The notes below the pieces were generated by a model. It was not told the DNA's origin and searched no databases. It worked only from the letters and a program-made list of their open reading frames with translations. A DNA stretch of 64,000 nucleotides from Symbiodinium sp. CCMP2592 (taxonomy: Eukaryota; Sar; Dinophyceae; Suessiales; Symbiodiniaceae): NCBI GenBank assembly GCA_905221615.1, contig CAJNDT010003446.1, forward strand, positions 479,680 through 543,679, in the 5' to 3' direction. Within the stretch, counting starts at the first letter, position 1; every line of letters starts with the position of its first letter. The position numbers and the translations under genes were made by a program. Positions 1 to 64,000 of the stretch are shown piece after piece.

Positions 1-3000
1 TACGTAGTAGGGTTGAAGTTGTCCCTGCCAGTTCCCATCATGTTGGCTCCCCGTGTAATCAACGAAAGCATCTGATTCGTCCGGAAGCGCTTCAAAGTGT
101 AAGTCCCGTTGGGATCATACTGCTTGAAGTTCTCAGGTTCCTTGGCAAAGCGAATGATCTCCTCATCAGTCACATCCCTGCTCACACCAGTCTCTCTGTC
201 CACTACAGCCAATGATCCCCATTTTCCAAGCACATCATAACGTTGGCCAAGTGCGAAGTTCTCTTTCATCTGAAACAACGGCATAGTAGCCCACTTCGCG
301 AAGCCTGACCAAGCCTTGTAGATGGTCCTGCATACCACGAAAGCCATATACGAAAGAGCGACCATGTTGGCGTCAATGCAATGGGCATTTCGCTTCCCTG
401 AGTAGTAGGATGGCTGCATGGCGGTACGTGCAAGTTGTAGCTCAGGATCGATGTTCAAAGACTGGCGGGTGATGGTAGATGGTTCTGGGATTTCCTCAGG
501 TTCCGCAACGGTCTCTACCTCCATGGCTTCCTGCTCCTCTTCGGGCGCCTCAGGCACTGCTGCTGCCGCGGCTTCCATTGTCTGAGCAATGAAGTCACTG
601 GGGATCTCCGTAGGAGTCTCCCGTTGTGGAGAACCTTGGTAATATCCGCTAGAAACGAACTGTGACCAGCAAGACGTGCATCGGGAGAAACATGCTGGAA
701 CGATGTTGTAGCATGCCGGGCACACCCTCATTCTCCTTCCATCCTCGTCTCTGCGTAGGTCTTCGGGTCGCCAATTCTTGATGACAAACTTGATCCCTTT
801 GTCCATGTAGTGATGCCGAACCGTGTTCTCCCTGTGGGACTCCAGGACAGTCGTAAGGTCTCGGATGATCTGCTCCTTGCTGGTGTCGTGGGGTCCAGGA
901 GGCATTTCGCAAAGCAATTCCATGATCTTGCTCGGCGTTCGGTATCTCTCGAACTCAGGGAGCAATGGTGATGCATTGTAGTCCAACACCAGCTCTTTCT
1001 CCAATCGTTCATCGTAGATCTTTTCCACCAGAGCGAAAGAGTGTGTATCTTGAGGATCCGGGACGCAAAACCATACCTCCTTGACGAAATGGAACGGTAT
1101 CGTTCGGCCAACGATCATGATGCCGCTGTCTGTGATACGTCCATCTTCTCGTGCAAGGTCCTGCGATGGGACATGGAGGACCGCCAGTGGCATGTGCTTG
1201 GCATCTCGTCCATGCACCCGCATCTTGGTCGTCGCGTTCCGGTGATCGAACGGTGCAAACACCCCCCAATAGCTGTGGAGTCTGCCGCCTTGGTTGCCTC
1301 GAAATTGGCGCCTGTGGTCGAAGTCCCCGTCGGGGTCCTCCGAACCAGGCATGATGCCTTGCGTGACAATGGAATCCAAGTTGCGACATGCTGTAGCGTG
1401 GAACGCTCCTCCGAGACGTTGCAAGAGGGTCATGGATGGAGATATTGCGAACCTGTTCTTGTCCAACTGAAGCAAATTGTTCTGGGGATCCGAGTGCGCA
1501 GAGTGACCACTTGTAGCCCGAACTGCCCATGGCTTCACCCAGCCGTTGCAAACGTTCAGGTACCTCTGGTTGTGCCGGCAACGATCATTGTTCTGGATCT
1601 CCGTGATCTGGTCAGGAACCGATACCAACATGTTCGAACCTGCGGATCCAAGAGTTTCCACGCCGGGGTCCTTCACTCTCACTCCCAGGAACTGCAACCG
1701 AATCTTGGCCTTGTGGCGTTTCGTGGCTGCGAGCATGTTCCCTTGGAACAATAGCTGAAGTCTTTCATTGTACACTCTCTTCCTCTGTTGCTCATCGGAC
1801 CATGAGACCGCTTCGGTGATGCGTCTGCTTTCATGGGTCCATAGTTGCTCATGCCTCACCAAGTCTTCGATCAGCACCCACCCTCCTTCATCACATCGAA
1901 TGACGCTGCTGAATGCTACCTGGCACCTGTTGTCAAGCCATTCCGAGCCTGGGCGCCTGGCGATTCTGTGACGCAGGTCAGATTGGATGCATGATAGCGC
2001 CCAATCCGCGTTTAGTCTGCGCTGACGGGTGATGTTGCGAAGGACAACTTCGTTCACGATGTCCCATCGATTGTTGATGAAGCTTGCACCCTTGGTTGGG
2101 ATCAGGTCGAGAATCCCGCACCGGATTGGCCTTCCGCCGCCGATGCATTCATAGCCTGCATTGGTGTAGCCCTGAGTGGTATCGTCAAAAGCAAAGCTAG
2201 GACGGTCTCCTCGTTGAGGTAGGCGTCGGTCGCGATGGTCCGAAAGCTGCTCAATGAGGTCCACCACCCGCTGGCTATTCTCTGGTCCTGATTCCTGCAG
2301 TGGTACGCCACAAGCATCATGTAGGCCCCGACGGTTCTCCACATCCGTGCAGAGATTGTGTTTGTTCTCATAACGGATCAAGACCACATCACCCCGTACG
2401 GCTTCGCCTCCGCGTCGCGGTCGGGCTTTGGCCTTGGGTCGTCGGTCCGAGGATGCAACACTCACATGGTCTGTGGTGTCAACGTCCATTGGCTCAGCCT
2501 CTTGTGGAGGTACTCGACGTGGATATCGAAGAAGGCTTTCCTTGATGATCTGGATGCCTCGAAGTACCAGATCCCGGGTTGCAGAATTTTCCGTGCAATT
2601 GGACAGAGTGTGTAGATCACTGCCACAAGCGATACAGAACGTGAGGCGGTCACTTCCGACCGACATTTCGCCTTGAGCGAGCACTCCCACATAGTCCTGA
2701 AGCTGTGCGACAAATCCTTCACGAATCGCCTGCCTGGGATCAGGGCCTTCTGCACCTTGTTCTTCTTCGGGTTGCGCATCCACATCTACATCCTGTGCAG
2801 GTATTGGTGGAGCAACGGAGAACCCTGGATCGTCCGTGACGTTGTCAGCGGCCTGTGTCTCGTCGGTTCTCGCAATCTCTACGGGGTAGATATCACCATC
2901 GACGATCACTGTGAAATCAATCACGAGGTCAGCGGACATGTTGTTGACGATCTCAGCGACTGCTTCATTCTTCTTGGGCGGTGTCCTTTTGCGTGGGGAG

Positions 3001-6000
3001 TCAACCGTGATCAGCTCGATAGCTTCGGCCGACGCGTAGCGGAAGAATGATCTTTCGATTCCCCTCACGCACGCATTTGCTCCCTCAAGGCCACCCCAAT
3101 TCGGAAAATGACTTGGGTGTCTCATTGCAATTGTAAGAAGCCCGAGCGCCAGCTCCACCGTGTCACCCAGGAGTTCCTCCTTGGGCAAGGCTGACCCTCT
3201 GTAGCATTCTTGGCGCTCCTCCGGAGTCAAAAGCATTCTCATGAAACCAGCATAAGCGCAGTTCCCGGCATCGTAGTAGCAGATGTAGCATGTCTTGCCT
3301 TCGGAATCGTATCCCCTGTCCCATGCCAACTGTTTGGCCTTTCCCCATGCCGCGTACTCGATGGCCTGACTGGCTGTGATTCGGAGACCACCGTAGTGAG
3401 AAACCGTCTTGCCAATGTCTTCGTAGACCACTTCCGCACAAGCTTTGAGGAACTCCTTGATGTCCATGCGAGGGTCCACAAATTGAAGCCTCAGGTCATA
3501 AAGGTGCTTTGCGCAAGCCAAGGTGTACTTCTGGGACGCGACCAAGTCATTGAAGGAGCCGATTTGATGCTGCATCTTCAAGGCTGAAGTATGCGCGCAC
3601 CCAATGCAGTGTCCAGGATACCCGTTTCCGGTCGGCTTGAAGAAGGCCTGTGCGTAGCACTCAGCCAACTTCATTGCGTCACATCCAGGCAATAGAACGT
3701 TCTCCCTTTGACATAACCGGTGTTCGGGGTCGCATAGGTGTCGATCCGGAACCAGTAGTGCCTGTTGTCGTAGTAGGCTTCGGGAACGGTCATGGCGATG
3801 TCAAAATCCTGCCAGGTGACTGTGGACGATTCAGCGACCGTGTCACCCTGGGCACCCGACCTGATCTGTTGCTGCTGTTCTCCCGTAAACCATGTCTGCG
3901 AAATCCTGGTGGACGTCTTGACTTCACTCTTGTCCTCCCAAATCTCGACAAGCGACGGGTGAGCGACTGAGTCGGCGCGGACAGTTTCGTCCCATGAGCG
4001 AACTTTCGATGCCTCAACAAAGCACGTGGATACCATCTTCTCGCAGAACAGCTGCTTCTCGTAGATAGCGAAGCCCAATTTGAACCTGACCCGATTGTCC
4101 GGTGCTGGCACCTTTTCGGCTGACAGTGTATGCACGCCTGACGACGCATGTTTCATCTGGCTGTACATTCTTGACCAAAACGAAGATCCATGAATCACCA
4201 CGCATGCTCGGGCCCGCAACTCCAGTTCAATATACATTCCCAGCGCGTGGAAACCGTTGAACAGAGAAGCTTTGTGCTGAAGGTAATTGCTAGCTGCTCC
4301 AACGAACCGTAAGTCGTGATTGATGTTGACAATTGAAGGGCGCGTGGTACGCTTCCCTGCCGCAATGATAGGGTCAACGTACGTGATCTTGAGCTGTCGC
4401 TGCAAGTCAGTGCGAATTGCTGCTCCGTCTCCAACCTCACTCATCGGAAAGGACATGTTCTCGATGAGGATCGCTTGGAGAGACAGATGGTAATGCAATG
4501 TGACGGTTGCAAGCTGCTCTTCAGTCAAGCCATCCAATGTCGCATTCACAGATTCCAACGATCCTTTTGTGACTTGGAAGTTGTAGTTGGCACCTGCGGT
4601 GATCGACGGGCTCACAATGTAGACCTCGCTCCATCCATGCATGCCGAGGTTCTCTCTCACCGTGTGCGTTGATCCCCTGGTCCTTGCAACCATGTCAAAG
4701 TCCTGGACGAGGATTGTGCACTGAGAGCGCATAGTCGCGGCATCGGGTTTGCCACCCATGCCCAAACTATTGCGAAATCCATTCAGCGTGTTCATGGTGT
4801 TGATCCTTGCTTCTTCCGGAATTTCATCATTGTCGACAAGATCGCTGTCTGCCTCGATCATCACTGCCGAGGTAAGCATTGGAGGAGAAGGAAGATGCAC
4901 GCATGATACCAATGCCAATGCATGGTACAGCCGTGAATACATTCGTAACCACACCTTTGTACTCAGCTTCACGTAGACCTTCAGGTTGAGACCCTTGTCA
5001 TCATTTTGAGAGACGGAACGGATCCTTGCCAAATAGGTCACCAGTCTTCTGACGTAATGCTGAATCGGTGTGGTCCCCACGTCGTGGTTGGCCACAAACT
5101 TTGGCGTCTCATCAATGGTAGGTGGGTACTCGTCTTGATCACGGGTCGTCGTCAGCAAGATCGAGCGACAGCCCTTCTCATCGATGTTGACATAATGGTA
5201 CCAACTTTCCTGAGCGCCAGCGGGGATTGGAGCTTCCTCCCATGTCGGTTGCGATGGTTCCTCTTCCGGTTGCGAAGTCGGTTGTTGTGGAGGAGGTGCC
5301 GCAGAAGATGACGACGCCGATGCCGTTGCCTCGTCCGTCCTTGCCCTCTTTGGTCCGTGGCTAGGGGTGGCTCGAGGTCCGGCAGCGGATCCTTGCGATT
5401 GTTCCGGCGTTCTTCCATGCTCAGGGTGCACGATTCCTTCCGGTTCGAGGTTGCTTGCCGTAGGCATCGCAACTCTCCCCGTTGAGTATACCCAGCTAGG
5501 ATGCCGTTGAAGGTTGGGCGGAAATAGGCCATCATCTTGCATAAGCGGATTTGGTGCCCTCATCTGTTGGAATTCCGCTTCCCATATGCCCAATGTGGCG
5601 CGTTTGGTAGAGCAGTCGACCACGTACCCAGATTCAACTCCGCATTGATTCCAGGTGTAGCCACGGAACGCATCCGGCAATTGGAAACCGTTCTTGTCCT
5701 GAGCTGCACATACGGCATCCACATGGTGCTTGAGGAAAGCATACGTGGTGTAGTCGGAATCAGGGAGCACGTCGTTAGACCATCTGTAATGCGGGAGTCC
5801 AGTTTGTGGATCGACCCATGATACGTAGGAATGAAGCACGTGGAGACAGACACTGAACGCCTGGAGTGAGTTCATCGCAAAGGCGAGCGGATGTCCCATG
5901 CCTTGAGGCAATGTGCGCATCATCAAAGCCAGCTGGTGAACGTTGATTGGCGTAGCGCCATCGTTGCTCGCTGCGCATTCCTGGTTGTAGGTCCGAAGTC

Positions 6001-6775
6001 CATACCCAGTGTGCTTTGCGAACATGTACATCAGCTTGCACACCCTACATAACGTAGGCTCTCCCAACAAGTCGGATTGGTCAGGTGCTCTGCCTGACAT
6101 GGGCAACTTGTGGTAGTAGTCCTGATTCACCGTATACCATTGTTGAATTCTCGTGTCTGTCACGGTCTGGTAGGGCGTCTCCACGGAGTTGATGAGAACG
6201 GCGAGATTGTAGTACACGTCCGCGCTGACGATGTTCCTGGTTGCAGTGTTCAAGTCGAACCGAACTTGTTTTCTTTCTTGTTCCAGTTCAACCACAGCCA
6301 ACTTTGCATCATCGCGGATCACTTCCTCGTCCACCATAAATCTTGTGATGGCACTGAACTTCCCTTCGTAGTCAGCAACAATGTGTTTGAGACCTCCACC
6401 AAACTTGATGACCATGGCGAGTATCTCCCCATAGGGCTTGTCCATGTACTCCTCCGGGGCAGCAAATATGCAAGCCTTGAGGATTTCCCGGACTCGAATG
6501 GAAAGATCCCCTCCTGGCGACAGATTTGCACACGTGAACAGCAAGACCAACGGAGGTGCTTTGAACGCTGCCCATGTGCGAATGAGATCATTGTCGACCA
6601 CTTTGTCTTTCGTAATCTTTGGCGGGAGCGAAACGCTCTGCGACGAATCCCCAGAATACATCTCCAGGAACTTGTGGAACTTCAGAAACGTTCGCATCAT
6701 CCCACCAGATGGGAAAACTTCTTCGTGGTCCACTCCTTCGAAGGCCAGCTCGTAGGCATTGTAGCTTTCAGCCAT
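1..6775 (-). pseudogene. Copy 2 ORF3 remnant with a 1-bp frameshift, running off the left edge
   Basis: Same start and context as ORF3 of copy 1. The first 1034 codons run from 6775 to a premature stop at 3671, caused by loss of one A near 3688 (copy 1 ccagagcaat, copy 2 ccaggcaat). The shift comes just at the first cysteine cluster. From about 3690 to position 1 the original frame remains open on the far side of the shift, including the KptA/Tpt1-like segment (about 1090-1410) and the zinc-ribbon-like cluster. The last ~200 codons lie outside the window. A four-base substitution at about 2289-2292 is another copy difference. Confidence 0.9.
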
Positions 6776-6887
6776 GGCTCGGGGTTCGGTCCTTCCTCCG
6801 TAGGAGAGAAGTCCCTACACCCTACTCGACTTCACGGTTCCGGGTTCTCCGTAAGAGGCACCCTTCCCCGATCCGTCCGGTCAGACC

Positions 6888-9800
6888 TTAGTTGTTCCTT
6901 AGTTGGGGCTGTCTAATAGCCCCTTCATCAGCGTCTACACACTGATGTTGCTGCCATGCAATGTCCTCAGATTCATGTGCATCGTGACTGACACTGACAT
7001 GAGCTCGAACAAGGCTGCGAACATTCTTCGCAATCGACCGCCATGAAACATCAATGCGCTGCAACAAACTGCTCTTCGATTCATGGTCCAAGCAATCATC
7101 CAGTCTCACCATCAAACGATCCGCTTCAGGCATGTTAGAGAACATGATCCTGCGTCCACCACCATCGCCACCAGCACCAACATGGTCATCAATCTTAACC
7201 TTCGTCACTTTGCCACTTGAAACAAGAGCACGCAACTCTGGCCAAGACCAACATGAACATGAAGAAGGCATGTCAAGCGAAAAAATAGACGTCGGAAAAT
7301 TCCGCACACTTCTTCAGCAGGCGTTTGAGAGATTTCAAGATACTTCCAGGACCAGCACCTGATCGCAAAAGCGATGCCACGAATAGCACAGGTGTGCGCA
7401 GGTCATTCCGGCACGCATCCTTCATTGCACCGATAAGGCTGTCCTCATCGGCCTTAGAGCCAATCAGCTCCTTGCAAGTTATGCGAGCGCATCCCTTAGT
7501 GGACTTAGGCACGGCGTAGCCATTGCCCAAGCCACATAGGTGAACGATCATGCGGTCAGGCTTTCGTCCACCAGCCTTCGACGGCATGGCTACCAATCTC
7601 CCATCGCCCGTTGCCTGAAACTTCAAGGCTTTAAGCAATCTCCTGGAGATTTGGCTAGTCAACTCGCATTTATCAGATCGATCCTTAGCGTCCGAATCGG
7701 TCATGTGCAAATGTTTGGACGAGCACACGTCAGACGACTTAGGATGCAACGCGACGTTTGCGGCAATGTACTCCCATTCATCCTTGCAGTAGCCGAGCTA
7801 GACGGCGGTTCCGGGAGATACAGGATCCCGAAAGGTATAACGTTGCCCGTGAGTGCATCCTTGGATCTTGATGCTCTTCCACATGGCATCTTCCTGAAGT
7901 CCTTTGTACTGCTTGGTTTCCTGGACTGGTACTCGAGGAGGTACTTCGATGATGATTTGGAACCCCCATGATGCCGCTCTGCGCGCAATTCTTTGGACGA
8001 CCTCCCCCCATGGGTAGTCTGTCCGCAATTTGGCCCTTTCAGGGTTGTCAGCGATTTTCCGACTCAGCCACGAATTCTTGCCTAACATCCCTGCACCAAT
8101 GAAGATCACGGAGTTAGGGTTGATTTTCCTTGCTTCCACCACATCGAAGAGGTAGGCGCACATGGCGTCGTCAACTTCTCGCCCCATACTCAGAACATTT
8201 ACTTGCAGCCCAGGGTCATAGTGAGAGTCGGGAGCATGCTGTGCAATGCAATCCTTGCCTGGAGCATACTCATTCCACCAGTTCTCCTCATCGACCCCTA
8301 CCAATGTCCACACCGTCACTGCTTTTGGAGCATCTTTGATAGTGATACGGTACTTCCACCGGCTGTAAGGATTCTTGTAGGTATGGACCAACCCTCCACC
8401 GTGGTCGAGGAATTGGATCACCAGGCCCTCCTTGGGTTTGTTTTCGGCGAAATTGACCACGTGAGGCACAATTGCTCCATCATATCCTTGATATTCCCTT
8501 TTCTGTTCAGCCGCATCATGCCATACATCCTCGTACACTGACGACCATTGGTCATAACCGAATTGAGAGGATTGACTTTTGGACTGGCCGTTGAAACAAA
8601 GAGGCAATGTAAAGCCCTGGTACCCCCCATGGATGGCACGCGCCAGTGTGACAACCACCGCTCGCCATTTGGCGGGCAGGGCGCGCACATAAGACTGGCC
8701 CAAAGGCGGTTCAGGAGGAGGCAAAAACGGCGGCGCAAGGACGTCCGCAATAGCGGCTGGGCGCAAATGCCCCCGTACAGGATGGTACTGAAACACAGCA
8801 CGCTCCACATAGCGGTCGAACTTGCCCGGTGTATCACGGATAGCAGCACGATCCTCCATCTGGTGCCACTGCCCCTCGCGAAGAATCCAAGTCGACCGAA
8901 GGTAACGACCAGGCGGCAACGCGGAAGGCGGCCCCCGCAACATGCGCGGGAACTTGACAACCAGGATGGGGTCCACACTGTCATGTTCTTGCAAGCCTTC
9001 CTTACTCGACAATCCAGCGCGAGACAACACCTGAGGGAGGATCGGCGTCTGCGTGTAAGGAAAACAAGGCACCTCGCTCTTGAACGAGTAATGTTGTTGC
9101 CCCTTCTCATCCGTGCTTTGGGTATGAGTAGGGCGCATCAGATCCATAATCTCTTGGGAGCCAATGAGAGCCGGCGGAAAAATGTTGATGAGCTGACACG
9201 CATGTGTCCAGGACACAGAATCCTTGAACGACTTGGTGTGTATGTCCGCTGACATCTTGGCAGTGACCTCATAGGCAAGAGAAACGTCACCTTCCTGAAA
9301 GATAGAATGCATCCATCCAATGCAGATGCCGTGGGTACGTTCCAAATGACGCATAGTCGGATTCTTGCCCGTGCGAATCACCCCGATCATGGTCTGGTTG
9401 TCGTCGTAGAAGACGAAGTTGGGGTCTTGCCCCCCAAGCGGCTGCCACAACGTGATAGCAGGCAATCCAAGACGTGACATGGCAAAGTCGGCCGCGACAA
9501 TCTCGGCCTCAGGTGTGGAATGACTCAAGCACCCCTGCCTTTTGCTAAGTTCCGCCAAGGGAAATCTTGTGTGAGAACCTTGAATGTGCAAGTGAGCACC
9601 GGAGGTAGATTTCAAACTTTCTCCACAACCTGCATAGTCCGCATCTGCAAACAGCCCGATGGACGAGTCCTCCAAGGAGTTCCCGAACCATCCAATCATC
9701 ATGTGATGTTTGGACTGGTGCACATAGGCCATGAGATGATGAAGAAGAGCATCCTCCTTCTTGGTCCATTTCGTGATCTTGCGTGCGAGATTGTTGATAC

Positions 9801-11400
9801 TGCGCAGAAGATCAAAGCGGCAAATGCGCGCGGCATAAAGCAATTTCATGAGAATGCTTGCTGCCTGCGGAGCAAGTGCGCCGCGATTAGCCTCGTTGAG
9901 CTCCTCTTCCTCTGGCGCCTTGGGAATAGGTGGAGGCGGAACAAGCCGACCGTCCTTATCAACAGGCATGGTGTGTCCACACCACGTGCATCGATGGCTT
10001 TTACCTGACTGTGCCGGAGCGCGAGCTGGGTGATTCTTAGTCTCCTCAGCCGGACTCGGCGATGGTACCGTCTTGAATTTGGTCGGATCGAACCCAGTCA
10101 CGTCGCAGTACTTCTTGACTGTCATGTCCAGGTACGTCTCCATGTCGTAGGTAACGGTCTGCACCTTCGTTTTGTCATGCAACGTTGCCTCGCCCTTGGA
10201 GATGCGACAACCCAGATACAAACCTAGTGGCGTCTCTTCTTCCAATCGGAGTTCTTGGCGCAGCATGTCCCAGCCCTTGGGTAGATTCTCTTTGGGTCCT
10301 GCCATCTTGAGATCATCCACGTAGATGACAAGTAAGAGCTTCATTTGCGGGTGGAAATACAATGAGGGCCATTCGTCGCCAATTGGCTTGAATCCTACTT
10401 TCTGTACCGCGGTGTGGCAATGTTGTTCCCACATGGTTCCTGCGTCAGGATGTCCGTACAGAGCTTTGATCAGGCGGCACACAGGCCTACGGAATTTATG
10501 CCGTTTCGCAGATGGATGCCAGGCTTCATCAGGCAGTTCAACCCAACATGGAGTTCCCGATAGTCTCGCCTGAATGTATGCTTGGATAGCATCCGCCATC
10601 TGGACATCGTTGCCAGGAAGGCATCCGTAATAATCTGCCCACCGTGAGGCGTCAAACGTAGCCGGGGATTTCCCCCAGTCCTGAAACAATGCGGCTTCCA
10701 TGTTCTGGTCTTTGACCTGATCACCGAGTAGTACACCTCGCCCTTTGAACTTCCTGGCAGGATCGTCCTCTTTGAGCTGATAGTTCTTCTCGTATATCAG
10801 TCCATGTACTCGCGCCATATGTACTTTCTCACCTTTCTTCTTTGCCTCAGCGACGACGTCGTCATATTCACGCGTAGTTGAGAAATCAACCACCTCTTGG
10901 TCCCACAATCCCTTCCATTCTTTCATGAAAGCTTCCATGGCCTTGGGGTTGTTGACCATCTCCTTGCGTGTGACGGGTCGAGTGACCATGGCATTGAAGC
11001 ATGATCCTCCTGCCTGATTCTTTTCCCGATGTACGTTTCTGTGAGAAGTCGTACACGGCATAGATGGAATCCAGTTGTCACCCATGACCATGTGTGCCGG
11101 AACAGCCGGCACGACGTCTGCCAAGAATTGTTCTTGTGTGTATTGATCCACATAGGATTGTGCCCAGGACCATCCATCGTCGTCATCAATGGGCACGTTG
11201 AGTTGCAGATCGATTTCTTCACATGGAACAATCTTGGGAAAGATCATGTTGTCCAAAATCTTGGTGACTATTTTCTTCCCTATCACAGCCTTCTTCCGGT
11301 CTTTCTTGGCAACTCGAGCTTTGTCTCGCTTTTCTTTCTTGTGCGCTGCCTTCTTCTCCGCTTCACTCATTTTCTTCCATGCTTCCGGAGAATAGGAATG
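6888..11400 (-). pseudogene. Copy 2 ORF2 remnant: reverse transcriptase, RNase H and C-terminal extension, broken
   Basis: Equivalent to ORF2 of copy 1 from about residue 1704 to the end. It is open from the gap through reverse transcriptase (YVDD near 10315-10325) and RNase H to 7798. There a Glu codon has become TAG (plus-strand cta at 7798-7800, ctc in copy 1). Beyond it the frame reopens to an A-run at 7280-7285, which has six A where copy 1 has five, shifting the frame. The last part, ending at the normal stop at 6888, is in a third frame. The missing N-terminal half is cut by the N gap. The catalytic RT and RNase H residues remain, but the C-terminal extension is lost from any translation product. 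Confidence 0.9.
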
Positions 11401-11500
11401 NNNNNNNNNNNNNNNNNNNNNNNNNNNNNNNNNNNNNNNNNNNNNNNNNNNNNNNNNNNNNNNNNNNNNNNNNNNNNNNNNNNNNNNNNNNNNNNNNNNN
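11401..11500. other. Assembly gap (100 N)
   Basis: Exactly 100 N, a conventional placeholder for unknown length. The left flank equals copy 1 position 24123 and the right flank equals 30714. If copy 2 were complete, about 6.6 kb would be missing here. Confidence 0.95.
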
Positions 11501-11727
11501 GATTGCTCAGGATAGAAGACACTTATAGCACTTAGCTATTGGCATTGACTTGAGCCAAACGTTGCGTGGGCGGTCACATAGAAAGGTAAAGACGAGGGAC
11601 GCGTAGCGTGCCCCCTTAGAGTCGAGGGACGCGTAGCGTGCCCCCTTCTCTTGCACTTTACACGGTCTTGCTCACAGCTCTTATAGTGACACCTTAGAAC
11701 TTGACAAGGCATCGCAGTCCGTTCGCA
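11501..11727 (-). repeat. Partial LTR: 3' LTR of copy 1, perhaps shared as 5' LTR of copy 2
   Basis: These 227 bases align without indels to 30714-30940, with three mismatches (11540, 11593 and 11671 region). The LTR starts TGCGAACG at 11727, directly after a six-G run on the sense strand, as expected for a 3' LTR. The remaining ~204 bp would lie in the N gap. Because copy 2 continues in the same orientation beyond the gap, this could be a single LTR shared by two tandem elements, or two LTRs collapsed in assembly. Confidence 0.85.
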
Positions 11728-11733
11728 CCCCCC
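11728..11733 (-). promoter_or_regulatory. Polypurine tract of copy 1
   Basis: On the sense (minus) strand the sequence reads CATGGGGGG immediately before the LTR start TGCGAACG. A purine run abutting the 3' LTR is the standard primer site for plus-strand DNA synthesis. It is short, but its placement is exact, and it independently supports the LTR boundary at 11727. Confidence 0.7.
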
Positions 11734-11991
11734 ATGATTTGCGTCTCCGACGCTGCTCACCCGGAAGATGGCACGATAGGACAACAGAAAATGTTCCGCC
11801 GCAACGTTGACATTGAAAATCAGAGCTTTGCATCCCAATTAGAAACGTTGTGACACTCATCTACGTCAGTAACGATCCCCTGAAATGGCAACCGAATCAG
11901 GCGTCACCGAAGAAAGAAGCATTCGCGATGGCATTCCATGGGCGAAGCTCAGAGGTCACGAACTGATAGGCGAGGAAGACCAAGCGTTGAT
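11734..11991 (-). other. 3' untranslated region of copy 1
   Basis: 258 bases between the ORF3 stop and the polypurine tract. No further reading frame on the element strand and no clear hairpin terminator was noticed. Confidence 0.6.
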
Positions 11992-14900
11992 TCATCTCCA
12001 TCTTCGAGTGGTCGCAGGATCGCGGTCCCAGGGCCGGAGGTTTTCCTCTGGATACTGTTCCCTTTGCTTTCCTTTGTCCTTGCCTTTGTTTCGGCCTTTG
12101 CCGGCGGTGTAGTCATAGTAGGTGTTGGCGTTCCAGCCCCCATGCTGTTCACCTCCGGCTCTCTCACGCCCCTTTGAAGGTCCCTTGGCCGAAGAAGCGC
12201 TTGCACGTTCCTCCGGAGTGACAGGCGTGTCCAGGATGGAAGTACCACCTGGAGGGAGATAGTCAGCGGCCGAAATGTGGTGTAGGGCTTCAGTACGCTT
12301 GGTCGTCGGGTTTTGCTGTCTCTCAGCCTTGGATCTGTTCAATCTGTCCATGAAATGCGCAGGCATTTGCACATTGTAGTCCACCAGCAATCCGATGGTC
12401 TGGACTGAATGATCGGAATGAGTCAGCAGGATACCGACGGGGTCGATGTACAAGAAGTCCACCGGTCCAGTTGGTGTTGGTCGTAGCACTGAGAATTGTT
12501 GGTGTCCCGTCACCATCGGAATCACCTCGCACAGGACGTTCAGGCAACAAAAGTGCATAGCCTTCACATCTTCATCCCTGTTGCTCTTCAAGTACGTAGT
12601 AGGGTTGAAGTTGTCCCTGCCAGTTCCCATCATGTTGGCTCCCCGTGTAATCAACGAAAGCATCTGATTCGTCCGGAAGCGCTTCAAAGTGTAAGTCCCG
12701 TTGGGATCATACTGCTTGAAGTTCTCAGGTTCCTTGGCAAAGCGAATGATCTCCTCATCAGTCACATCCCTGCTCACACCAGTCTCTCTGTCCACTACAG
12801 CCAATGATCCCCATTTTCCAAGCACATCATAGCGTTGGCCAAGTGCGAAGTTCTCTTTCATCTGAAACAACGGCATAGTAGCCCACTTCGCGAAGCCTGA
12901 CCAAGCCTTGTAGATGGTCCTGCATACCACGAAAGCCATATACGAAAGAGCGACCATGTTGGCGTCAATGCAATGGGCATTTCGCTTCCCTGAGTAGTAG
13001 GATGGCTGCATGGCGGTACGTGCAAGTTGTAGCTCAGGATCGATGTTCAAAGACTGGCGGGTGATGGTAGATGGTTCTGGGATTTCCTCAGGTTCCGCAA
13101 CGGTCTCTACCTCCATGGCTTCCTGCTCCTCTTCGGGCGCCTCAGGCACTGCTGCTGCCGCGGCTTCCATCGTCTGAGCAATGAAGTCACTGGGGATCTC
13201 CGTAGGAGTCTCCCGTTGTGGAGAACCTTGGTAATATCCGCTAGAAACGAACTGTGACCAGCAAGACGTGCATCGGGAGAAACATGCTGGAACGATGTTG
13301 TAGCATGCCGGGCACACCCTCATTCTCCTTCCATCCTCGTCTCTGCGTAGGTCTTCGGGTCGCCAAGTCTTGATGACAAACTTGATCCCTTTGTCCATGT
13401 AGTGATGCCGAACCGTGTTCTCCCTGTGGGACTCCAGGACAGTCGTAAGGTCTCGGATGATCTGCTCCTTGCTGGTGTCGTGGGGTCCAGGAGGCATTTC
13501 GCAAAGCAATTCCATGATCTTGCTCGGCGTTCGGTATCTCTCGAACTCAGGGAGCAATGGTGATGCATTGTAGTCCAACACCAGCTCTTTCTCCAATCGT
13601 TCATCGTAGATCTTTTCCACCAGAGCGAAAGAGTGTGTATCTTGAGGATCCGGGACGCAAAACCATACCTCCTTGACGAAATGGAACGGTATCGTCCGGC
13701 CAACGATCATGATGCCGCTGTCTGTGATACGTCCATCTTCTCGTGCAAGGTCCTGCGATGGGACATGGAGGACCGCCAGTGGCATGTGCTTGGCATCTAG
13801 TCCATGCACCCGCATCTTGGTCGTCGCGTTCCGGTGATCGAACGGTGCAAACACCCCCCAATAGCTGTGGAGTCTGCCGCCTTGGTTGCCTCGAAATTGG
13901 CGCCTGTGGTCGAAGTCCCCGTCGGGGTCCTCCGAACCAGGCATGATGCCTTGCGTGACAATGGAATCCAAGTTGCGACATGCTGTAGCGTGGAACGCTC
14001 CTCCGAGACGTTGCAAGAGGGTCATGGATGGAGATATTGCGAACCTGTTCTTGTCCAACTGAAGCAAATTGTTCTGGGGATCCGAGTGCGCAGAGTGACC
14101 ACTTGTAGCCCGAACTGCCCATGGCTTCACCCAGCCGTTGCAAACGTTCAGGTACCTCTGGTTGTGCCGGCAACGATCATTGTTCTGGATCTCCGTGATC
14201 TGGTCAGGAACCGATACCAACATGTTCGAACCTGCGGATCCAAGAGTTTCCACGCCGGGGTCCTTCACTCTCACTCCCAGGAACTGCAACCGAATCTTTG
14301 CCTTGTGGCGTTTCGTGGCTGCGAGCATGTTCCCTTGGAACAATAGCTGAAGTCTTTCATTGTACACTCTCTTCCTCTGTTGCTCATCGGACCATGAGAC
14401 CGCTTCGGTGATGCGTCTGCTTTCATGTGTCCATAGTTGCTCATGCCTCACCAAGTCTTCGATCAGCACCCACCCTCCTTCATCACATCGAATGACGCTG
14501 CTGAATGCTACCTGGCACCTGTTGTCAAGCCATTCCGAGCCTGGGCGCCTGGCGATTCTGTGACGTAGGTCAGATTGGATGCATGATAGCGCCCAATCCG
14601 CGTTTAGTCTGCGCTGACGGGTTATGTTGCGAAGGACAACTTCGTTCACGATGTCCCATCGATTGTTGATGAAGCTTGCACCCTTGGTTGGGATCAGGTC
14701 TAGAATCCCGCACCGGATTGGCCTTCCGCCGCCGATGCATTCATAGCCTGCATTGGTGTAGCCCTGAGTGGTATCGTCAAAAGCAAAGCTAGGACGGTCT
14801 CCTCGTTGAGGTAGGCGTCGGTCGCGATGGTCCGAAAGCTGCTCAATGAGGTCCACCACCCGCTGGCTATTCTCTGGTCCCATGTCCTGCAGTGGTACGC

Positions 14901-17900
14901 CACAAGCATCATGTAGGCCCCGACGGTTCTCCACATCCGTGCAGAGATTGTGTTTGTTCTCATAACGGATCAAAACCACATCACCCCGTACGGCTTCGCC
15001 TCCGCGTCGCGGTCGGGCTTTGGCCTTGGGTCGTCGGTCCGAGGATGCAACACTCACATGGTCTGTGGTGTCCACGTCCATTGGCTCAGCCTCTTGTGGA
15101 GGTACTCGACGTGGATATCGAAGAAGGCTTTCCTTGATGATCTGGATGCCTCGAAGTACCAGATCCCGGGTCGCAGAATTTTCCGTGCAATTGGACAGAG
15201 TGTGTAGATCACTGCCACAAGCGATACAGAACGTGAGGCGGTCACTTCCGACCGACATTTCGCCTTGAGCGAGCACTCCCACATAGTCCTGAAGCTGTGC
15301 GACAAATCCTTCACGAATCGCCTGCCTGGGATCAGGGCCTTCTGCACCTTGTTCTTCTTCGCGTTGCGCATCCACATCTACATCCTGTGCAGGTATTGGT
15401 GGAGCAACGGAGAACCCTGGATCGTCCGTGACGTTGTCAGCGGCCTGTGTCTCGTCGGTTCTCGCAATCTCTACAGGGTAGATATCACCATCGACGATCA
15501 CTGTGAAATCAATCACGAGGTCAGCGGACATGTTGTTGACGATCTCAGCGACTGCTTCATTCTTCTTGGGCGGTGTCCTTTTGCGTGGGGAGTCAACCGT
15601 GATCAGCTCGATAGCTTCGGCCGACGCGTAGCGGAAGAATGATCTTTCGATTCCCCTCACGCACGCATTTGCTCCCTCAAGGCCACCCCAATTCGGAAAA
15701 TGACTTGGGTGTCTCATTGCAATTGTAAGAAGCCCGAGCGCCAGCTCCACCGTGTCACCCAGGAGTTCCTCCTTGGGCAAGGCTGACCCTCTGTAGCATT
15801 CTTGGCGCTCTTCCGGAGTCAAAAGCATTCTCATGAAACCAGCATAAGCGCAGTTCCCGGCATCGTAGTAGCAGATGTAGCATGTCTTGCCTTCGGAATC
15901 GTATCCCCTGTCCCATGCCAACGGTTTGGCCTTTCCCCATGCCGCGTACTCGATGGCCTGACTGGCTGTGATTCGGAGACCACCGTAGTGAGAAACCGTC
16001 TTGCCAATGTCTTCGTAGACCACTTCCGCACAAGCTTTGAGGAACTCCTTGATGTCCATGCGAGGGTCCACAAATTGAAGCCTCAGGTCATAAAGGTGCT
16101 TTGCGCAAGCCAAGGTGTACTTCTGGGACGCGACCAAGTCATTGAAGGAGCCGATTTGATGCTGCATCTTCAAGGCTGAAGTATGCGCGCACCCAATGCA
16201 GTGTCCAGGATACCCGTTTCCGGTCGGCTTGAAGAAGGCCTGTGCGTAGCACTCAGCCAACTTCATTGCGTCACATCCAGAGCAATAGAACGTTCTCCCT
16301 TTGACATAACCGGTGTTCGGGGTCGCATAGGTGTCGATCCGGAACCAGTAGTGCCTGTTGTCGTAGTAGGCTTCGGGAACGGTCATGGCGATGTCAAAAT
16401 CCTGCCAGGTGACTGTGGACGATTCAGCGACCGTGTCACCCTGGGCACCCGACCTGATCTGTTGCTGCTGTTCTCCCGTAAACCATGTCTGCGAAATCCT
16501 GGTGGACGTCTTGACTTCACTCTTGTCCTCCCAAATCTCGACAAGCGACGGGTGAGCGACTGAGTCGGCGCGGACAGTTTCGTCCCATGAGCGAACTTTC
16601 GATGCCTCAACAAAGCACGTGGATACCATCTTCTCGCAGAACAGCTGCTTCTCGTAGATAGCGAAGCCCAATTTGAACCTGACCCGATTGTCCGGTGCTG
16701 GCACCTTTTCGGCTGACAGTGTATGCACGCCTGACGACGCATGTTTCATCTGGCTGTACATTCTTGACCAAAACGAAGATCCATGAATCACCACGCATGC
16801 TCGGGCCCGCAACTCCAGTTCAATGTACATTCCCAGCGCGTGGAAACCGTTGAACAGAGAAGCTTTGTGCTGAAGGTAATTGCTAGCTGCTCCAACGAAC
16901 CGTAAGTCGTGATTGATGTTGACAATTGGAGGGCGCGTGGTACGCTTCCCTGCCGCAATGATAGGGTCAACGTACGTGATCTTGAGCTGTCGCTGCAAGT
17001 CAGTGCGAATTGCTGCTCCGTCTCCAACCTCACTCATCGGAAAGGACATGTTCTCGATGAGGATCGCTTGGAGAGACAGATGGTAATGCAATGTGACGGT
17101 TGCAAGCTGCTCTTCAGTCAAGCCATCCAATGTCGCATTCACAGATTCCAACGATCCTTTTGTGACTTGGAAGTTGTAGTTGGCACCTGCGGTGATCGAC
17201 GGGCTCACAATGTAGACCTCGCTCCATCCATGCATGCCGAGGTTCTCTCTCACCGTGTGCGTTGATCCCCTGGTCCTTGCAACCATGTCAAAGTCCTGGA
17301 CGAGGATTGTGCACTGAGAGCGCATAGTCGCGGCATCGGGTTTGCCACCCATGCCCAAACTATTGCGAAATCCATTCAGCGTGTTCATGGTGTTGATCCT
17401 TGCTTCTTCCGGAATTTCATCATTGTCGACAAGATCGCTGTCTGCCTCGATCATCACTGCCGAGGTAAGCATTGGAGGAGAAGGAAGATGCACGCATGAT
17501 ACCAATGCCAATGCATGGTACAGCCGTGAATACATTCGTAACCACACCTTTGTACTCAGCTTCACGTAGACCTTCAGGTTGAGACCCTTGTCATCATTTT
17601 GAGAGACGGAACGGATCCTTGCCAAATAGGTCACCAGTCTTCTGACGTAATGCTGAATCGGTGTGGTCCCCACGTCGTGGTTGGCCACAAACTTTGGCGT
17701 CTCATCAATGGTAGGTGGGTACTCGTCTTGATCACGGGTCGTCGTCAGCAAGATCGAGCGACAGCCCTTCTCATCGATGTTGACATAATGGTACCAACTT
17801 TCCTGAGCGCCAGCGGGGATTGGAGCTTCCTCCCATGTCGGTTGCGATGGTTCCTCTTCCGGTTGCGAAGGCGGTTGTTGTGGAGGAGGTGCCGCAGAAG

Positions 17901-19368
17901 ATGACGACGCCGATGCCGTTGCCTCGTCCGTCCTTGCCCTCTTTGGTCCGTGGCTAGGGGTGGCTCGAGGTCCGGCAGCGGATCCTTGCGATTGTTCCGG
18001 CGTTCTTCCATGCTCAGGGTGCACGATTCCTTCCGGTTCGAGGTTGCTTGCCGTAGGCATCGCAACTCTCCCCGTTGAGTATACCCAGCTAGGATGCCGT
18101 TGAAGGTTGGGCGGAAATAGGCCATCATCTTGCATAAGCGGATTTGGTGCCCTCATCTGTTGGAATTCCGCTTCCCATATGCCCAATGTGGCGCGTTTGG
18201 TAGAGCAGTCGACCACGTACCCAGATTCAACTCCGCATTGATTCCAGGTGTAGCCACGGAACGCATCCGGCAATTGGAAACCGTTCTTGTCCTGAGCTGC
18301 ACATACTGCATCCACATGGTGCTTGAGGAAAGCATACGTGGTGTAGTCGGAATCAGGGAGCACGTCGTTAGACCATCTGTAATGCGGGAGTCCAGTTTGT
18401 GGATCGACCCATGATACGTAGGAATGAAGCACGTGGAGACAGACACTGAACGCCTGGAGTGAGTTCATCGCAAAGGCGAGCGGATGTCCCATGCCTTGAG
18501 GCAATGTGCGCATCATCAAAGCCAGCTGGTGAACGTTGATTGGCGTAGCGCCATCGTTGCTCGTTGCGCATTCCTGGTTGTAGGTCCGAAGTCCATACCC
18601 AGTGTGCTTTGCGAACATGTACATCAGCTTGCACACCCTACATAACGTAGGCTCTCCCAACAAGTCGGATTGGTCAGGTGCTCTGCCTGACATGGGCAAC
18701 TTGTGGTAGTAGTCCTGATTCACCGTATACCATTGTTGAATTCTCGTGTCTGTCACGGTCTGGTAGGGCGTCTCCACGGAGTTGATGAGAACGGCGAGAT
18801 TGTAGTACACGTCCGCGCTGACGATGTTCCTGGTCGCAGTGTTCAAGTCGAACCGAACTTGTTTTCTTTCTTGTTCCAGTTCAACCACAGCCAACTTTGC
18901 ATCATCGCGGATCACTTCCTCGTCCACCATAAATCTTGTGATGGCACTGAACTTCCCTTCGTAGTCAGCAACAATGTGTTTGAGACCTCCACCAAACTTG
19001 ATGACCATGGCGAGTATCTCCCCATAGGGCTTGTCCATGTACTCCTCCGGGGCAGCAAATATGCAAGCCTTGAGGATTTCCCGGACTCGAATGGAAAGAT
19101 CCCCTCCTGGCGACAGATTTGCACACGTGAACAGCAAGACCAACGGAGGTGCTTTGAAAGCTGCCCATGTGCGAATGAGATCATTGTCGACCACTTTGTC
19201 TTTCGTAATCTTTGGCGGGAGCGAAACGCTCTGCGACGAATCCCCAGAATACATCTCCAGGAACTTGTGGAACTTCAGAAACGTCCGCAGCATCCCACCA
19301 GATGGGAAAACTTCTTCGTGGTCCACTCCTTCGAAGGCCAGCTCGTAGGCATTGTAGCTTTCAGCCAT
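11992..19368 (-). CDS. ORF3: 2458-aa retrotransposon protein of unknown function with a KptA/Tpt1-like segment
   Basis: Third frame, starting 111 nt after the ORF2 stop in a strong context (GAGCCATGGCTG). Residues 1-430 are globular and unrecognised. Residues 440-530 are Pro/Ser/Gln-rich with a basic GPKRARTD patch. Residues 540-1020 look globular. Cysteine clusters that could bind zinc occur near 1030-1055 (FYCSGC, HCIGC), 1085-1110 (CYICYY) and 1378-1390 (FCIACGSDLHTLSNC). Residues about 1788-1905 resemble the RNA 2'-phosphotransferase/ADP-ribosyltransferase fold: FHATACRNLDSIVTQGIMPG, then a GRLHSYWGVFAPFDHRN stretch and a PLAVLHV strand. A zinc-ribbon-like CPACYNIVPACFSRCTSC lies near 2018-2036. 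The C-terminus is Gly/Lys/Arg-rich. No signal peptide or clear membrane segment argues against an envelope protein. Copy 2 keeps most of the same frame. Function is unknown; an RNA-modifying role is inference. Confidence 0.85.
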   Translation of the reverse strand: MAESYNAYELAFEGVDHEEVFPSGGMLRTFLKFHKFLEMYSGDSSQSVSLPPKITKDKVVDNDLIRTWAAFKAPPLVLLFTCANLSPGGDLSIRVREILKACIFAAPEEYMDKPYGEILAMVIKFGGGLKHIVADYEGKFSAITRFMVDEEVIRDDAKLAVVELEQERKQVRFDLNTATRNIVSADVYYNLAVLINSVETPYQTVTDTRIQQWYTVNQDYYHKLPMSGRAPDQSDLLGEPTLCRVCKLMYMFAKHTGYGLRTYNQECATSNDGATPINVHQLALMMRTLPQGMGHPLAFAMNSLQAFSVCLHVLHSYVSWVDPQTGLPHYRWSNDVLPDSDYTTYAFLKHHVDAVCAAQDKNGFQLPDAFRGYTWNQCGVESGYVVDCSTKRATLGIWEAEFQQMRAPNPLMQDDGLFPPNLQRHPSWVYSTGRVAMPTASNLEPEGIVHPEHGRTPEQSQGSAAGPRATPSHGPKRARTDEATASASSSSAAPPPQQPPSQPEEEPSQPTWEEAPIPAGAQESWYHYVNIDEKGCRSILLTTTRDQDEYPPTIDETPKFVANHDVGTTPIQHYVRRLVTYLARIRSVSQNDDKGLNLKVYVKLSTKVWLRMYSRLYHALALVSCVHLPSPPMLTSAVMIEADSDLVDNDEIPEEARINTMNTLNGFRNSLGMGGKPDAATMRSQCTILVQDFDMVARTRGSTHTVRENLGMHGWSEVYIVSPSITAGANYNFQVTKGSLESVNATLDGLTEEQLATVTLHYHLSLQAILIENMSFPMSEVGDGAAIRTDLQRQLKITYVDPIIAAGKRTTRPPIVNINHDLRFVGAASNYLQHKASLFNGFHALGMYIELELRARACVVIHGSSFWSRMYSQMKHASSGVHTLSAEKVPAPDNRVRFKLGFAIYEKQLFCEKMVSTCFVEASKVRSWDETVRADSVAHPSLVEIWEDKSEVKTSTRISQTWFTGEQQQQIRSGAQGDTVAESSTVTWQDFDIAMTVPEAYYDNRHYWFRIDTYATPNTGYVKGRTFYCSGCDAMKLAECYAQAFFKPTGNGYPGHCIGCAHTSALKMQHQIGSFNDLVASQKYTLACAKHLYDLRLQFVDPRMDIKEFLKACAEVVYEDIGKTVSHYGGLRITASQAIEYAAWGKAKPLAWDRGYDSEGKTCYICYYDAGNCAYAGFMRMLLTPEERQECYRGSALPKEELLGDTVELALGLLTIAMRHPSHFPNWGGLEGANACVRGIERSFFRYASAEAIELITVDSPRKRTPPKKNEAVAEIVNNMSADLVIDFTVIVDGDIYPVEIARTDETQAADNVTDDPGFSVAPPIPAQDVDVDAQREEEQGAEGPDPRQAIREGFVAQLQDYVGVLAQGEMSVGSDRLTFCIACGSDLHTLSNCTENSATRDLVLRGIQIIKESLLRYPRRVPPQEAEPMDVDTTDHVSVASSDRRPKAKARPRRGGEAVRGDVVLIRYENKHNLCTDVENRRGLHDACGVPLQDMGPENSQRVVDLIEQLSDHRDRRLPQRGDRPSFAFDDTTQGYTNAGYECIGGGRPIRCGILDLIPTKGASFINNRWDIVNEVVLRNITRQRRLNADWALSCIQSDLRHRIARRPGSEWLDNRCQVAFSSVIRCDEGGWVLIEDLVRHEQLWTHESRRITEAVSWSDEQQRKRVYNERLQLLFQGNMLAATKRHKAKIRLQFLGVRVKDPGVETLGSAGSNMLVSVPDQITEIQNNDRCRHNQRYLNVCNGWVKPWAVRATSGHSAHSDPQNNLLQLDKNRFAISPSMTLLQRLGGAFHATACRNLDSIVTQGIMPGSEDPDGDFDHRRQFRGNQGGRLHSYWGVFAPFDHRNATTKMRVHGLDAKHMPLAVLHVPSQDLAREDGRITDSGIMIVGRTIPFHFVKEVWFCVPDPQDTHSFALVEKIYDERLEKELVLDYNASPLLPEFERYRTPSKIMELLCEMPPGPHDTSKEQIIRDLTTVLESHRENTVRHHYMDKGIKFVIKTWRPEDLRRDEDGRRMRVCPACYNIVPACFSRCTSCWSQFVSSGYYQGSPQRETPTEIPSDFIAQTMEAAAAAVPEAPEEEQEAMEVETVAEPEEIPEPSTITRQSLNIDPELQLARTAMQPSYYSGKRNAHCIDANMVALSYMAFVVCRTIYKAWSGFAKWATMPLFQMKENFALGQRYDVLGKWGSLAVVDRETGVSRDVTDEEIIRFAKEPENFKQYDPNGTYTLKRFRTNQMLSLITRGANMMGTGRDNFNPTTYLKSNRDEDVKAMHFCCLNVLCEVIPMVTGHQQFSVLRPTPTGPVDFLYIDPVGILLTHSDHSVQTIGLLVDYNVQMPAHFMDRLNRSKAERQQNPTTKRTEALHHISAADYLPPGGTSILDTPVTPEERASASSAKGPSKGRERAGGEQHGGWNANTYYDYTAGKGRNKGKDKGKQREQYPEENLRPWDRDPATTRRWR
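13680..14005 (-). other. KptA/Tpt1-like ADP-ribosyltransferase-fold segment within ORF3
   Basis: About residues 1788-1905 of ORF3. In KptA/Tpt1 the domain opens with a His-Gly-Thr motif followed by an Ile and a 'Gly-Leu' turn, then an Arg-x-His-Val-His-Phe strand. Here the matching elements are FHATACRNLDSI, QGIMPG and GRLHSYWGVFAPF, with later strands PLAVLHVP and RTIPFHFVKEVWF. HAT in place of HGT is seen in other dinoflagellate members as I recall them. Tpt1 removes the 2'-phosphate left at RNA ligation junctions using NAD+, and some members ADP-ribosylate RNA ends. Assignment is by motif only. Confidence 0.5.
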
Positions 19369-19479
19369 GGCTCGGGGTTCGGTCCTTCCTCCGTAGGAGA
19401 GAAGTCCCTACACCCTACTCGACTTCACGGTTCCGGGTTCTCCGTAAGAGGCACCCTTCCCCGATCCGTCGGTCAGACC

Positions 19480-22400
19480 TTAGTTGTTCCTTAGTTGGGG
19501 CTGTCTAATAGCCCCTTCATCAGCGTCTACACACTGATGTTGCTGCCATGCAATGTCCTCAGATTCATGTGCATCGTGACTGACACTGACATGAGCTCGA
19601 ACAAGGCTGCGAACATTCCTCGCAATCGACCGCCATGAAACATCAATGCGCTGCGACAAACTGCTCTTCGACTCATGGTCCAAGCAATCATCCAGTCTCA
19701 CCATCAAACGATCCGCTTCAGGCATGTTAGAGAACATGATCCTGCGTCCACCACCATCGCCACCAGCACCAACATGGTCATCAATCTTAACCTTCGTCAC
19801 TTTGCCACTTGAAACAAGAGCATGCAACTCTGGCCAAGACCAACATGAACATGAAGAAGGCATGTCAAGCGAAAAATAGACGTCGGAAAATTCCGCACAC
19901 TTCTTCAGCAGGCGTTTGAGAGATTTCAAGATACTTCCAGGACCAGCACCTGATCGCAAAAGCGATGCCACGAATAGCACAGGTGTGCGCAGGTCATTCC
20001 GGCACGCATCCTTCATTGCACCGATAAGGCTGTCCTCATCGGCCTTAGAGCCAATTAGCTCCTTGCAAGTTATGCGAGCGCATGATCGCAAAAGCGATGC
20101 CACGAATAGCACAGGTGTGCGCAGGTCATTCCGGCACGCATCCTTCATTGCACCGATAAGGCTGTCCTCATCGGCTTTAGAGCCAATCAGCTCCTTGCAA
20201 GTTATGCGAGCGCATCCCTTAGTGGACTTAGGCACGGCGTAGCCATTGCCCAAGCCACATAGGTCAACGATCATGCGGTCAGGCTTTCGTCCACCAGCCT
20301 TCGACGGCATGGCTACCAATCTCCCATCGCCCGTTGCCTGAAATTTCAAGGCTTTAAGCAATCTCCTGGAGATTTGGCTAGTCAACTCGCATTTATCGGA
20401 TCGATCCTTAGCGTCCGAATCGGTCATGTGCAAATGTTTGGACGAGCACACGTCAGACGACTTAGGATGCAACGCGACGTTTGCGGCAATGTACTCCCAT
20501 TCATCCTTGCAGTAGCCGAGCTCGACGGCGGTTCCGGGAGATACAGGATCCCGAAAGGTATAACGTTGCCCGTGAGTGCATCCTTGGATCTTGATGCTCT
20601 TCCACATGGCATCTTCCTGAAGTCCCTTGTACTGCTTGGTTTCCTGGACTGGTACTCGAGGAGGTACTTCGATGATGATTTGGAACCCCCATGATGCCGC
20701 TCTGCGCGCAATTCTTTGGACGACCTCCCCCCATGGGTAGTCTGTCCGCAATTTGGCCCTTTCAGGGTTGTCAGCGATTTTCCGACTCAGCCACGAATTC
20801 TTGCCTAACACCCCTGCACCAATGAAGATCACGGAGTTAGGGTTGTTTTTCCTTGCTTCCACCACATCGAAGAGGTAGGCGCACATGGCGTCGTCAACTT
20901 CTCGCCCCATACTCAGAACATTTACTTGCAGCCCAGGGTCATAGTGAGAATCGGGAGCATGCTGTGCAATGCAATCCTTGCCTGGAGCATACTCATTCCA
21001 CCAGTTCTCCTCATCGACCCCTACCAATGTCCACACCGTCACTGCTTTTGGAGCATCTTTGATAGTGATACGGTACTTCCACCGGCTGTAAGGATTCTTG
21101 TAGGTATGGACCAACCCTCCACCGTGGTCGAGGAATTGGATCACCAGGCCCTCCTTGGGTTTGTTTTCGGCGAAATTGACCACGTGAGGCACAATTGCTC
21201 CATTGTATCCTTGATATTCCCTTTTCTGTTCAGCCGCATCATGCCATACATCCTCGTACACTGACGACCAGTGGTCATAACCGAATTGAGAGGCTTGACT
21301 TTTGGACTGTCCGTTGAAACAAAGAGGCAATGTAAAGCCCTGGTACCCCCCATGGATGGCACGCGCCAGTGTGACAACCACCGCTCGCCATTTGGCGGGC
21401 AGGGCGCGCACATAAGACTGGCCCAAAGGCGGTTCAGGAGGAGGCAAAAACGGCGGCGCAAGGACGTCCGCGATAGCTGCGGGGCGCAAATGCCCCCGGA
21501 CCGGATGGTACTGAAACACAGCACGCTCCACATAGCGGTCGAACTTGCCCGGTTGATCAAGGATAGCAGCACGATCCTCCATCTGGTGCCACTGCCCTTC
21601 ACGAAGAATCCAAGTCGACCGAAGGTAACGACCAGGCGGCAACGCGGAAGGCGGCCCCCGCAACATGCGCGGGAACTTGACAACCAGGATGGGGTCCACA
21701 CTGTCATGTTCTTGCAAGCCTTCCTTACTCGACAATCCAGCGCGATACAACACCTGAGGGAGGATCGGCGTCTGCGTGTAAGGAAAACAAGGCACCTCGC
21801 TCTTGAACGAGTAGTGCTGTTGCCCCTTCTCATCCGTACTTTGGGTATGAGTAGGGCGCATCAGATCCATAATCTCTTGGGAGCCAATGAGAGCCGGCGG
21901 AAAAATGTTGATGAGCTGACACGCATGTGTCCAGGACACAGAATCCTTGAACGACTTGGTGTGTATGTCCGCGGACATCTTGGCAGTGACCTCATAGGCA
22001 AGAGAAACGTAACCTTCCTGAAAGATAGAATGCATCCAACCAATGCAGATGCCGTGGGTACGTTCCAAGTGACGCATAGTCGGATTCTTGCCCGTGCGAA
22101 TCACCCCGATCATGGTCTGGTTGTCGTCGTAGAAGACGAAGTTGGGGTCTTGCCCCCCAAGCTGCTGCCACAACGTGATAGCAGGCAATCCAAGACGTGA
22201 CATGGCAAAGTCGGCCGCGACAATCTCGGCCTCAGGTGTGGAATGACTCAAGCACCCCTGCCTTTTGCTAAGTCCCGCCAAGGGAAATCTTGTATGAGAA
22301 CCTTGAATGTGCAAATGAGCACCGGAGGTAGATTTCAAACTTTCTCCACAACCTGCATAGTCCGCATCTGCAAACAGCCCGATGGACGAGTCCTCCAAGG

Positions 22401-25400
22401 AGTTCCCGACCCATCCAATCATCATGTGATGTTTGGACTGGTGCACATAGGCCATGAGATGATGAAGAAGAGCATCCTCCTTCTTGGTCCATTTCGTGAT
22501 CTTGCGTGCGAGATTGTTGATACTGCGCAGAAGATCAAAGCGGCAAATGCGCGCGGCATAAAGCAATTTCATGAGAATGCTTGCTGCCTGCGGAGCAAGT
22601 GCGCCGCGATTAGCCTCGTTGATCTCCTCTTCCTCTGGCGCCTTGGGAATAGGTGGAGGCGGAACAAGCCGACCGTCCTTATCAACAGGCATGGTGTGTC
22701 CACACCACGTGCATCGATGGCTTTTACCTGACTGTGCCGGAGCGCGAGCTGGGTGATTCTTAGTCTCCTCAGCCGGACTCGGCGATGGTACCGTCTTGAA
22801 TTTTGTCGGATCGAACCCAGTCACGTCGCAGTACTTCTTGACTGTCATGTCCAGGTACGTCTCCATGTCGTAGGTAACGGTCTGCACCTTCGTTTTGTCA
22901 TGCAACGTTGCCTCGCCCTTGGAGATGCGACAACCCAGATACAAACCTAGTGGCGTTTCTTCTTCCAATCGGAGTTCTTGGCGCAGCATGTCCCAGCCCT
23001 TGGGTAGATTCTCTTTGGGTCCTGCCATCTTGAGATCATCCACGTAGATGACAAGTAAGAGCTTCATTTGCGGGTGGAAATACAATGAGGGCCATTCGTC
23101 GCCAATTGGCTTGAATCCTACTTTCTGTACCGCGGTGTGGCAATGTTGTTCCCACATGGTTCCTGCGTCAGGATGTCCGTACAGAGCTTTGATCAGGCGG
23201 CACACAGGCCTACGGAATTTATGCCGTTTCGCAGATGGATGCCAGGCTTCATCAGGCAGTTCAACCCAACATGGAGTTCCCGATAGTCTCGCCTGAATGT
23301 ATGCTTGGATAGCATCCGCCATCTGGACATCGTTGCCAGGAAGGCATCCGTAATAATCTGCCCACCGTGAGGCGTCAAACGTAGCCGGGGAATTCCCCAA
23401 ATCCTGAAACAATGCGGCTTCCATGTTCTGGTCTTTGACCTGATCACCGAGTAGTACACCTCGCCCTTTGAACTTCCTGGCAGGATCGTCCTCTTTGAGC
23501 TGATAGTTCTTCTCGTATATCAGTCCATGTACTCGCGCCATATGTACTTTCTCACCTTTCTTCTTTGCCTCAGCGACGACGTCGTCATATTCACGCGTAG
23601 TTGAGAAATCAAACACCTCTTGGTCCCACAATCCCTTCCATTCTTTCATGAAAGCTTCCATGGCCTTGGGGTTGTTGACCATCTCCTTGCGTGTGACGGG
23701 TCGAGTGACCATGGCATTGAAGCATGATCCTCCTGCCTGATTCTTTTCCCGATGTACGTTTCTGTGAGAAGTCGTACACGGCATAGACGGAATCCAGTTG
23801 TCATCCATGACCATGTGTGCCGGAACAGCCGGCACGACGTCCGCCAAGAATTGTTCTTGTGTGTATTGATCCACATAGGATTGTGCCCAGGACCATCCAT
23901 CGTCGTCATCAATGGGCACGTTGAGTTGCAGATCGATTTCTTCACATGGAACAATCTTGGGAAAGATCATGTTGTCCAAAATCTTGGTGACTATCTTCTT
24001 CCCTATCACAGCCTTCTTCCGGTCTTTCTTGGCAACTCGAGCTTTGTCTCGTTTTTCCTTCTTGTACGCTGCCTTCTTCTCCGCTTCACTCATTTTCTTC
24101 CATGCTTCCGGAGAATAGGAATGGATAGGTCGCCGTGTAGGAAGTGTTCGTCGACCATCACTTCGGATCTTGTACGGAACTCCCCTTTTGTCGATCTTGC
24201 AGGCTTCACCATCGTCGGTGAGATATACAATGCCGTCCCCTTTCTTCCCCGTACTCCAATGTTCAATCTCCTCGGGAGCCAACTTCTTTTCTTTCAAGAT
24301 CTTGATAATCTCTCCAGGTTCTTCGATGTCTCCTTCGGGGATGAGTCTACCGGTTGGACCGACTTCGCGGGGCGATCGTCGATCTTTTCCAGTGACCTTT
24401 GGTTCAGAAGGAGGCGGTGCTGCACGTAGACCTAGTTCTTCGTCTAGTTCTTCGAGTCTTTTGTCTCCTATAGCATCAATAGCTTCATGTTCTGCTGACT
24501 TGAAGACTTCGCCGGACGGCTCCGTCTCTATGTCAGATGGATCTATGTCCTGTAAGTCGGGATCTTCTCCGGGATCCGGTGGAGGAAGAAGACCATCTTG
24601 ATCATCATCATCCCCGTTGCCACCATTTCCTCCAGGCGGACCGTCATCCCCGTCATCGACGTCTTTTATCTCCTTGCCAGCAAGGTCAACGTTGTCCCTT
24701 AGTCCCTCAATGGTTGAGTTCATCCTCTCGTACTCGGCTTTCAGGGGAAACGTTATCTCCTCTGGGAAGTAGATAACTTCTGTCTCGTACGGTCTCATCA
24801 ACTTCCTGGGAACAGATGCGTCCATTGACAAGTTCGCATTGGCAAATTCCTTCATGTCCCACACGCGATACTTCTTGGACCATCCTTGACCAGCAGTGAT
24901 GATGTATCCGGCGAAAATGCCTGGGATCCCCTTTGGATCGAACTTGTTGCCATATGTCTTCGGCCTTGTATCCGTAGGCTTGAAGAAGACTTTGGCCCCA
25001 AAGGGTATGGCTTTTCCCTCGAAGTCCTTTCCAGTCATACGTTTCCATGCTGAATCACCATCGCCCTCCACGTCTTCGATGTTGAGGTTCTGCATCACGC
25101 AATTCAGCGCAAAAGACCAGTATTGGGCGGGTAATCCGGCGTGTAGCATGGATGCTGCGACTGTGTTGATCACTTCTTGATTTGACCGTTCAGCGAGTGA
25201 ATTGTTACTGGGTTTCCCTGGAAGGGAATGATCTATCACGATCTTCAACTGCGCCATAGCTGAATCGAACTCTGGTGCTTCATCACTATACGCCATATGA
25301 ATCTTGCGTCTTCCCATTAGGCGTCTGATGGCCATGACGACCTCGTCAGTGCTCCTTGAAGCCGTGGGAATCGCTGCGATCATTTTGGTGGCGATGTCTC

Positions 25401-28400
25401 TGATGACTAGAACTTCACGTGCTCCATCATCGAGTCCGATACCTGCTTCGGCGGCCTTGCGCATATCGAGGAAGTCGAACGTCACAAGATCTCCCCAGTG
25501 TTTGATCACACGTTGAAACGCACCTCGTTGTGTCCGCAAGTGCTTCATCTTCGCGCGTATGCACGATTCGCAATATGGGTTGCGGTAGCGATGAGTACAC
25601 AGATGTGCCAACGTCTTAGCTTCGGCTTTCAGTGTTCCGACTCTGGCCTTGCGGCTCGGCGCACCGTCGCCTTCTACATCAATGATCACCTCATCGTCAC
25701 CGTCCAATGGAATTTCACCCACTCCTTTTCCTTCGTCGTCGTCCGGAGGTCGTCCGGCCTCGGACTCTGGCACTTCTTCTATAGGAGGTTCTTGGGGTTC
25801 AGGATCAGGAGGCCGTTCATGATCGTCACCTTCTTCTTCTGCTTCAACCTCGCTTGGTGCAGCTTCAGCGGCAGCTGCGACACTGACGTCAACGTCACCT
25901 GCGGTTAGCACACTCTTGAAGATTTCGGTGATCGCTTTGGCCTCCGGATCATCATGAACAAGTGACTTGGAACTCCCGGCGCGAATGTACGGGATGTCAC
26001 CGTTCACGAACAGAGATATCCTCTTGCCCTGCGGGTTGATCATGAATGGTTCCCTTCCGGGTGGCCACACAAACCCGTAGTTGAAGTTCATGCATCTCTT
26101 GCCTATGGAAAGCACCGATGGTGTGTCGTCCAACACGTAAGCGTTGATCGGTTCCTCGAACGACTCAGTCTGGAAATTCGACACGAGATCGGTATCGGTG
26201 ATTCCATTTGCTGTCTGAAATGATATGGGCTCTGGAGTCACGAGTGTCTCGAGACTATGCTTCTCGATCTTCTTCTGAGATATGAGGTCGTGGCCACACC
26301 CAGTGTCCATGAGAAACTTGATCTTCTTCTTGAGGATGACTGGTTGAACCATGCATTTGCATACACCTTGATTGATGATCCGCTTGCTGTGCGCAGCATC
26401 GAGTTCACGCTCAACGATGGAATCCTCACCGTCGTAGAAGGAGACTTCCTCCACCCGAGACGTTCCTGGGATTCGCACGAATGAAACTCGATCTCCACAT
26501 TGATCATCATCGTCGTCAACCATGTCTCTCATAATCTGTGCCCTCAATCTCGCTTTATGCTTGGCGAATTCCAAATTCACGGCGCGATCCTCATCGTTAA
26601 CAAGCGCTTCCATGTCGACGTACTTCACCTTCCGCTCTTTGTCCTTCTTCGATCTTCTAGGACACGAAGAAATGAACTTCACGTCATCGGCGAATGTCAC
26701 ATTACGCTTGATCCCTTTTCGGGTCGACGTAGTCGGTCCCGAGGATTCGTCGTCTGTTGAACAATCCGAATCAGCGTCGCTGTCAACGGATGGACAATCT
26801 GACTCCTCCTCATCTTGTCTTGAAGATCGCTTCCATATCGCCGGAGCTGATGGATTCCACCTTCGGCACAATCTGATGGCGGGTGCCGCAGGGAGCGCCT
26901 TGGCCTTGGCATTCGGCTTCGCTGGAGCTGCCTTCGCTTCGGATTTGGCTTTAGCCTTTGCCTTTGGTTCCGGAGCTGGGGTAGCTGCTGCCTCATGCTT
27001 GAAAGGACAATTCTCTCTTGAGCACGAGCCTGTGTTCTTGAACGAGTAGCATATCCTGTTTCCTCCTCCTCCAGATGGACTTGGAGTTCTCGTCCTCGGC
27101 GTAAAGGGTCGCTCTGGAGTCTTCTTCGAGTGACTGAATGGGCACTTGTCACCATTTCGACACCCTGCATCTGTGAAATGGAACTTGCAGCGGATTTGCT
27201 TCTTGCTCTTGTCACCTCTGTTGTCCGCTGACTCACTCCTCGTCTTCTTCTTGGGTTTTGGCTTGGTTTTCGCATGACTCTTCGCTTTGCTTTGAGGTAG
27301 TACAGGTGTTGCTTTATCCGGCTTGGTCGGCGAAGCCTTGACCTTTGCGGATGGAGCTGCGTTAGGCGTTGGTTTCTCAGGTACCTTGGCCGGTGCAGCA
27401 AGCAAATCCTTGCCCTCAAGCATCTGGCGCAAGCCAATTTGGGTCTGAGTGAGATTTGATTGTTCTCGTCTCCGCATGATGGTACGGTCAATGATCTTCA
27501 TCAAATTGTCGTACGATCGGTCTTCATGATTGTAGGGCAAGTGTTCGTAGTGCATGCCCAACTCCATCTTCATTGCGGGCGAGTCCTTGATCTTGCTGTA
27601 CAAGCAATCACGGAGAGCTGTTTTGGATGGTATGTCTTCTGGCCTCATCCGTCCCAGAACTTCCAACCACGTCTGCTTGAACGTATGAAGCTTGTTGTCG
27701 CCTTGGTACTGGAGCTTCACCAGATACTCGAGAGTGATGATCATGTCGAGACGATCATGCGTTCGAAAGCTTTCATACATCATCGCAATGATTTGTCGTC
27801 CTTTGATGATCTTCCCTTCGGGCCTGCTGATGTAATCGTTGGCCTTCCGGTTCACCTCCAGGTACAGGTCAGCAGATTTGTCACCACCAGCACGTAGCAT
27901 TGCGACCATTTCGATCCCCAATTTGACGTCTACGCTCTTAAACTTCTTGTGTCCTGAATCGTTCAGTGCTTCGACATCAGGGAATGGGTTGAATGCTGGT
28001 GCCAGCCATAACATCCAGTCCTCATGATTTGGATCGGCTGATGCTCCTAAGACATTCGCCGTGCATACGGATCGCCAGTTGTTGAGGTGAGTGAGAGTAG
28101 GCCATGGAGGTACGGTCACTTTGTCGGCCTCCCTCCTGGAAATTCTCACTTCCGTGACTTCAGGATCTGCGTCTCCATCAGGATCACGCGCATGAGATCC
28201 AGGATCCGATTCAGGTTTGCCTCCACCGCTTTTCTTCTTATCATCATCATCATCAGGCGGGTCAGGAGGGTCATACCCCGTGCCGGTTCCTTCATCGTGC
28301 TCTCCATCTTCGTTCTCGTCGCCAGCCTCGTCACCGTCATCGTCTCCATTATCCTCCTGAATCGTTTCAGCGAATAATCTCCACTCATCACGATCAGCTC

Positions 28401-29232
28401 TGAGACGTTGTTCGGCTTTCTGGGCCTTGAGTACTTCGCTTCGCAGATCGGCAATCTTCTCCTCGTACCGTTCCGCGACCTCTTTCTCGATCTGACGTCT
28501 CCTTGCTTCATGAATGGAATCGTCATAGGCAATAGGGGGACCGATGAGGTCGTTGCCCTTCGTAGATGCGGTGATGCCGTCGACACCAACAGGTCTTGAG
28601 GAGCTGGCAGATGCTGTGGACTTCGATCCCAACATCCCGCGATCCTCCAAGAGTTCGCGTAGCTGTCGATCACGCACGGCTGCCGCATCACTTTTCCCAT
28701 GAAATCCGCTTGGTATGCCGAACAAAGTGGCTGCACTAGGCGTGGAACGCGCAAGTGCTGGGCTGCTAATACCTGGCACGTAGTGCTCGGGCATTGCATC
28801 CGCCACGATTGGCATTGAATTGCGGCCAGTGAAGAAGTTTCCACCGGTGAATGGAATTCCATCCATCACAAGGTTCTTGTCCTTGTCCGATTCCGAGAAT
28901 GCGAACTTCTCTTTGGCGACTGGACTAACTTGACTTGGGGACCGTATTTCAGGGGATCGTACCTCACCTCCTACGGAAAATGCAGGCACTACTTCCTTTC
29001 CTACGTGCTCCCAGCCAGACTCAGTAGTCCTCGAAGACATGGGCATGCTTGAAGGCCGTGTCGCTCCTCCATAGTTGGAGTTCCGCGCTGCCTCCAATTC
29101 GCTGCGTGTCCTCGCTTGAAGATCTTCTTGTGCTTTGAGCGTTTTCCTGAGTTCACTCAGCTCGTCGTGCAAGGTAGGCAATGATCGATCGCCTTGCATG
29201 ATCTTCATTCTGATGAAGACGGTCCTCTGCAT
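19480..29232 (-). CDS. ORF2: Gag-protease-integrase-RT-RNase H polyprotein (3250 aa), Ty1/copia type
   Basis: Visible order by approximate residue: coiled coil 10-45; acidic Asp/Glu-rich linker 290-365; Gag-like helical region 385-600; Lys-rich linker; two CCCH zinc fingers (C-x8-C-x5-C-x3-H, about 680-700, and a similar one at 725-743); aspartic protease with LMDTGCG near 973; integrase zinc site H-x3-H-x6-C-x2-C near 1208-1223; integrase core with FDFLDM (1250), SDEAPEF (1312) and AERSNQE (1347) giving the D-D-E triad; reverse transcriptase about 1870-2110 with YVDD at 2061; RNase H about 2290-2420 with FADADYAGC, STPEAE, YDDNQ and SADIHTK supplying the acidic residues. About 800 residues follow RNase H with no family I recognise. 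The part repeated in 132-bp tandem units encodes a duplicated 44-residue segment starting CARITCKEL. The copia integrase-before-RT order is clear. Compared with ordinary copia Pol (about 1300-1500 aa) the protein is more than twice as long. Confidence 0.95.
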   Translation of the reverse strand: MQRTVFIRMKIMQGDRSLPTLHDELSELRKTLKAQEDLQARTRSELEAARNSNYGGATRPSSMPMSSRTTESGWEHVGKEVVPAFSVGGEVRSPEIRSPSQVSPVAKEKFAFSESDKDKNLVMDGIPFTGGNFFTGRNSMPIVADAMPEHYVPGISSPALARSTPSAATLFGIPSGFHGKSDAAAVRDRQLRELLEDRGMLGSKSTASASSSRPVGVDGITASTKGNDLIGPPIAYDDSIHEARRRQIEKEVAERYEEKIADLRSEVLKAQKAEQRLRADRDEWRLFAETIQEDNGDDDGDEAGDENEDGEHDEGTGTGYDPPDPPDDDDDKKKSGGGKPESDPGSHARDPDGDADPEVTEVRISRREADKVTVPPWPTLTHLNNWRSVCTANVLGASADPNHEDWMLWLAPAFNPFPDVEALNDSGHKKFKSVDVKLGIEMVAMLRAGGDKSADLYLEVNRKANDYISRPEGKIIKGRQIIAMMYESFRTHDRLDMIITLEYLVKLQYQGDNKLHTFKQTWLEVLGRMRPEDIPSKTALRDCLYSKIKDSPAMKMELGMHYEHLPYNHEDRSYDNLMKIIDRTIMRRREQSNLTQTQIGLRQMLEGKDLLAAPAKVPEKPTPNAAPSAKVKASPTKPDKATPVLPQSKAKSHAKTKPKPKKKTRSESADNRGDKSKKQIRCKFHFTDAGCRNGDKCPFSHSKKTPERPFTPRTRTPSPSGGGGNRICYSFKNTGSCSRENCPFKHEAAATPAPEPKAKAKAKSEAKAAPAKPNAKAKALPAAPAIRLCRRWNPSAPAIWKRSSRQDEEESDCPSVDSDADSDCSTDDESSGPTTSTRKGIKRNVTFADDVKFISSCPRRSKKDKERKVKYVDMEALVNDEDRAVNLEFAKHKARLRAQIMRDMVDDDDDQCGDRVSFVRIPGTSRVEEVSFYDGEDSIVERELDAAHSKRIINQGVCKCMVQPVILKKKIKFLMDTGCGHDLISQKKIEKHSLETLVTPEPISFQTANGITDTDLVSNFQTESFEEPINAYVLDDTPSVLSIGKRCMNFNYGFVWPPGREPFMINPQGKRISLFVNGDIPYIRAGSSKSLVHDDPEAKAITEIFKSVLTAGDVDVSVAAAAEAAPSEVEAEEEGDDHERPPDPEPQEPPIEEVPESEAGRPPDDDEGKGVGEIPLDGDDEVIIDVEGDGAPSRKARVGTLKAEAKTLAHLCTHRYRNPYCESCIRAKMKHLRTQRGAFQRVIKHWGDLVTFDFLDMRKAAEAGIGLDDGAREVLVIRDIATKMIAAIPTASRSTDEVVMAIRRLMGRRKIHMAYSDEAPEFDSAMAQLKIVIDHSLPGKPSNNSLAERSNQEVINTVAASMLHAGLPAQYWSFALNCVMQNLNIEDVEGDGDSAWKRMTGKDFEGKAIPFGAKVFFKPTDTRPKTYGNKFDPKGIPGIFAGYIITAGQGWSKKYRVWDMKEFANANLSMDASVPRKLMRPYETEVIYFPEEITFPLKAEYERMNSTIEGLRDNVDLAGKEIKDVDDGDDGPPGGNGGNGDDDDQDGLLPPPDPGEDPDLQDIDPSDIETEPSGEVFKSAEHEAIDAIGDKRLEELDEELGLRAAPPPSEPKVTGKDRRSPREVGPTGRLIPEGDIEEPGEIIKILKEKKLAPEEIEHWSTGKKGDGIVYLTDDGEACKIDKRGVPYKIRSDGRRTLPTRRPIHSYSPEAWKKMSEAEKKAAYKKEKRDKARVAKKDRKKAVIGKKIVTKILDNMIFPKIVPCEEIDLQLNVPIDDDDGWSWAQSYVDQYTQEQFLADVVPAVPAHMVMDDNWIPSMPCTTSHRNVHREKNQAGGSCFNAMVTRPVTRKEMVNNPKAMEAFMKEWKGLWDQEVFDFSTTREYDDVVAEAKKKGEKVHMARVHGLIYEKNYQLKEDDPARKFKGRGVLLGDQVKDQNMEAALFQDLGNSPATFDASRWADYYGCLPGNDVQMADAIQAYIQARLSGTPCWVELPDEAWHPSAKRHKFRRPVCRLIKALYGHPDAGTMWEQHCHTAVQKVGFKPIGDEWPSLYFHPQMKLLLVIYVDDLKMAGPKENLPKGWDMLRQELRLEEETPLGLYLGCRISKGEATLHDKTKVQTVTYDMETYLDMTVKKYCDVTGFDPTKFKTVPSPSPAEETKNHPARAPAQSGKSHRCTWCGHTMPVDKDGRLVPPPPIPKAPEEEEINEANRGALAPQAASILMKLLYAARICRFDLLRSINNLARKITKWTKKEDALLHHLMAYVHQSKHHMMIGWVGNSLEDSSIGLFADADYAGCGESLKSTSGAHLHIQGSHTRFPLAGLSKRQGCLSHSTPEAEIVAADFAMSRLGLPAITLWQQLGGQDPNFVFYDDNQTMIGVIRTGKNPTMRHLERTHGICIGWMHSIFQEGYVSLAYEVTAKMSADIHTKSFKDSVSWTHACQLINIFPPALIGSQEIMDLMRPTHTQSTDEKGQQHYSFKSEVPCFPYTQTPILPQVLYRAGLSSKEGLQEHDSVDPILVVKFPRMLRGPPSALPPGRYLRSTWILREGQWHQMEDRAAILDQPGKFDRYVERAVFQYHPVRGHLRPAAIADVLAPPFLPPPEPPLGQSYVRALPAKWRAVVVTLARAIHGGYQGFTLPLCFNGQSKSQASQFGYDHWSSVYEDVWHDAAEQKREYQGYNGAIVPHVVNFAENKPKEGLVIQFLDHGGGLVHTYKNPYSRWKYRITIKDAPKAVTVWTLVGVDEENWWNEYAPGKDCIAQHAPDSHYDPGLQVNVLSMGREVDDAMCAYLFDVVEARKNNPNSVIFIGAGVLGKNSWLSRKIADNPERAKLRTDYPWGEVVQRIARRAASWGFQIIIEVPPRVPVQETKQYKGLQEDAMWKSIKIQGCTHGQRYTFRDPVSPGTAVELGYCKDEWEYIAANVALHPKSSDVCSSKHLHMTDSDAKDRSDKCELTSQISRRLLKALKFQATGDGRLVAMPSKAGGRKPDRMIVDLCGLGNGYAVPKSTKGCARITCKELIGSKADEDSLIGAMKDACRNDLRTPVLFVASLLRSCARITCKELIGSKADEDSLIGAMKDACRNDLRTPVLFVASLLRSGAGPGSILKSLKRLLKKCAEFSDVYFSLDMPSSCSCWSWPELHALVSSGKVTKVKIDDHVGAGGDGGGRRIMFSNMPEADRLMVRLDDCLDHESKSSLSQRIDVSWRSIARNVRSLVRAHVSVSHDAHESEDIAWQQHQCVDADEGAIRQPQLRNN
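19951..20214 (-). repeat. 132-bp in-frame tandem duplication in ORF2 of copy 1
   Basis: Units 19951-20082 and 20083-20214 differ at two visible positions (ccttag/ctttag and aattag/aatcag). Copy 2 has one unit. The length is a multiple of three, so ORF2 stays open and gains 44 residues (the CARITCKEL segment appears twice). It post-dates the split between the two copies or was lost in copy 2. Confidence 0.95.
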
Positions 29233-30445
29233 CTTGCATCCTCTTCACAGCCATTTTGCGGTACTCTTCTTCTTCGCCAAGACGTTCGCGAAGCCGAAAT
29301 CGTTCTTGATCAATGGCTGCGCTGTTTCCAGCTAGCCCTTGGATCTCGTTCACGGCCCGCAACTCCTGGTTCTTGACCAAGTGGAATCGTTCCTGCATTG
29401 CTTGTAAGGCTTGTTCCGAACTTGCTGTGTTTGACCGGAGGACCAAGTTCTCTCTGGCATGTTCATGAAGTTCATGAGTCAGACGCTCATACTCACGTGC
29501 CATAAGCTCACCATCGCCTTGCGCTCTTGCCTCCAACTGCACAAAGTTAGTGGCTGCCTCCGTGCGGAACACGTGTAGCTGTTGAGCTAACTCCTCGGCA
29601 ACGGCATGTGCTTGACGTTGTTGAGCAGAGTTCTGTTCATCCATGCGAAACAAAGCTGTTTCATAGTCTCGCTTCATCTCCTGATTGACATTGTTGATGT
29701 GCCTCATGGCTAAGCATGCATGGTCACGTTGTCGTTCCAATTCTTCAATGCGAATTCCAGATCCTTCATCTTCTTGTTGCATCTCCTTGATCTTGTCCAT
29801 CAGGGTCTGAACAACTCCTTCGTACTCTTGCATCTGACTGCGATAGTACATCTGCTGCGCAAGGTTAGATGCTTCGAGCTGTTGCGAAATCGTCAGTTCC
29901 TGATAGGCATTCGGACCATCGGCTATGGCTGGCGTGGTCACCGATGACGCATCACCACGTGCTGGGATAGTGTCCAGAGTCATATCCAGATCGTCAGCAT
30001 CACGTGGTTGATTGGTAACCATCCGATTCCAAGTCATGGATTTGTCACGCCCACGAGTAGCCGAAGTCCTCGATCGTGCTGAAGAGCTTCTCGAAGATGA
30101 TGGTCTTGACTTCTTTTCCAAGGTCTTCACTCCTTTGTCCTTGGCCCTGGACGTAGTCCGAGGTGCCTGAAAACCAGACGCTTCGGCTCGTCGTTCGGGA
30201 GCCTTGCCCGTCCTCGAACCTGTGGATGTCGGACGCGAAGGCGTAGATGCTCTTGGTAGACTCTTTGCTTTCACCTTGGGAACTGCCTTTGCAATGGCAA
30301 GCGCAGAAGATTGACCTTTGTCATCTTCCGTGGAGCTATCAACGGATTGCACCACTGTGTCATCAGCTGTTGACTCACCAACGGCTGGCGCTGCCACATC
30401 GGCACCGAAAGTCATTGTCGTATCTTGGCTTGATCCCGAGTTCAT
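29153..30445 (-). CDS. ORF1: coiled-coil Gag-like protein of the retrotransposon (430 aa)
   Basis: First frame of copy 1, starting 64 nt inside the proposed LTR end with a purine at -3. Residues 1-160 are low-complexity, rich in Ser, Thr, Ala, Arg and Lys, with basic patches that could bind RNA or act as nuclear signals. Residues about 165-430 are Glu/Gln/Arg/Leu-rich and look like a long coiled coil. No enzyme motif is visible. It overlaps the start of ORF2 by 80 nt in a different frame (ORF2 is +1 relative to it), and both sides of the overlap are coiled-coil-like. ORF1 and ORF2 may therefore form one Gag joined by ribosomal frameshifting, or may have been split by an old indel. No recognised slippery site such as the Ty1 heptamer is seen in the overlap. 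The structural (Gag) role is inferred from position. Confidence 0.75.
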   Translation of the reverse strand: MNSGSSQDTTMTFGADVAAPAVGESTADDTVVQSVDSSTEDDKGQSSALAIAKAVPKVKAKSLPRASTPSRPTSTGSRTGKAPERRAEASGFQAPRTTSRAKDKGVKTLEKKSRPSSSRSSSARSRTSATRGRDKSMTWNRMVTNQPRDADDLDMTLDTIPARGDASSVTTPAIADGPNAYQELTISQQLEASNLAQQMYYRSQMQEYEGVVQTLMDKIKEMQQEDEGSGIRIEELERQRDHACLAMRHINNVNQEMKRDYETALFRMDEQNSAQQRQAHAVAEELAQQLHVFRTEAATNFVQLEARAQGDGELMAREYERLTHELHEHARENLVLRSNTASSEQALQAMQERFHLVKNQELRAVNEIQGLAGNSAAIDQERFRLRERLGEEEEYRKMAVKRMQDAEDRLHQNEDHARRSIIAYLARRAE

Positions 30446-30495
30446 TGTGGTCGTAGTAGATCAAGTAGTCGTTGCTGTAGAAAGGCAGAGCCGCG

Positions 30496-30509
30496 TACGG
30501 CTGATAACC
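30496..30509 (-). promoter_or_regulatory. Possible tRNA primer-binding site
   Basis: Directly inside the proposed LTR end the sense strand reads GGTTATCAGCCG. This resembles the initiator-Met primer site of many plant and fungal copia elements (TGGTATCAGAGC) but has a transposition and lacks the leading T. It lies about 50 nt upstream of the ORF1 start. The primer tRNA cannot be named from this alone. Confidence 0.4.
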
Positions 30510-30761
30510 TGCGTGGGGGATTGATCTCGACTAGGTTGCTGCTCTCCCCACCAGAGCTGTAATGAATGTAGGTGTGGCTGGCTTGCACTCTCCACAGACT
30601 GGACCCTGTCTCTCTCTTACTTCCACACGTGCAATCCTATGCAGGCAGAACCGGCGGCCGTTCCTTTTGCACTCACTGCCGGCGGCGGTTCGTCTGTGCA
30701 ACGGGATAGCTCTGATTGCTCAGGATAGAAGACACTTATAGCACTTAGCTATGGGCATTGA

Positions 30762-30772
30762 CTTGAGCCAAA
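30762..30772 (-). other. Spliced-leader-like 11-mer in the LTR
   Basis: The sense strand reads TTTGGCTCAAG, identical to the last 11 bases of the conserved dinoflagellate spliced leader (whose 3' part is CCATTTTGGCTCAAG). The upstream half of the leader is not preserved. The same 11-mer is at 11549-11559 in the other LTR. It may be a relict leader or chance; an exact 11-mer is expected about 0.03 times by chance in a window this size counting both strands. Confidence 0.4.
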
Positions 30773-30806
30773 CGTTGCGTGGGCGGTCACATAGAAAGGT
30801 AAAGAT

Positions 30807-30860
30807 GAGGGACGCGTAGCGTGCCCCCTTAGAGTCGAGGGACGCGTAGCGTGCCCCCTT
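30807..30860 (-). repeat. Duplicated 24-bp block inside the LTR
   Basis: Two identical 24-bp blocks (plus strand GAGGGACGCGTAGCGTGCCC, then CCTT) begin at 30807 and 30837, a 30-bp spacing. The same pair is in the partial LTR near 11594-11647. Each block contains the palindrome ACGCGT. Tandem blocks of this kind in a U3/R region are often regulatory; here that is inference only. Confidence 0.7.
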
Positions 30861-30884
30861 CTCTTGCACTTTACACGGTCTTGT

Positions 30885-30902
30885 TCACAGCTCTTATAGT
30901 GA
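30885..30902 (-). promoter_or_regulatory. TATA-like box in the 5' LTR
   Basis: The sense strand reads CACTATAAGAGC about 40 nt into the LTR, the expected place for a U3 promoter that would start transcription some 30 nt further on. Dinoflagellate cellular genes mostly lack canonical TATA boxes, so this would be an element-borne promoter. The same box is present in the partial LTR near 11675-11690. Confidence 0.4.
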
Positions 30903-30940
30903 CACCTTAGAACTTGACAAGGCATCGCAGTCCGTTCGCA

Positions 30941-31310
30941 ACATACGTTACATACATTACATACATTGCATATTTTACATACATTACATACATTACATAC
31001 ATCACATACATTACATACGTTACATACATTACATACATTACATACATTACATACATTACATACATTACATACAGTACATACATTACATACAGTACATACA
31101 GTACATACAGTGCATACAGTACATACAGTGCATACAGTACATACAGTACATACCTTACATACCTTACATACGTTACATACGTTACATACGTTACATACGT
31201 TACATACGTTACATACGTTACATTTACATACCCTACATACATTGCAAATTACATATATTACATACACACATCGCAAACATTACATACATTACATACACTA
31301 CATGCATTGC
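30941..31310. repeat. 9-bp ACATACATT-type satellite at the element's insertion point
   Basis: About 370 bp of degenerate 9-mers such as ACATACATT, ACATACAGT and ACATACGTT, starting directly at the LTR end. The absence of stops on both strands creates long spurious frames with Cys-Asn-Val or Thr-Tyr-Ile periodicity; these are not genes. Confidence 0.95.
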
Positions 31311-32190
31311 AGGGCGGGAAGAACAGCATGCCCGACGAGTCTTGGTTCCGAACCGAGGCAAAGCTAACAACAACAAAGCATAAAGCTTCAACGGGCCCTT
31401 CAATGGATCGAGACAGCGTCAGAAGCTGAAATCTCTCTCCACTTGGCGACCTAGCCCTCGAAAGAACGTCTGATACCTGGACTTGCAAAAGATCGCCAGA
31501 AGGGCAGCATGCAAGTACACTCCGTTCAAGTTTAGGTCCTGACACGTGCCTAAGTTTACCGCACGCTTTTTCTGCAGGTTCTCCGGTTTGGAGGCCAAAA
31601 AGAAGAACAAGGATCTGAATCCCTCTGCAGCTTCTTAGCTGAGGGCAAGAGGACATACGCAAGATAGGATGCCCACCCGGCACGCGGAAACGTGAAGAAT
31701 CCTTTGCACCCTAAAGCACCAAAATCCACACAGATCTTGGCGTGGGCAAAGGGGGCTGCCATTTTCAACAATGTGATAATGAACCTCCCTTTCTTCGCGT
31801 CCTGGAGCCCATTTTTGGTGAGGTTCCTGGGCGATCACCAGTCTTTGGTCCAGTCAGCTGGCTTCTAAACGTCTAACTTCTCCCGGTCTGCCAACGTCTT
31901 GCCGTAAGTGCCTCAGCGACAACAGCTTCTGTGATGTTTGGAAACGCCGACAACCATACCAACGCAACAATGAATCTGTGACGCAATTAAGCGACGAGGA
32001 CATGGCCACGTGAACATGGTGCAAGCTCCTCGCGCTCCCGTTGCCACTGGTTGTTTGCCAGATTCACTGGCTGAGGAGCTGCCCTCCGCAACCACCATTT
32101 CTGGGTCCGAGGACCAGCTGCTGTCGCTCTCGCTGTCCTGCCAGCTAGGAAGGAGGGTCGACTTGGAAGCCAATCGCAGGGAGTCCAACA
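31311..32190. other. Non-coding stretch
   Basis: Unique-looking sequence after the satellite. Short frames exist on both strands, but none has a recognisable domain or coding pattern. Confidence 0.5.
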
Positions 32191-32197
32191 TAGTCCA

Positions 32198-32475
32198 ACT
32201 TTACGATGCTTGTCCTTATAGAGCGCCAACGGCTGACTCAAGCCGGATGGACGCTGTGCAATTTTACGATGCTAGCTCCCTTAGATCGAACCAAAAAGTA
32301 AAGTCACGAAGCGCTGGCCGGGGCTAACTTTACGATGCAATTCCCCTGAGAACGGCGGCAAATCGTAAAGTCCGAAGCGCCCCAAGAATCAAGCCTTTGC
32401 AAGTCTTTTTGATGAGCGTGTTGGACTTTACGATTTGTGAAAGTTTGCATTTCGGCATCTTGGACGTTACGATTA
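32198..32475. repeat. Cluster of ACTTTACGAT motifs
   Basis: The core CTTTACGAT or a one-base variant appears at about 32198, 32261, 32327 (each followed by GC), at 32360 on the minus strand, at 32423, and as GACGTTACGAT at 32462. The first three are 63-66 bp apart. This could be a degenerate minisatellite of ~64 bp or a binding-site cluster. Confidence 0.55.
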
Positions 32476-32479
32476 TCGT

Positions 32480-33490
32480 CCGCGCTGAGGGGAGTTGCCA
32501 CAGACAATTGTATTCGCATCACTATGGACTGCGTAACTAGCTGCCCTTCCACAGAAAAACTGTGCACAGAACCTACTCTCGGAAGGTCAACCTAAAAGAA
32601 CTCCAATCAGCCGCGATGGGCAGCAGAAGTGGGTCCGCACCAAAGACTGCCCGGATCGAAGGTGGAGGGCCCAATCCCAAGCCAGCCCCGGCCGTCGTTC
32701 TAGTCCCGTCGGACAACGAGCGACACCAGAAGCCCTTTCCCAAACATCTGTTGCCAACGCCAAGGCAGGACCCAAGCACAGTTGCACACGACTGATCCCG
32801 CGAGACGGACGTCAGTCACCAGCACGGCGCAGTCTCTAAGCGATCATAGCTGGCTGCATTCGGCATGCGCTGGGCCAGTGTGCGCCGCATCTGCTCCGAG
32901 CATCAGACACATGAATTCGGCTTCCCCGCCCCAACATTCACGACTGATGCTTTGGGTTGGGCTCCACGCCCGTCAAATCCACGCCCAGAGGCCAGTCAGA
33001 CAGGCTCCTCGTCTGTGCTTTGCAATCGACAGGCCTCCCAGCTCCACTTCTGCTATCATGTTGGCTCTCGGCCGTCAGACCAATCAAGTTGGCTCCCTTG
33101 AGAGATATCCACCATCTTGTCTGCGCTGTTTGAGTCAGGTTGAGAGCCTCTCAAATCCGCGTCTGCTGTTTTGACTTAACTGCTGCTGCTGCAAGGATGT
33201 CTTTCTCACGTTTAGGGGCTGGCAAATCTCGCAAGTGCTGTTTGATTTTGCAGAATGCTCCAGCCTTGCTAGCGCAGCTCTACTGGCAGCTGGTGCACAG
33301 AACTTCAAGCGTCAAGGCGGGCTGTTTTAGCCCTGTGCTGCCTCGGCCTGGGTCTTTGCGGCCGACATGATTGAAGGTCGTATGTGCTCAATTTCTTGGT
33401 GTGCTTTAGAAACCTCGGCTGCAAACTCTGAAACCATCCTTCTGTTTGTAACGCGGCTGCACCTCAGCCCTCGTGGGTCAAGCCCTTTCT
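32480..33490. other. Non-coding stretch
   Basis: No domain-bearing frame seen. Short frames on both strands have no familiar motifs. Confidence 0.5.
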
Positions 33491-33494
33491 CCCT

Positions 33495-33799
33495 TTAAAT
33501 ACATACGTACATGACATTACATACATTACATAGCATACATGCAAACATACGTACTTACTTACTTTCTTACTGACTCACTTACATACTTACATACATACAT
33601 GCGTACTGCGTACATACCTAAATCCATCCATGCACACATACATACATACACATACTCACACACATACATGTGTGTATAGGTAGACAAACGCATACATGCA
33701 TGGGTGCATAGGCATACACATGCACGCACACACATGCATGCACACACCTCCATCCGCACATCTATCCCCCCGCGCAGTCCCGTGCATGCATGCATATAT

Positions 33800-33838
<39 letters not shown>

Positions 33839-34025
33839 TATATTAGTATATTATATTATATTACATGACATTATATTATAAACACAGACAGAAGTACATA
33901 CAGAATTAAGTGCAAAAATACATACAGAAGCAGACACACACACACACGCACGCACGCACGTGACGTACATGCATACATACATACATACATACATACGTAC
34001 ACACAGATGCAGCCAGACACATACA
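33495..34025. repeat. CATA-type microsatellites with an AT-dinucleotide core
   Basis: Degenerate ACATACAT/CATA repeats on both sides of a pure (TA)n run with TATTATATTA repeats at about 33798-33880. Long minus-strand frames here are repeat artefacts. Confidence 0.9.
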
Positions 34026-34029
34026 TGCG

Positions 34030-35640
34030 CACGAAGGTGCCAGACGAGAAGCTGTTGTTGTGGTCGTTGTTGTTGCTGCTGTCCCACTATTCCTATTGAC
34101 GTGCTGTTTCCAGTCTCCTTGCTAGCACTTTCATAACTCCGGTTTTGTAAGGGGCAGGGAAGCCGAGCCGCCACCACCACGTCGGTGACTCGACTCACCA
34201 GCATCACCCTCCTTGCCAGCAGTCTGGACTTCGCCTGCACGAATGTTAGAAAGCATTCGCAGGCTTCCACAGTGAGATGTTGATTTAGAATTTAGGGCTC
34301 CTACTCAGTTCCTGGCGGCTTGCCGTTCGTAGGGTTGCAGCAGAGAAGCTTCGGCTGTCGGTGTTCCACCCTCAACCTCAGCCCCGCGCAACACCGGAGC
34401 CACACCTCCCGTGGGTTCTGCAGCGCATACATCATCCTCCAGGGAGCGAGGCTTTTTGGAAGAGTTCGCTCTTTGCGTTCCCGACAACGGGGGAGGATGA
34501 GCATCCGGGGGTTTGGAGGTGTGGGTGTGTCATATGCCATCAAGCAGCCGACACCAGAAGCGTACAGGCCAGAAGGTGCTGGACGACGTCGCCGGAACGG
34601 CAACCCTCAGCTGACGGTAAGTCACGCTTTTTGCCATCGGCAAGAAACGCTGTCAAAAACACGGGAGGCATGCATGTGGAATACGAGGAAATTTGGGAGA
34701 CTCATCATCCTTTCCTCTGGAAACATGTCACAAAACACACGAAACAGCACATTCCGCCGCCCGGAGAACACGATTCTTGGACATTTCATAACGTTCCAAA
34801 CGAAATGGGTTTCCCCATTGTTCCCGTTCTCGCTGCGTGTCTCGTATGTTGCCCCCCGGAACCGTCTCACGGAGCGCAATGCATGCGTTCAGGAACATCA
34901 AAAACAAAAAAGGGAAACAGCAAAGACAAGACAAATGCGACAAACAAGCTGCCCCTGCCGAGGTGGTCGGACATGTATAGGACACGCAGCCAGGAACCCT
35001 CAAGGTACTAGTCAGGGAGAAAAAGAAAGGAAACTGCAGATAAACGAGTCGCCGAGCCGCTTCGGGGGCCTCTTGAGCTTCAAGACCTGGTATCCCACGA
35101 TGGAGCTCATGGCAGCCCCCAGTATTTGCCGGCTGAGTCGGAAGACGAAGGAGAAGACCTCTCTCTCAGGCTAGGACCGGCCATGGACAGTAAGCCAGAT
35201 GGGCTAGAGGATTACCGTGAAGGCCAATATCACAACGTTGCGTGGCGAATCCAGGAATTCATCTTAAACTCTGCTGGCCTAGCACAAGCATGGTCGGCCT
35301 TTGGGCGTGGGTTTGGACTAGCTGCGTAGCTGGGGCTTCAATTCGGATTCACTTGGAAGGCCGGGGCTTAGCTTAGGGCAGCAAGAGCAACAGCACCCCT
35401 CCACACCATCACTGCCAGAATCAGAACGGCAGCAGCTTCACCCCCTGCCGCTCAACAACGGCAACAGCGGAAGTAGCAAGGCAACATGCCTAGCAGCTGC
35501 AGCAGGAGTAACAGCAGCCACCACAGCATCAAGAGGAAGAACCACAACACCAGCAGCAAAAGAGCAGCAGCAAGACACAGAAGCTTTCACATCAACAACT
35601 AAAAACAGAACTATCTCAACCAAGACGATGAAGCCACGAC
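34030..35640. other. Non-coding stretch with overlapping short frames
   Basis: Several overlapping frames exist on the plus strand between 34320 and 35174, up to 284 codons, with no recognisable domain. Bases 35380-35600 are CAG/CAA-rich. No gene can be supported. Confidence 0.4.
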
Positions 35641-35659
35641 AGTGCTACTGCAAATTCAC

Positions 35660-36350
35660 TGATGGTGATGCCTGTGATAGTGGCAATGGTGATCACCACG
35701 ATGATTACGACGGTGATGATGCTGATAATGATGCTGATGATGATGACGAAGATGACAACGATGACGACGCAGATAATGACGAGGATGATAGTCACGGTGC
35801 AGCTCGTGGTGCTGCTGCCGCCCGGGCTGGCCGTGCTGCCAGTCCGGTGCTGACGGTGGCGATGGTGGTGACGGTGACCATGGCGATGATCCCGATGATC
35901 GTGATGATAGTATGGCGACGGAGGTGATGATGATGGCGATGCTAGTGATGACGGCGGATTGATGACGATTGTGTCGATGGTGGCGATGGCGTCGATGGTG
36001 ATGATAGCAGTGATTATCACGACGATGACGGCGATGAAAGCAATAATAGCCTGCATAGCTGTAGTCATGGCAGACATAGAGATGATGAAACAACGCACCC
36101 AGAACAACGACACTGAAAAGACGGATGGAGATAATCATGATAATGATGATGGTCATGAAGATGATGACGATGATGACGATGATGCTGATGGTGATCGCTA
36201 TGGTGATGATGATGGTGAGGAGGAGGGGGAGGAGGAGGAGGAGGAGGAGGAGGAGGAGGACGAGGAGGACGAGGAGGACGAGGAGGATGGTGATGATGAT
36301 GATGATGATCATGATGATCATCATCATCATCATCATGCGAGGATGGCGAA
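35660..36350. repeat. GAT/GAN trinucleotide-rich region
   Basis: Imperfect (GATGAT)n, (GAGGAG)n and (GACGAG)n tracts over about 700 bp. They create long poly-acidic and poly-Ile/Val/His frames on both strands. A true Asp/Glu-rich coding exon cannot be excluded, but nothing specific supports one. Confidence 0.85.
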
Positions 36351-36957
36351 CAATCACGATACTAATTGAAAACGACGGCGATGACAATAGTGAACGGAAG
36401 CACAGACAAGCGATGATACGCAGCACGCGGCGAACCCTGCACCTCGTCGGCTGTGACTCTGCCATCGCCGTTCGCATCCAGGATCATCCTCGGTCGCCGC
36501 GGGCTCTGTCGGTTTGTCATCTAACGAGCGGTGAGGGAACTGAGTGATGAAGAAGAAAACCACCAGCGACTGGCTCACGCTGTATCCGTCAAAATGAAAA
36601 TGAACGATGTCTAGATATGGGATGAATGATGCACCGTGGCGTTGCCTCGTCATGTTTGATTCACAGGACTGAGGCAGGATGCAGTCGCTTGCCCGGGATA
36701 CTCAAGCTCAAGATTTTGGCTGAGAGTTGTTTCCACCTCATGGTCTACGTACTCCCCAACACCCAGAATACTTCCATTCAGCTGGGTTCGGGCGGACCCC
36801 TCCAGCGCCGGACCGAAAGAGAAATCGCGTCCGAGAGAAAAGCAAACAGACAGACAGACAGAAACTGACTGCTTTGCTTCGTGGCTTCGCACTGCTCCCG
36901 GGGCCGGACCAGTTTTAAAGGAATCGTTTAAGGGAACCCTGTTCCAATTCTACTAAA

Positions 36958-37620
36958 CTAAAGCCCGAGGCCTAAATCAGGGTCCCTTTTAGGGTCCTTC
37001 TTTACAAGGGGTGCCGTACTGCTGGGACCCACAAAAACGGGGGGCCCTAGGGCGCTTTTCGCTCGGAGACCGAGGAGCAGGTAGGGCTCGGATTTCCTCA
37101 GGTCCAAGCTCCAGGTCTTTGGCAGCACCCGGGCAGCGAAGTTCACCGCGGAGAAGGCCAGGAAGGCTCTCGAAAAGCCCAGGAGTAAGCCTCGTTTTCG
37201 GAGAGATCTCTGGGCTTTTCGTCGCAACTTGCTTCGTTAACTTGCCTGGGCCTAGTAGCACTAAAAAAGACTAGTTCAAATTTTCGGTTCGGAGTTCGCC
37301 TTTCAACTTTCCGACCCTCAAAGCGATGCTTCTTGAAGCCCCAGGGCACCTGCAAAGAACCCCGCCAACTTGGTAGCAATCCAGGACTCCGGGACGAAGG
37401 GTTTGATCATGGGCGTGAGGACGCGAGCCAACGCAAGCTTCATGCTCCGAACATCTGGAGCCGCAGGCAGTCGAACCAAAACGACGGAAGATCCAACATA
37501 CAGCAGGAGCCGCAGCAGCAGGTTTTGGAGTAGATCGTCATACTTCCGAGCCGTGACGAAGAGAAGGTGCAGCACAACGGGCCAAGCGAACACCGTCAGT
37601 GCGGCCTCTGCAAGCTGCAT
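36958..37620 (-). CDS. Candidate exons of a small membrane-associated protein
   Basis: Two minus-strand segments look coding. The upstream one (37620-37318) starts MQLAEAALTVFAWPVVLHLL and has two or three hydrophobic helices separated by basic residues. The downstream one (about 37227-36970) has a similar hydrophobic/basic pattern. A TTCTTTGCAGG acceptor-like sequence lies near 37350. They may be exons of one gene, but the join is not established and no family is recognised. The first segment could also be a chance frame. Confidence 0.3.
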
Positions 37621-37677
37621 GATGCTGCTACTGTTTTCCGGCTATGAAAGCTCCTACATCCATGCCAGCTCAGACAT

Positions 37678-37774
37678 TCCAATATCCCTTAGTTAAGCAA
37701 GATGAATACTCCTTAAATTATAGTAGGATCCCTAACGTGATTTAAGGAATATTCCTTAATAAAGGGATATTGGA
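37678..37774. repeat. Palindromic MITE-like element (a)
   Basis: The ends are near-perfect inverted repeats of about 20 bp, TCCAATATCCCTTAGTTAAG matched by CCTTAATAAAGGGATATTGG plus A. The middle contains ATAGTAGGATCC, shared with elements d and f below. No coding capacity. Confidence 0.7.
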
Positions 37775-37779
37775 GTCTC

Positions 37780-38830
37780 TGGGAGCGGCCTTGAGGACGC
37801 TGATGCTGCTCAGCCTTTCCTCGACCATCTCTGCCGGCACCTGCCATCACTCGAAGGTCTGTTTTTAGGGCTACGACAAAGCTTACGACTAGGGGGGGGG
37901 ACACTGAAAGGATTCGACTATGTTCGACTGCAGAGCTGGGGGACGTTCATGACAGCTCGCTGTAGATAACAACATGAACGGACATCTATGTGCAGAGAAG
38001 GTATGTATCTGTATGTGTATATATGTATATACACATACATGTTTATGAGGTTATCTACTCATGCATGAGAACATTTTCACTGCTAAGGCGTGACAGAAAG
38101 CCGTGTCATCGCATGATCATATAAGCATGTCACGCATTCTACATATTTATATCTCCCTCTTGCCATCAAGAAGACCAGGCAGACAGGGATAGCGCTACCA
38201 CAACGCACTAGCAGGATTCAGAGACATCATGCTTCCCCCAATGTGCGGGTGTTCAGGAGCACAACTTCCCTTCCAGGCAACGTACTGGCGAATTCAGAGA
38301 CACGACCGAACTGCTTCACCAACGAATCTGGCTTTTCAGGAGACGGTGCCAGCGGATCCTGCTGGGCGTGAGCGCAAACCATTCAAGGGAGCCACGGCCC
38401 AGTGAACATATTCCGCTTGTCGGAACCCGTCAGGAAGTCTTGCAGTAACCCTTTCAGGAACCGGTTTTTTTGTAACCCTGAAAGCAACCCTTACCGGACC
38501 TCTCATTCAAAAACATGAAAAATATGCCTGTACCCTGTAAGCCCCTCCCAAGCCCACAACTCGGACGACGCCGCAGTACTGTATACAAGCCTGGATAATT
38601 AAAGAATAGGGTTTTGGGGGTTCCTTATCATCATTATACAGTACATCATATATTTTTACCCCCGAACGCTATTCACCATTCCATTGATTAAAGCCCCCAA
38701 CATCAGGAACTGCGACGCCGCCTCCGCTTCGGCCCCGCGGCGCTTTGTCCAGGCTCTCTGGCGACACAGAGGTCGTGGCTCGGGCGGCCTCGCACATGCC
38801 GGGCCGTGGGGCGCTTCAGACTCCCCCTTG
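37780..38830. other. Non-coding stretch
   Basis: Contains a short TATGTATATA repeat near 38000-38040 and no convincing exon. The sequence around 38690-38830 is GC-rich with short plus-strand frames of no known family. Confidence 0.45.
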
Positions 38831-38836
38831 CCCTAC

Positions 38837-38928
38837 TACCCAGAGGCCCCAAAGTTCCTTTTTGGGTTCACCCTATAGGATTCTATATATGAACCCCAAA
38901 AAGGGAACTACTTTGGGGCCTTTGGGTA
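38837..38928. repeat. Palindromic MITE-like element (b)
   Basis: Starts TACCCAGAGGCCCCAAAG and ends CTTTGGGGCCTTTGGGTA. Inverted repeats of about 35 bp with few mismatches flank a short loop CCTATAGGATTCTATATA. The RNA or single strand would fold into one long hairpin. Confidence 0.75.
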
Positions 38929-38929
38929 C

Positions 38930-41900
38930 GCACATCCAGAACAAAAGAGGCCTGAAGGCGTCTCCCCTGCGTTACCACGCACATCCGAAATGGGGGCCTG
39001 AAAGAGTAGAATCTAAGGGACTGCAGGTTCAAAGCGATGCTGTCGGAACGCCGGGAACTCTGGCCCGTCAATGGGTGAGGGTGAGCGACTGCAGATAAAT
39101 CGCAAGCGATCGCGCTGTGCCTTCTTCACCCACTCATTTGGGGCGAGAAGCGGGTTGCTGGGAAGAACATTCAATGCATTGAGCTGGTGCCTGTGGCATA
39201 GGTTTCGTGGTTCTTCGTAGAAGCATGAGATGGGACGAGCTGGGATGTACCTTGCTACTGCCACTACTCCGCGGCTACAACTGCCGCATCGCTCTCGTCA
39301 CTAGTGGTATAGTGGCCAATAGAGAGGAAAAAGAAAAAATCCGATCATAATGATGATGATGGTGATGATGGCAAAGATACCGTCGTAGTGGCAGAACTGG
39401 CGCCATCTAGCGGAAGTTACCACAGCCGGCAGCCGTCGTCATCATCATCAGTCTTCTCAGCCAGCACCAATACCAGCACCAGCAACAGCAGCGTCTTGCC
39501 AGCATCATCATTCCTCCCAAGGAACATTGGTGGCGTGCGCAGGTAGCTCTATCCAGCAGCAGAAGACACCACAACAAGAAGCGATGGTTGTCCAGGGTTC
39601 GGATAGCAGACACGCAATCTTGTTCCAGCAATCTTCTCTCTTCAGCGTGCTCAAAAACTTGATATCCATCCAAGTCGGGACTAGAAACCAGGCGCTGCAC
39701 ATCACAACACAAGGGCACCGTACACAACTTCACGGAGCCAACTTTCGGCTTTCGGGGGCTGCGAGGGCATGTCCAAGGCCTCCACTGCGTCGGTGGCTTC
39801 CATGGCGCTGCCGGCCCTCTCGGCGGAGCGGATGGAAGAGTCCTGAAAGGGTGTTCGTGTGCTTACAAGGCCCTTGCTGCAAAAAAAATCCGTATCACTT
39901 GAGCTTGCTGTTAGCATCACCAACCTGCTAATCATCACGACCATTTCCATGGCCATGCTGCTGTCGCATGCCATGGTGATAATGGTCCTGATGATGTTGA
40001 TCCTGATGGTGCTGATGATGATGGTGGTGCCGATACTGAGAATGTTGTTGCTGTTGCTGATGAGAATGTGGAAGAGGAGGAGGAGCGCAAGGAGGTCGGC
40101 CCCCCTCACCACAGCCCAGGGGCAACAAGACGATTTCAACAGCTCTCTGCGGGGTCCTGAAAGCTATCGCTTGTGCCATAACTTCCAGCTTGCAAGGTCG
40201 TAGTGTCGCAGGCAATGGGCTTGCATGGAGAAGGCTGCAAAGGAGCAAATGGCTTCACGTGCACAAAAATCCCGCAGTTCAGGGCCATCGTAAGCAAGGC
40301 CTTAAGGGCTTCCAAGGGCTTCTTGATCTTTCGAGCTTTTCCTGAAGTTGACCTCTCCACCGGCCTCAGCAGATAGTGGCAAAGTGTCCAACGATGCTTG
40401 GGCCAAAATGCCGCATTCTGCCTTGTCACAATCGGCTTACATGCTGAGAAAACAACCACCAAGATTCTACAGCTCCTAGCGGGGTGTGCGAAGCGAAATG
40501 CCAACACACCCCGGGCTTGGATAATCACTCGCTCTTGCGAAGCTTTTCTCGTTGCCGTGGGGCGGACGACGGCCTTGTCTTGCTTTGCGCACTCCAATGC
40601 AGTGCGGCAGACTGCCCCGTTTGTTGTTTAGCCACGCTGCAACTCCGGTTCCACTGCGAGCACTGGTCGACCGTGCAAGTGCCCGGCATTTCATGTGCAA
40701 CCACTGCCAGCAAGAATCTCTGCCAAGGTGGGCGGTGCAGGAGCCAACACACCACGACGGAACGACACGCTGCTTTGTGGTGGTTTGGCAGGAAAGTGAA
40801 ACGAAACGAATCCGAGGTCAATTGAAACGTGGCTCCAGCCCGGCGGTGGAGTTGGCCCAGGCTCTTTCGCCCTGATCCGGTTGTCAGCAGCTGCTGTGGG
40901 AGCGCCATTCACAACCTTTCTCGGTGCCCAGACCAACTCTTGTCTGCCCAACTTTGAGCTAGTGAAAGCTCCTCCTCGTCTTCCTCCTTTGTGACTATCA
41001 CCTCCGTTGCATCGTTGCTCGCCGGCTTCGCTATCGGCGTCGTAGGCCGCACACCACATCTTGCAGACATCGAGGTCCCGGCGTGGTCTTCGTGACCGCT
41101 TCGTAGCGGATGTGCATCAGCCCAATCCAACACGTGACGCAACCGACCTCGCCGTTCGAACGGCTCCAGCTTGTGCCAACAGGCTTTGGCTGTTGGGACA
41201 TCGTGCCGGAAAGAACTTGGAGAGAGCTTGGAGAAAGTCTAGCGATGAAGAACATCACCGAGCGCAGGCAAAGCGGCCGCAGCGGTCGACATGGCGAATC
41301 GGGCTCCCAGAGACTCTGAATTTCGGGTCGGTCACCTTAAGGCTCCCTTTCGTAGTAAAGGATGTATGCAGGAAATGCTTGCTCGTTGTCGTAGACGATG
41401 AACTCCCGAAACGTACCTGATGTCTTCCGTCCTCGGCTGCTGCAGCCCGCGGACTCCACTGAGATTCATTGTTGACATGGCTTTGTGGTTCGGGTTTGCA
41501 GTGACGACTCTGACAAATATGGCATGTAGATTGCAAACAGGCTGCGCCCCAAACTCTGAATCCCGCAACATTCAACAATCCAGTCTTCCCTTGAAACCCC
41601 GCATGCCACGAGTTTGGCTGGCTGATACTACTGTTCCTTTGTAACACCTGTCCAAACGTGAAGCAAACGTAGGTAAACAAAAACCTTGCCCTAGTCCTGA
41701 GACGGCCCGAAATCCCACAGGTTATGACAATCCAGGACTCTGTCGCCCAGGACGCTGTGCCACCTGGCGGAATTGCTGGTGAAACCGCAACAGCTCCTTT
41801 TCTGCCGCCACCACCACGTCTGTCACTGCCACAACTACGACGCCGACGAATGTTAACCACACTGCTACCACCACCACCACCACCACCACCACCTTACTGC

Positions 41901-42990
41901 CACGACTACCAGACCGCAATACTCTGGCTTCCCAGACACCCATATCCTGCTCATGTCTAAAGTCTAGGTTTACCCTTACCCACTCAAGATCTTGTTTTCA
42001 ACATCGTTACAAACCCTGTTGAGCATTGAAAGCCAAAGTGTCGTTTTGTGGTTTCGGCTTTGCCAGAAAAAAAACAGGAGTTTCAACGCCAACTTCATCT
42101 CACGCAACAGCGAATGCTTGGGCTCTGGAGTATAACAATTCTGGCATTGAGATCTTTCTTGAAAGTCTCTTTTTTTAGGACAGCCGACCTCTCGATGAGG
42201 CATCGCCTTTCCAGCTGTCGCCGGTCCGGGCGGCGTTCCGCACAGTAGAAGACGTGGCCCAAGCCTTAAATACCGCCAACTTGCTGCCACTCAGCATACA
42301 CTCCCCCTGTAGAAATCCTAAGCAGCAGATCAAGAAGAACATTCACCCAAAACACCAGACGACGAAAGGCAGGAGAACAGCAAGAGCAGGACCACCCACA
42401 GCGGCAGCAGTGACGATAACTCCCCCCCACAACCTCAACGAGGACAAGAAGAACGGCGCAGCAGCTGCACCCCACGGGGCTTCGATGCTTAGGGTTCCGA
42501 AAGGCTGCATGCACGTTGAATCTCGCACCACCAGCCATTAAAAGGCTAAGAGCTCAGGGGCGGGAGCTTTCCAAGACTTTGTCTATAAACTTCCGATACC
42601 GTATAGATTCCAGCGCCAAAATTCTGGCTCATTCTCAGGGCGATGACAGCCCTTTAGCCGAGCGGCAGACCCGGCATAGCAGCACAGGGTACAGCACGCG
42701 CCCTGAGCAGAATCAGACAACATCTACTCTCAACAGCCGTCAAAACCCGATGATGTCAAATGTCTGGAGTCTAGACCTGTTGCAGCTTCACTCGCCACTG
42801 GACAATCGAATCAAATGACAAGGAGCTTCTCATCCGATGAAGAAAGGCGGAGGTCAGGGGTGGTCCGAAACAGGGGTATGAAGTGTGGAGGATTCTTTCG
42901 GCTGCAATGCCTCTGCTTTGCCAAGCTGCCATTCACCACCTCTCCGTGTGCATACTCGTCTGCCTTGCACCATGCGACGGGCTTAAGGGG
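38930..42990. other. Non-coding stretch with scattered repeats
   Basis: About 4 kb with many overlapping short frames on both strands and no recognisable domain. It holds small GAT repeats near 39345-39370 and 40000-40060 and a CCA run at 41868-41893. Exon-like frames between 40480 and 41060 are open on both strands at once and cannot be assigned. Confidence 0.4.
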
Positions 42991-42994
42991 CCTA

Positions 42995-43057
42995 AATAAT
43001 TATACTATAGTATAATTATACTATAGCATAACTATACCATAGTATAATTATACTAGT
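42995..43057. repeat. AT-rich palindromic repeat
   Basis: Repeated TATAATTATACTATAG-type units, self-complementary over about 60 bp. It could extrude as a cruciform. Similar CATAGTATAG repeats occur at 55450-55615. Confidence 0.75.
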
Positions 43058-43129
43058 GTAGGGCTAGAAGGTACGAGTGTGGCCTGTCGTCTACTGCGAT
43101 TACTAGCACTGCCAGTACGCACTACCGGC

Positions 43130-43220
43130 ACTGGTAGTTGCTGTCGTCGTCGTTGTCGCCATCGTCGCCGTCGTTGTTGTAGCAGCAGCAGCCCCAGTAG
43201 CAGCAGCAGTAGCACTCGTG
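43130..43220. repeat. Short trinucleotide tracts
   Basis: GTC/GTT and AGC/CAG-rich tracts. The adjacent minus-strand frame (43103-43621) is low-complexity Thr/Ala at this end and has no known domain. Confidence 0.5.
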
Positions 43221-43694
43221 GTTGGAGGATTTCCTTGCTTGGTCACTGAGTATGGCAAGCCCGGTTTGGAACTGCCCCAGGAGCTGGAGCTGCATGTGTT
43301 ATATCTGTTGGCATTACATGCTACAGCACCTGCGTGCGCAGGGTTCACTGAACTCAATTTTGATATTGCTGGCATTATCTCTGACAAACACCAGCCAACT
43401 GAGACGTTACAGCCTGTTTTTGCCACCGCAACATAGTAGATCGCTTGATCACAAGGCATAGACCTAGATGCCGCATGACTTAAAACACGCTTTGAGCTGC
43501 CCGGCCGGTCTTTGCTTGGTCCTGGACGGACAAGCCCCAAAATCCTGCACCCGAAACCCCGACCGCGGCATGGCGACTGCGGCCTTGCTGATCGACTCTG
43601 CAAAGTAGAGCCCAGCACCAAACAAGCCTGTTTAGCGTAGTTTTCGGGGGTTTGGGTTTAGGGTTTGGGGCCTAGGTTGAGGTTTGTGATTCAT

Positions 43695-43889
43695 TTATGC
43701 AGGTTGGTCGTCATCAGCTGCTTTACCTATATCACGACAGGTGCAATCGTTGCTCTTGCTCATGCTGTTCGCACTTCTACAGACCTGCTTCTCGTCGTTG
43801 TGACAGCATTTTGCATGATCATGCTTCTGGCGTATGTTTCAACACTGCTTGGTCCCCTCATTCGTAGTGTTGTATTGACGGCACCATGA
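43695..43889 (+). CDS. Candidate terminal exon with membrane segments
   Basis: After an acceptor-like TTTATGCAGG near 43700 the frame reads LVVISCFTYITTGAIVALAH and onward, ending with a stop at 43887-43889. Two strongly hydrophobic stretches suggest membrane helices. No family recognised, and it may be a chance hydrophobic frame. Confidence 0.3.
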   Translation, partial: LCRLVVISCFTYITTGAIVALAHAVRTSTDLLLVVVTAFCMIMLLAYVSTLLGPLIRSVVLTAP

Positions 43890-44188
43890 CTATTGTACAA
43901 GCTTGGATCCAACGATGCGAGTATAATTTTTGTTTCACGAGTCGACGGAAAAAACTAGTGCTAAACCTACGAAATCCTGGATTTAGAGTCGAGCTACTTG
44001 TCCATTTCCGACTTCCACAACACTTCCACAACACTGAAATCTTGGGCTTCCCAAGCCGGGAATACCCCCATTCAAACTCACAAGCCCTCATGCCAAAGTC
44101 CATGGGCTCGAATCCCGCTCCGGTCACCCCCCCCCCCGAACCCACGTGCGCGGGCTCGAATCCCACCCCTGTCATTTTTGCTCTTTTA

Positions 44189-45229
44189 GAGCCGCTTGTC
44201 CTTTTCCGAAAAAAACAAGCGCGACTGAATCTACAAAATCCTGGATTTAGAGCTGCTTGTCCCTTTCCGAAAAGGACAAGCGCGACTAAATCAGCAAAAT
44301 CCTGGATTTAGAGCTGCTTGTCCTTTTCCGAAAAGGACAAGCGCGACTAAATCAGCAAAATCCTGGATTTAGAGCTGCTTGTCCCTTTCCGAAAAAAACA
44401 AGCGCGACTGAATCTACAAAATCCTGGATTTAGAGCTGCTTGTCCTTTTCCGAAAAGGACAAGCGCGACTAAATCTACAAAATCCTGGATTAGAGCTGCT
44501 TGTCCTTTTCCGAAAAGGACAAGCGCGACTAGATCAGCAAAATCCTGGATTTAGAGCTGCTTGTCCCTTTCCGAAAAAAACAAGCGCGACTGAATCTACA
44601 AAATCCTGGATTTAGAGCTGCTTGTCCTTTTCCGAAAAGGACAATCGCGACTAAATCAGCAAAATCCTGGATTTAGAGCTGCTTGCCCTTTTCCCAAAAC
44701 GACAAGCGCGACTAAATGTAGAAAACCCAACAGCCTAAGAGCAGCCACACGAAAAGAAAGGAGGGGATCTCGAGATTTGCAGCCGGCCTTGTCTAAAAGG
44801 CACATTTTATGAACAGAATCTATCACTTGAAAATCACCAGCAATTTTCCAAATTTCCGGAGACAGAATGTAGAAACTCTCGAATTTAGAGCTGCTTGTCC
44901 TTTTCCGAAGAGGACAAGCGCGACTAAATCTACAAAATCCTGGATTAGAGCTGCTTGTCCTTTTCCGAAAAGGACAAGCGCGACTAAATCAGCAAAATCC
45001 TGGATTTAGAGCTGCTTGTCCCTTTCCGAAAAAAACAAGCGCGACTGAATCTACAAAATCCTGGATTTAGAGCTGCTTGTCCTTTTCCGAAAAAAACAAG
45101 CGCGACTAAATCTACAAAATCCTGGATTAGAGCTGCTTGTCCTTTTCCGAAAAGGACAAGCGCGACTAGATCAGCAAAATCCTGGATTTAGAGCTGCTTG
45201 TCCCTTTCCGAAAAAAACAAGTGCGACTA
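44189..45229. repeat. 61-bp minisatellite with a hairpin in each unit
   Basis: About nine units at 44189-44715 and six at 44880-45229, separated by ~165 bp of unrelated sequence. Degenerate copies begin near 43970. The period is 61 bp (A-runs at 44235, 44296 and 44357). Many units contain the palindrome CTTGTCCTTTTCCGAAAAGG followed by ACAAG. Other units carry GTCCCTTTCCGAAAAAAACA, which pairs less well, and they also differ after it (GACTGAATCTAC versus GACTAAATCAGC). This mixture of two variants suggests a higher-order repeat. Confidence 0.93.
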
Positions 45230-45485
45230 GTCCTTTTGCGACTATCCCACCAGCCATGATTCTGGCTACAGCCATCATTCTGGCATAGATGCGAGCAGCC
45301 GGAGTAGTGGCAACTCGGAGACTCGTGAAACATGTATGGTAGGACACGGAAGCCGCGTATCTTACAGGCCTTTCACAGTCAAGAGTGGGTTTGGCGTCAA
45401 GGGGCCAAGTGAAACAGCTTCCTGCACCACGGATCCCTCCCATAGAAAGATAAGGTAGGGGCTTCAATGACCTTGAGAATGGCAT
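45230..45485 (-). CDS. Candidate exon beside the minisatellite
   Basis: The minus strand is open from 45485 into the array. The part outside the array (about 85 codons, including SYHTCFTSLRVATTPAARIY) has a mixed composition that could be coding. No family recognised and no splice sites established. Its tail inside the minisatellite is surely not conserved coding sequence. Confidence 0.22.
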
Positions 45486-45489
45486 ATGA

Positions 45490-48100
45490 GGGCTATGTTA
45501 TACTCTGTTTATGCAAAGGAACCCTGGGAACTGATCCTATTCAAAGCCTGTCGGTATCTCACAGCCAAGAGCATGGGCCCACACCTGAAGGATTGGCTCG
45601 TGTGAGGTCGAAGTCGTCCGATGTGATGCCCTCTGCCGCCGCATGCGACGTGCCATGGAAGAACCAGAACTCCTGTGTCCAGGGTGCTGGGGGTTCAGAA
45701 AAACAGGGGTCGCTTGTCAATCCTCGCTAGGGGTCCTTTGAATAGGGATCCTTCGCTGAAAGTCTCATAAGGGATAGCTACTAGCTGTTTGCATTCAATC
45801 GGGCACCAGAGAAATGAACCGGAGGTTCAGGGACACTTATTGCTACAATCACGATGTATAACACCACTTTTCGGAAACACGAGTGCTGCTGCCGGTACCA
45901 AAGGAGGCACAGTATTCCGGTCACTGGCCCTGCTTTGACCAAAACAGTGGCCATGATAACGGTTTAGGGTTTAGGGTTGGGGGCCTGGCGTGTCGAAGGA
46001 TCAGCTTGTGTTGACGCAATATTACTTCGCCCGCACACCCCATGCCAGCCAGGGTGCATTAGCTTGCTTCTGGATGTCCGTCCGAAGAGCACTGGACCGT
46101 GCCAACTGGGCGACGTGGCTGGAAAAGGAGGAAACGGGTCGCGACACGAAATCCGAATCTCATGACTTCCACAACCCCAGGGCCTAAAGGCCTAAACTAT
46201 CCTAAACTTCCTAAACCCTGAATCCCCTAAATCCTAAAGCCCTAACACCGCCCTCAATTCCGGGCCGGGCTGCTCCAGTCACCGGACCTGCGGTCATTGG
46301 CTCTCCGGCCAAGGCCTCCTTCGCACAGCGATGCCAAGAGCCGCAAACGAAACTCCTACAAAGACAGCGGCAGTGCACGACGACAGCAAAAACGGCAGTA
46401 GCAGCAGCGCAGAAGTAGTGGCAGGCTTCTTCGCAGCTGCGAGGCATAGCTGCTAGCTGCTGCAGACGACATGCTACTCAAGCTCTGAATGAGCAGGACC
46501 TGTAGACATGGGACCGCAGCACAGATGACAGACTACAGGACCAAGTTACAAGGTTTGCACGAGGTAGCTCCACGAAGATTACAGCTGAAACGGGAGAGCT
46601 CAAGACACTTCACCTCCGGCATGAACACACCAGAACATGGATCTTGAAGGAACTCAACCAAGCCCCGGCTGACACAGGTCGAATAAGTCTTGCCCAAAGT
46701 CCTGCCAGTTCTCCATCTGCCGTGATGCCTAGGTCTCATTCTGGGGGAAGGGCAAAAAGGCCTTCGGGAAGTCCGATTACTTGTCAGCTACGATTGAAGC
46801 TGGCTTTGGCGGTGCCGGACCAAGGAGTTTCTGGGCCTCGAGGCCACCATCACAACCGCCACCACAGCAGCAGCATCGGCAGTAGCAAGAACAGCAACAG
46901 CATGAGCTCTGCTACTTCTCCAAAGCGCAAGGCTTCACCTGCCCTACTCTGCCGTGGGAGGCCTCAGGTAGCCGGTCGCAGTCGCTGACGATGCCGTCAC
47001 GCCTCCCAAAACCGGAGCTTTCAGACTGAGGGCTGCGGCCGAGCTTTTGCTACGAGGGTTCGGGCCGGGTCTCAATTTGAGCCGCATACTGCAAATTGCC
47101 CAGAAGACAACCGAAGACATGAATGATGTAAGAACGGCACGGTTCCCAGCTGTTAAATCCTCTCGGTGCCGGCCTCTGCTGGTACGTCGCCCACGCAGCC
47201 GCGTTCATCACTTCGACGGCCCCACGTAGCTCATATCTCCTCGGGATGGCAGCTTAAAATCAATGAAAGCAGTGGAAGATGGACGGGTTCCGTTCCTTCA
47301 TCCATGACTGGAAACCCCTATACTCTAAAGCGTCTGTGCACCCAAGGCAAGCAACAAGCCTTTGCCCCGAAACCCCTCAACTGAACCCTAACCAACGGCA
47401 AGGGGCGTAGGCAGCCCACCCGTCCGATCTCGTGTGCGGACGCTGTGAGTGGTCTCGCGGAGGAGCCTCCAAGCATCATCAGAGTGGCTGTGGCAGAGTC
47501 GGAGTAGTAGCAGTAGTAGTAGTAGTAGTAGTAGTATAGTAGTAGTGGGAGCCGTAGGAGCAGGAGTTGGAGTAGAAGGAGGAGCAGGTTCGTAACAAGA
47601 CTCGGTAGAGAGCACCACAGCCAAAACAACGAAACGTTCATCCCAATCTCGCCGCAGCAAGGCACAGGCCTAGAAGACTACTTAGGCTATCAACTCGGTC
47701 TTCGGCATACAGTCATTGCAGATCCTAGTCAAAATCGACTTAGTAGCCGGTCAGTCCGCCCTCAGAAATTTACGGTCATGCCATCCGGGTCCCTCGGGTT
47801 CCAAGGACCCGTCCGCTTGCGCAAGGTCTCTTTGCACTCATCTCCTGACCTTTCCTCAACCCTCTCGCCCCAACTCTCTCGGTTTGAATAGCTCCTGCGG
47901 CCAAAGGGCATGGCAAAGCTTGATAACAGAGCCGAGTCTGTGACCTTGTTGTCAAGCTGGGTAACGGTGCAAAGTTGACGGCTGGCTGTCGGGAATGGAA
48001 CGGGCATCCATCTCGCACTCGATCTTCAGTAACCCCAGAAGCCGAGCAACCTATGTATACTGTGGGTGACTATACCCTGGCACATACTGTCCATAAGAGA
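45490..48100. other. Non-coding stretch with telomere-like tracts
   Basis: Telomere-like runs lie at 45960-45980 (GGTTTAGGGTTTAGGG) and, on the opposite strand, at 46190-46245 (CCTAAA repeats). A TAG-trinucleotide run is at 47505-47545. A plus-strand exon-like frame (45990-46187) and a minus-strand one (46211-46447) have no recognised family. Confidence 0.4.
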
Positions 48101-48106
48101 AATTAG

Positions 48107-48210
48107 GATACCCAGTAACCTAAGAAAAAAAGGCCTCTCTTTTTGGTACTGGGTAACTTTATAAGGAACCTGGGACTACAAAAAGGGAATAAGGGTACTA
48201 CTGGGCATCC
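48107..48210. repeat. Palindromic MITE-like element (c)
   Basis: Ends GGATACCCAGTA and TACTGGGCATCC form imperfect terminal inverted repeats, flanked by TA on both sides (TTA before, TAGG after). No coding capacity. Confidence 0.55.
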
Positions 48211-48820
48211 TAGGAAAGGGCCCCTAGACATTCGGGAGCGTGCGAGCCCCTAGCTGAGCATGCACCTAAGCCGCCGGAAACATGGGCTCAAAACTTCCTC
48301 GGTTTTCAAGTTCGAGGTTTGCGCTTTCATATAAAGTGTAGTGCTTGGGGTTTGAGGGCCTCGAAGCGTAGGATTTGGCAACCTGTCAGCCAAGAGCACA
48401 GTAAATTATAGGCAGGAGAAAAATCAGAGTAAGGATGAGAATGCTGATGATGATGATGATAGTGATGCCGAAATTTGTGCTTCTCTTGTAGCAACAGCAA
48501 TTCGTAGTATTGAGCACAATACAAGCAACAACACCACAGCAATAGTCATTACCACGATAACAAAGATGGCTGTGATAGATAAAAAACGTTTCGGGGCCCA
48601 TCTAAGAAAAGGCTGCAACCCTCTTGCGAACCGGCCGCGAAGGAACTCTGCCCTCTCATTGCTGGTATGCGTACCAACATGCATACAGACAGCTACATGA
48701 GCTGACGCACAGACGTAGACGTGGATGTAGACTATCTGCCGGTTCAGGATTTGGAGATTTGAAAGATTCTTGCCTCAGAGTGTTGCAACTGTTGGCTTCG
48801 TCGTTCTTTGACGGAATCCG
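48211..48820. other. Non-coding stretch
   Basis: A GAT repeat lies near 48440-48465. Short hydrophobic minus-strand frames over 48386-48684 have no recognised family. Confidence 0.45.
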
Positions 48821-48824
48821 ATGT

Positions 48825-48926
48825 GGGAGTTTCCGAAAATAGGGGACCCTAATATAGTACCCTAAATAGTAGGATCCTTAATATATGGACCCCAAAATAA
48901 GGTACCCCTAATTTTCGGAAAATCCC
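48825..48926. repeat. Palindromic MITE-like element (d)
   Basis: Starts GGGAGTTTCCGAAAATAGGG and ends TTTTCGGAAAATCCC. The interior ACCCTAAATAGTAGGATC is shared almost exactly with element f, about 8.1 kb away. Confidence 0.8.
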
Positions 48927-48993
48927 ATTTCAAAGGCCCTCTTTTTCCGAAGTCAGGCCTTCGGGACTGTAAGGGGCCGATTGCCAGCAGAAC

Positions 48994-49029
48994 AGTTTAG
49001 GGTTTAGGGTTTAGGGCTTAGGGTTTAGG
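48994..49029 (+). repeat. Interstitial telomere-like tract
   Basis: Five near-perfect TTTAGGG units, with one TTAGGGC variant. TTTAGGG is the telomere repeat of plants and dinoflagellates. Confidence 0.85.
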
Positions 49030-49640
49030 ATGATCTTCCCAGTGATTCTCCCTGAAGCCTGCCCAATAGCGAACCTCAAGACCTCAAGCGCAAACACCGG
49101 GCCTTGTTCTTGGCCAGCAGCTTCTTCTTCGATCCTCCTCACGGTCTTGCCCATAACCCAAACCTCCCGAAAAAATCAAAAACAAAAACGGCCTGTCACT
49201 ATGGCAACCGTGAAGAGCCGCGCGGTAAGTAGATTACATCACGGGCACCCAGTCCGGTACTGATGGGATCCAAGAGCACGCCCAACATAGCGTGTACCAC
49301 ACGACTTGAGTAAAGAAACCCTAGAGCCCCTTCACAAGAACGTCTAAAGCCCATTGCAACATCCTAAGCAGAGCAGGGAAGCCGGTTCTTCTGACGACAA
49401 CCCCGAAGCCCTACTTATGGAGAAGAAAGGAAAGAAAGAGAGCCGCCCCTTTGAAGTAACCTCGTAAACCCTTACAACACCCTAAACCCTTTGGAGAACC
49501 CCACACCCTACGCCCTGTAAAGGAACCCTAATCCCTCAACCCTAAACCATGGAAAGAACCCTCTCAAGGAATCCTAAACCCTAAACCCCCCTAACCCCGG
49601 CCCCTCCCTTGCCCTAAGCCCAAACCCCCCTTTCGAGGGT
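49030..49640. other. Non-coding stretch with CCCTAAA-type repeats
   Basis: From 49440 to 49620 the plus strand carries many CCTAAACCCT-like units, the reverse orientation of the 48994 tract. No gene supported. Confidence 0.5.
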
Positions 49641-49652
49641 GTCAAACTCAGT

Positions 49653-49994
49653 TTGCAAGAGCAGCGGCTTGCGCTTCGCAAGGTGTCAAAGTGCACTTTG
49701 GGGGTTTTTGCTCCGTCTTCTGCAACCATTGGCACTGCTGGTCAGTTCTGCATGCGTGAGTTTTGGACTCACGGGCGCCTACGTGAGCATCTCCGTGGAA
49801 GCCCGGCATGCTCCCGTTCGTATAATGCCGGAGATCACACCCCGGAGGTCCAGAGCCCAGTCCGGCAGAGGTCTGCCACCCAATGCATTGGTGGGCCCTC
49901 AACCACTTTGGGGTCGCCTCACCCTACCATTGCCAGTCCCTGCTCCAGCCGCTCCCGGCATTCGCTCAAGGCTTCTCGCCGCTGCCAACCATAG
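49653..49994 (+). pseudogene. Possible C2H2-finger-like relic
   Basis: A 113-codon frame contains QFCMREFWTHGRLREHLRGS, which has the Phe, Leu and His-Leu spacing of a C2H2 zinc finger but lacks a clear first Cys pair. Finger-like motifs of this style occur beside reverse transcriptases in some dinoflagellate non-LTR elements as I recall. Short frames further on (50031-50267) may belong to the same relic. Weak, motif-only call. Confidence 0.25.
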
Positions 49995-50339
49995 CAGCGG
50001 TGACTTCTACTCCTCTTTTCTTTTAGTGGTATGCGACTGGTAGAGCATTTCGGCCGGCAGGAGTTCTGTCCAGCCACAGCAGATCTCATCAACCGTGACG
50101 TAGAATGGCAAATTGGCATTGGGTTACCTTTCCCCGAAAATGTTGCTGCTGGCCCCATCAGTTTTCGGCTTGAGAACTGGGTGGTGGCAGCACACACTCG
50201 CGGGATACTTATAGGCGAGCCATCTGCAATCAGGTCGGAGACCGATGCAGTTTTTGCTTGTCTCTAGCTTGCCTGCTTGAATTGATGAGCGCGTCGAGAG
50301 ACGCGAACCACAACCGAAAAAAAAAAATGAACTAACCCC

Positions 50340-50770
50340 CCCCCCCTGCCTCCCTCCCTCCCTTTCTATTTTCCGAGAGTATATGCCCCAAGAATTCTAT
50401 TTTCCGAGAGTAGATGCCCCCAAGCATCTCCTGCCAGGAGCGCCTCCATGGACCAGGCCGCGGGCAGCCGGAAGAGGCTCTGGAGCCGCTCCTGAGCTCT
50501 GCTTCAGAGTGCCTTAAAGGCCCTTTAAAGGAACTCCTAAAAAATTCCCTAAAGGGATCAAAGGGGTGCCCTTTTAAAGGGACTCCTAGAGATCCCTTAA
50601 GAAATCTAAGGGTGCCCTTTAAGGGAACTCCTATACATACCTTAAAGAACCCTTTCAGGGATTCACCGGTACCCTTTAAGGGCTCCTTGAAAAGGGTTTG
50701 GGGCTTTGGGGATACTATAAGGCGTCGGTGACCCTGAAGGGTTTAGGGCTTAGGGTTCAGGCTGACGTCA
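50340..50770. repeat. Degenerate repeats of CCCTTTAAAGGG type
   Basis: A C-run and TCCC repeats at 50336-50365, then about 50-bp degenerate units containing CCCTTTAAGGGAACTCCT between 50510 and 50700. Self-complementary TTTAAA cores recur. Confidence 0.7.
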
Positions 50771-51830
50771 AGGCAGTCAAGGGTTTAGGGCTGTGGGTAA
50801 AAAGGCTTTATAAGGCCGGAGCCTCGCAGATTTTGTCAACAAAACCGCGCCGTGCCCTGAAGATGAAATTGTCCGTGTCGCAAAGCCACGCTGCAGGTCG
50901 GCTTGGCAGGCTGCAAGGCCTGGAAGCCAAGAGCCAGCAACAAGCACAGCCATGAGACGACTCGGGCCAACTTTGTCGTCGTGATCGTCGTCATGACCAT
51001 CATCCTCATCATCAACAACCTCATCAACATCCTTCTGCAAGGCCACCATTGCTATCATTGCCGCATCGTGTGATCGTCGTCTTGGTCAGCCCAGCAGCTG
51101 CTAAAGCAACACTTCTAAATCCGAAGACATGCTAAGAGCAAGGATAACAACTAGCTAGCAACCGACCAATACAGTTGTTAAGATGAGGACAACGGCGAAA
51201 GAAGCCTCATTGAATAATGATGACCGCGGCACTCCAGAATCAGCTGTCGCAAAAGAAACAGCAACAACTTCCCAGAAAGCCGTCTGGACGTATGCCTCGC
51301 AGACGCAGAAAACACACTGGGGCGACGTTGCCAGAGAGGAGAGCCTCTAAACCCTAATACCATCCCAAACACCAAGTCACACCTTTAACCTATGGCGATT
51401 GTAGCGTCAACTGCCAGCCTCCCATCTCCACCAAGCTCTGGCATGCCCCATGCAGCTTCTCATCGTCTCCTCTGCACAGGGAGAGCTCTGCATGCCGCAT
51501 CTGCAATTATACCGAAAAATCCAATCGCCGATCCCTGAAACTCCACTCAAACTCCGAAACTGTCCACACGACTAGCCGAAGTCACTGCCGAGAGAGCCCC
51601 AGCAAACCTGAACCCATCAGAGGCGCCCCTCGTACTTGAGGAAACCCCACAAAACCCTATAAAATCTCATGAAAAAACCCAGAAAACTCCAGAACAGATT
51701 TAAAGAAACGTAAGAAAAAGGAGAAAAAAAAAAAAAACAAAGTCCGCCCCTTCAAGGCCTGCGGAGAGAGCCTCTCGGAGCCGCTGCCTCCGTGCCAAGA
51801 GCTCTTCCGGCAGGACCCAGTCCTTTTTTT
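50770..51830. other. Non-coding stretch
   Basis: Short frames on both strands between 50780 and 51060, none recognised. A run of A lies at 51720-51737. Confidence 0.4.
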
Positions 51831-51854
51831 GGGCGGGGCGGGGGCTTCAGTGAA

Positions 51855-52150
51855 GTTTAGGTTTCTAAAGGGGTTACTTAAGGGCTTTAAGGGGTATAAT
51901 TGAGGGCTTGAAGGGGTTTATTTAAGGGCTTGAAGGGGGATAATTGAAGGCTCCAAGGGGTTTAATTAAGGGCTTTACGGGGTGATTTAAGGGCTTTAAG
52001 GGGTTTAATTAAGGGCTTTAAGGGGTTTAATTAATTTAAGGGGGTATTTAAGGGCGTTAAGGGGTTTAAAGGGTTTTCGGGATTTAAGGGGTTTAACGGG
52101 TTTTAGGGATTTAAGGGGTTTAAAGGGTTTAGGGATTGCAGGGTTTCTGA
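51855..52150 (+). repeat. Minisatellite of GGGCTTTAAGGGGTTTAATTAA type
   Basis: About a dozen degenerate units of roughly 22-26 bp. The array grades into TTTAGGG-like sequence around 52120-52170 and may derive from degenerate telomere-like repeats. Confidence 0.8.
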
Positions 52151-52179
52151 AGGTCTGAGGGTTTAGGGCTTACCTTCGG

Positions 52180-53149
52180 GGTTTCGGGCCCGATCCCTGG
52201 TCTTTGGGTTTTCTTTGCTTGCCTTTCTTGGGTTTAGGATTCAGAGGCTCCATTAGAGTTTCATAGGGGGCCAAAAGGGTTTTAGCCTAACTATGAGGGT
52301 TTAGTAGGGATTAGGGTTCCCATAATAGGGTTCAAGGCTTCTTGGTGGCTCAGGGTTTCAGTTTGCTGTAGAAGGCCATGACCCCAGCAAGACTCCCGCG
52401 GATTCATGACACAGGGATTCTTTCGGGTTGGGGGTTACGATGTAGGCTAGGGCTCCTTTCTGTTGAATTCCTCGTTCCTTCTAAAGAAAAGCAGGAGATG
52501 AGATACCCCAACGAAAGAGCTCAGAAGGCCCCCCGGATCTCCGGGTGTTTTTGCCCTCCGATCACTTCCGAAGTCGGCCCTCTGCCATTTTTGTTCGACC
52601 GCCCCTTCGATCTACGAAGCTGCCGAGGGCTTGAAGCCTCGAAGCTGCCCCAAAAAAAAAGCCTCAACCCTCAAATCCCAAAAATCCCGCAGAGTTTTAG
52701 GGCGTCCCTCAAAATCCCGAAAAGCCGGGAAATGCAGCAGAGAGGCGGGAAGGGCCGCGGCATCCCCCAAGAGAGCAGTCTCGCGCAGGATCTTCGCCGT
52801 CCTTGGAAAAGCAGCCGCGGCGGAGGGAGGGGGAGTTTTGGGTTTAGCGCTTTTAGGGTTTGAAGAGTCTTTAGGGTTTTTAGGCCTTTAAGGGTTTTTG
52901 GGTTTTAGGGCTTCAGGGTTTTAGGGTGCTAAAGTTTTGGGTTTGAAGCCGCCAAGGCCGCGCAAAATTCAGAGAGAGAGAGGAAGTCTTTAAGGTCAAA
53001 GTGGTCCGAAGAATAGGGGTCTTTTTGGGGATAAGGTCTAGTGCAACCCGGAGACTGCGCAACGTCCGCGGAACGGAAGCATGAGGCCACTGTCGGCCCG
53101 ACCTCCATCGAGACTTGCTGAAAGGTGTCAGGGATATGGCATGCTCACA

Positions 53150-53150
<1 letters not shown>
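52180..53150. other. Intron-like sequence with telomere-like tracts
   Basis: TTTAGGG-like runs at 52840-52940. A minus-strand frame around 52830-52720 (beginning SAAAAFPRTAKILRETALLG) looks exon-like but has no family and no confirmed splice sites. Confidence 0.35.
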
Positions 53151-53500
<350 letters not shown>

Positions 53501-54105
53501 AGGACAACGTCTCTTCGAGTGACTGGTCGTTGCTGAAACGACAGCGTATTTCGCCTTCTCGAATTCTGGTTGCACGGATGATCGAAAAGCCAGGCAGCAA
53601 CACCAAAGCCCGAAAGCCACGACAAGAGCCCTCTGCCCTCTACCGCCTCTACCCCTACTTTGATTCCTTACAGGCCTCCTCCTCCGCACCTGGAAGCTGC
53701 AATGCCAACCTACCGGAGCCAAGCTCTCTCTGGCTTGTGAGCTTGCTCTTGCATGGTCCGGTGATGTCTGGTGGATTTTGGGGGTTCGCGGAGACGAGGT
53801 CCTTATGTTTGATTCGGAATACTGCAGGCCTTGCGAAACTTCAAGCAACAGCAGTACTCTGCCGGTTGACCCAAGAGTCGTACAGGGACACGGCTCTTGA
53901 ATCTCTGTGCTGAGCGTGTAGCAGGAATGTAATATCACCCTTAGAAGTTGCAGGAACCCCTCATGTCAACCCTTGTCAGCACAAGAGTTGGAGACAGGGA
54001 GCAGCACGTGCAGTGTCCAGGAAGCTGCATCCACCGAAGAGAAGCTCTTAGGTAGCTCCTCCCACTCGTTAAAAGAGACTCCACGAGAGTTTGCAGGGAC
54101 GTAGG

Positions 54106-54195
54106 CTCCTTTCCTGGGATTACCTTATGTAGGATTCTATATAATATGAACCCCAAGAAGGAACTACTATGGTTATCATAGGGCCTATAGGAGCT
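54106..54195. repeat. Degenerate palindromic MITE-like element (e)
   Basis: The core TAGGATTCTATATAATATGA followed by ACCCCAAGAAGGAACTACTA matches element b closely. The flanks are more diverged and the inverted repeats are weak. Confidence 0.5.
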
Positions 54196-54733
54196 CTCCC
54201 TGGGATGTCTCTGGGGTTTTTGGGGTGTTTGCAAATGCCTTGGACCGTCGGAGGTAGATTTGAAAGTCTGAGATAGGGCTTGCGGTCGAGGACCCTTGTC
54301 TAACGGAGGCCGAAGGTTTAGGAAGAAACAAGCCCTATGAAGGTGCTCAGGGTGGGTTCGCCGTTTGAAGCGGTTTGGGGCCGGAAGAAATCGAAGCTCA
54401 GGCCCCAAACCCCGAGACGTCTTTGGAAGTTCGGAGCCCTCGCCCCAAGCTGCAGTGAAGAATCCTGGGGTCCGTGGGTTTGCGACCGAAAACTCTGAAC
54501 CCAGGGACCAGAGCTCTGGACTCCAGACGAGCGGTTGCGGGCTCTGCACCTACCTTTGGGTATTTTGGAATGGAAGAATGGTAGAAATAGTAATAGTAGT
54601 TATAATTCTACCCCATTCCTCCATTCCCTACTAACCAAAGGTATGTGAAAGCCTGCAGAGCCTTCAAAAAACGTCCGAAAGACCTTCAATGTTACTCGTA
54701 TTCCTATTACTGTTACTACCATTATTATTATTA

Positions 54734-54895
54734 TTACAGAGCCAGAAAAGAAGTACGGACCAACTCTTGGAGAGTCTCGGGGGCTTGGAGCCAAGAAAGT
54801 TTCAGAAAGCTCCCGGGCTCCTTGGTCATCAAGGCTTTCACAGACCGGGCAGTCCTGAGGCGGCGATGGCCGAAGTTGGCTTTCTTCTGGCGGTT
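54734..54895 (-). CDS. Candidate exon
   Basis: The minus strand reads about 50 codons including RTARSVKALMTKEPGSFLKL between telomere-like sequence (54901-54955) and a stop. The composition could be coding. No family recognised. Confidence 0.22.
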   Translation of the reverse strand, partial: NRQKKANFGHRRLRTARSVKALMTKEPGSFLKLSWLQAPETLQELVRTSFLAL

Positions 54896-54900
54896 CGGTG

Positions 54901-54955
54901 AGGTTAGGGTTTGGGGTTTAGGGTTTAGGGTTTCGGGTTTGGGGTTTGGGGTTTG
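54901..54955 (+). repeat. Interstitial telomere-like tract
   Basis: Seven TTTAGGG-like units with GGGTTTGGGG variants. Confidence 0.8.
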
Positions 54956-54959
54956 CGCC

Positions 54960-56920
54960 CGAAATCCCCTTCTCTCCGAGAGGTCTCGACCCAAACCCGG
55001 CCCCAGCTCTCAACGCTTCGGCCGCGGCGGCTTCGGGATGAACCCTTCTCGGTCCCGAGACGCTGGAATAGGTCTAGGCTGAACAAGACGAGGCAGGGGG
55101 GGGGCACGGTTCAAGCCGTTCTCCTGCTTCGACTCTCTGTGTCATAGCACTGCTTGATCACGTCAACAGCAACCATCACGAACGAGGCCCCACGGAAACA
55201 ACTACAAGACAGAAGTTCAAAACCGAGCCATCTCGGACGTCCGATCACCCAGCTTTGGTTCACGGATCCTTCAGCCTGCACTATGCGGGAAGGATCCGGG
55301 AGTGTTGAGTTCAGCTTCTTCGGGCACCGGGCCTCCGACTAGACCCGCCCAAAGCCGAACAGCTTCGAAAAGTCTTCGCCGCCACGTCTCCGTCCCGCCA
55401 CGTCCGAGGCAAGCGCCGTTTCTGAGGAGCAGAGGCGAATGAGAACAGATTATACTATCAGATACCACTGTATGTCATAGTCAAGCATAGCGCGGTTCGT
55501 AGCATAGTATATTATAGTATAGTATGTGCAACCTATCATATCACTGTATTTCATAGTATAGTAAAGCATAGCAAAGTCCAGCATAGTATAATACGTCTTG
55601 CATTTTACAGTATAGAAATCATACAATCGACTTTGCTGTGGGCAGGGGTGGGTCCACTTTTCGGAGTTAAGGCCTCAGGACTTTGGAAGCTCGCCCCAGG
55701 GTTTAGGCTCATGGATAGAAAGTTTTCTGGGTCTCCGGTTTCGGGTTTACGGACTTCCGTCTAAGCTTTGAGCTCTCGGAGGGGGGTTTGGCCGCAGGGC
55801 CTAGGGTTTAGGCACAAAGGCTTTCGAACGCCGAAGCCCGTGAAGCGATGACATGCGCCAAACCCCAGCGAAGAGCCCGATTCCCCGTCAAAGCGGACAG
55901 CATACTACAGGAGCCTCAAACATTGGAATGGGGTTTTAGGGTATGGTATCGCATAGTGTAAGTATCATAGGGGACTTTGAGGAATAGTATGGGTCATTGT
56001 TTAGGCTCCCGTATCAGACATCTGTCCATGAACCCAAAGTCCTCAAGCCTGAATCAGATCAAGGCACTAACAGTCATGACGGCATGTCGCACTTTCCGTC
56101 GCCGCTGCTCCAAAGACCCCACCCTGATCAAACGGGCTTTGGCAGTGTAGGCTTGGGCTTAGGGGCTTCGGGCCTTGAGGGCTCAGGGTTTCTTTGGTTG
56201 TTTTCAGGGATATCTCCTTTGGTTTCAGCTTGATGCTTCGGGGCTTCCCCTAATCTACCCCCAACCCCAAAACAAAGCCACAAGCCCCCACATCCCAAAG
56301 GCCGGAACCCAAAACCCTGAACCCTGCCTAGACCCTACATCTGCAGCCTGAAACCTGCAAAACCATTCTACGCACGCACATATCTGTATCATGCAAGCAT
56401 GCACAACTTCGCGGACGATGAACAAACCTTCGCGGACCACGCTTTGTTTTTTTTGTCGCTCCCTTTCTCCAGCAACTACGAAGGTCACATGGGAATGCCC
56501 GTTGGTCAGGAACACCCGGATTCGGGTGGTGCAAAAAATCACGCGCTTGCAGATCGAATCTCGGTGAACAGTCCCATAGCAATTTAGGAGCGGAGACCAC
56601 ATACGATCAAACGGCGTACACAGTGTGTGCAAGCGGACCTGGGTTTGCATCTGTTTCCCATCATATGAACAGTCGAGAACAAAGTAAAAGCACTATCCTG
56701 TGAAGATAAGGATTGCAGCCAGATGTGTACGCTTTGGGGGCTTAGGGTTTAGGGTTTAGAGCTCATCATCACCCTTGACCATGTACGGAAGCTCTCAGAA
56801 ATCAGGTCTGTGTTTTGGGTTTCCTCAAAACCCAAACCCAATACCTCAAAACAAGACCCCAAGCCCCTGCAAGCCCAGAGCTAATCAAGCCCCCAAGACA
56901 TCCCAAACCTGGCCCTCAAC
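54960..56920. other. Non-coding stretch
   Basis: Contains CATAGTATAG-type repeats at 55450-55615 and telomere-like runs near 55800 and 56735-56760. A minus-strand frame at 55430-55300 (including GGTETWRRRLFEAVRLWAGL) is exon-like but unrecognised. Confidence 0.4.
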
Positions 56921-56926
56921 CGAAAT

Positions 56927-57027
56927 GGGAGTTTCCGAAGATAGGGGACTGTAATGTAGTACCCTAAATAGTAGGATCATGATGATAGGGACCCCAAGAT
57001 AAGGTACTCCTATGTTCGGAAACTCCC
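56927..57027. repeat. Palindromic MITE-like element (f)
   Basis: Starts GGGAGTTTCCGAAGATAGGG and ends TATGTTCGGAAACTCCC, giving perfect 13-bp inverted ends (GGGAGTTTCCGAA/TTCGGAAACTCCC). It is flanked by AAAT on both sides, a possible target duplication. Its sequence is close to element d. Confidence 0.85.
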
Positions 57028-57204
57028 AAATGCCCCAACGCCAAAAGCGCCGAGAGGCAGGAGGAAGTCTGCGGAGAGCACGGCCTGCCACGAGGCAGGG
57101 TATAGGGGCTCCTCTGTGTGGTACGACGATATCCGCCGAGGCCACGGGCCCAGGCGTCTTGAGGGTTTCCTCAGACACCCTGTTTTTGCGTTTTACCTGA
57201 TTTG

Positions 57205-57275
57205 TAGGCCTCCTCCCCCCTGCCTTGCCCCCCCCCCCCCCTCCCCGCCCCTTCCCCCCCCCCCCACTGCCCCCG
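57205..57275 (+). repeat. Poly-C rich tract
   Basis: Runs of up to twelve or more C, with short CTCC interruptions. Mutation-prone low complexity. Confidence 0.9.
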
Positions 57276-57659
57276 CACCGCATGCAGAAGTTCCCGTGCT
57301 CTGCTCAACCGTTGAAAGGTTGGGGTTGAGAGGCCCCCCTAGCATGGTGTATACGACATCCACTGAGCACTGCCCCCTCGCCCTGCCGCTAAAGAGCCGA
57401 GGCGGGCGGCGTAGCGTTAAAATTTCCAGGCGTAGAGTTTGGATATGATACTGTAGGAACTTGATTCAGAAACCTTGCCCTTTACCAGGGCTCCTTCTTT
57501 GAACTCACTATTTTGAGGTTGCAGGCCCAGGTCTTCTTCATCAGGTTCCTACAGTACACAGTTCTTTCTGCCTCCTTCTGAGATCTTGTCTTGGCTTTCC
57601 GGATGCTCTGCTCCTGATCTCCGACCCCTTCTTTCTCGCCTCTTTCAAAACCCCCCAAC

Positions 57660-57740
57660 ATCCATCCGCGCCTCTAGAAGCTCCATGGCGCGGAGCCGCT
57701 GCACTTCCTGCGCCAGAAATGCGCAATCCCCGAGCAGGCG
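57660..57740 (-). CDS. Exon-like segment downstream of the 57.9-58.3 kb gene fragment
   Basis: About 27 codons with a heptad-like Leu/Ala pattern suggesting a coiled coil. No AG acceptor is visible between it and the telomere-like tract at 57745-57802, so the splice connection is uncertain. Confidence 0.28.
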
Positions 57741-57744
57741 GTTT

Positions 57745-57802
57745 GGGGTTTCAGGGTTTCAGGGTTTTAGGGTTTAGGGTTTCAGGGTTTAGGGTTTCAG
57801 GC
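57745..57802 (+). repeat. Interstitial telomere-like tract
   Basis: About eight TTTAGGG/TTTCAGGG units. It lies between two minus-strand exon-like segments, so it may sit in an intron. Confidence 0.85.
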
Positions 57803-57881
57803 TAGCGCAACTTGCCAAACTCTGCCACACCCCCTGCGCACTGCACCGTGTACGAGCAGAACTCATGCTGCTCATACATAC

Positions 57882-58268
57882 CCCAGGCAACGGGGAACGG
57901 TGGCGGCGCGGCGAGTTGTCTCCGCCTGCTGAACCTCCGAGAGCTGCAAGCTTCCCAGCCGTGCGCTGCCCACGGTCGCAAGGAGGGCCTCGACCTGCGC
58001 TTCCCCTCTCTCGGCCTCTAGAGGAGAGAAGTTGGGGGCGAGTGGTACTACGATTCTTATCATAGAACCTTGAATATATTCTTGCTAGCCTACTAGAACC
58101 TGGACCTATACCTCCTAGTACTGCTGCAAGACATCTCCCGGCCTTGTGCACCTCTCCCGTCGCCAGCTTCTTCTCCGCCGTCGCGCGGAGCCCTGGGCCC
58201 AGCGCGCCGAGCAGGGCATCGATCTCCCCGGCCGCGGAGCGCTGGGCGCGAGGGGCGTGGAACCTCAA
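57882..58268 (-). CDS. Two-exon fragment of an unrecognised helical protein
   Basis: On the minus strand, an exon ending at 58112 (including SAAGEIDALLGALGPGLRAT and a Lys-rich helix) is followed by GTATAG. A 94-base intron ends in CTCTAG at 58018. The next exon (58017-57882, including EAQVEALLATVGSARLGSLQ) ends before GTATGT. Removing the intron keeps the frame, turning GGA-G / AG-GCC into Gly-Glu-Ala. The protein would be Ala/Leu/Glu-rich and helical. More exon-like minus-strand segments with the same flavour lie at 58700-58600 (RCQALLKAQRLLEPAAAAAG) and 57740-57660 (RLLGDCAFLAQEVQRLRAME), so a longer multi-exon gene is likely. The upstream start and the last exon are not determined, and no family is recognised. 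Confidence 0.45.
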
Positions 58269-58599
58269 GGCGGAGGGAGCTTCAAAAGGGTCGGGGCCCT
58301 TCTAAAAGCCCCCCAAGGTTTCTAGGCCCAGTTTCTTGCTTAGGCGCAGTTGAGCCTTGGTCTGTTTCTGCCATGGTAGAGCCCCCGCCTACTCCCTACT
58401 CTCTCTTTCAGACTTCGACTCTGCGGCGCAGGGGCTCGGCAAGGTCCAGAGCCTCCATGAACTCCTCTGAAGGTGCAGGGAAAAGGAGAGTCAGTCCCAC
58501 AAAAAACGGTGCCGAAGACACTCCCAAAGAAATTTTGGCAGGACTTGTTCAGGTGGGCTCAGTTTTGGGGAAAGAACCGTTTTGGCGTCGATCTTATGG

Positions 58600-58700
58600 A
58601 GCTTCAGTTCCCAGCTCCTCCAACTCCCCGGCGGCCGCTGCGGCGGGCTCCAGAAGCCTCTGCGCCTTCAGCAGGGCCTGGCAGCGACTTCTCAGAAACG
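58600..58700 (-). CDS. Exon-like segment, perhaps part of the 57.9-58.3 kb gene
   Basis: About 33 codons rich in Ala, Leu, Glu and Arg, open only in this minus frame once the short overlap is considered. The boundaries are not fixed by clear GT/AG sites. Confidence 0.3.
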
Positions 58701-58869
58701 AATGTGCCTTTTATGGCGGTCGTTCATTCATGCTCCATGTCCCCTTGCTTGGTTTTAGGGGTTCGGTGACCTGAAGTTGCATTCGAAGTTTTTGGACGAG
58801 TTTCGAAGGGCTGTGAAGAGCAAGTCGCGAATCTTGTAGTACAAAGCCCAGTAACCCATTTCGATCTTT

Positions 58870-59640
58870 AAGTTATCTCAACCCAACACTCCAGAGACGC
58901 GGATCGAAGTCCTGCCTCCTGCAGGCAATGGTGGTCCCACCTCCTTCGGAGGGACAGCTGCAGGGTGACCTCGGAGAGGGAGGCAAATGCCCCTTTCCTG
59001 CCACTGTTCAGGCTCACCCATGGGGCAGAAAGAAGAAAGAAAACCCCGACTGATGTTACTACAGTCCGTGTCGTCCCCACCCATGTCCTATGATCGTCAT
59101 CACCACTATCGTCATCAGCAGAGGAAGAGGAAGCAACGCAAGGAGAGCCACTCGGCCCGTACCCCAGGCCTCATCCTCCAGTTCGGGGAGACGTCCGGCA
59201 AGCCAGAGCGCGGCGTTGGCATCCTGCCAAGCGGCCACGGAGTGGTTCAGGTACGGCTTACGGGGACAAGGCTGCTGGAAGGCCGGTGGAGGCTGAAAAA
59301 GAAACAAGGTTCAGAAAACCAGGTCCTTTGATTACCAGGTCCTTTAATTTTTGGGTGCTTGTAAAATTTCACAATTGAATGGTTATACCCTAAACGCTAA
59401 ACTCCATGAACAAAATCCATCCCCAAAACTGCATCCCAAAACAACCATACAAGTACCCAAAACCGGAAAACCCGACCTTCTCGCTGCCGAGGCGGAGTGC
59501 CTCTTCGAAAACGGCCTGCAAGCAGAATTGAGAGCACAGCGGTTCGGATCATGCGGCTGGAGCACGATGCTTACGGTTAAAGGTTTCCTCCGATTTCTTC
59601 CTCAAGCTTAATGGCTGGCTGGAACCATTGGCCATCAAGG
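58870..59640. other. Stretch with exon-like frames on both strands
   Basis: Around 59165-59250 both strands offer plausible coding frames with splice-like edges (plus CCCCAG/G acceptor and CAG/GTACGG donor; minus GGG/GTACGG donor). The strand cannot be decided from sequence alone. A plus-strand frame at 59460-59560 is also exon-like. Confidence 0.3.
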
Positions 59641-59699
59641 CCGTTAGCGGCACCACTCACGCAGATTTTGCGCATCTCGCACTGCACGTGCCTCTGCCG

Positions 59700-59846
59700 T
59701 CCTCTCTCTTTCCCCAACCCCTCTCTCTCCTTCGCACTGTCTCCTTCCCTCCCTCCCTCCCTCCCTCCCTCCCTCCCTCTCTCTCTTTGCTTTGCTCTCG
59801 CTCCCTGTCTCTCTCTGTCTCTCTCTCTCTCTCTCTCTTTGCTTTG

Positions 59847-59877
<31 letters not shown>

Positions 59878-60005
59878 TGCGTCTCTCTCTCTCTCTCTCT
59901 CTCTTATTTTTTCTTTCTTTTTCGCTCTTTTCTCTCTTTTTCTCGCTCTCGCCCACTCTGTCTGTTTCTGTCTCTCTCTCTCTCTTTCTGTCTTTTTTCT
60001 CCCAG
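59700..60005 (+). repeat. CT-rich microsatellite (polypyrimidine)
   Basis: (CCCT)n followed by long (CT)n with TTTG and TTTT interruptions. Poly-Ser/Leu and poly-Arg/Glu frames here are artefacts. Confidence 0.95.
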
Positions 60006-60009
60006 GCTT

Positions 60010-61570
60010 ATAACCGGCGAATTAGGCCCCCCGGGCTCTCCCGCCTTGCGGGTGCCACGACGTTACAAGCGGTGCACCCTCAATTGCATGGACGACTGTA
60101 AAAAACAAAATCCAAGCTGAAAGAAGTGATGCAACAGATGTAGCATCCGTGCTTGGAGGCAGTTGCCCAGCACGAGCTAGCCTTCCGACAAGACCACACG
60201 ATCCACTCACTTTATAACAGCTAGCTGCTGCAGCGGGAAAAAGAACCAGAAATTACCTATGTCGTGGACCATGATGCCACACTTCAAAAGGACGATTGGC
60301 TGCTGTGTTGAAATTAGCACGCTTCGAAAGAGGGGTTTCTCCCCGCGCATCAGGCGGCGTCAGGTTCATTCGCGGGATTACATAGCAAAAGCATACAAGG
60401 CACAAGTAAGAAACGTGACAATCAACAATTCTCCCTGCCCAGCAATTATGGAAGAAACTGCAAAGCTTGCATAGGATACGAGGTGCTCATGTGGAACAAG
60501 GTTGGCTCTAGCGGCCCGTTCGTTCGACGCCCCACAAGCCGAGAAGTGCCGTCGGTGCCCGTGGAGTAGCAGCTCAGGCAACGCTCACCGAACAGATGCA
60601 AACTCCACGGGTCACGACCCCTGAGATAAGCAGCGCAATCATATTTATGATCTGGCGCAGCAACGCGGCGGAAGAGACGGAGAGTAGCAACAACAGGTCA
60701 AGTTCCCCTGCTTTCCGGGGAGGTGTGGAAGAATTTAGGAAAAAAAGGCGTCACAGCGAGCACCTCCGTGGGCTCGCGGCCGCTCACGGCATCTTTCTGG
60801 AGCCAAACTCTCTCCCTCCCCTCTTTTTGCTTTGCTCGGGGCGTAAAGTGCTGGCAATCCCAGCACTTTTTTTTTGGTCTATGTGTGTATGTGTGTATCT
60901 ATAGATATAGAGGTCCGTATAGGTGAGCATATATGCAAAAGTATATATACAGTTATGTATGTGCATATATATATATATATGCCATCCCCCCGACGTACCT
61001 ACTGTTTGTGGCCTTCGTAAAGCACTTACCTCTTCACTATGCCTTCCATGTGGGAAGCAACAACATGTCCAATACACAACCAGAGATCTCGTTGGCGGTT
61101 CCAATACTCCCACTGTGCACTGCGAATCTGCGCAGCAAGCAACAAGGAGGATGCCTTTACATACTGGTTCCTGGAAAGTCTGGCTTTGATAAATTCCCAC
61201 GCGCGATCTACAATTTGGGTCCCGACTTTACAAGAAATTCTACGGCCAGCAAGCAACTTGTGCAAAATCAAAACGAATCGAAAATACAAAAAAAACTAAT
61301 TGTATTTTTCAATGGATTGAACATTGAACATCGAAGATCCTGGAAAAATTCTGCGGGATCTTCGACATCGATGTTCAAAGCAATGAAAAATCAGATTTGT
61401 TTTATTGCTTTCTTTCATTTTAATTAGTCAGCAACATGATTATAATGTACAAACTACTTCGAAGTAGGTCTTGGCGGTACCATATATATATACACATATA
61501 TATATATATATATATATATTTATTTATTTATTTATCTATTTATATTTATATTATACGTATGTTTACGCTC
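60010..61570. other. Non-coding stretch with AT microsatellites
   Basis: TATA/TGTA repeats at 60885-60985 and (TA)n/(TTTA)n at 61480-61555. Frames between 60259 and 61427 have no recognised family. Confidence 0.45.
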
Positions 61571-61611
61571 CCCGCCGTCTAAAACCCCACGTTCAACAGA
61601 AATCCAAGATA

Positions 61612-62127
61612 TCACCTCGTTGGAGCCCTAATCCAATTCAAAAGTGAACATGTCTTTTGCCGTTGGAGAAAATGTCGCGGAGGCGGTAGACGATAGAGCC
61701 TCAGCTGGGTCGCTACATAACACGGCATATTCGTCTTGATGTGTTTTGATAAAATGGACTGATGGTCTAGTAGATAAAAAAACGAAAACATGATAAAACT
61801 AAGTGGTGCATCCATTCGGATCACCGTGTCCGTCTGCTTGAATGTGCTCCGGCACACTGGGCAGCTTTTGCGCTTCAGCTGCGTCGCGCACTGTTTGCAC
61901 AAGGCAAAGTGCCGGCAGGGCTTGATGATTGTGTCGCGTGGAAACACAACGCAAAGTGGGTTGATGGGGTGGAACGGGCGTGTACAGCCATCATGAGCTC
62001 GCGGTTGTTCTTGATATGCAAGCGACTCACACGAACTGTTGCGACAACGCACACAACTGATATGTTCTGGGGCTTTTTGAAATACCTGAGAATTGACTGC
62101 CCCGCACCAGGTGTGTTGATAAGACAC
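61612..62127 (-). CDS. RING-finger (C3HC4-type) exon, one zinc ligand missing
   Basis: Between about 61953 and 61816 the minus strand encodes a RING-like block: LCVVFPRDT, then KPCRHFALCKQC (C-x-H-x3-C-x2-C) and KSCPVC (C-x2-C). This resembles the C-terminal RING of Mahogunin/LOG2-type ubiquitin ligases, where the first pair is C-x2-C followed about three residues later by RDT. Here the second Cys and two neighbours are absent (CVV then FPRDT), consistent with a 9-base deletion or a decayed copy. The frame is open upstream to 62127 but that part need not be exonic; a CCCCAG acceptor-like site lies near 62070. The tail after RMDAPLS has a hydrophobic, intron-like look. If expressed it would act in ubiquitin transfer. 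It may be a pseudogene or an exon with a sequencing error. Confidence 0.45.
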   Translation of the reverse strand: MSYQHTWCGAVNSQVFQKAPEHISCVRCRNSSCESLAYQEQPRAHDGCTRPFHPINPLCVVFPRDTIIKPCRHFALCKQCATQLKRKSCPVCRSTFKQTDTVIRMDAPLSFIMFSFFYLLDHQSILSKHIKTNMPCYVATQLRLYRLPPPRHFLQRQKTCSLLNWIRAPTR

Positions 62128-62129
62128 CC

Positions 62130-64000
62130 CTTAGGAGTACTTCTACCTGAAAACAACTGCGGCCTGTCACGTGGTCCTGCCCCTGTTGGTGGGACCGGCA
62201 GCCCCCGACCCCATACCAGGCCTGAGCCCTGGCTCCTCAACTGAAGGGTGTGTTTTGTTGCGCGCACTGCGCCTCGCCCAACCAGCACAACCAGCACGAC
62301 TGCCAAGGCGGCGAGCGCAAGCGTTTACAATACTTTGCAGTTGAAGCAACGAGACAGATCCTTGGAAATGTGTCCGTGGTTCACGCGCAGCCTCATTCGG
62401 CAACACGCCAAACCGCGGCATCTCATGGTGCACGAGCCATCGAGCCTGCCATTCCATTCTTGCCTGTTCTTGACTTTTGCAAGCCTGCTGGGTTGCCTTC
62501 TCGAAGGAGCCGTGGAAGACCAACCCACGCAATATTGCCTCATGCATCAGCTGCACAACTCAGGTCCCACTTCCGGCTGAACTTCCTGGCTATCCAACTG
62601 TGCTCACCACGTTGAACGCAGCAGGGCTGACCAGACTGACCTGAGGAACAAGGCACCAGAAAAGCATCACATAGGTCCAAAGCACGCAGGCCGTAATCAG
62701 GCCCTAAACTGAACCGGCCTCGGTCTGGTGTAGCTCTTTGTCATAAGATCATCTGCTGAGAACATCTGGGGAGGTCAACATGTGCCTGATCCAAGGTGCA
62801 AATCTGCAGGAGATACTGCCTGCGTTGGCAACACCATGCGGCGGGGAACAACTGCATCCACGTGAGCAGCATCGGTTACTGCTGCCAAAGGGCTGAAGGC
62901 CAGCCAAAGGCGATGGCTCACCCCGGTCAGCCGCACGAATCTGCACCAACAAGCTGCCCTTGTCATCATTGTCATCGCAACACTTTCAAGAAAGTCTCCG
63001 AGGCCTGGTGAAAGAGTTCTTGAGCTTGTTGCACTCTGCATTCCTTCATGTTCTCATGTGTCAACTGTTGCTTGCCTGATAACATGCTGGATCATGCTGG
63101 CCTAAGACTCCCTAACGCAGGGTCAGCAACATGTCACTCCTGCACTGCAGTGAGGAAGTTTGGGACGAGGGCCTGAAGCCCGCCGCAACAGGAAACAGGC
63201 ATTCTGCAATAATTCACACGATTGCCTAGAAAATATGAGACTGCCAAAGCAGGGTGTCGATCGCAATGCAAAATCCAAACCCAGCCTCAACAGCAGCAGC
63301 ATCTCTCTCCTTGCTCTCGACGGGCTGGCCAAGATCAACAACTAGTCTTGCCTGCGAGTGAGGGGCACAAGGAAGCAACAACAAGCGTTTGCTGGGGGCG
63401 CACATAGCCTGTCAAATCAAGCCGATGCCAGTGGGGTATGTTGATCTAAGCATGGAACACGGGCTGTCCCCATCTATCCCAGCATCTCCCATTGGCATGC
63501 CTAGGCCAAGACAAGTCAGCTCATGTTCAGCTTGGGTTCCGTTGCAGCAACATCAACTTGAGAAACATCTGGTGTTAGATCTCTTGGAGCGAAAGATTAA
63601 AAGACTGTTGCCTGATTCAGCATACGTCCATTGATTTGGAGGCTGGGTGTGATGTTCTCGGGGATCCTGTGTTTCAATACTTGTGTGACCTTGTGGCCTT
63701 GTGGTTCTGGACAAGTGGTGACAGCTGCCGCCATGTTTTACCACGTTTGCATTGCGAGAGCGGGCCACTTGGGATGGAGGAGTTAGGGTCTTAAAGGATC
63801 GCGAAGGGCTGGAAAGTTTGGGCGAGCATCCTTGGCAAATCACAGGCGTAAACTTGTTTACTGTCGTATGTTTGTCCGTCATCACCTGTCTCATGCAAAT
63901 TATTGAAAAGGGCCTTTATCGTTCTAGAACACCAAATGGATCGAGAACAGTGTTTGCAGGACAAAGGCTCTCATCTGGTTTACCCCGGTTTGATTTCAAG
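62130..64000. other. Non-coding stretch to the right edge
   Basis: Many short frames on both strands, several overlapping (for example 62250-62615 plus and 62167-62556 minus), none with a recognisable domain. No striking repeats. Confidence 0.4.

Follow-up and report, generated by a model that had tools for sequence, protein, structure and literature searches.

The stretch of DNA analyzed in this study, referred to as the window, comprises 64,000 nt of the Symbiodinium sp. CCMP2592 genome (C3446:479680-543679). A long terminal repeat (LTR) retrotransposon lies on its minus strand, in the order 5' LTR, leader, Gag, Pol, ORF3, polypurine tract and a 3' LTR cut by an assembly gap. The features of the window, including the domains of ORF3, are as follows.

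1..11400, minus strand: copy 2, 5'-truncated, its ORF3 carrying one 1-nt deletion
11401..11500, unstranded: assembly gap of 100 N between the two copies
11501..11727, minus strand: first 227 bp of the 3' LTR, cut by the gap, 98.7% identical to the 5' LTR
11728..11739, minus strand: polypurine tract adjoining the 3' LTR, read from the sequence
11992..19368, minus strand: ORF3, accessory protein of 2458 aa, ATG start, no internal stop
13261..13314, minus strand: zinc-ribbon-like CxxC...CxxC, residues 2019-2036, kept in 5 of 5 covering rows of alignment A1 (7 rows)
13603..14613, minus strand: predicted Tpt1/KptA domain with both lobes, residues 1586-1922 (Pfam PF01885, fold, hhalign)
13873..13875, minus strand: putative catalytic R1832, GRxH motif, present in all 19 rows that cover it (30 rows in total)
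14290..14292, minus strand: putative catalytic R1693, KxR motif, present in all 29 rows that cover it (30 rows in total)
14560..14565, minus strand: putative catalytic R1602-H1603, LRH motif, present in all 24 rows that cover it (30 rows in total)
15187..15228, minus strand: CCHC zinc knuckle, residues 1381-1394; five of the six covering rows of A1 (7 rows) retain the pattern
16714..17328, minus strand: SGNH/GDSL-hydrolase-like fold (predicted), residues 681-885
18109..19341, minus strand: N-terminal helical domain, residues 10-420 (AlphaFold2, most 10-residue blocks at pLDDT 57-89)
19480..29232, minus strand: copia Pol, PR-INT-RT-RNaseH (RNase H by eye) plus a tail of ~800 aa
29153..30445, minus strand: Gag part, 430 aa, in a frame that differs from the Pol frame in the window copy
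30493..30509, minus strand: putative primer binding site GGTTATCAGCCGTACGC, adjoining the LTR
30510..30940, minus strand: 5' LTR, 431 bp, TGCG...CGCA

The assignment to the copia type, made earlier from the letters alone, is confirmed by the Pol domains, which follow the Ty1/copia order (protease, integrase, RT, RNase H) with matches of mixed strength. The RVT_2 match (residues 2007-2105) exceeds the Pfam cut-off, the aspartic protease (968-1015) and SH3_retrovirus (1411-1461) matches both stay below it, the integrase region (1228-1359) gives a weak IS481 match, and RNase H was recognized by eye only. The Pol tail of ~800 aa after RNase H (window 19480-21795) looks SGNH-like in parts by eye; its residues 2481-2951 gave no Pfam match over the cut-off and one weak match below it. 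A profile comparison of this tail with ORF3 was invalid because P0007 was common to both alignments. A tandem duplication of ~132 nt lies inside the tail of the window copy (19872-20215). Arrays of 9-bp units were found at 30874-31268 and 53167-53496, the former abutting the element at its 5' end, which would fit an insertion of the element into this array, and a tandem array with a 61-bp period occupies 44186-45289.

ORF3 is fully open in copy 1 and starts in the strong context GCC-ATG-G. Copy 2 is 98.7-99.5% identical to copy 1 and largely keeps the frame, with a single 1-nt deletion at codon 1030 among the 2257 codons compared within the window. These properties agree with the sequence-only reading of the locus. 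The two copies cannot be taken as certain neighbors, as the 100-N gap stands between them. Read-through from Pol into ORF3 was rejected, since two stops separate them in the window and the frames differ in 7 of 7 other copies. Named homologues of ORF3 are Symbiodinium proteins. Of the homologous proteins, P0006 shows 75% identity along the entire length, and the alignments of P0007-P0010 cover 52-73% of it. A Symbiodinium KB8 gene model spans Pol into ORF3.

The whole genome (1,098,105,373 bases in 5383 contigs) was searched for further copies. A total of 19 places were scored for ORF3 among 3217 first-look candidates, all of them open and 98-100% identical. The 18 copies other than the window copy were fetched; they were picked as best-scoring and ranked by ORF3 score, and intact ORF3 is therefore favored in the sample. 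An unbroken frame of 2496 aa, 38 aa longer than that of the window, is kept in 17 of the 18, which argues for an openness beyond chance; the remaining frame (L011) runs into N. The 431-bp 3' LTR begins 268 nt after the ORF3 stop in 16 of the 18, the exceptions being L010 at a contig end and L011, and in each of the 16 copies inspected the site of the polypurine tract ends CATGGGGGG. The Pol tail is found directly before ORF3 in all seven copies with 1.5 kb of upstream sequence (in L005 over 232 nt only), and the possibility raised earlier, that ORF3 occurs mainly away from copia Pol, is thus not what these copies display.

The corresponding search for the reverse transcriptase (RT) gave 146 scored matches (2782 candidates), which share 100% identity at the protein level. 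In six of the 18 copies, RT is located 3.03-3.06 kb upstream of ORF3. The RT among the matches listed sits 12-18 kb off ORF3 on C136, C18 and C370, and the other nine copies have no RT among the matches listed, for which the scoring limit may be the reason. Twenty-seven of the 146 RT matches fall inside one open frame of 3632-3669 aa and 119 in shorter frames; Gag and Pol therefore form one frame where it is unbroken. ORF3 had been counted as a third ORF; an extra ORF is indeed present, but it is the second one where Gag-Pol is unbroken.

Six elements were examined at both ends. They measure 19,669-19,703 bp and possess two LTRs each, which differ at 0-6 of 431 positions (in one pair by 5 plus a 1-nt gap). 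A 5-bp target duplication flanks five of the six, that of C931 (L029) falling in a repeat where it could be chance; none was found in C3 (L032/L016). Only C931 has a full Gag-Pol frame around RT, the other five being shorter, so most of the six appear to be non-autonomous. In these elements, which were chosen by ORF3 score, ORF3 is intact while Pol is often broken. ORF3 sits between Pol and the 3' LTR and is carried inside an LTR-bounded element.

Changes in ORF3 over the 18 copies amount to 254 synonymous, 99 non-synonymous and no stops, an omega of 0.14 that the preference of best-scoring copies for intact frames could have pushed down somewhat; L011 was left out of the codon counts. Omega is 0.10 for the helical N-domain, 0.07 for the SGNH-like part, 0.14 for the zinc/helical part, 0.23 for KptA, 0.03 for the zinc ribbon (12 synonymous and 1 non-synonymous changes) and 0.15 for the C-terminal part; the linker 431-510 gives 0.55 from 3 and 4 changes only. 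As KptA shows a higher value than the SGNH-like part, the strongest constraint may lie on a function other than KptA. Between copies 1 and 2 of the window, 18 and 12 changes in ORF3 give an omega of 0.21-0.24, and 30 and 23 changes plus one stop in the shared Pol part give 0.23-0.28. In the copies studied, purifying selection acts on ORF3. The earlier suggestion that ORF3 is a large accessory protein preserved by selection is supported by these values and by the position behind copia Pol; a dN/dS near 1, which would have spoken against it, was found neither over the 18 copies nor between the two in the window.

The function of ORF3, at first described as unknown, is partly resolved by the Tpt1/KptA domain. 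Residues 1513-1866 match the Pfam KptA family at 30.6 bits against a cut-off of 26, and the whole of ORF3 at 24.2 bits, under the cut-off; among 26 family members of ORF3, no more than six gave a match at E <= 1. Tpt1 ranks first in the profile search of PDB sequences with E 0.32, followed by an unrelated chain at 0.37, and ORF3 alone found four weak, unrelated PDB chains (best E 0.0088). The predicted structure contains the RNA lobe and the NAD lobe of Tpt1/KptA, in models with low AlphaFold means (pLDDT 55.1 and 49.4, pTM 0.40 and 0.31). The Arg-His-Arg-Arg tetrad (R1602, H1603, R1693, R1832) is invariant in all covering rows; note that R1832 was assigned by motif and falls outside the Pfam-aligned part. 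The NAD-contacting HGT motif reads HAT in the ORF3 family, with H in 20 and T in 22 of 22 covering rows and G replaced. Alignment A2 holds 22 of 27 hits, and A4 holds 25 of 27, without P0007 and P0011. ORF3 thus keeps the Tpt1 fold, as predicted by modeling, together with the whole catalytic tetrad. The two-lobe fold and the tetrad are common to the Tpt1/KptA/TRPT1 enzymes (PMC6333775), whereas the ORF3 domain is embedded in a protein of ~2500 aa, has HAT for HGT, and is longer than E. coli KptA by ~49 residues in the stretch from the KxR to the RAxxGHS motif.

The N-terminal helical domain of ORF3 gave no significant fold match, and the N half gave nothing at E <= 0.001 against a viral fold library. 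The first strand of the SGNH-like part reads TILVQDFDM and lacks GDS, as judged by eye. P0010 lacks the last Cys of the CCHC zinc knuckle, and the ORF3 tail is Lys/Gly-rich. NCBIfam gave no match for ORF3, Pfam no family on six further pieces of it, and pattern searches of viral contigs (11 stretches, then 6) no relative.

Other KptA-family loci are present in the genome. A total of 152 matches were obtained, with 150 of 1550 candidates scored, and all those listed lie above the Pfam cut-off at 92-178 bits, far stronger than ORF3. They fall in at least two repeat families, of each of which one or a few loci were read, and many lie in 665-aa frames. L045 represents this 665-aa type, with a C-terminal KptA of 137 bits preceded by a PARP match below the cut-off. 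A separate family comprises L041, L043 and L044, which are 64-91% related in their aligned parts, with frames of ~430-1535 aa. E. coli KptA is 28-32% identical to these four loci. Loci of the 665-aa type are spaced ~10.1-10.6 kb apart on one contig, as if they were tandem units, on C890 (314972, 325078, 335184), C5312, C459 and C980.

The leader GGTTATCAGCCGTACGC directly after the 5' LTR is identical in six of six other elements; the conserved leader reads GGTTATCAGCC... and contains no TGG. A half tRNA-Ile primer was reported for the plant copia lineage Bianca (PMC6317226). The pattern CTGATAACC for a primer tRNA gave one hit, in which neither ARAGORN nor Rfam found a tRNA; the 17-mer GCGTACGGCTAATAACC gave no hits; and the CTAATAA pattern gave six hits, against seven for the reversed control, with no tRNA by ARAGORN. 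The text available from a diatom small-RNA paper (PMC4247016) had no bearing on the primer. Since no matching primer tRNA was found in these pattern searches, the leader only resembles a half-tRNA primer site of the Ile type.

Enzyme-type extra ORFs in retroelements are already known (PMC5408684, PMC3905857, PMC5890265). The SIRE lineage of Ty1/copia shares with the window element the copia-type Pol, an additional ORF placed after Pol and before the 3' LTR, and 5-bp target duplications, and its extra ORFs are described as highly heterogeneous (PMC6317226); the element found here differs in its size of ~19.7 kb and in an extra protein of ~2496 aa with enzyme-like domains. LTR elements of bdelloid rotifers carry a GDSL-esterase or DEDDy-exonuclease ORF3 (PMC5408684), the likeness being an enzyme-type ORF3 and, for one type, possibly the SGNH fold. 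The ORF3s of those elements did not deviate significantly from neutrality, unlike ORF3 here with its omega of ~0.14; the word 'Phosphotransferase' is absent from the text available of that paper. LINEs carry esterase ORF1s (PMC3905857). In Symbiodinium, LINE and DIRS elements with DNA methyltransferases (PMC5890265) represent the capture of a nucleic-acid enzyme in the same algal lineage, although the element classes and the enzyme differ, and the Copia superfamily is given there without a DNMT domain. KptA is also encoded by some DNA viruses and found within RNA-virus polyproteins (PMC9503650), likewise on mobile or viral replicons, but those are viruses; the text available of this review contains none of the words 'retrotransposon', 'retro-transcribing' or 'dinoflagellate'. 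No report of KptA/Tpt1 in a retroelement was found by title in the open-access literature.

We give about even chances to the reading that ORF3 belongs to a ~19.7-kb Ty1/copia-type element as an integral gene under selection and encodes a multi-domain RNA-handling protein with a divergent Tpt1/KptA as its enzymatic core. With its KptA-like domain, the element may supply an RNA-repair step of its own. The substrates of Tpt1 are splice junctions with a 2'-phosphate; the enzyme is essential for tRNA splicing in fungi, with no phenotype upon deletion in E. coli or mouse (PMC6333775). A review connects KptA, in phages and in rare cases RNA-virus polyproteins, with the mending of RNA after cleavage by metal-independent nucleases (PMC9503650). 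The ORF3 protein might join the RNA-protein particle of the element through its zinc knuckles and helical domain, where the predicted KptA activity would use NAD+ to strip 2'-phosphates from the RNA of the element or of its primer. These groups arise where RNA is cut by metal-independent RNases and then opened or resealed, and their removal would leave the reverse transcriptase with a template that it can read or a 3'-OH that it can extend. Cut tRNA primers require a 3'-OH, which KptA could help provide. Healing of a cut tRNA primer would be the most specific version, because the leader lacks TGG and is like a half-tRNA primer site; as the primer tRNA was not found, it is put forward as a hypothesis.

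The main catalytic rival is that KptA is active as a capping enzyme, placing ADP-ribose onto 5'-phosphate ends of element RNA or cDNA and thereby shielding or hiding them from the host. The fold and tetrad kept in ORF3 would serve this reaction as well, and Tpt1/KptA enzymes ADP-ribosylate 5'-phosphate ends of RNA and single-stranded DNA; no sequence feature prefers 5' ends over 2'-phosphates, however, and the phosphate-linked DNA products have so far been observed only in vitro, according to the review (PMC8883491). We consider capping unlikely. A similarly doubtful alternative is a mainly structural particle protein of Gag or ORF1 type, whose SGNH-like and KptA folds bind RNA or membrane non-catalytically. 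The missing GDS serine, the zinc knuckles, the lower omega of the SGNH-like part than of the N-domain, KptA and C-terminal parts, and the proposed role of non-LTR ORF1 esterases in RNP assembly and at membranes (PMC3905857) agree with this; all four catalytic KptA residues in every covering row would be unexpected if the protein were purely structural.

The place between Pol and the 3' LTR is also that of the extra ORF found in 74% of SIRE elements (PMC6317226), for which an envelope-like role has been proposed in sireviruses. The folds recognized in ORF3 are of intracellular RNA-enzyme and hydrolase types, accompanied by zinc knuckles and the Lys/Gly-rich tail, and an envelope-like protein is extremely improbable. 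ORF3 could further be a passenger, captured host sequence drifting without function, and the extra ORFs of the bdelloid LTR elements, with no significant departure from neutrality (PMC5408684), offer a precedent. The low omega, the absence of stops and the 17 complete frames among the 18 score-ranked copies, as well as the conservation of P0006 and P0007-P0010, stand against it; the omega largely refutes drift, which we regard as very improbable.

A broader version of the RNA-repair reading is speculative and rather improbable in our view. In symbiotic dinoflagellates, LTR retrotransposons may have captured NAD+-dependent RNA repair, with a particle KptA that would heal the 2'-phosphate on a cut half-tRNA primer or on resealed genomic RNA for reverse transcription, and KptA would be a weapon traded across several repeat families of this genome (~150 canonical loci scored) in a contest of RNA cleavage and repair. 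A selected KptA in an abundant retroelement points to a concrete and testable RNA target, the reverse-transcribed RNA or its primer. It would extend the list of enzymes carried by LTR elements, and would suggest that dinoflagellate retroelements are genuinely hampered by RNA that is 2'-phosphorylated or cleaved.
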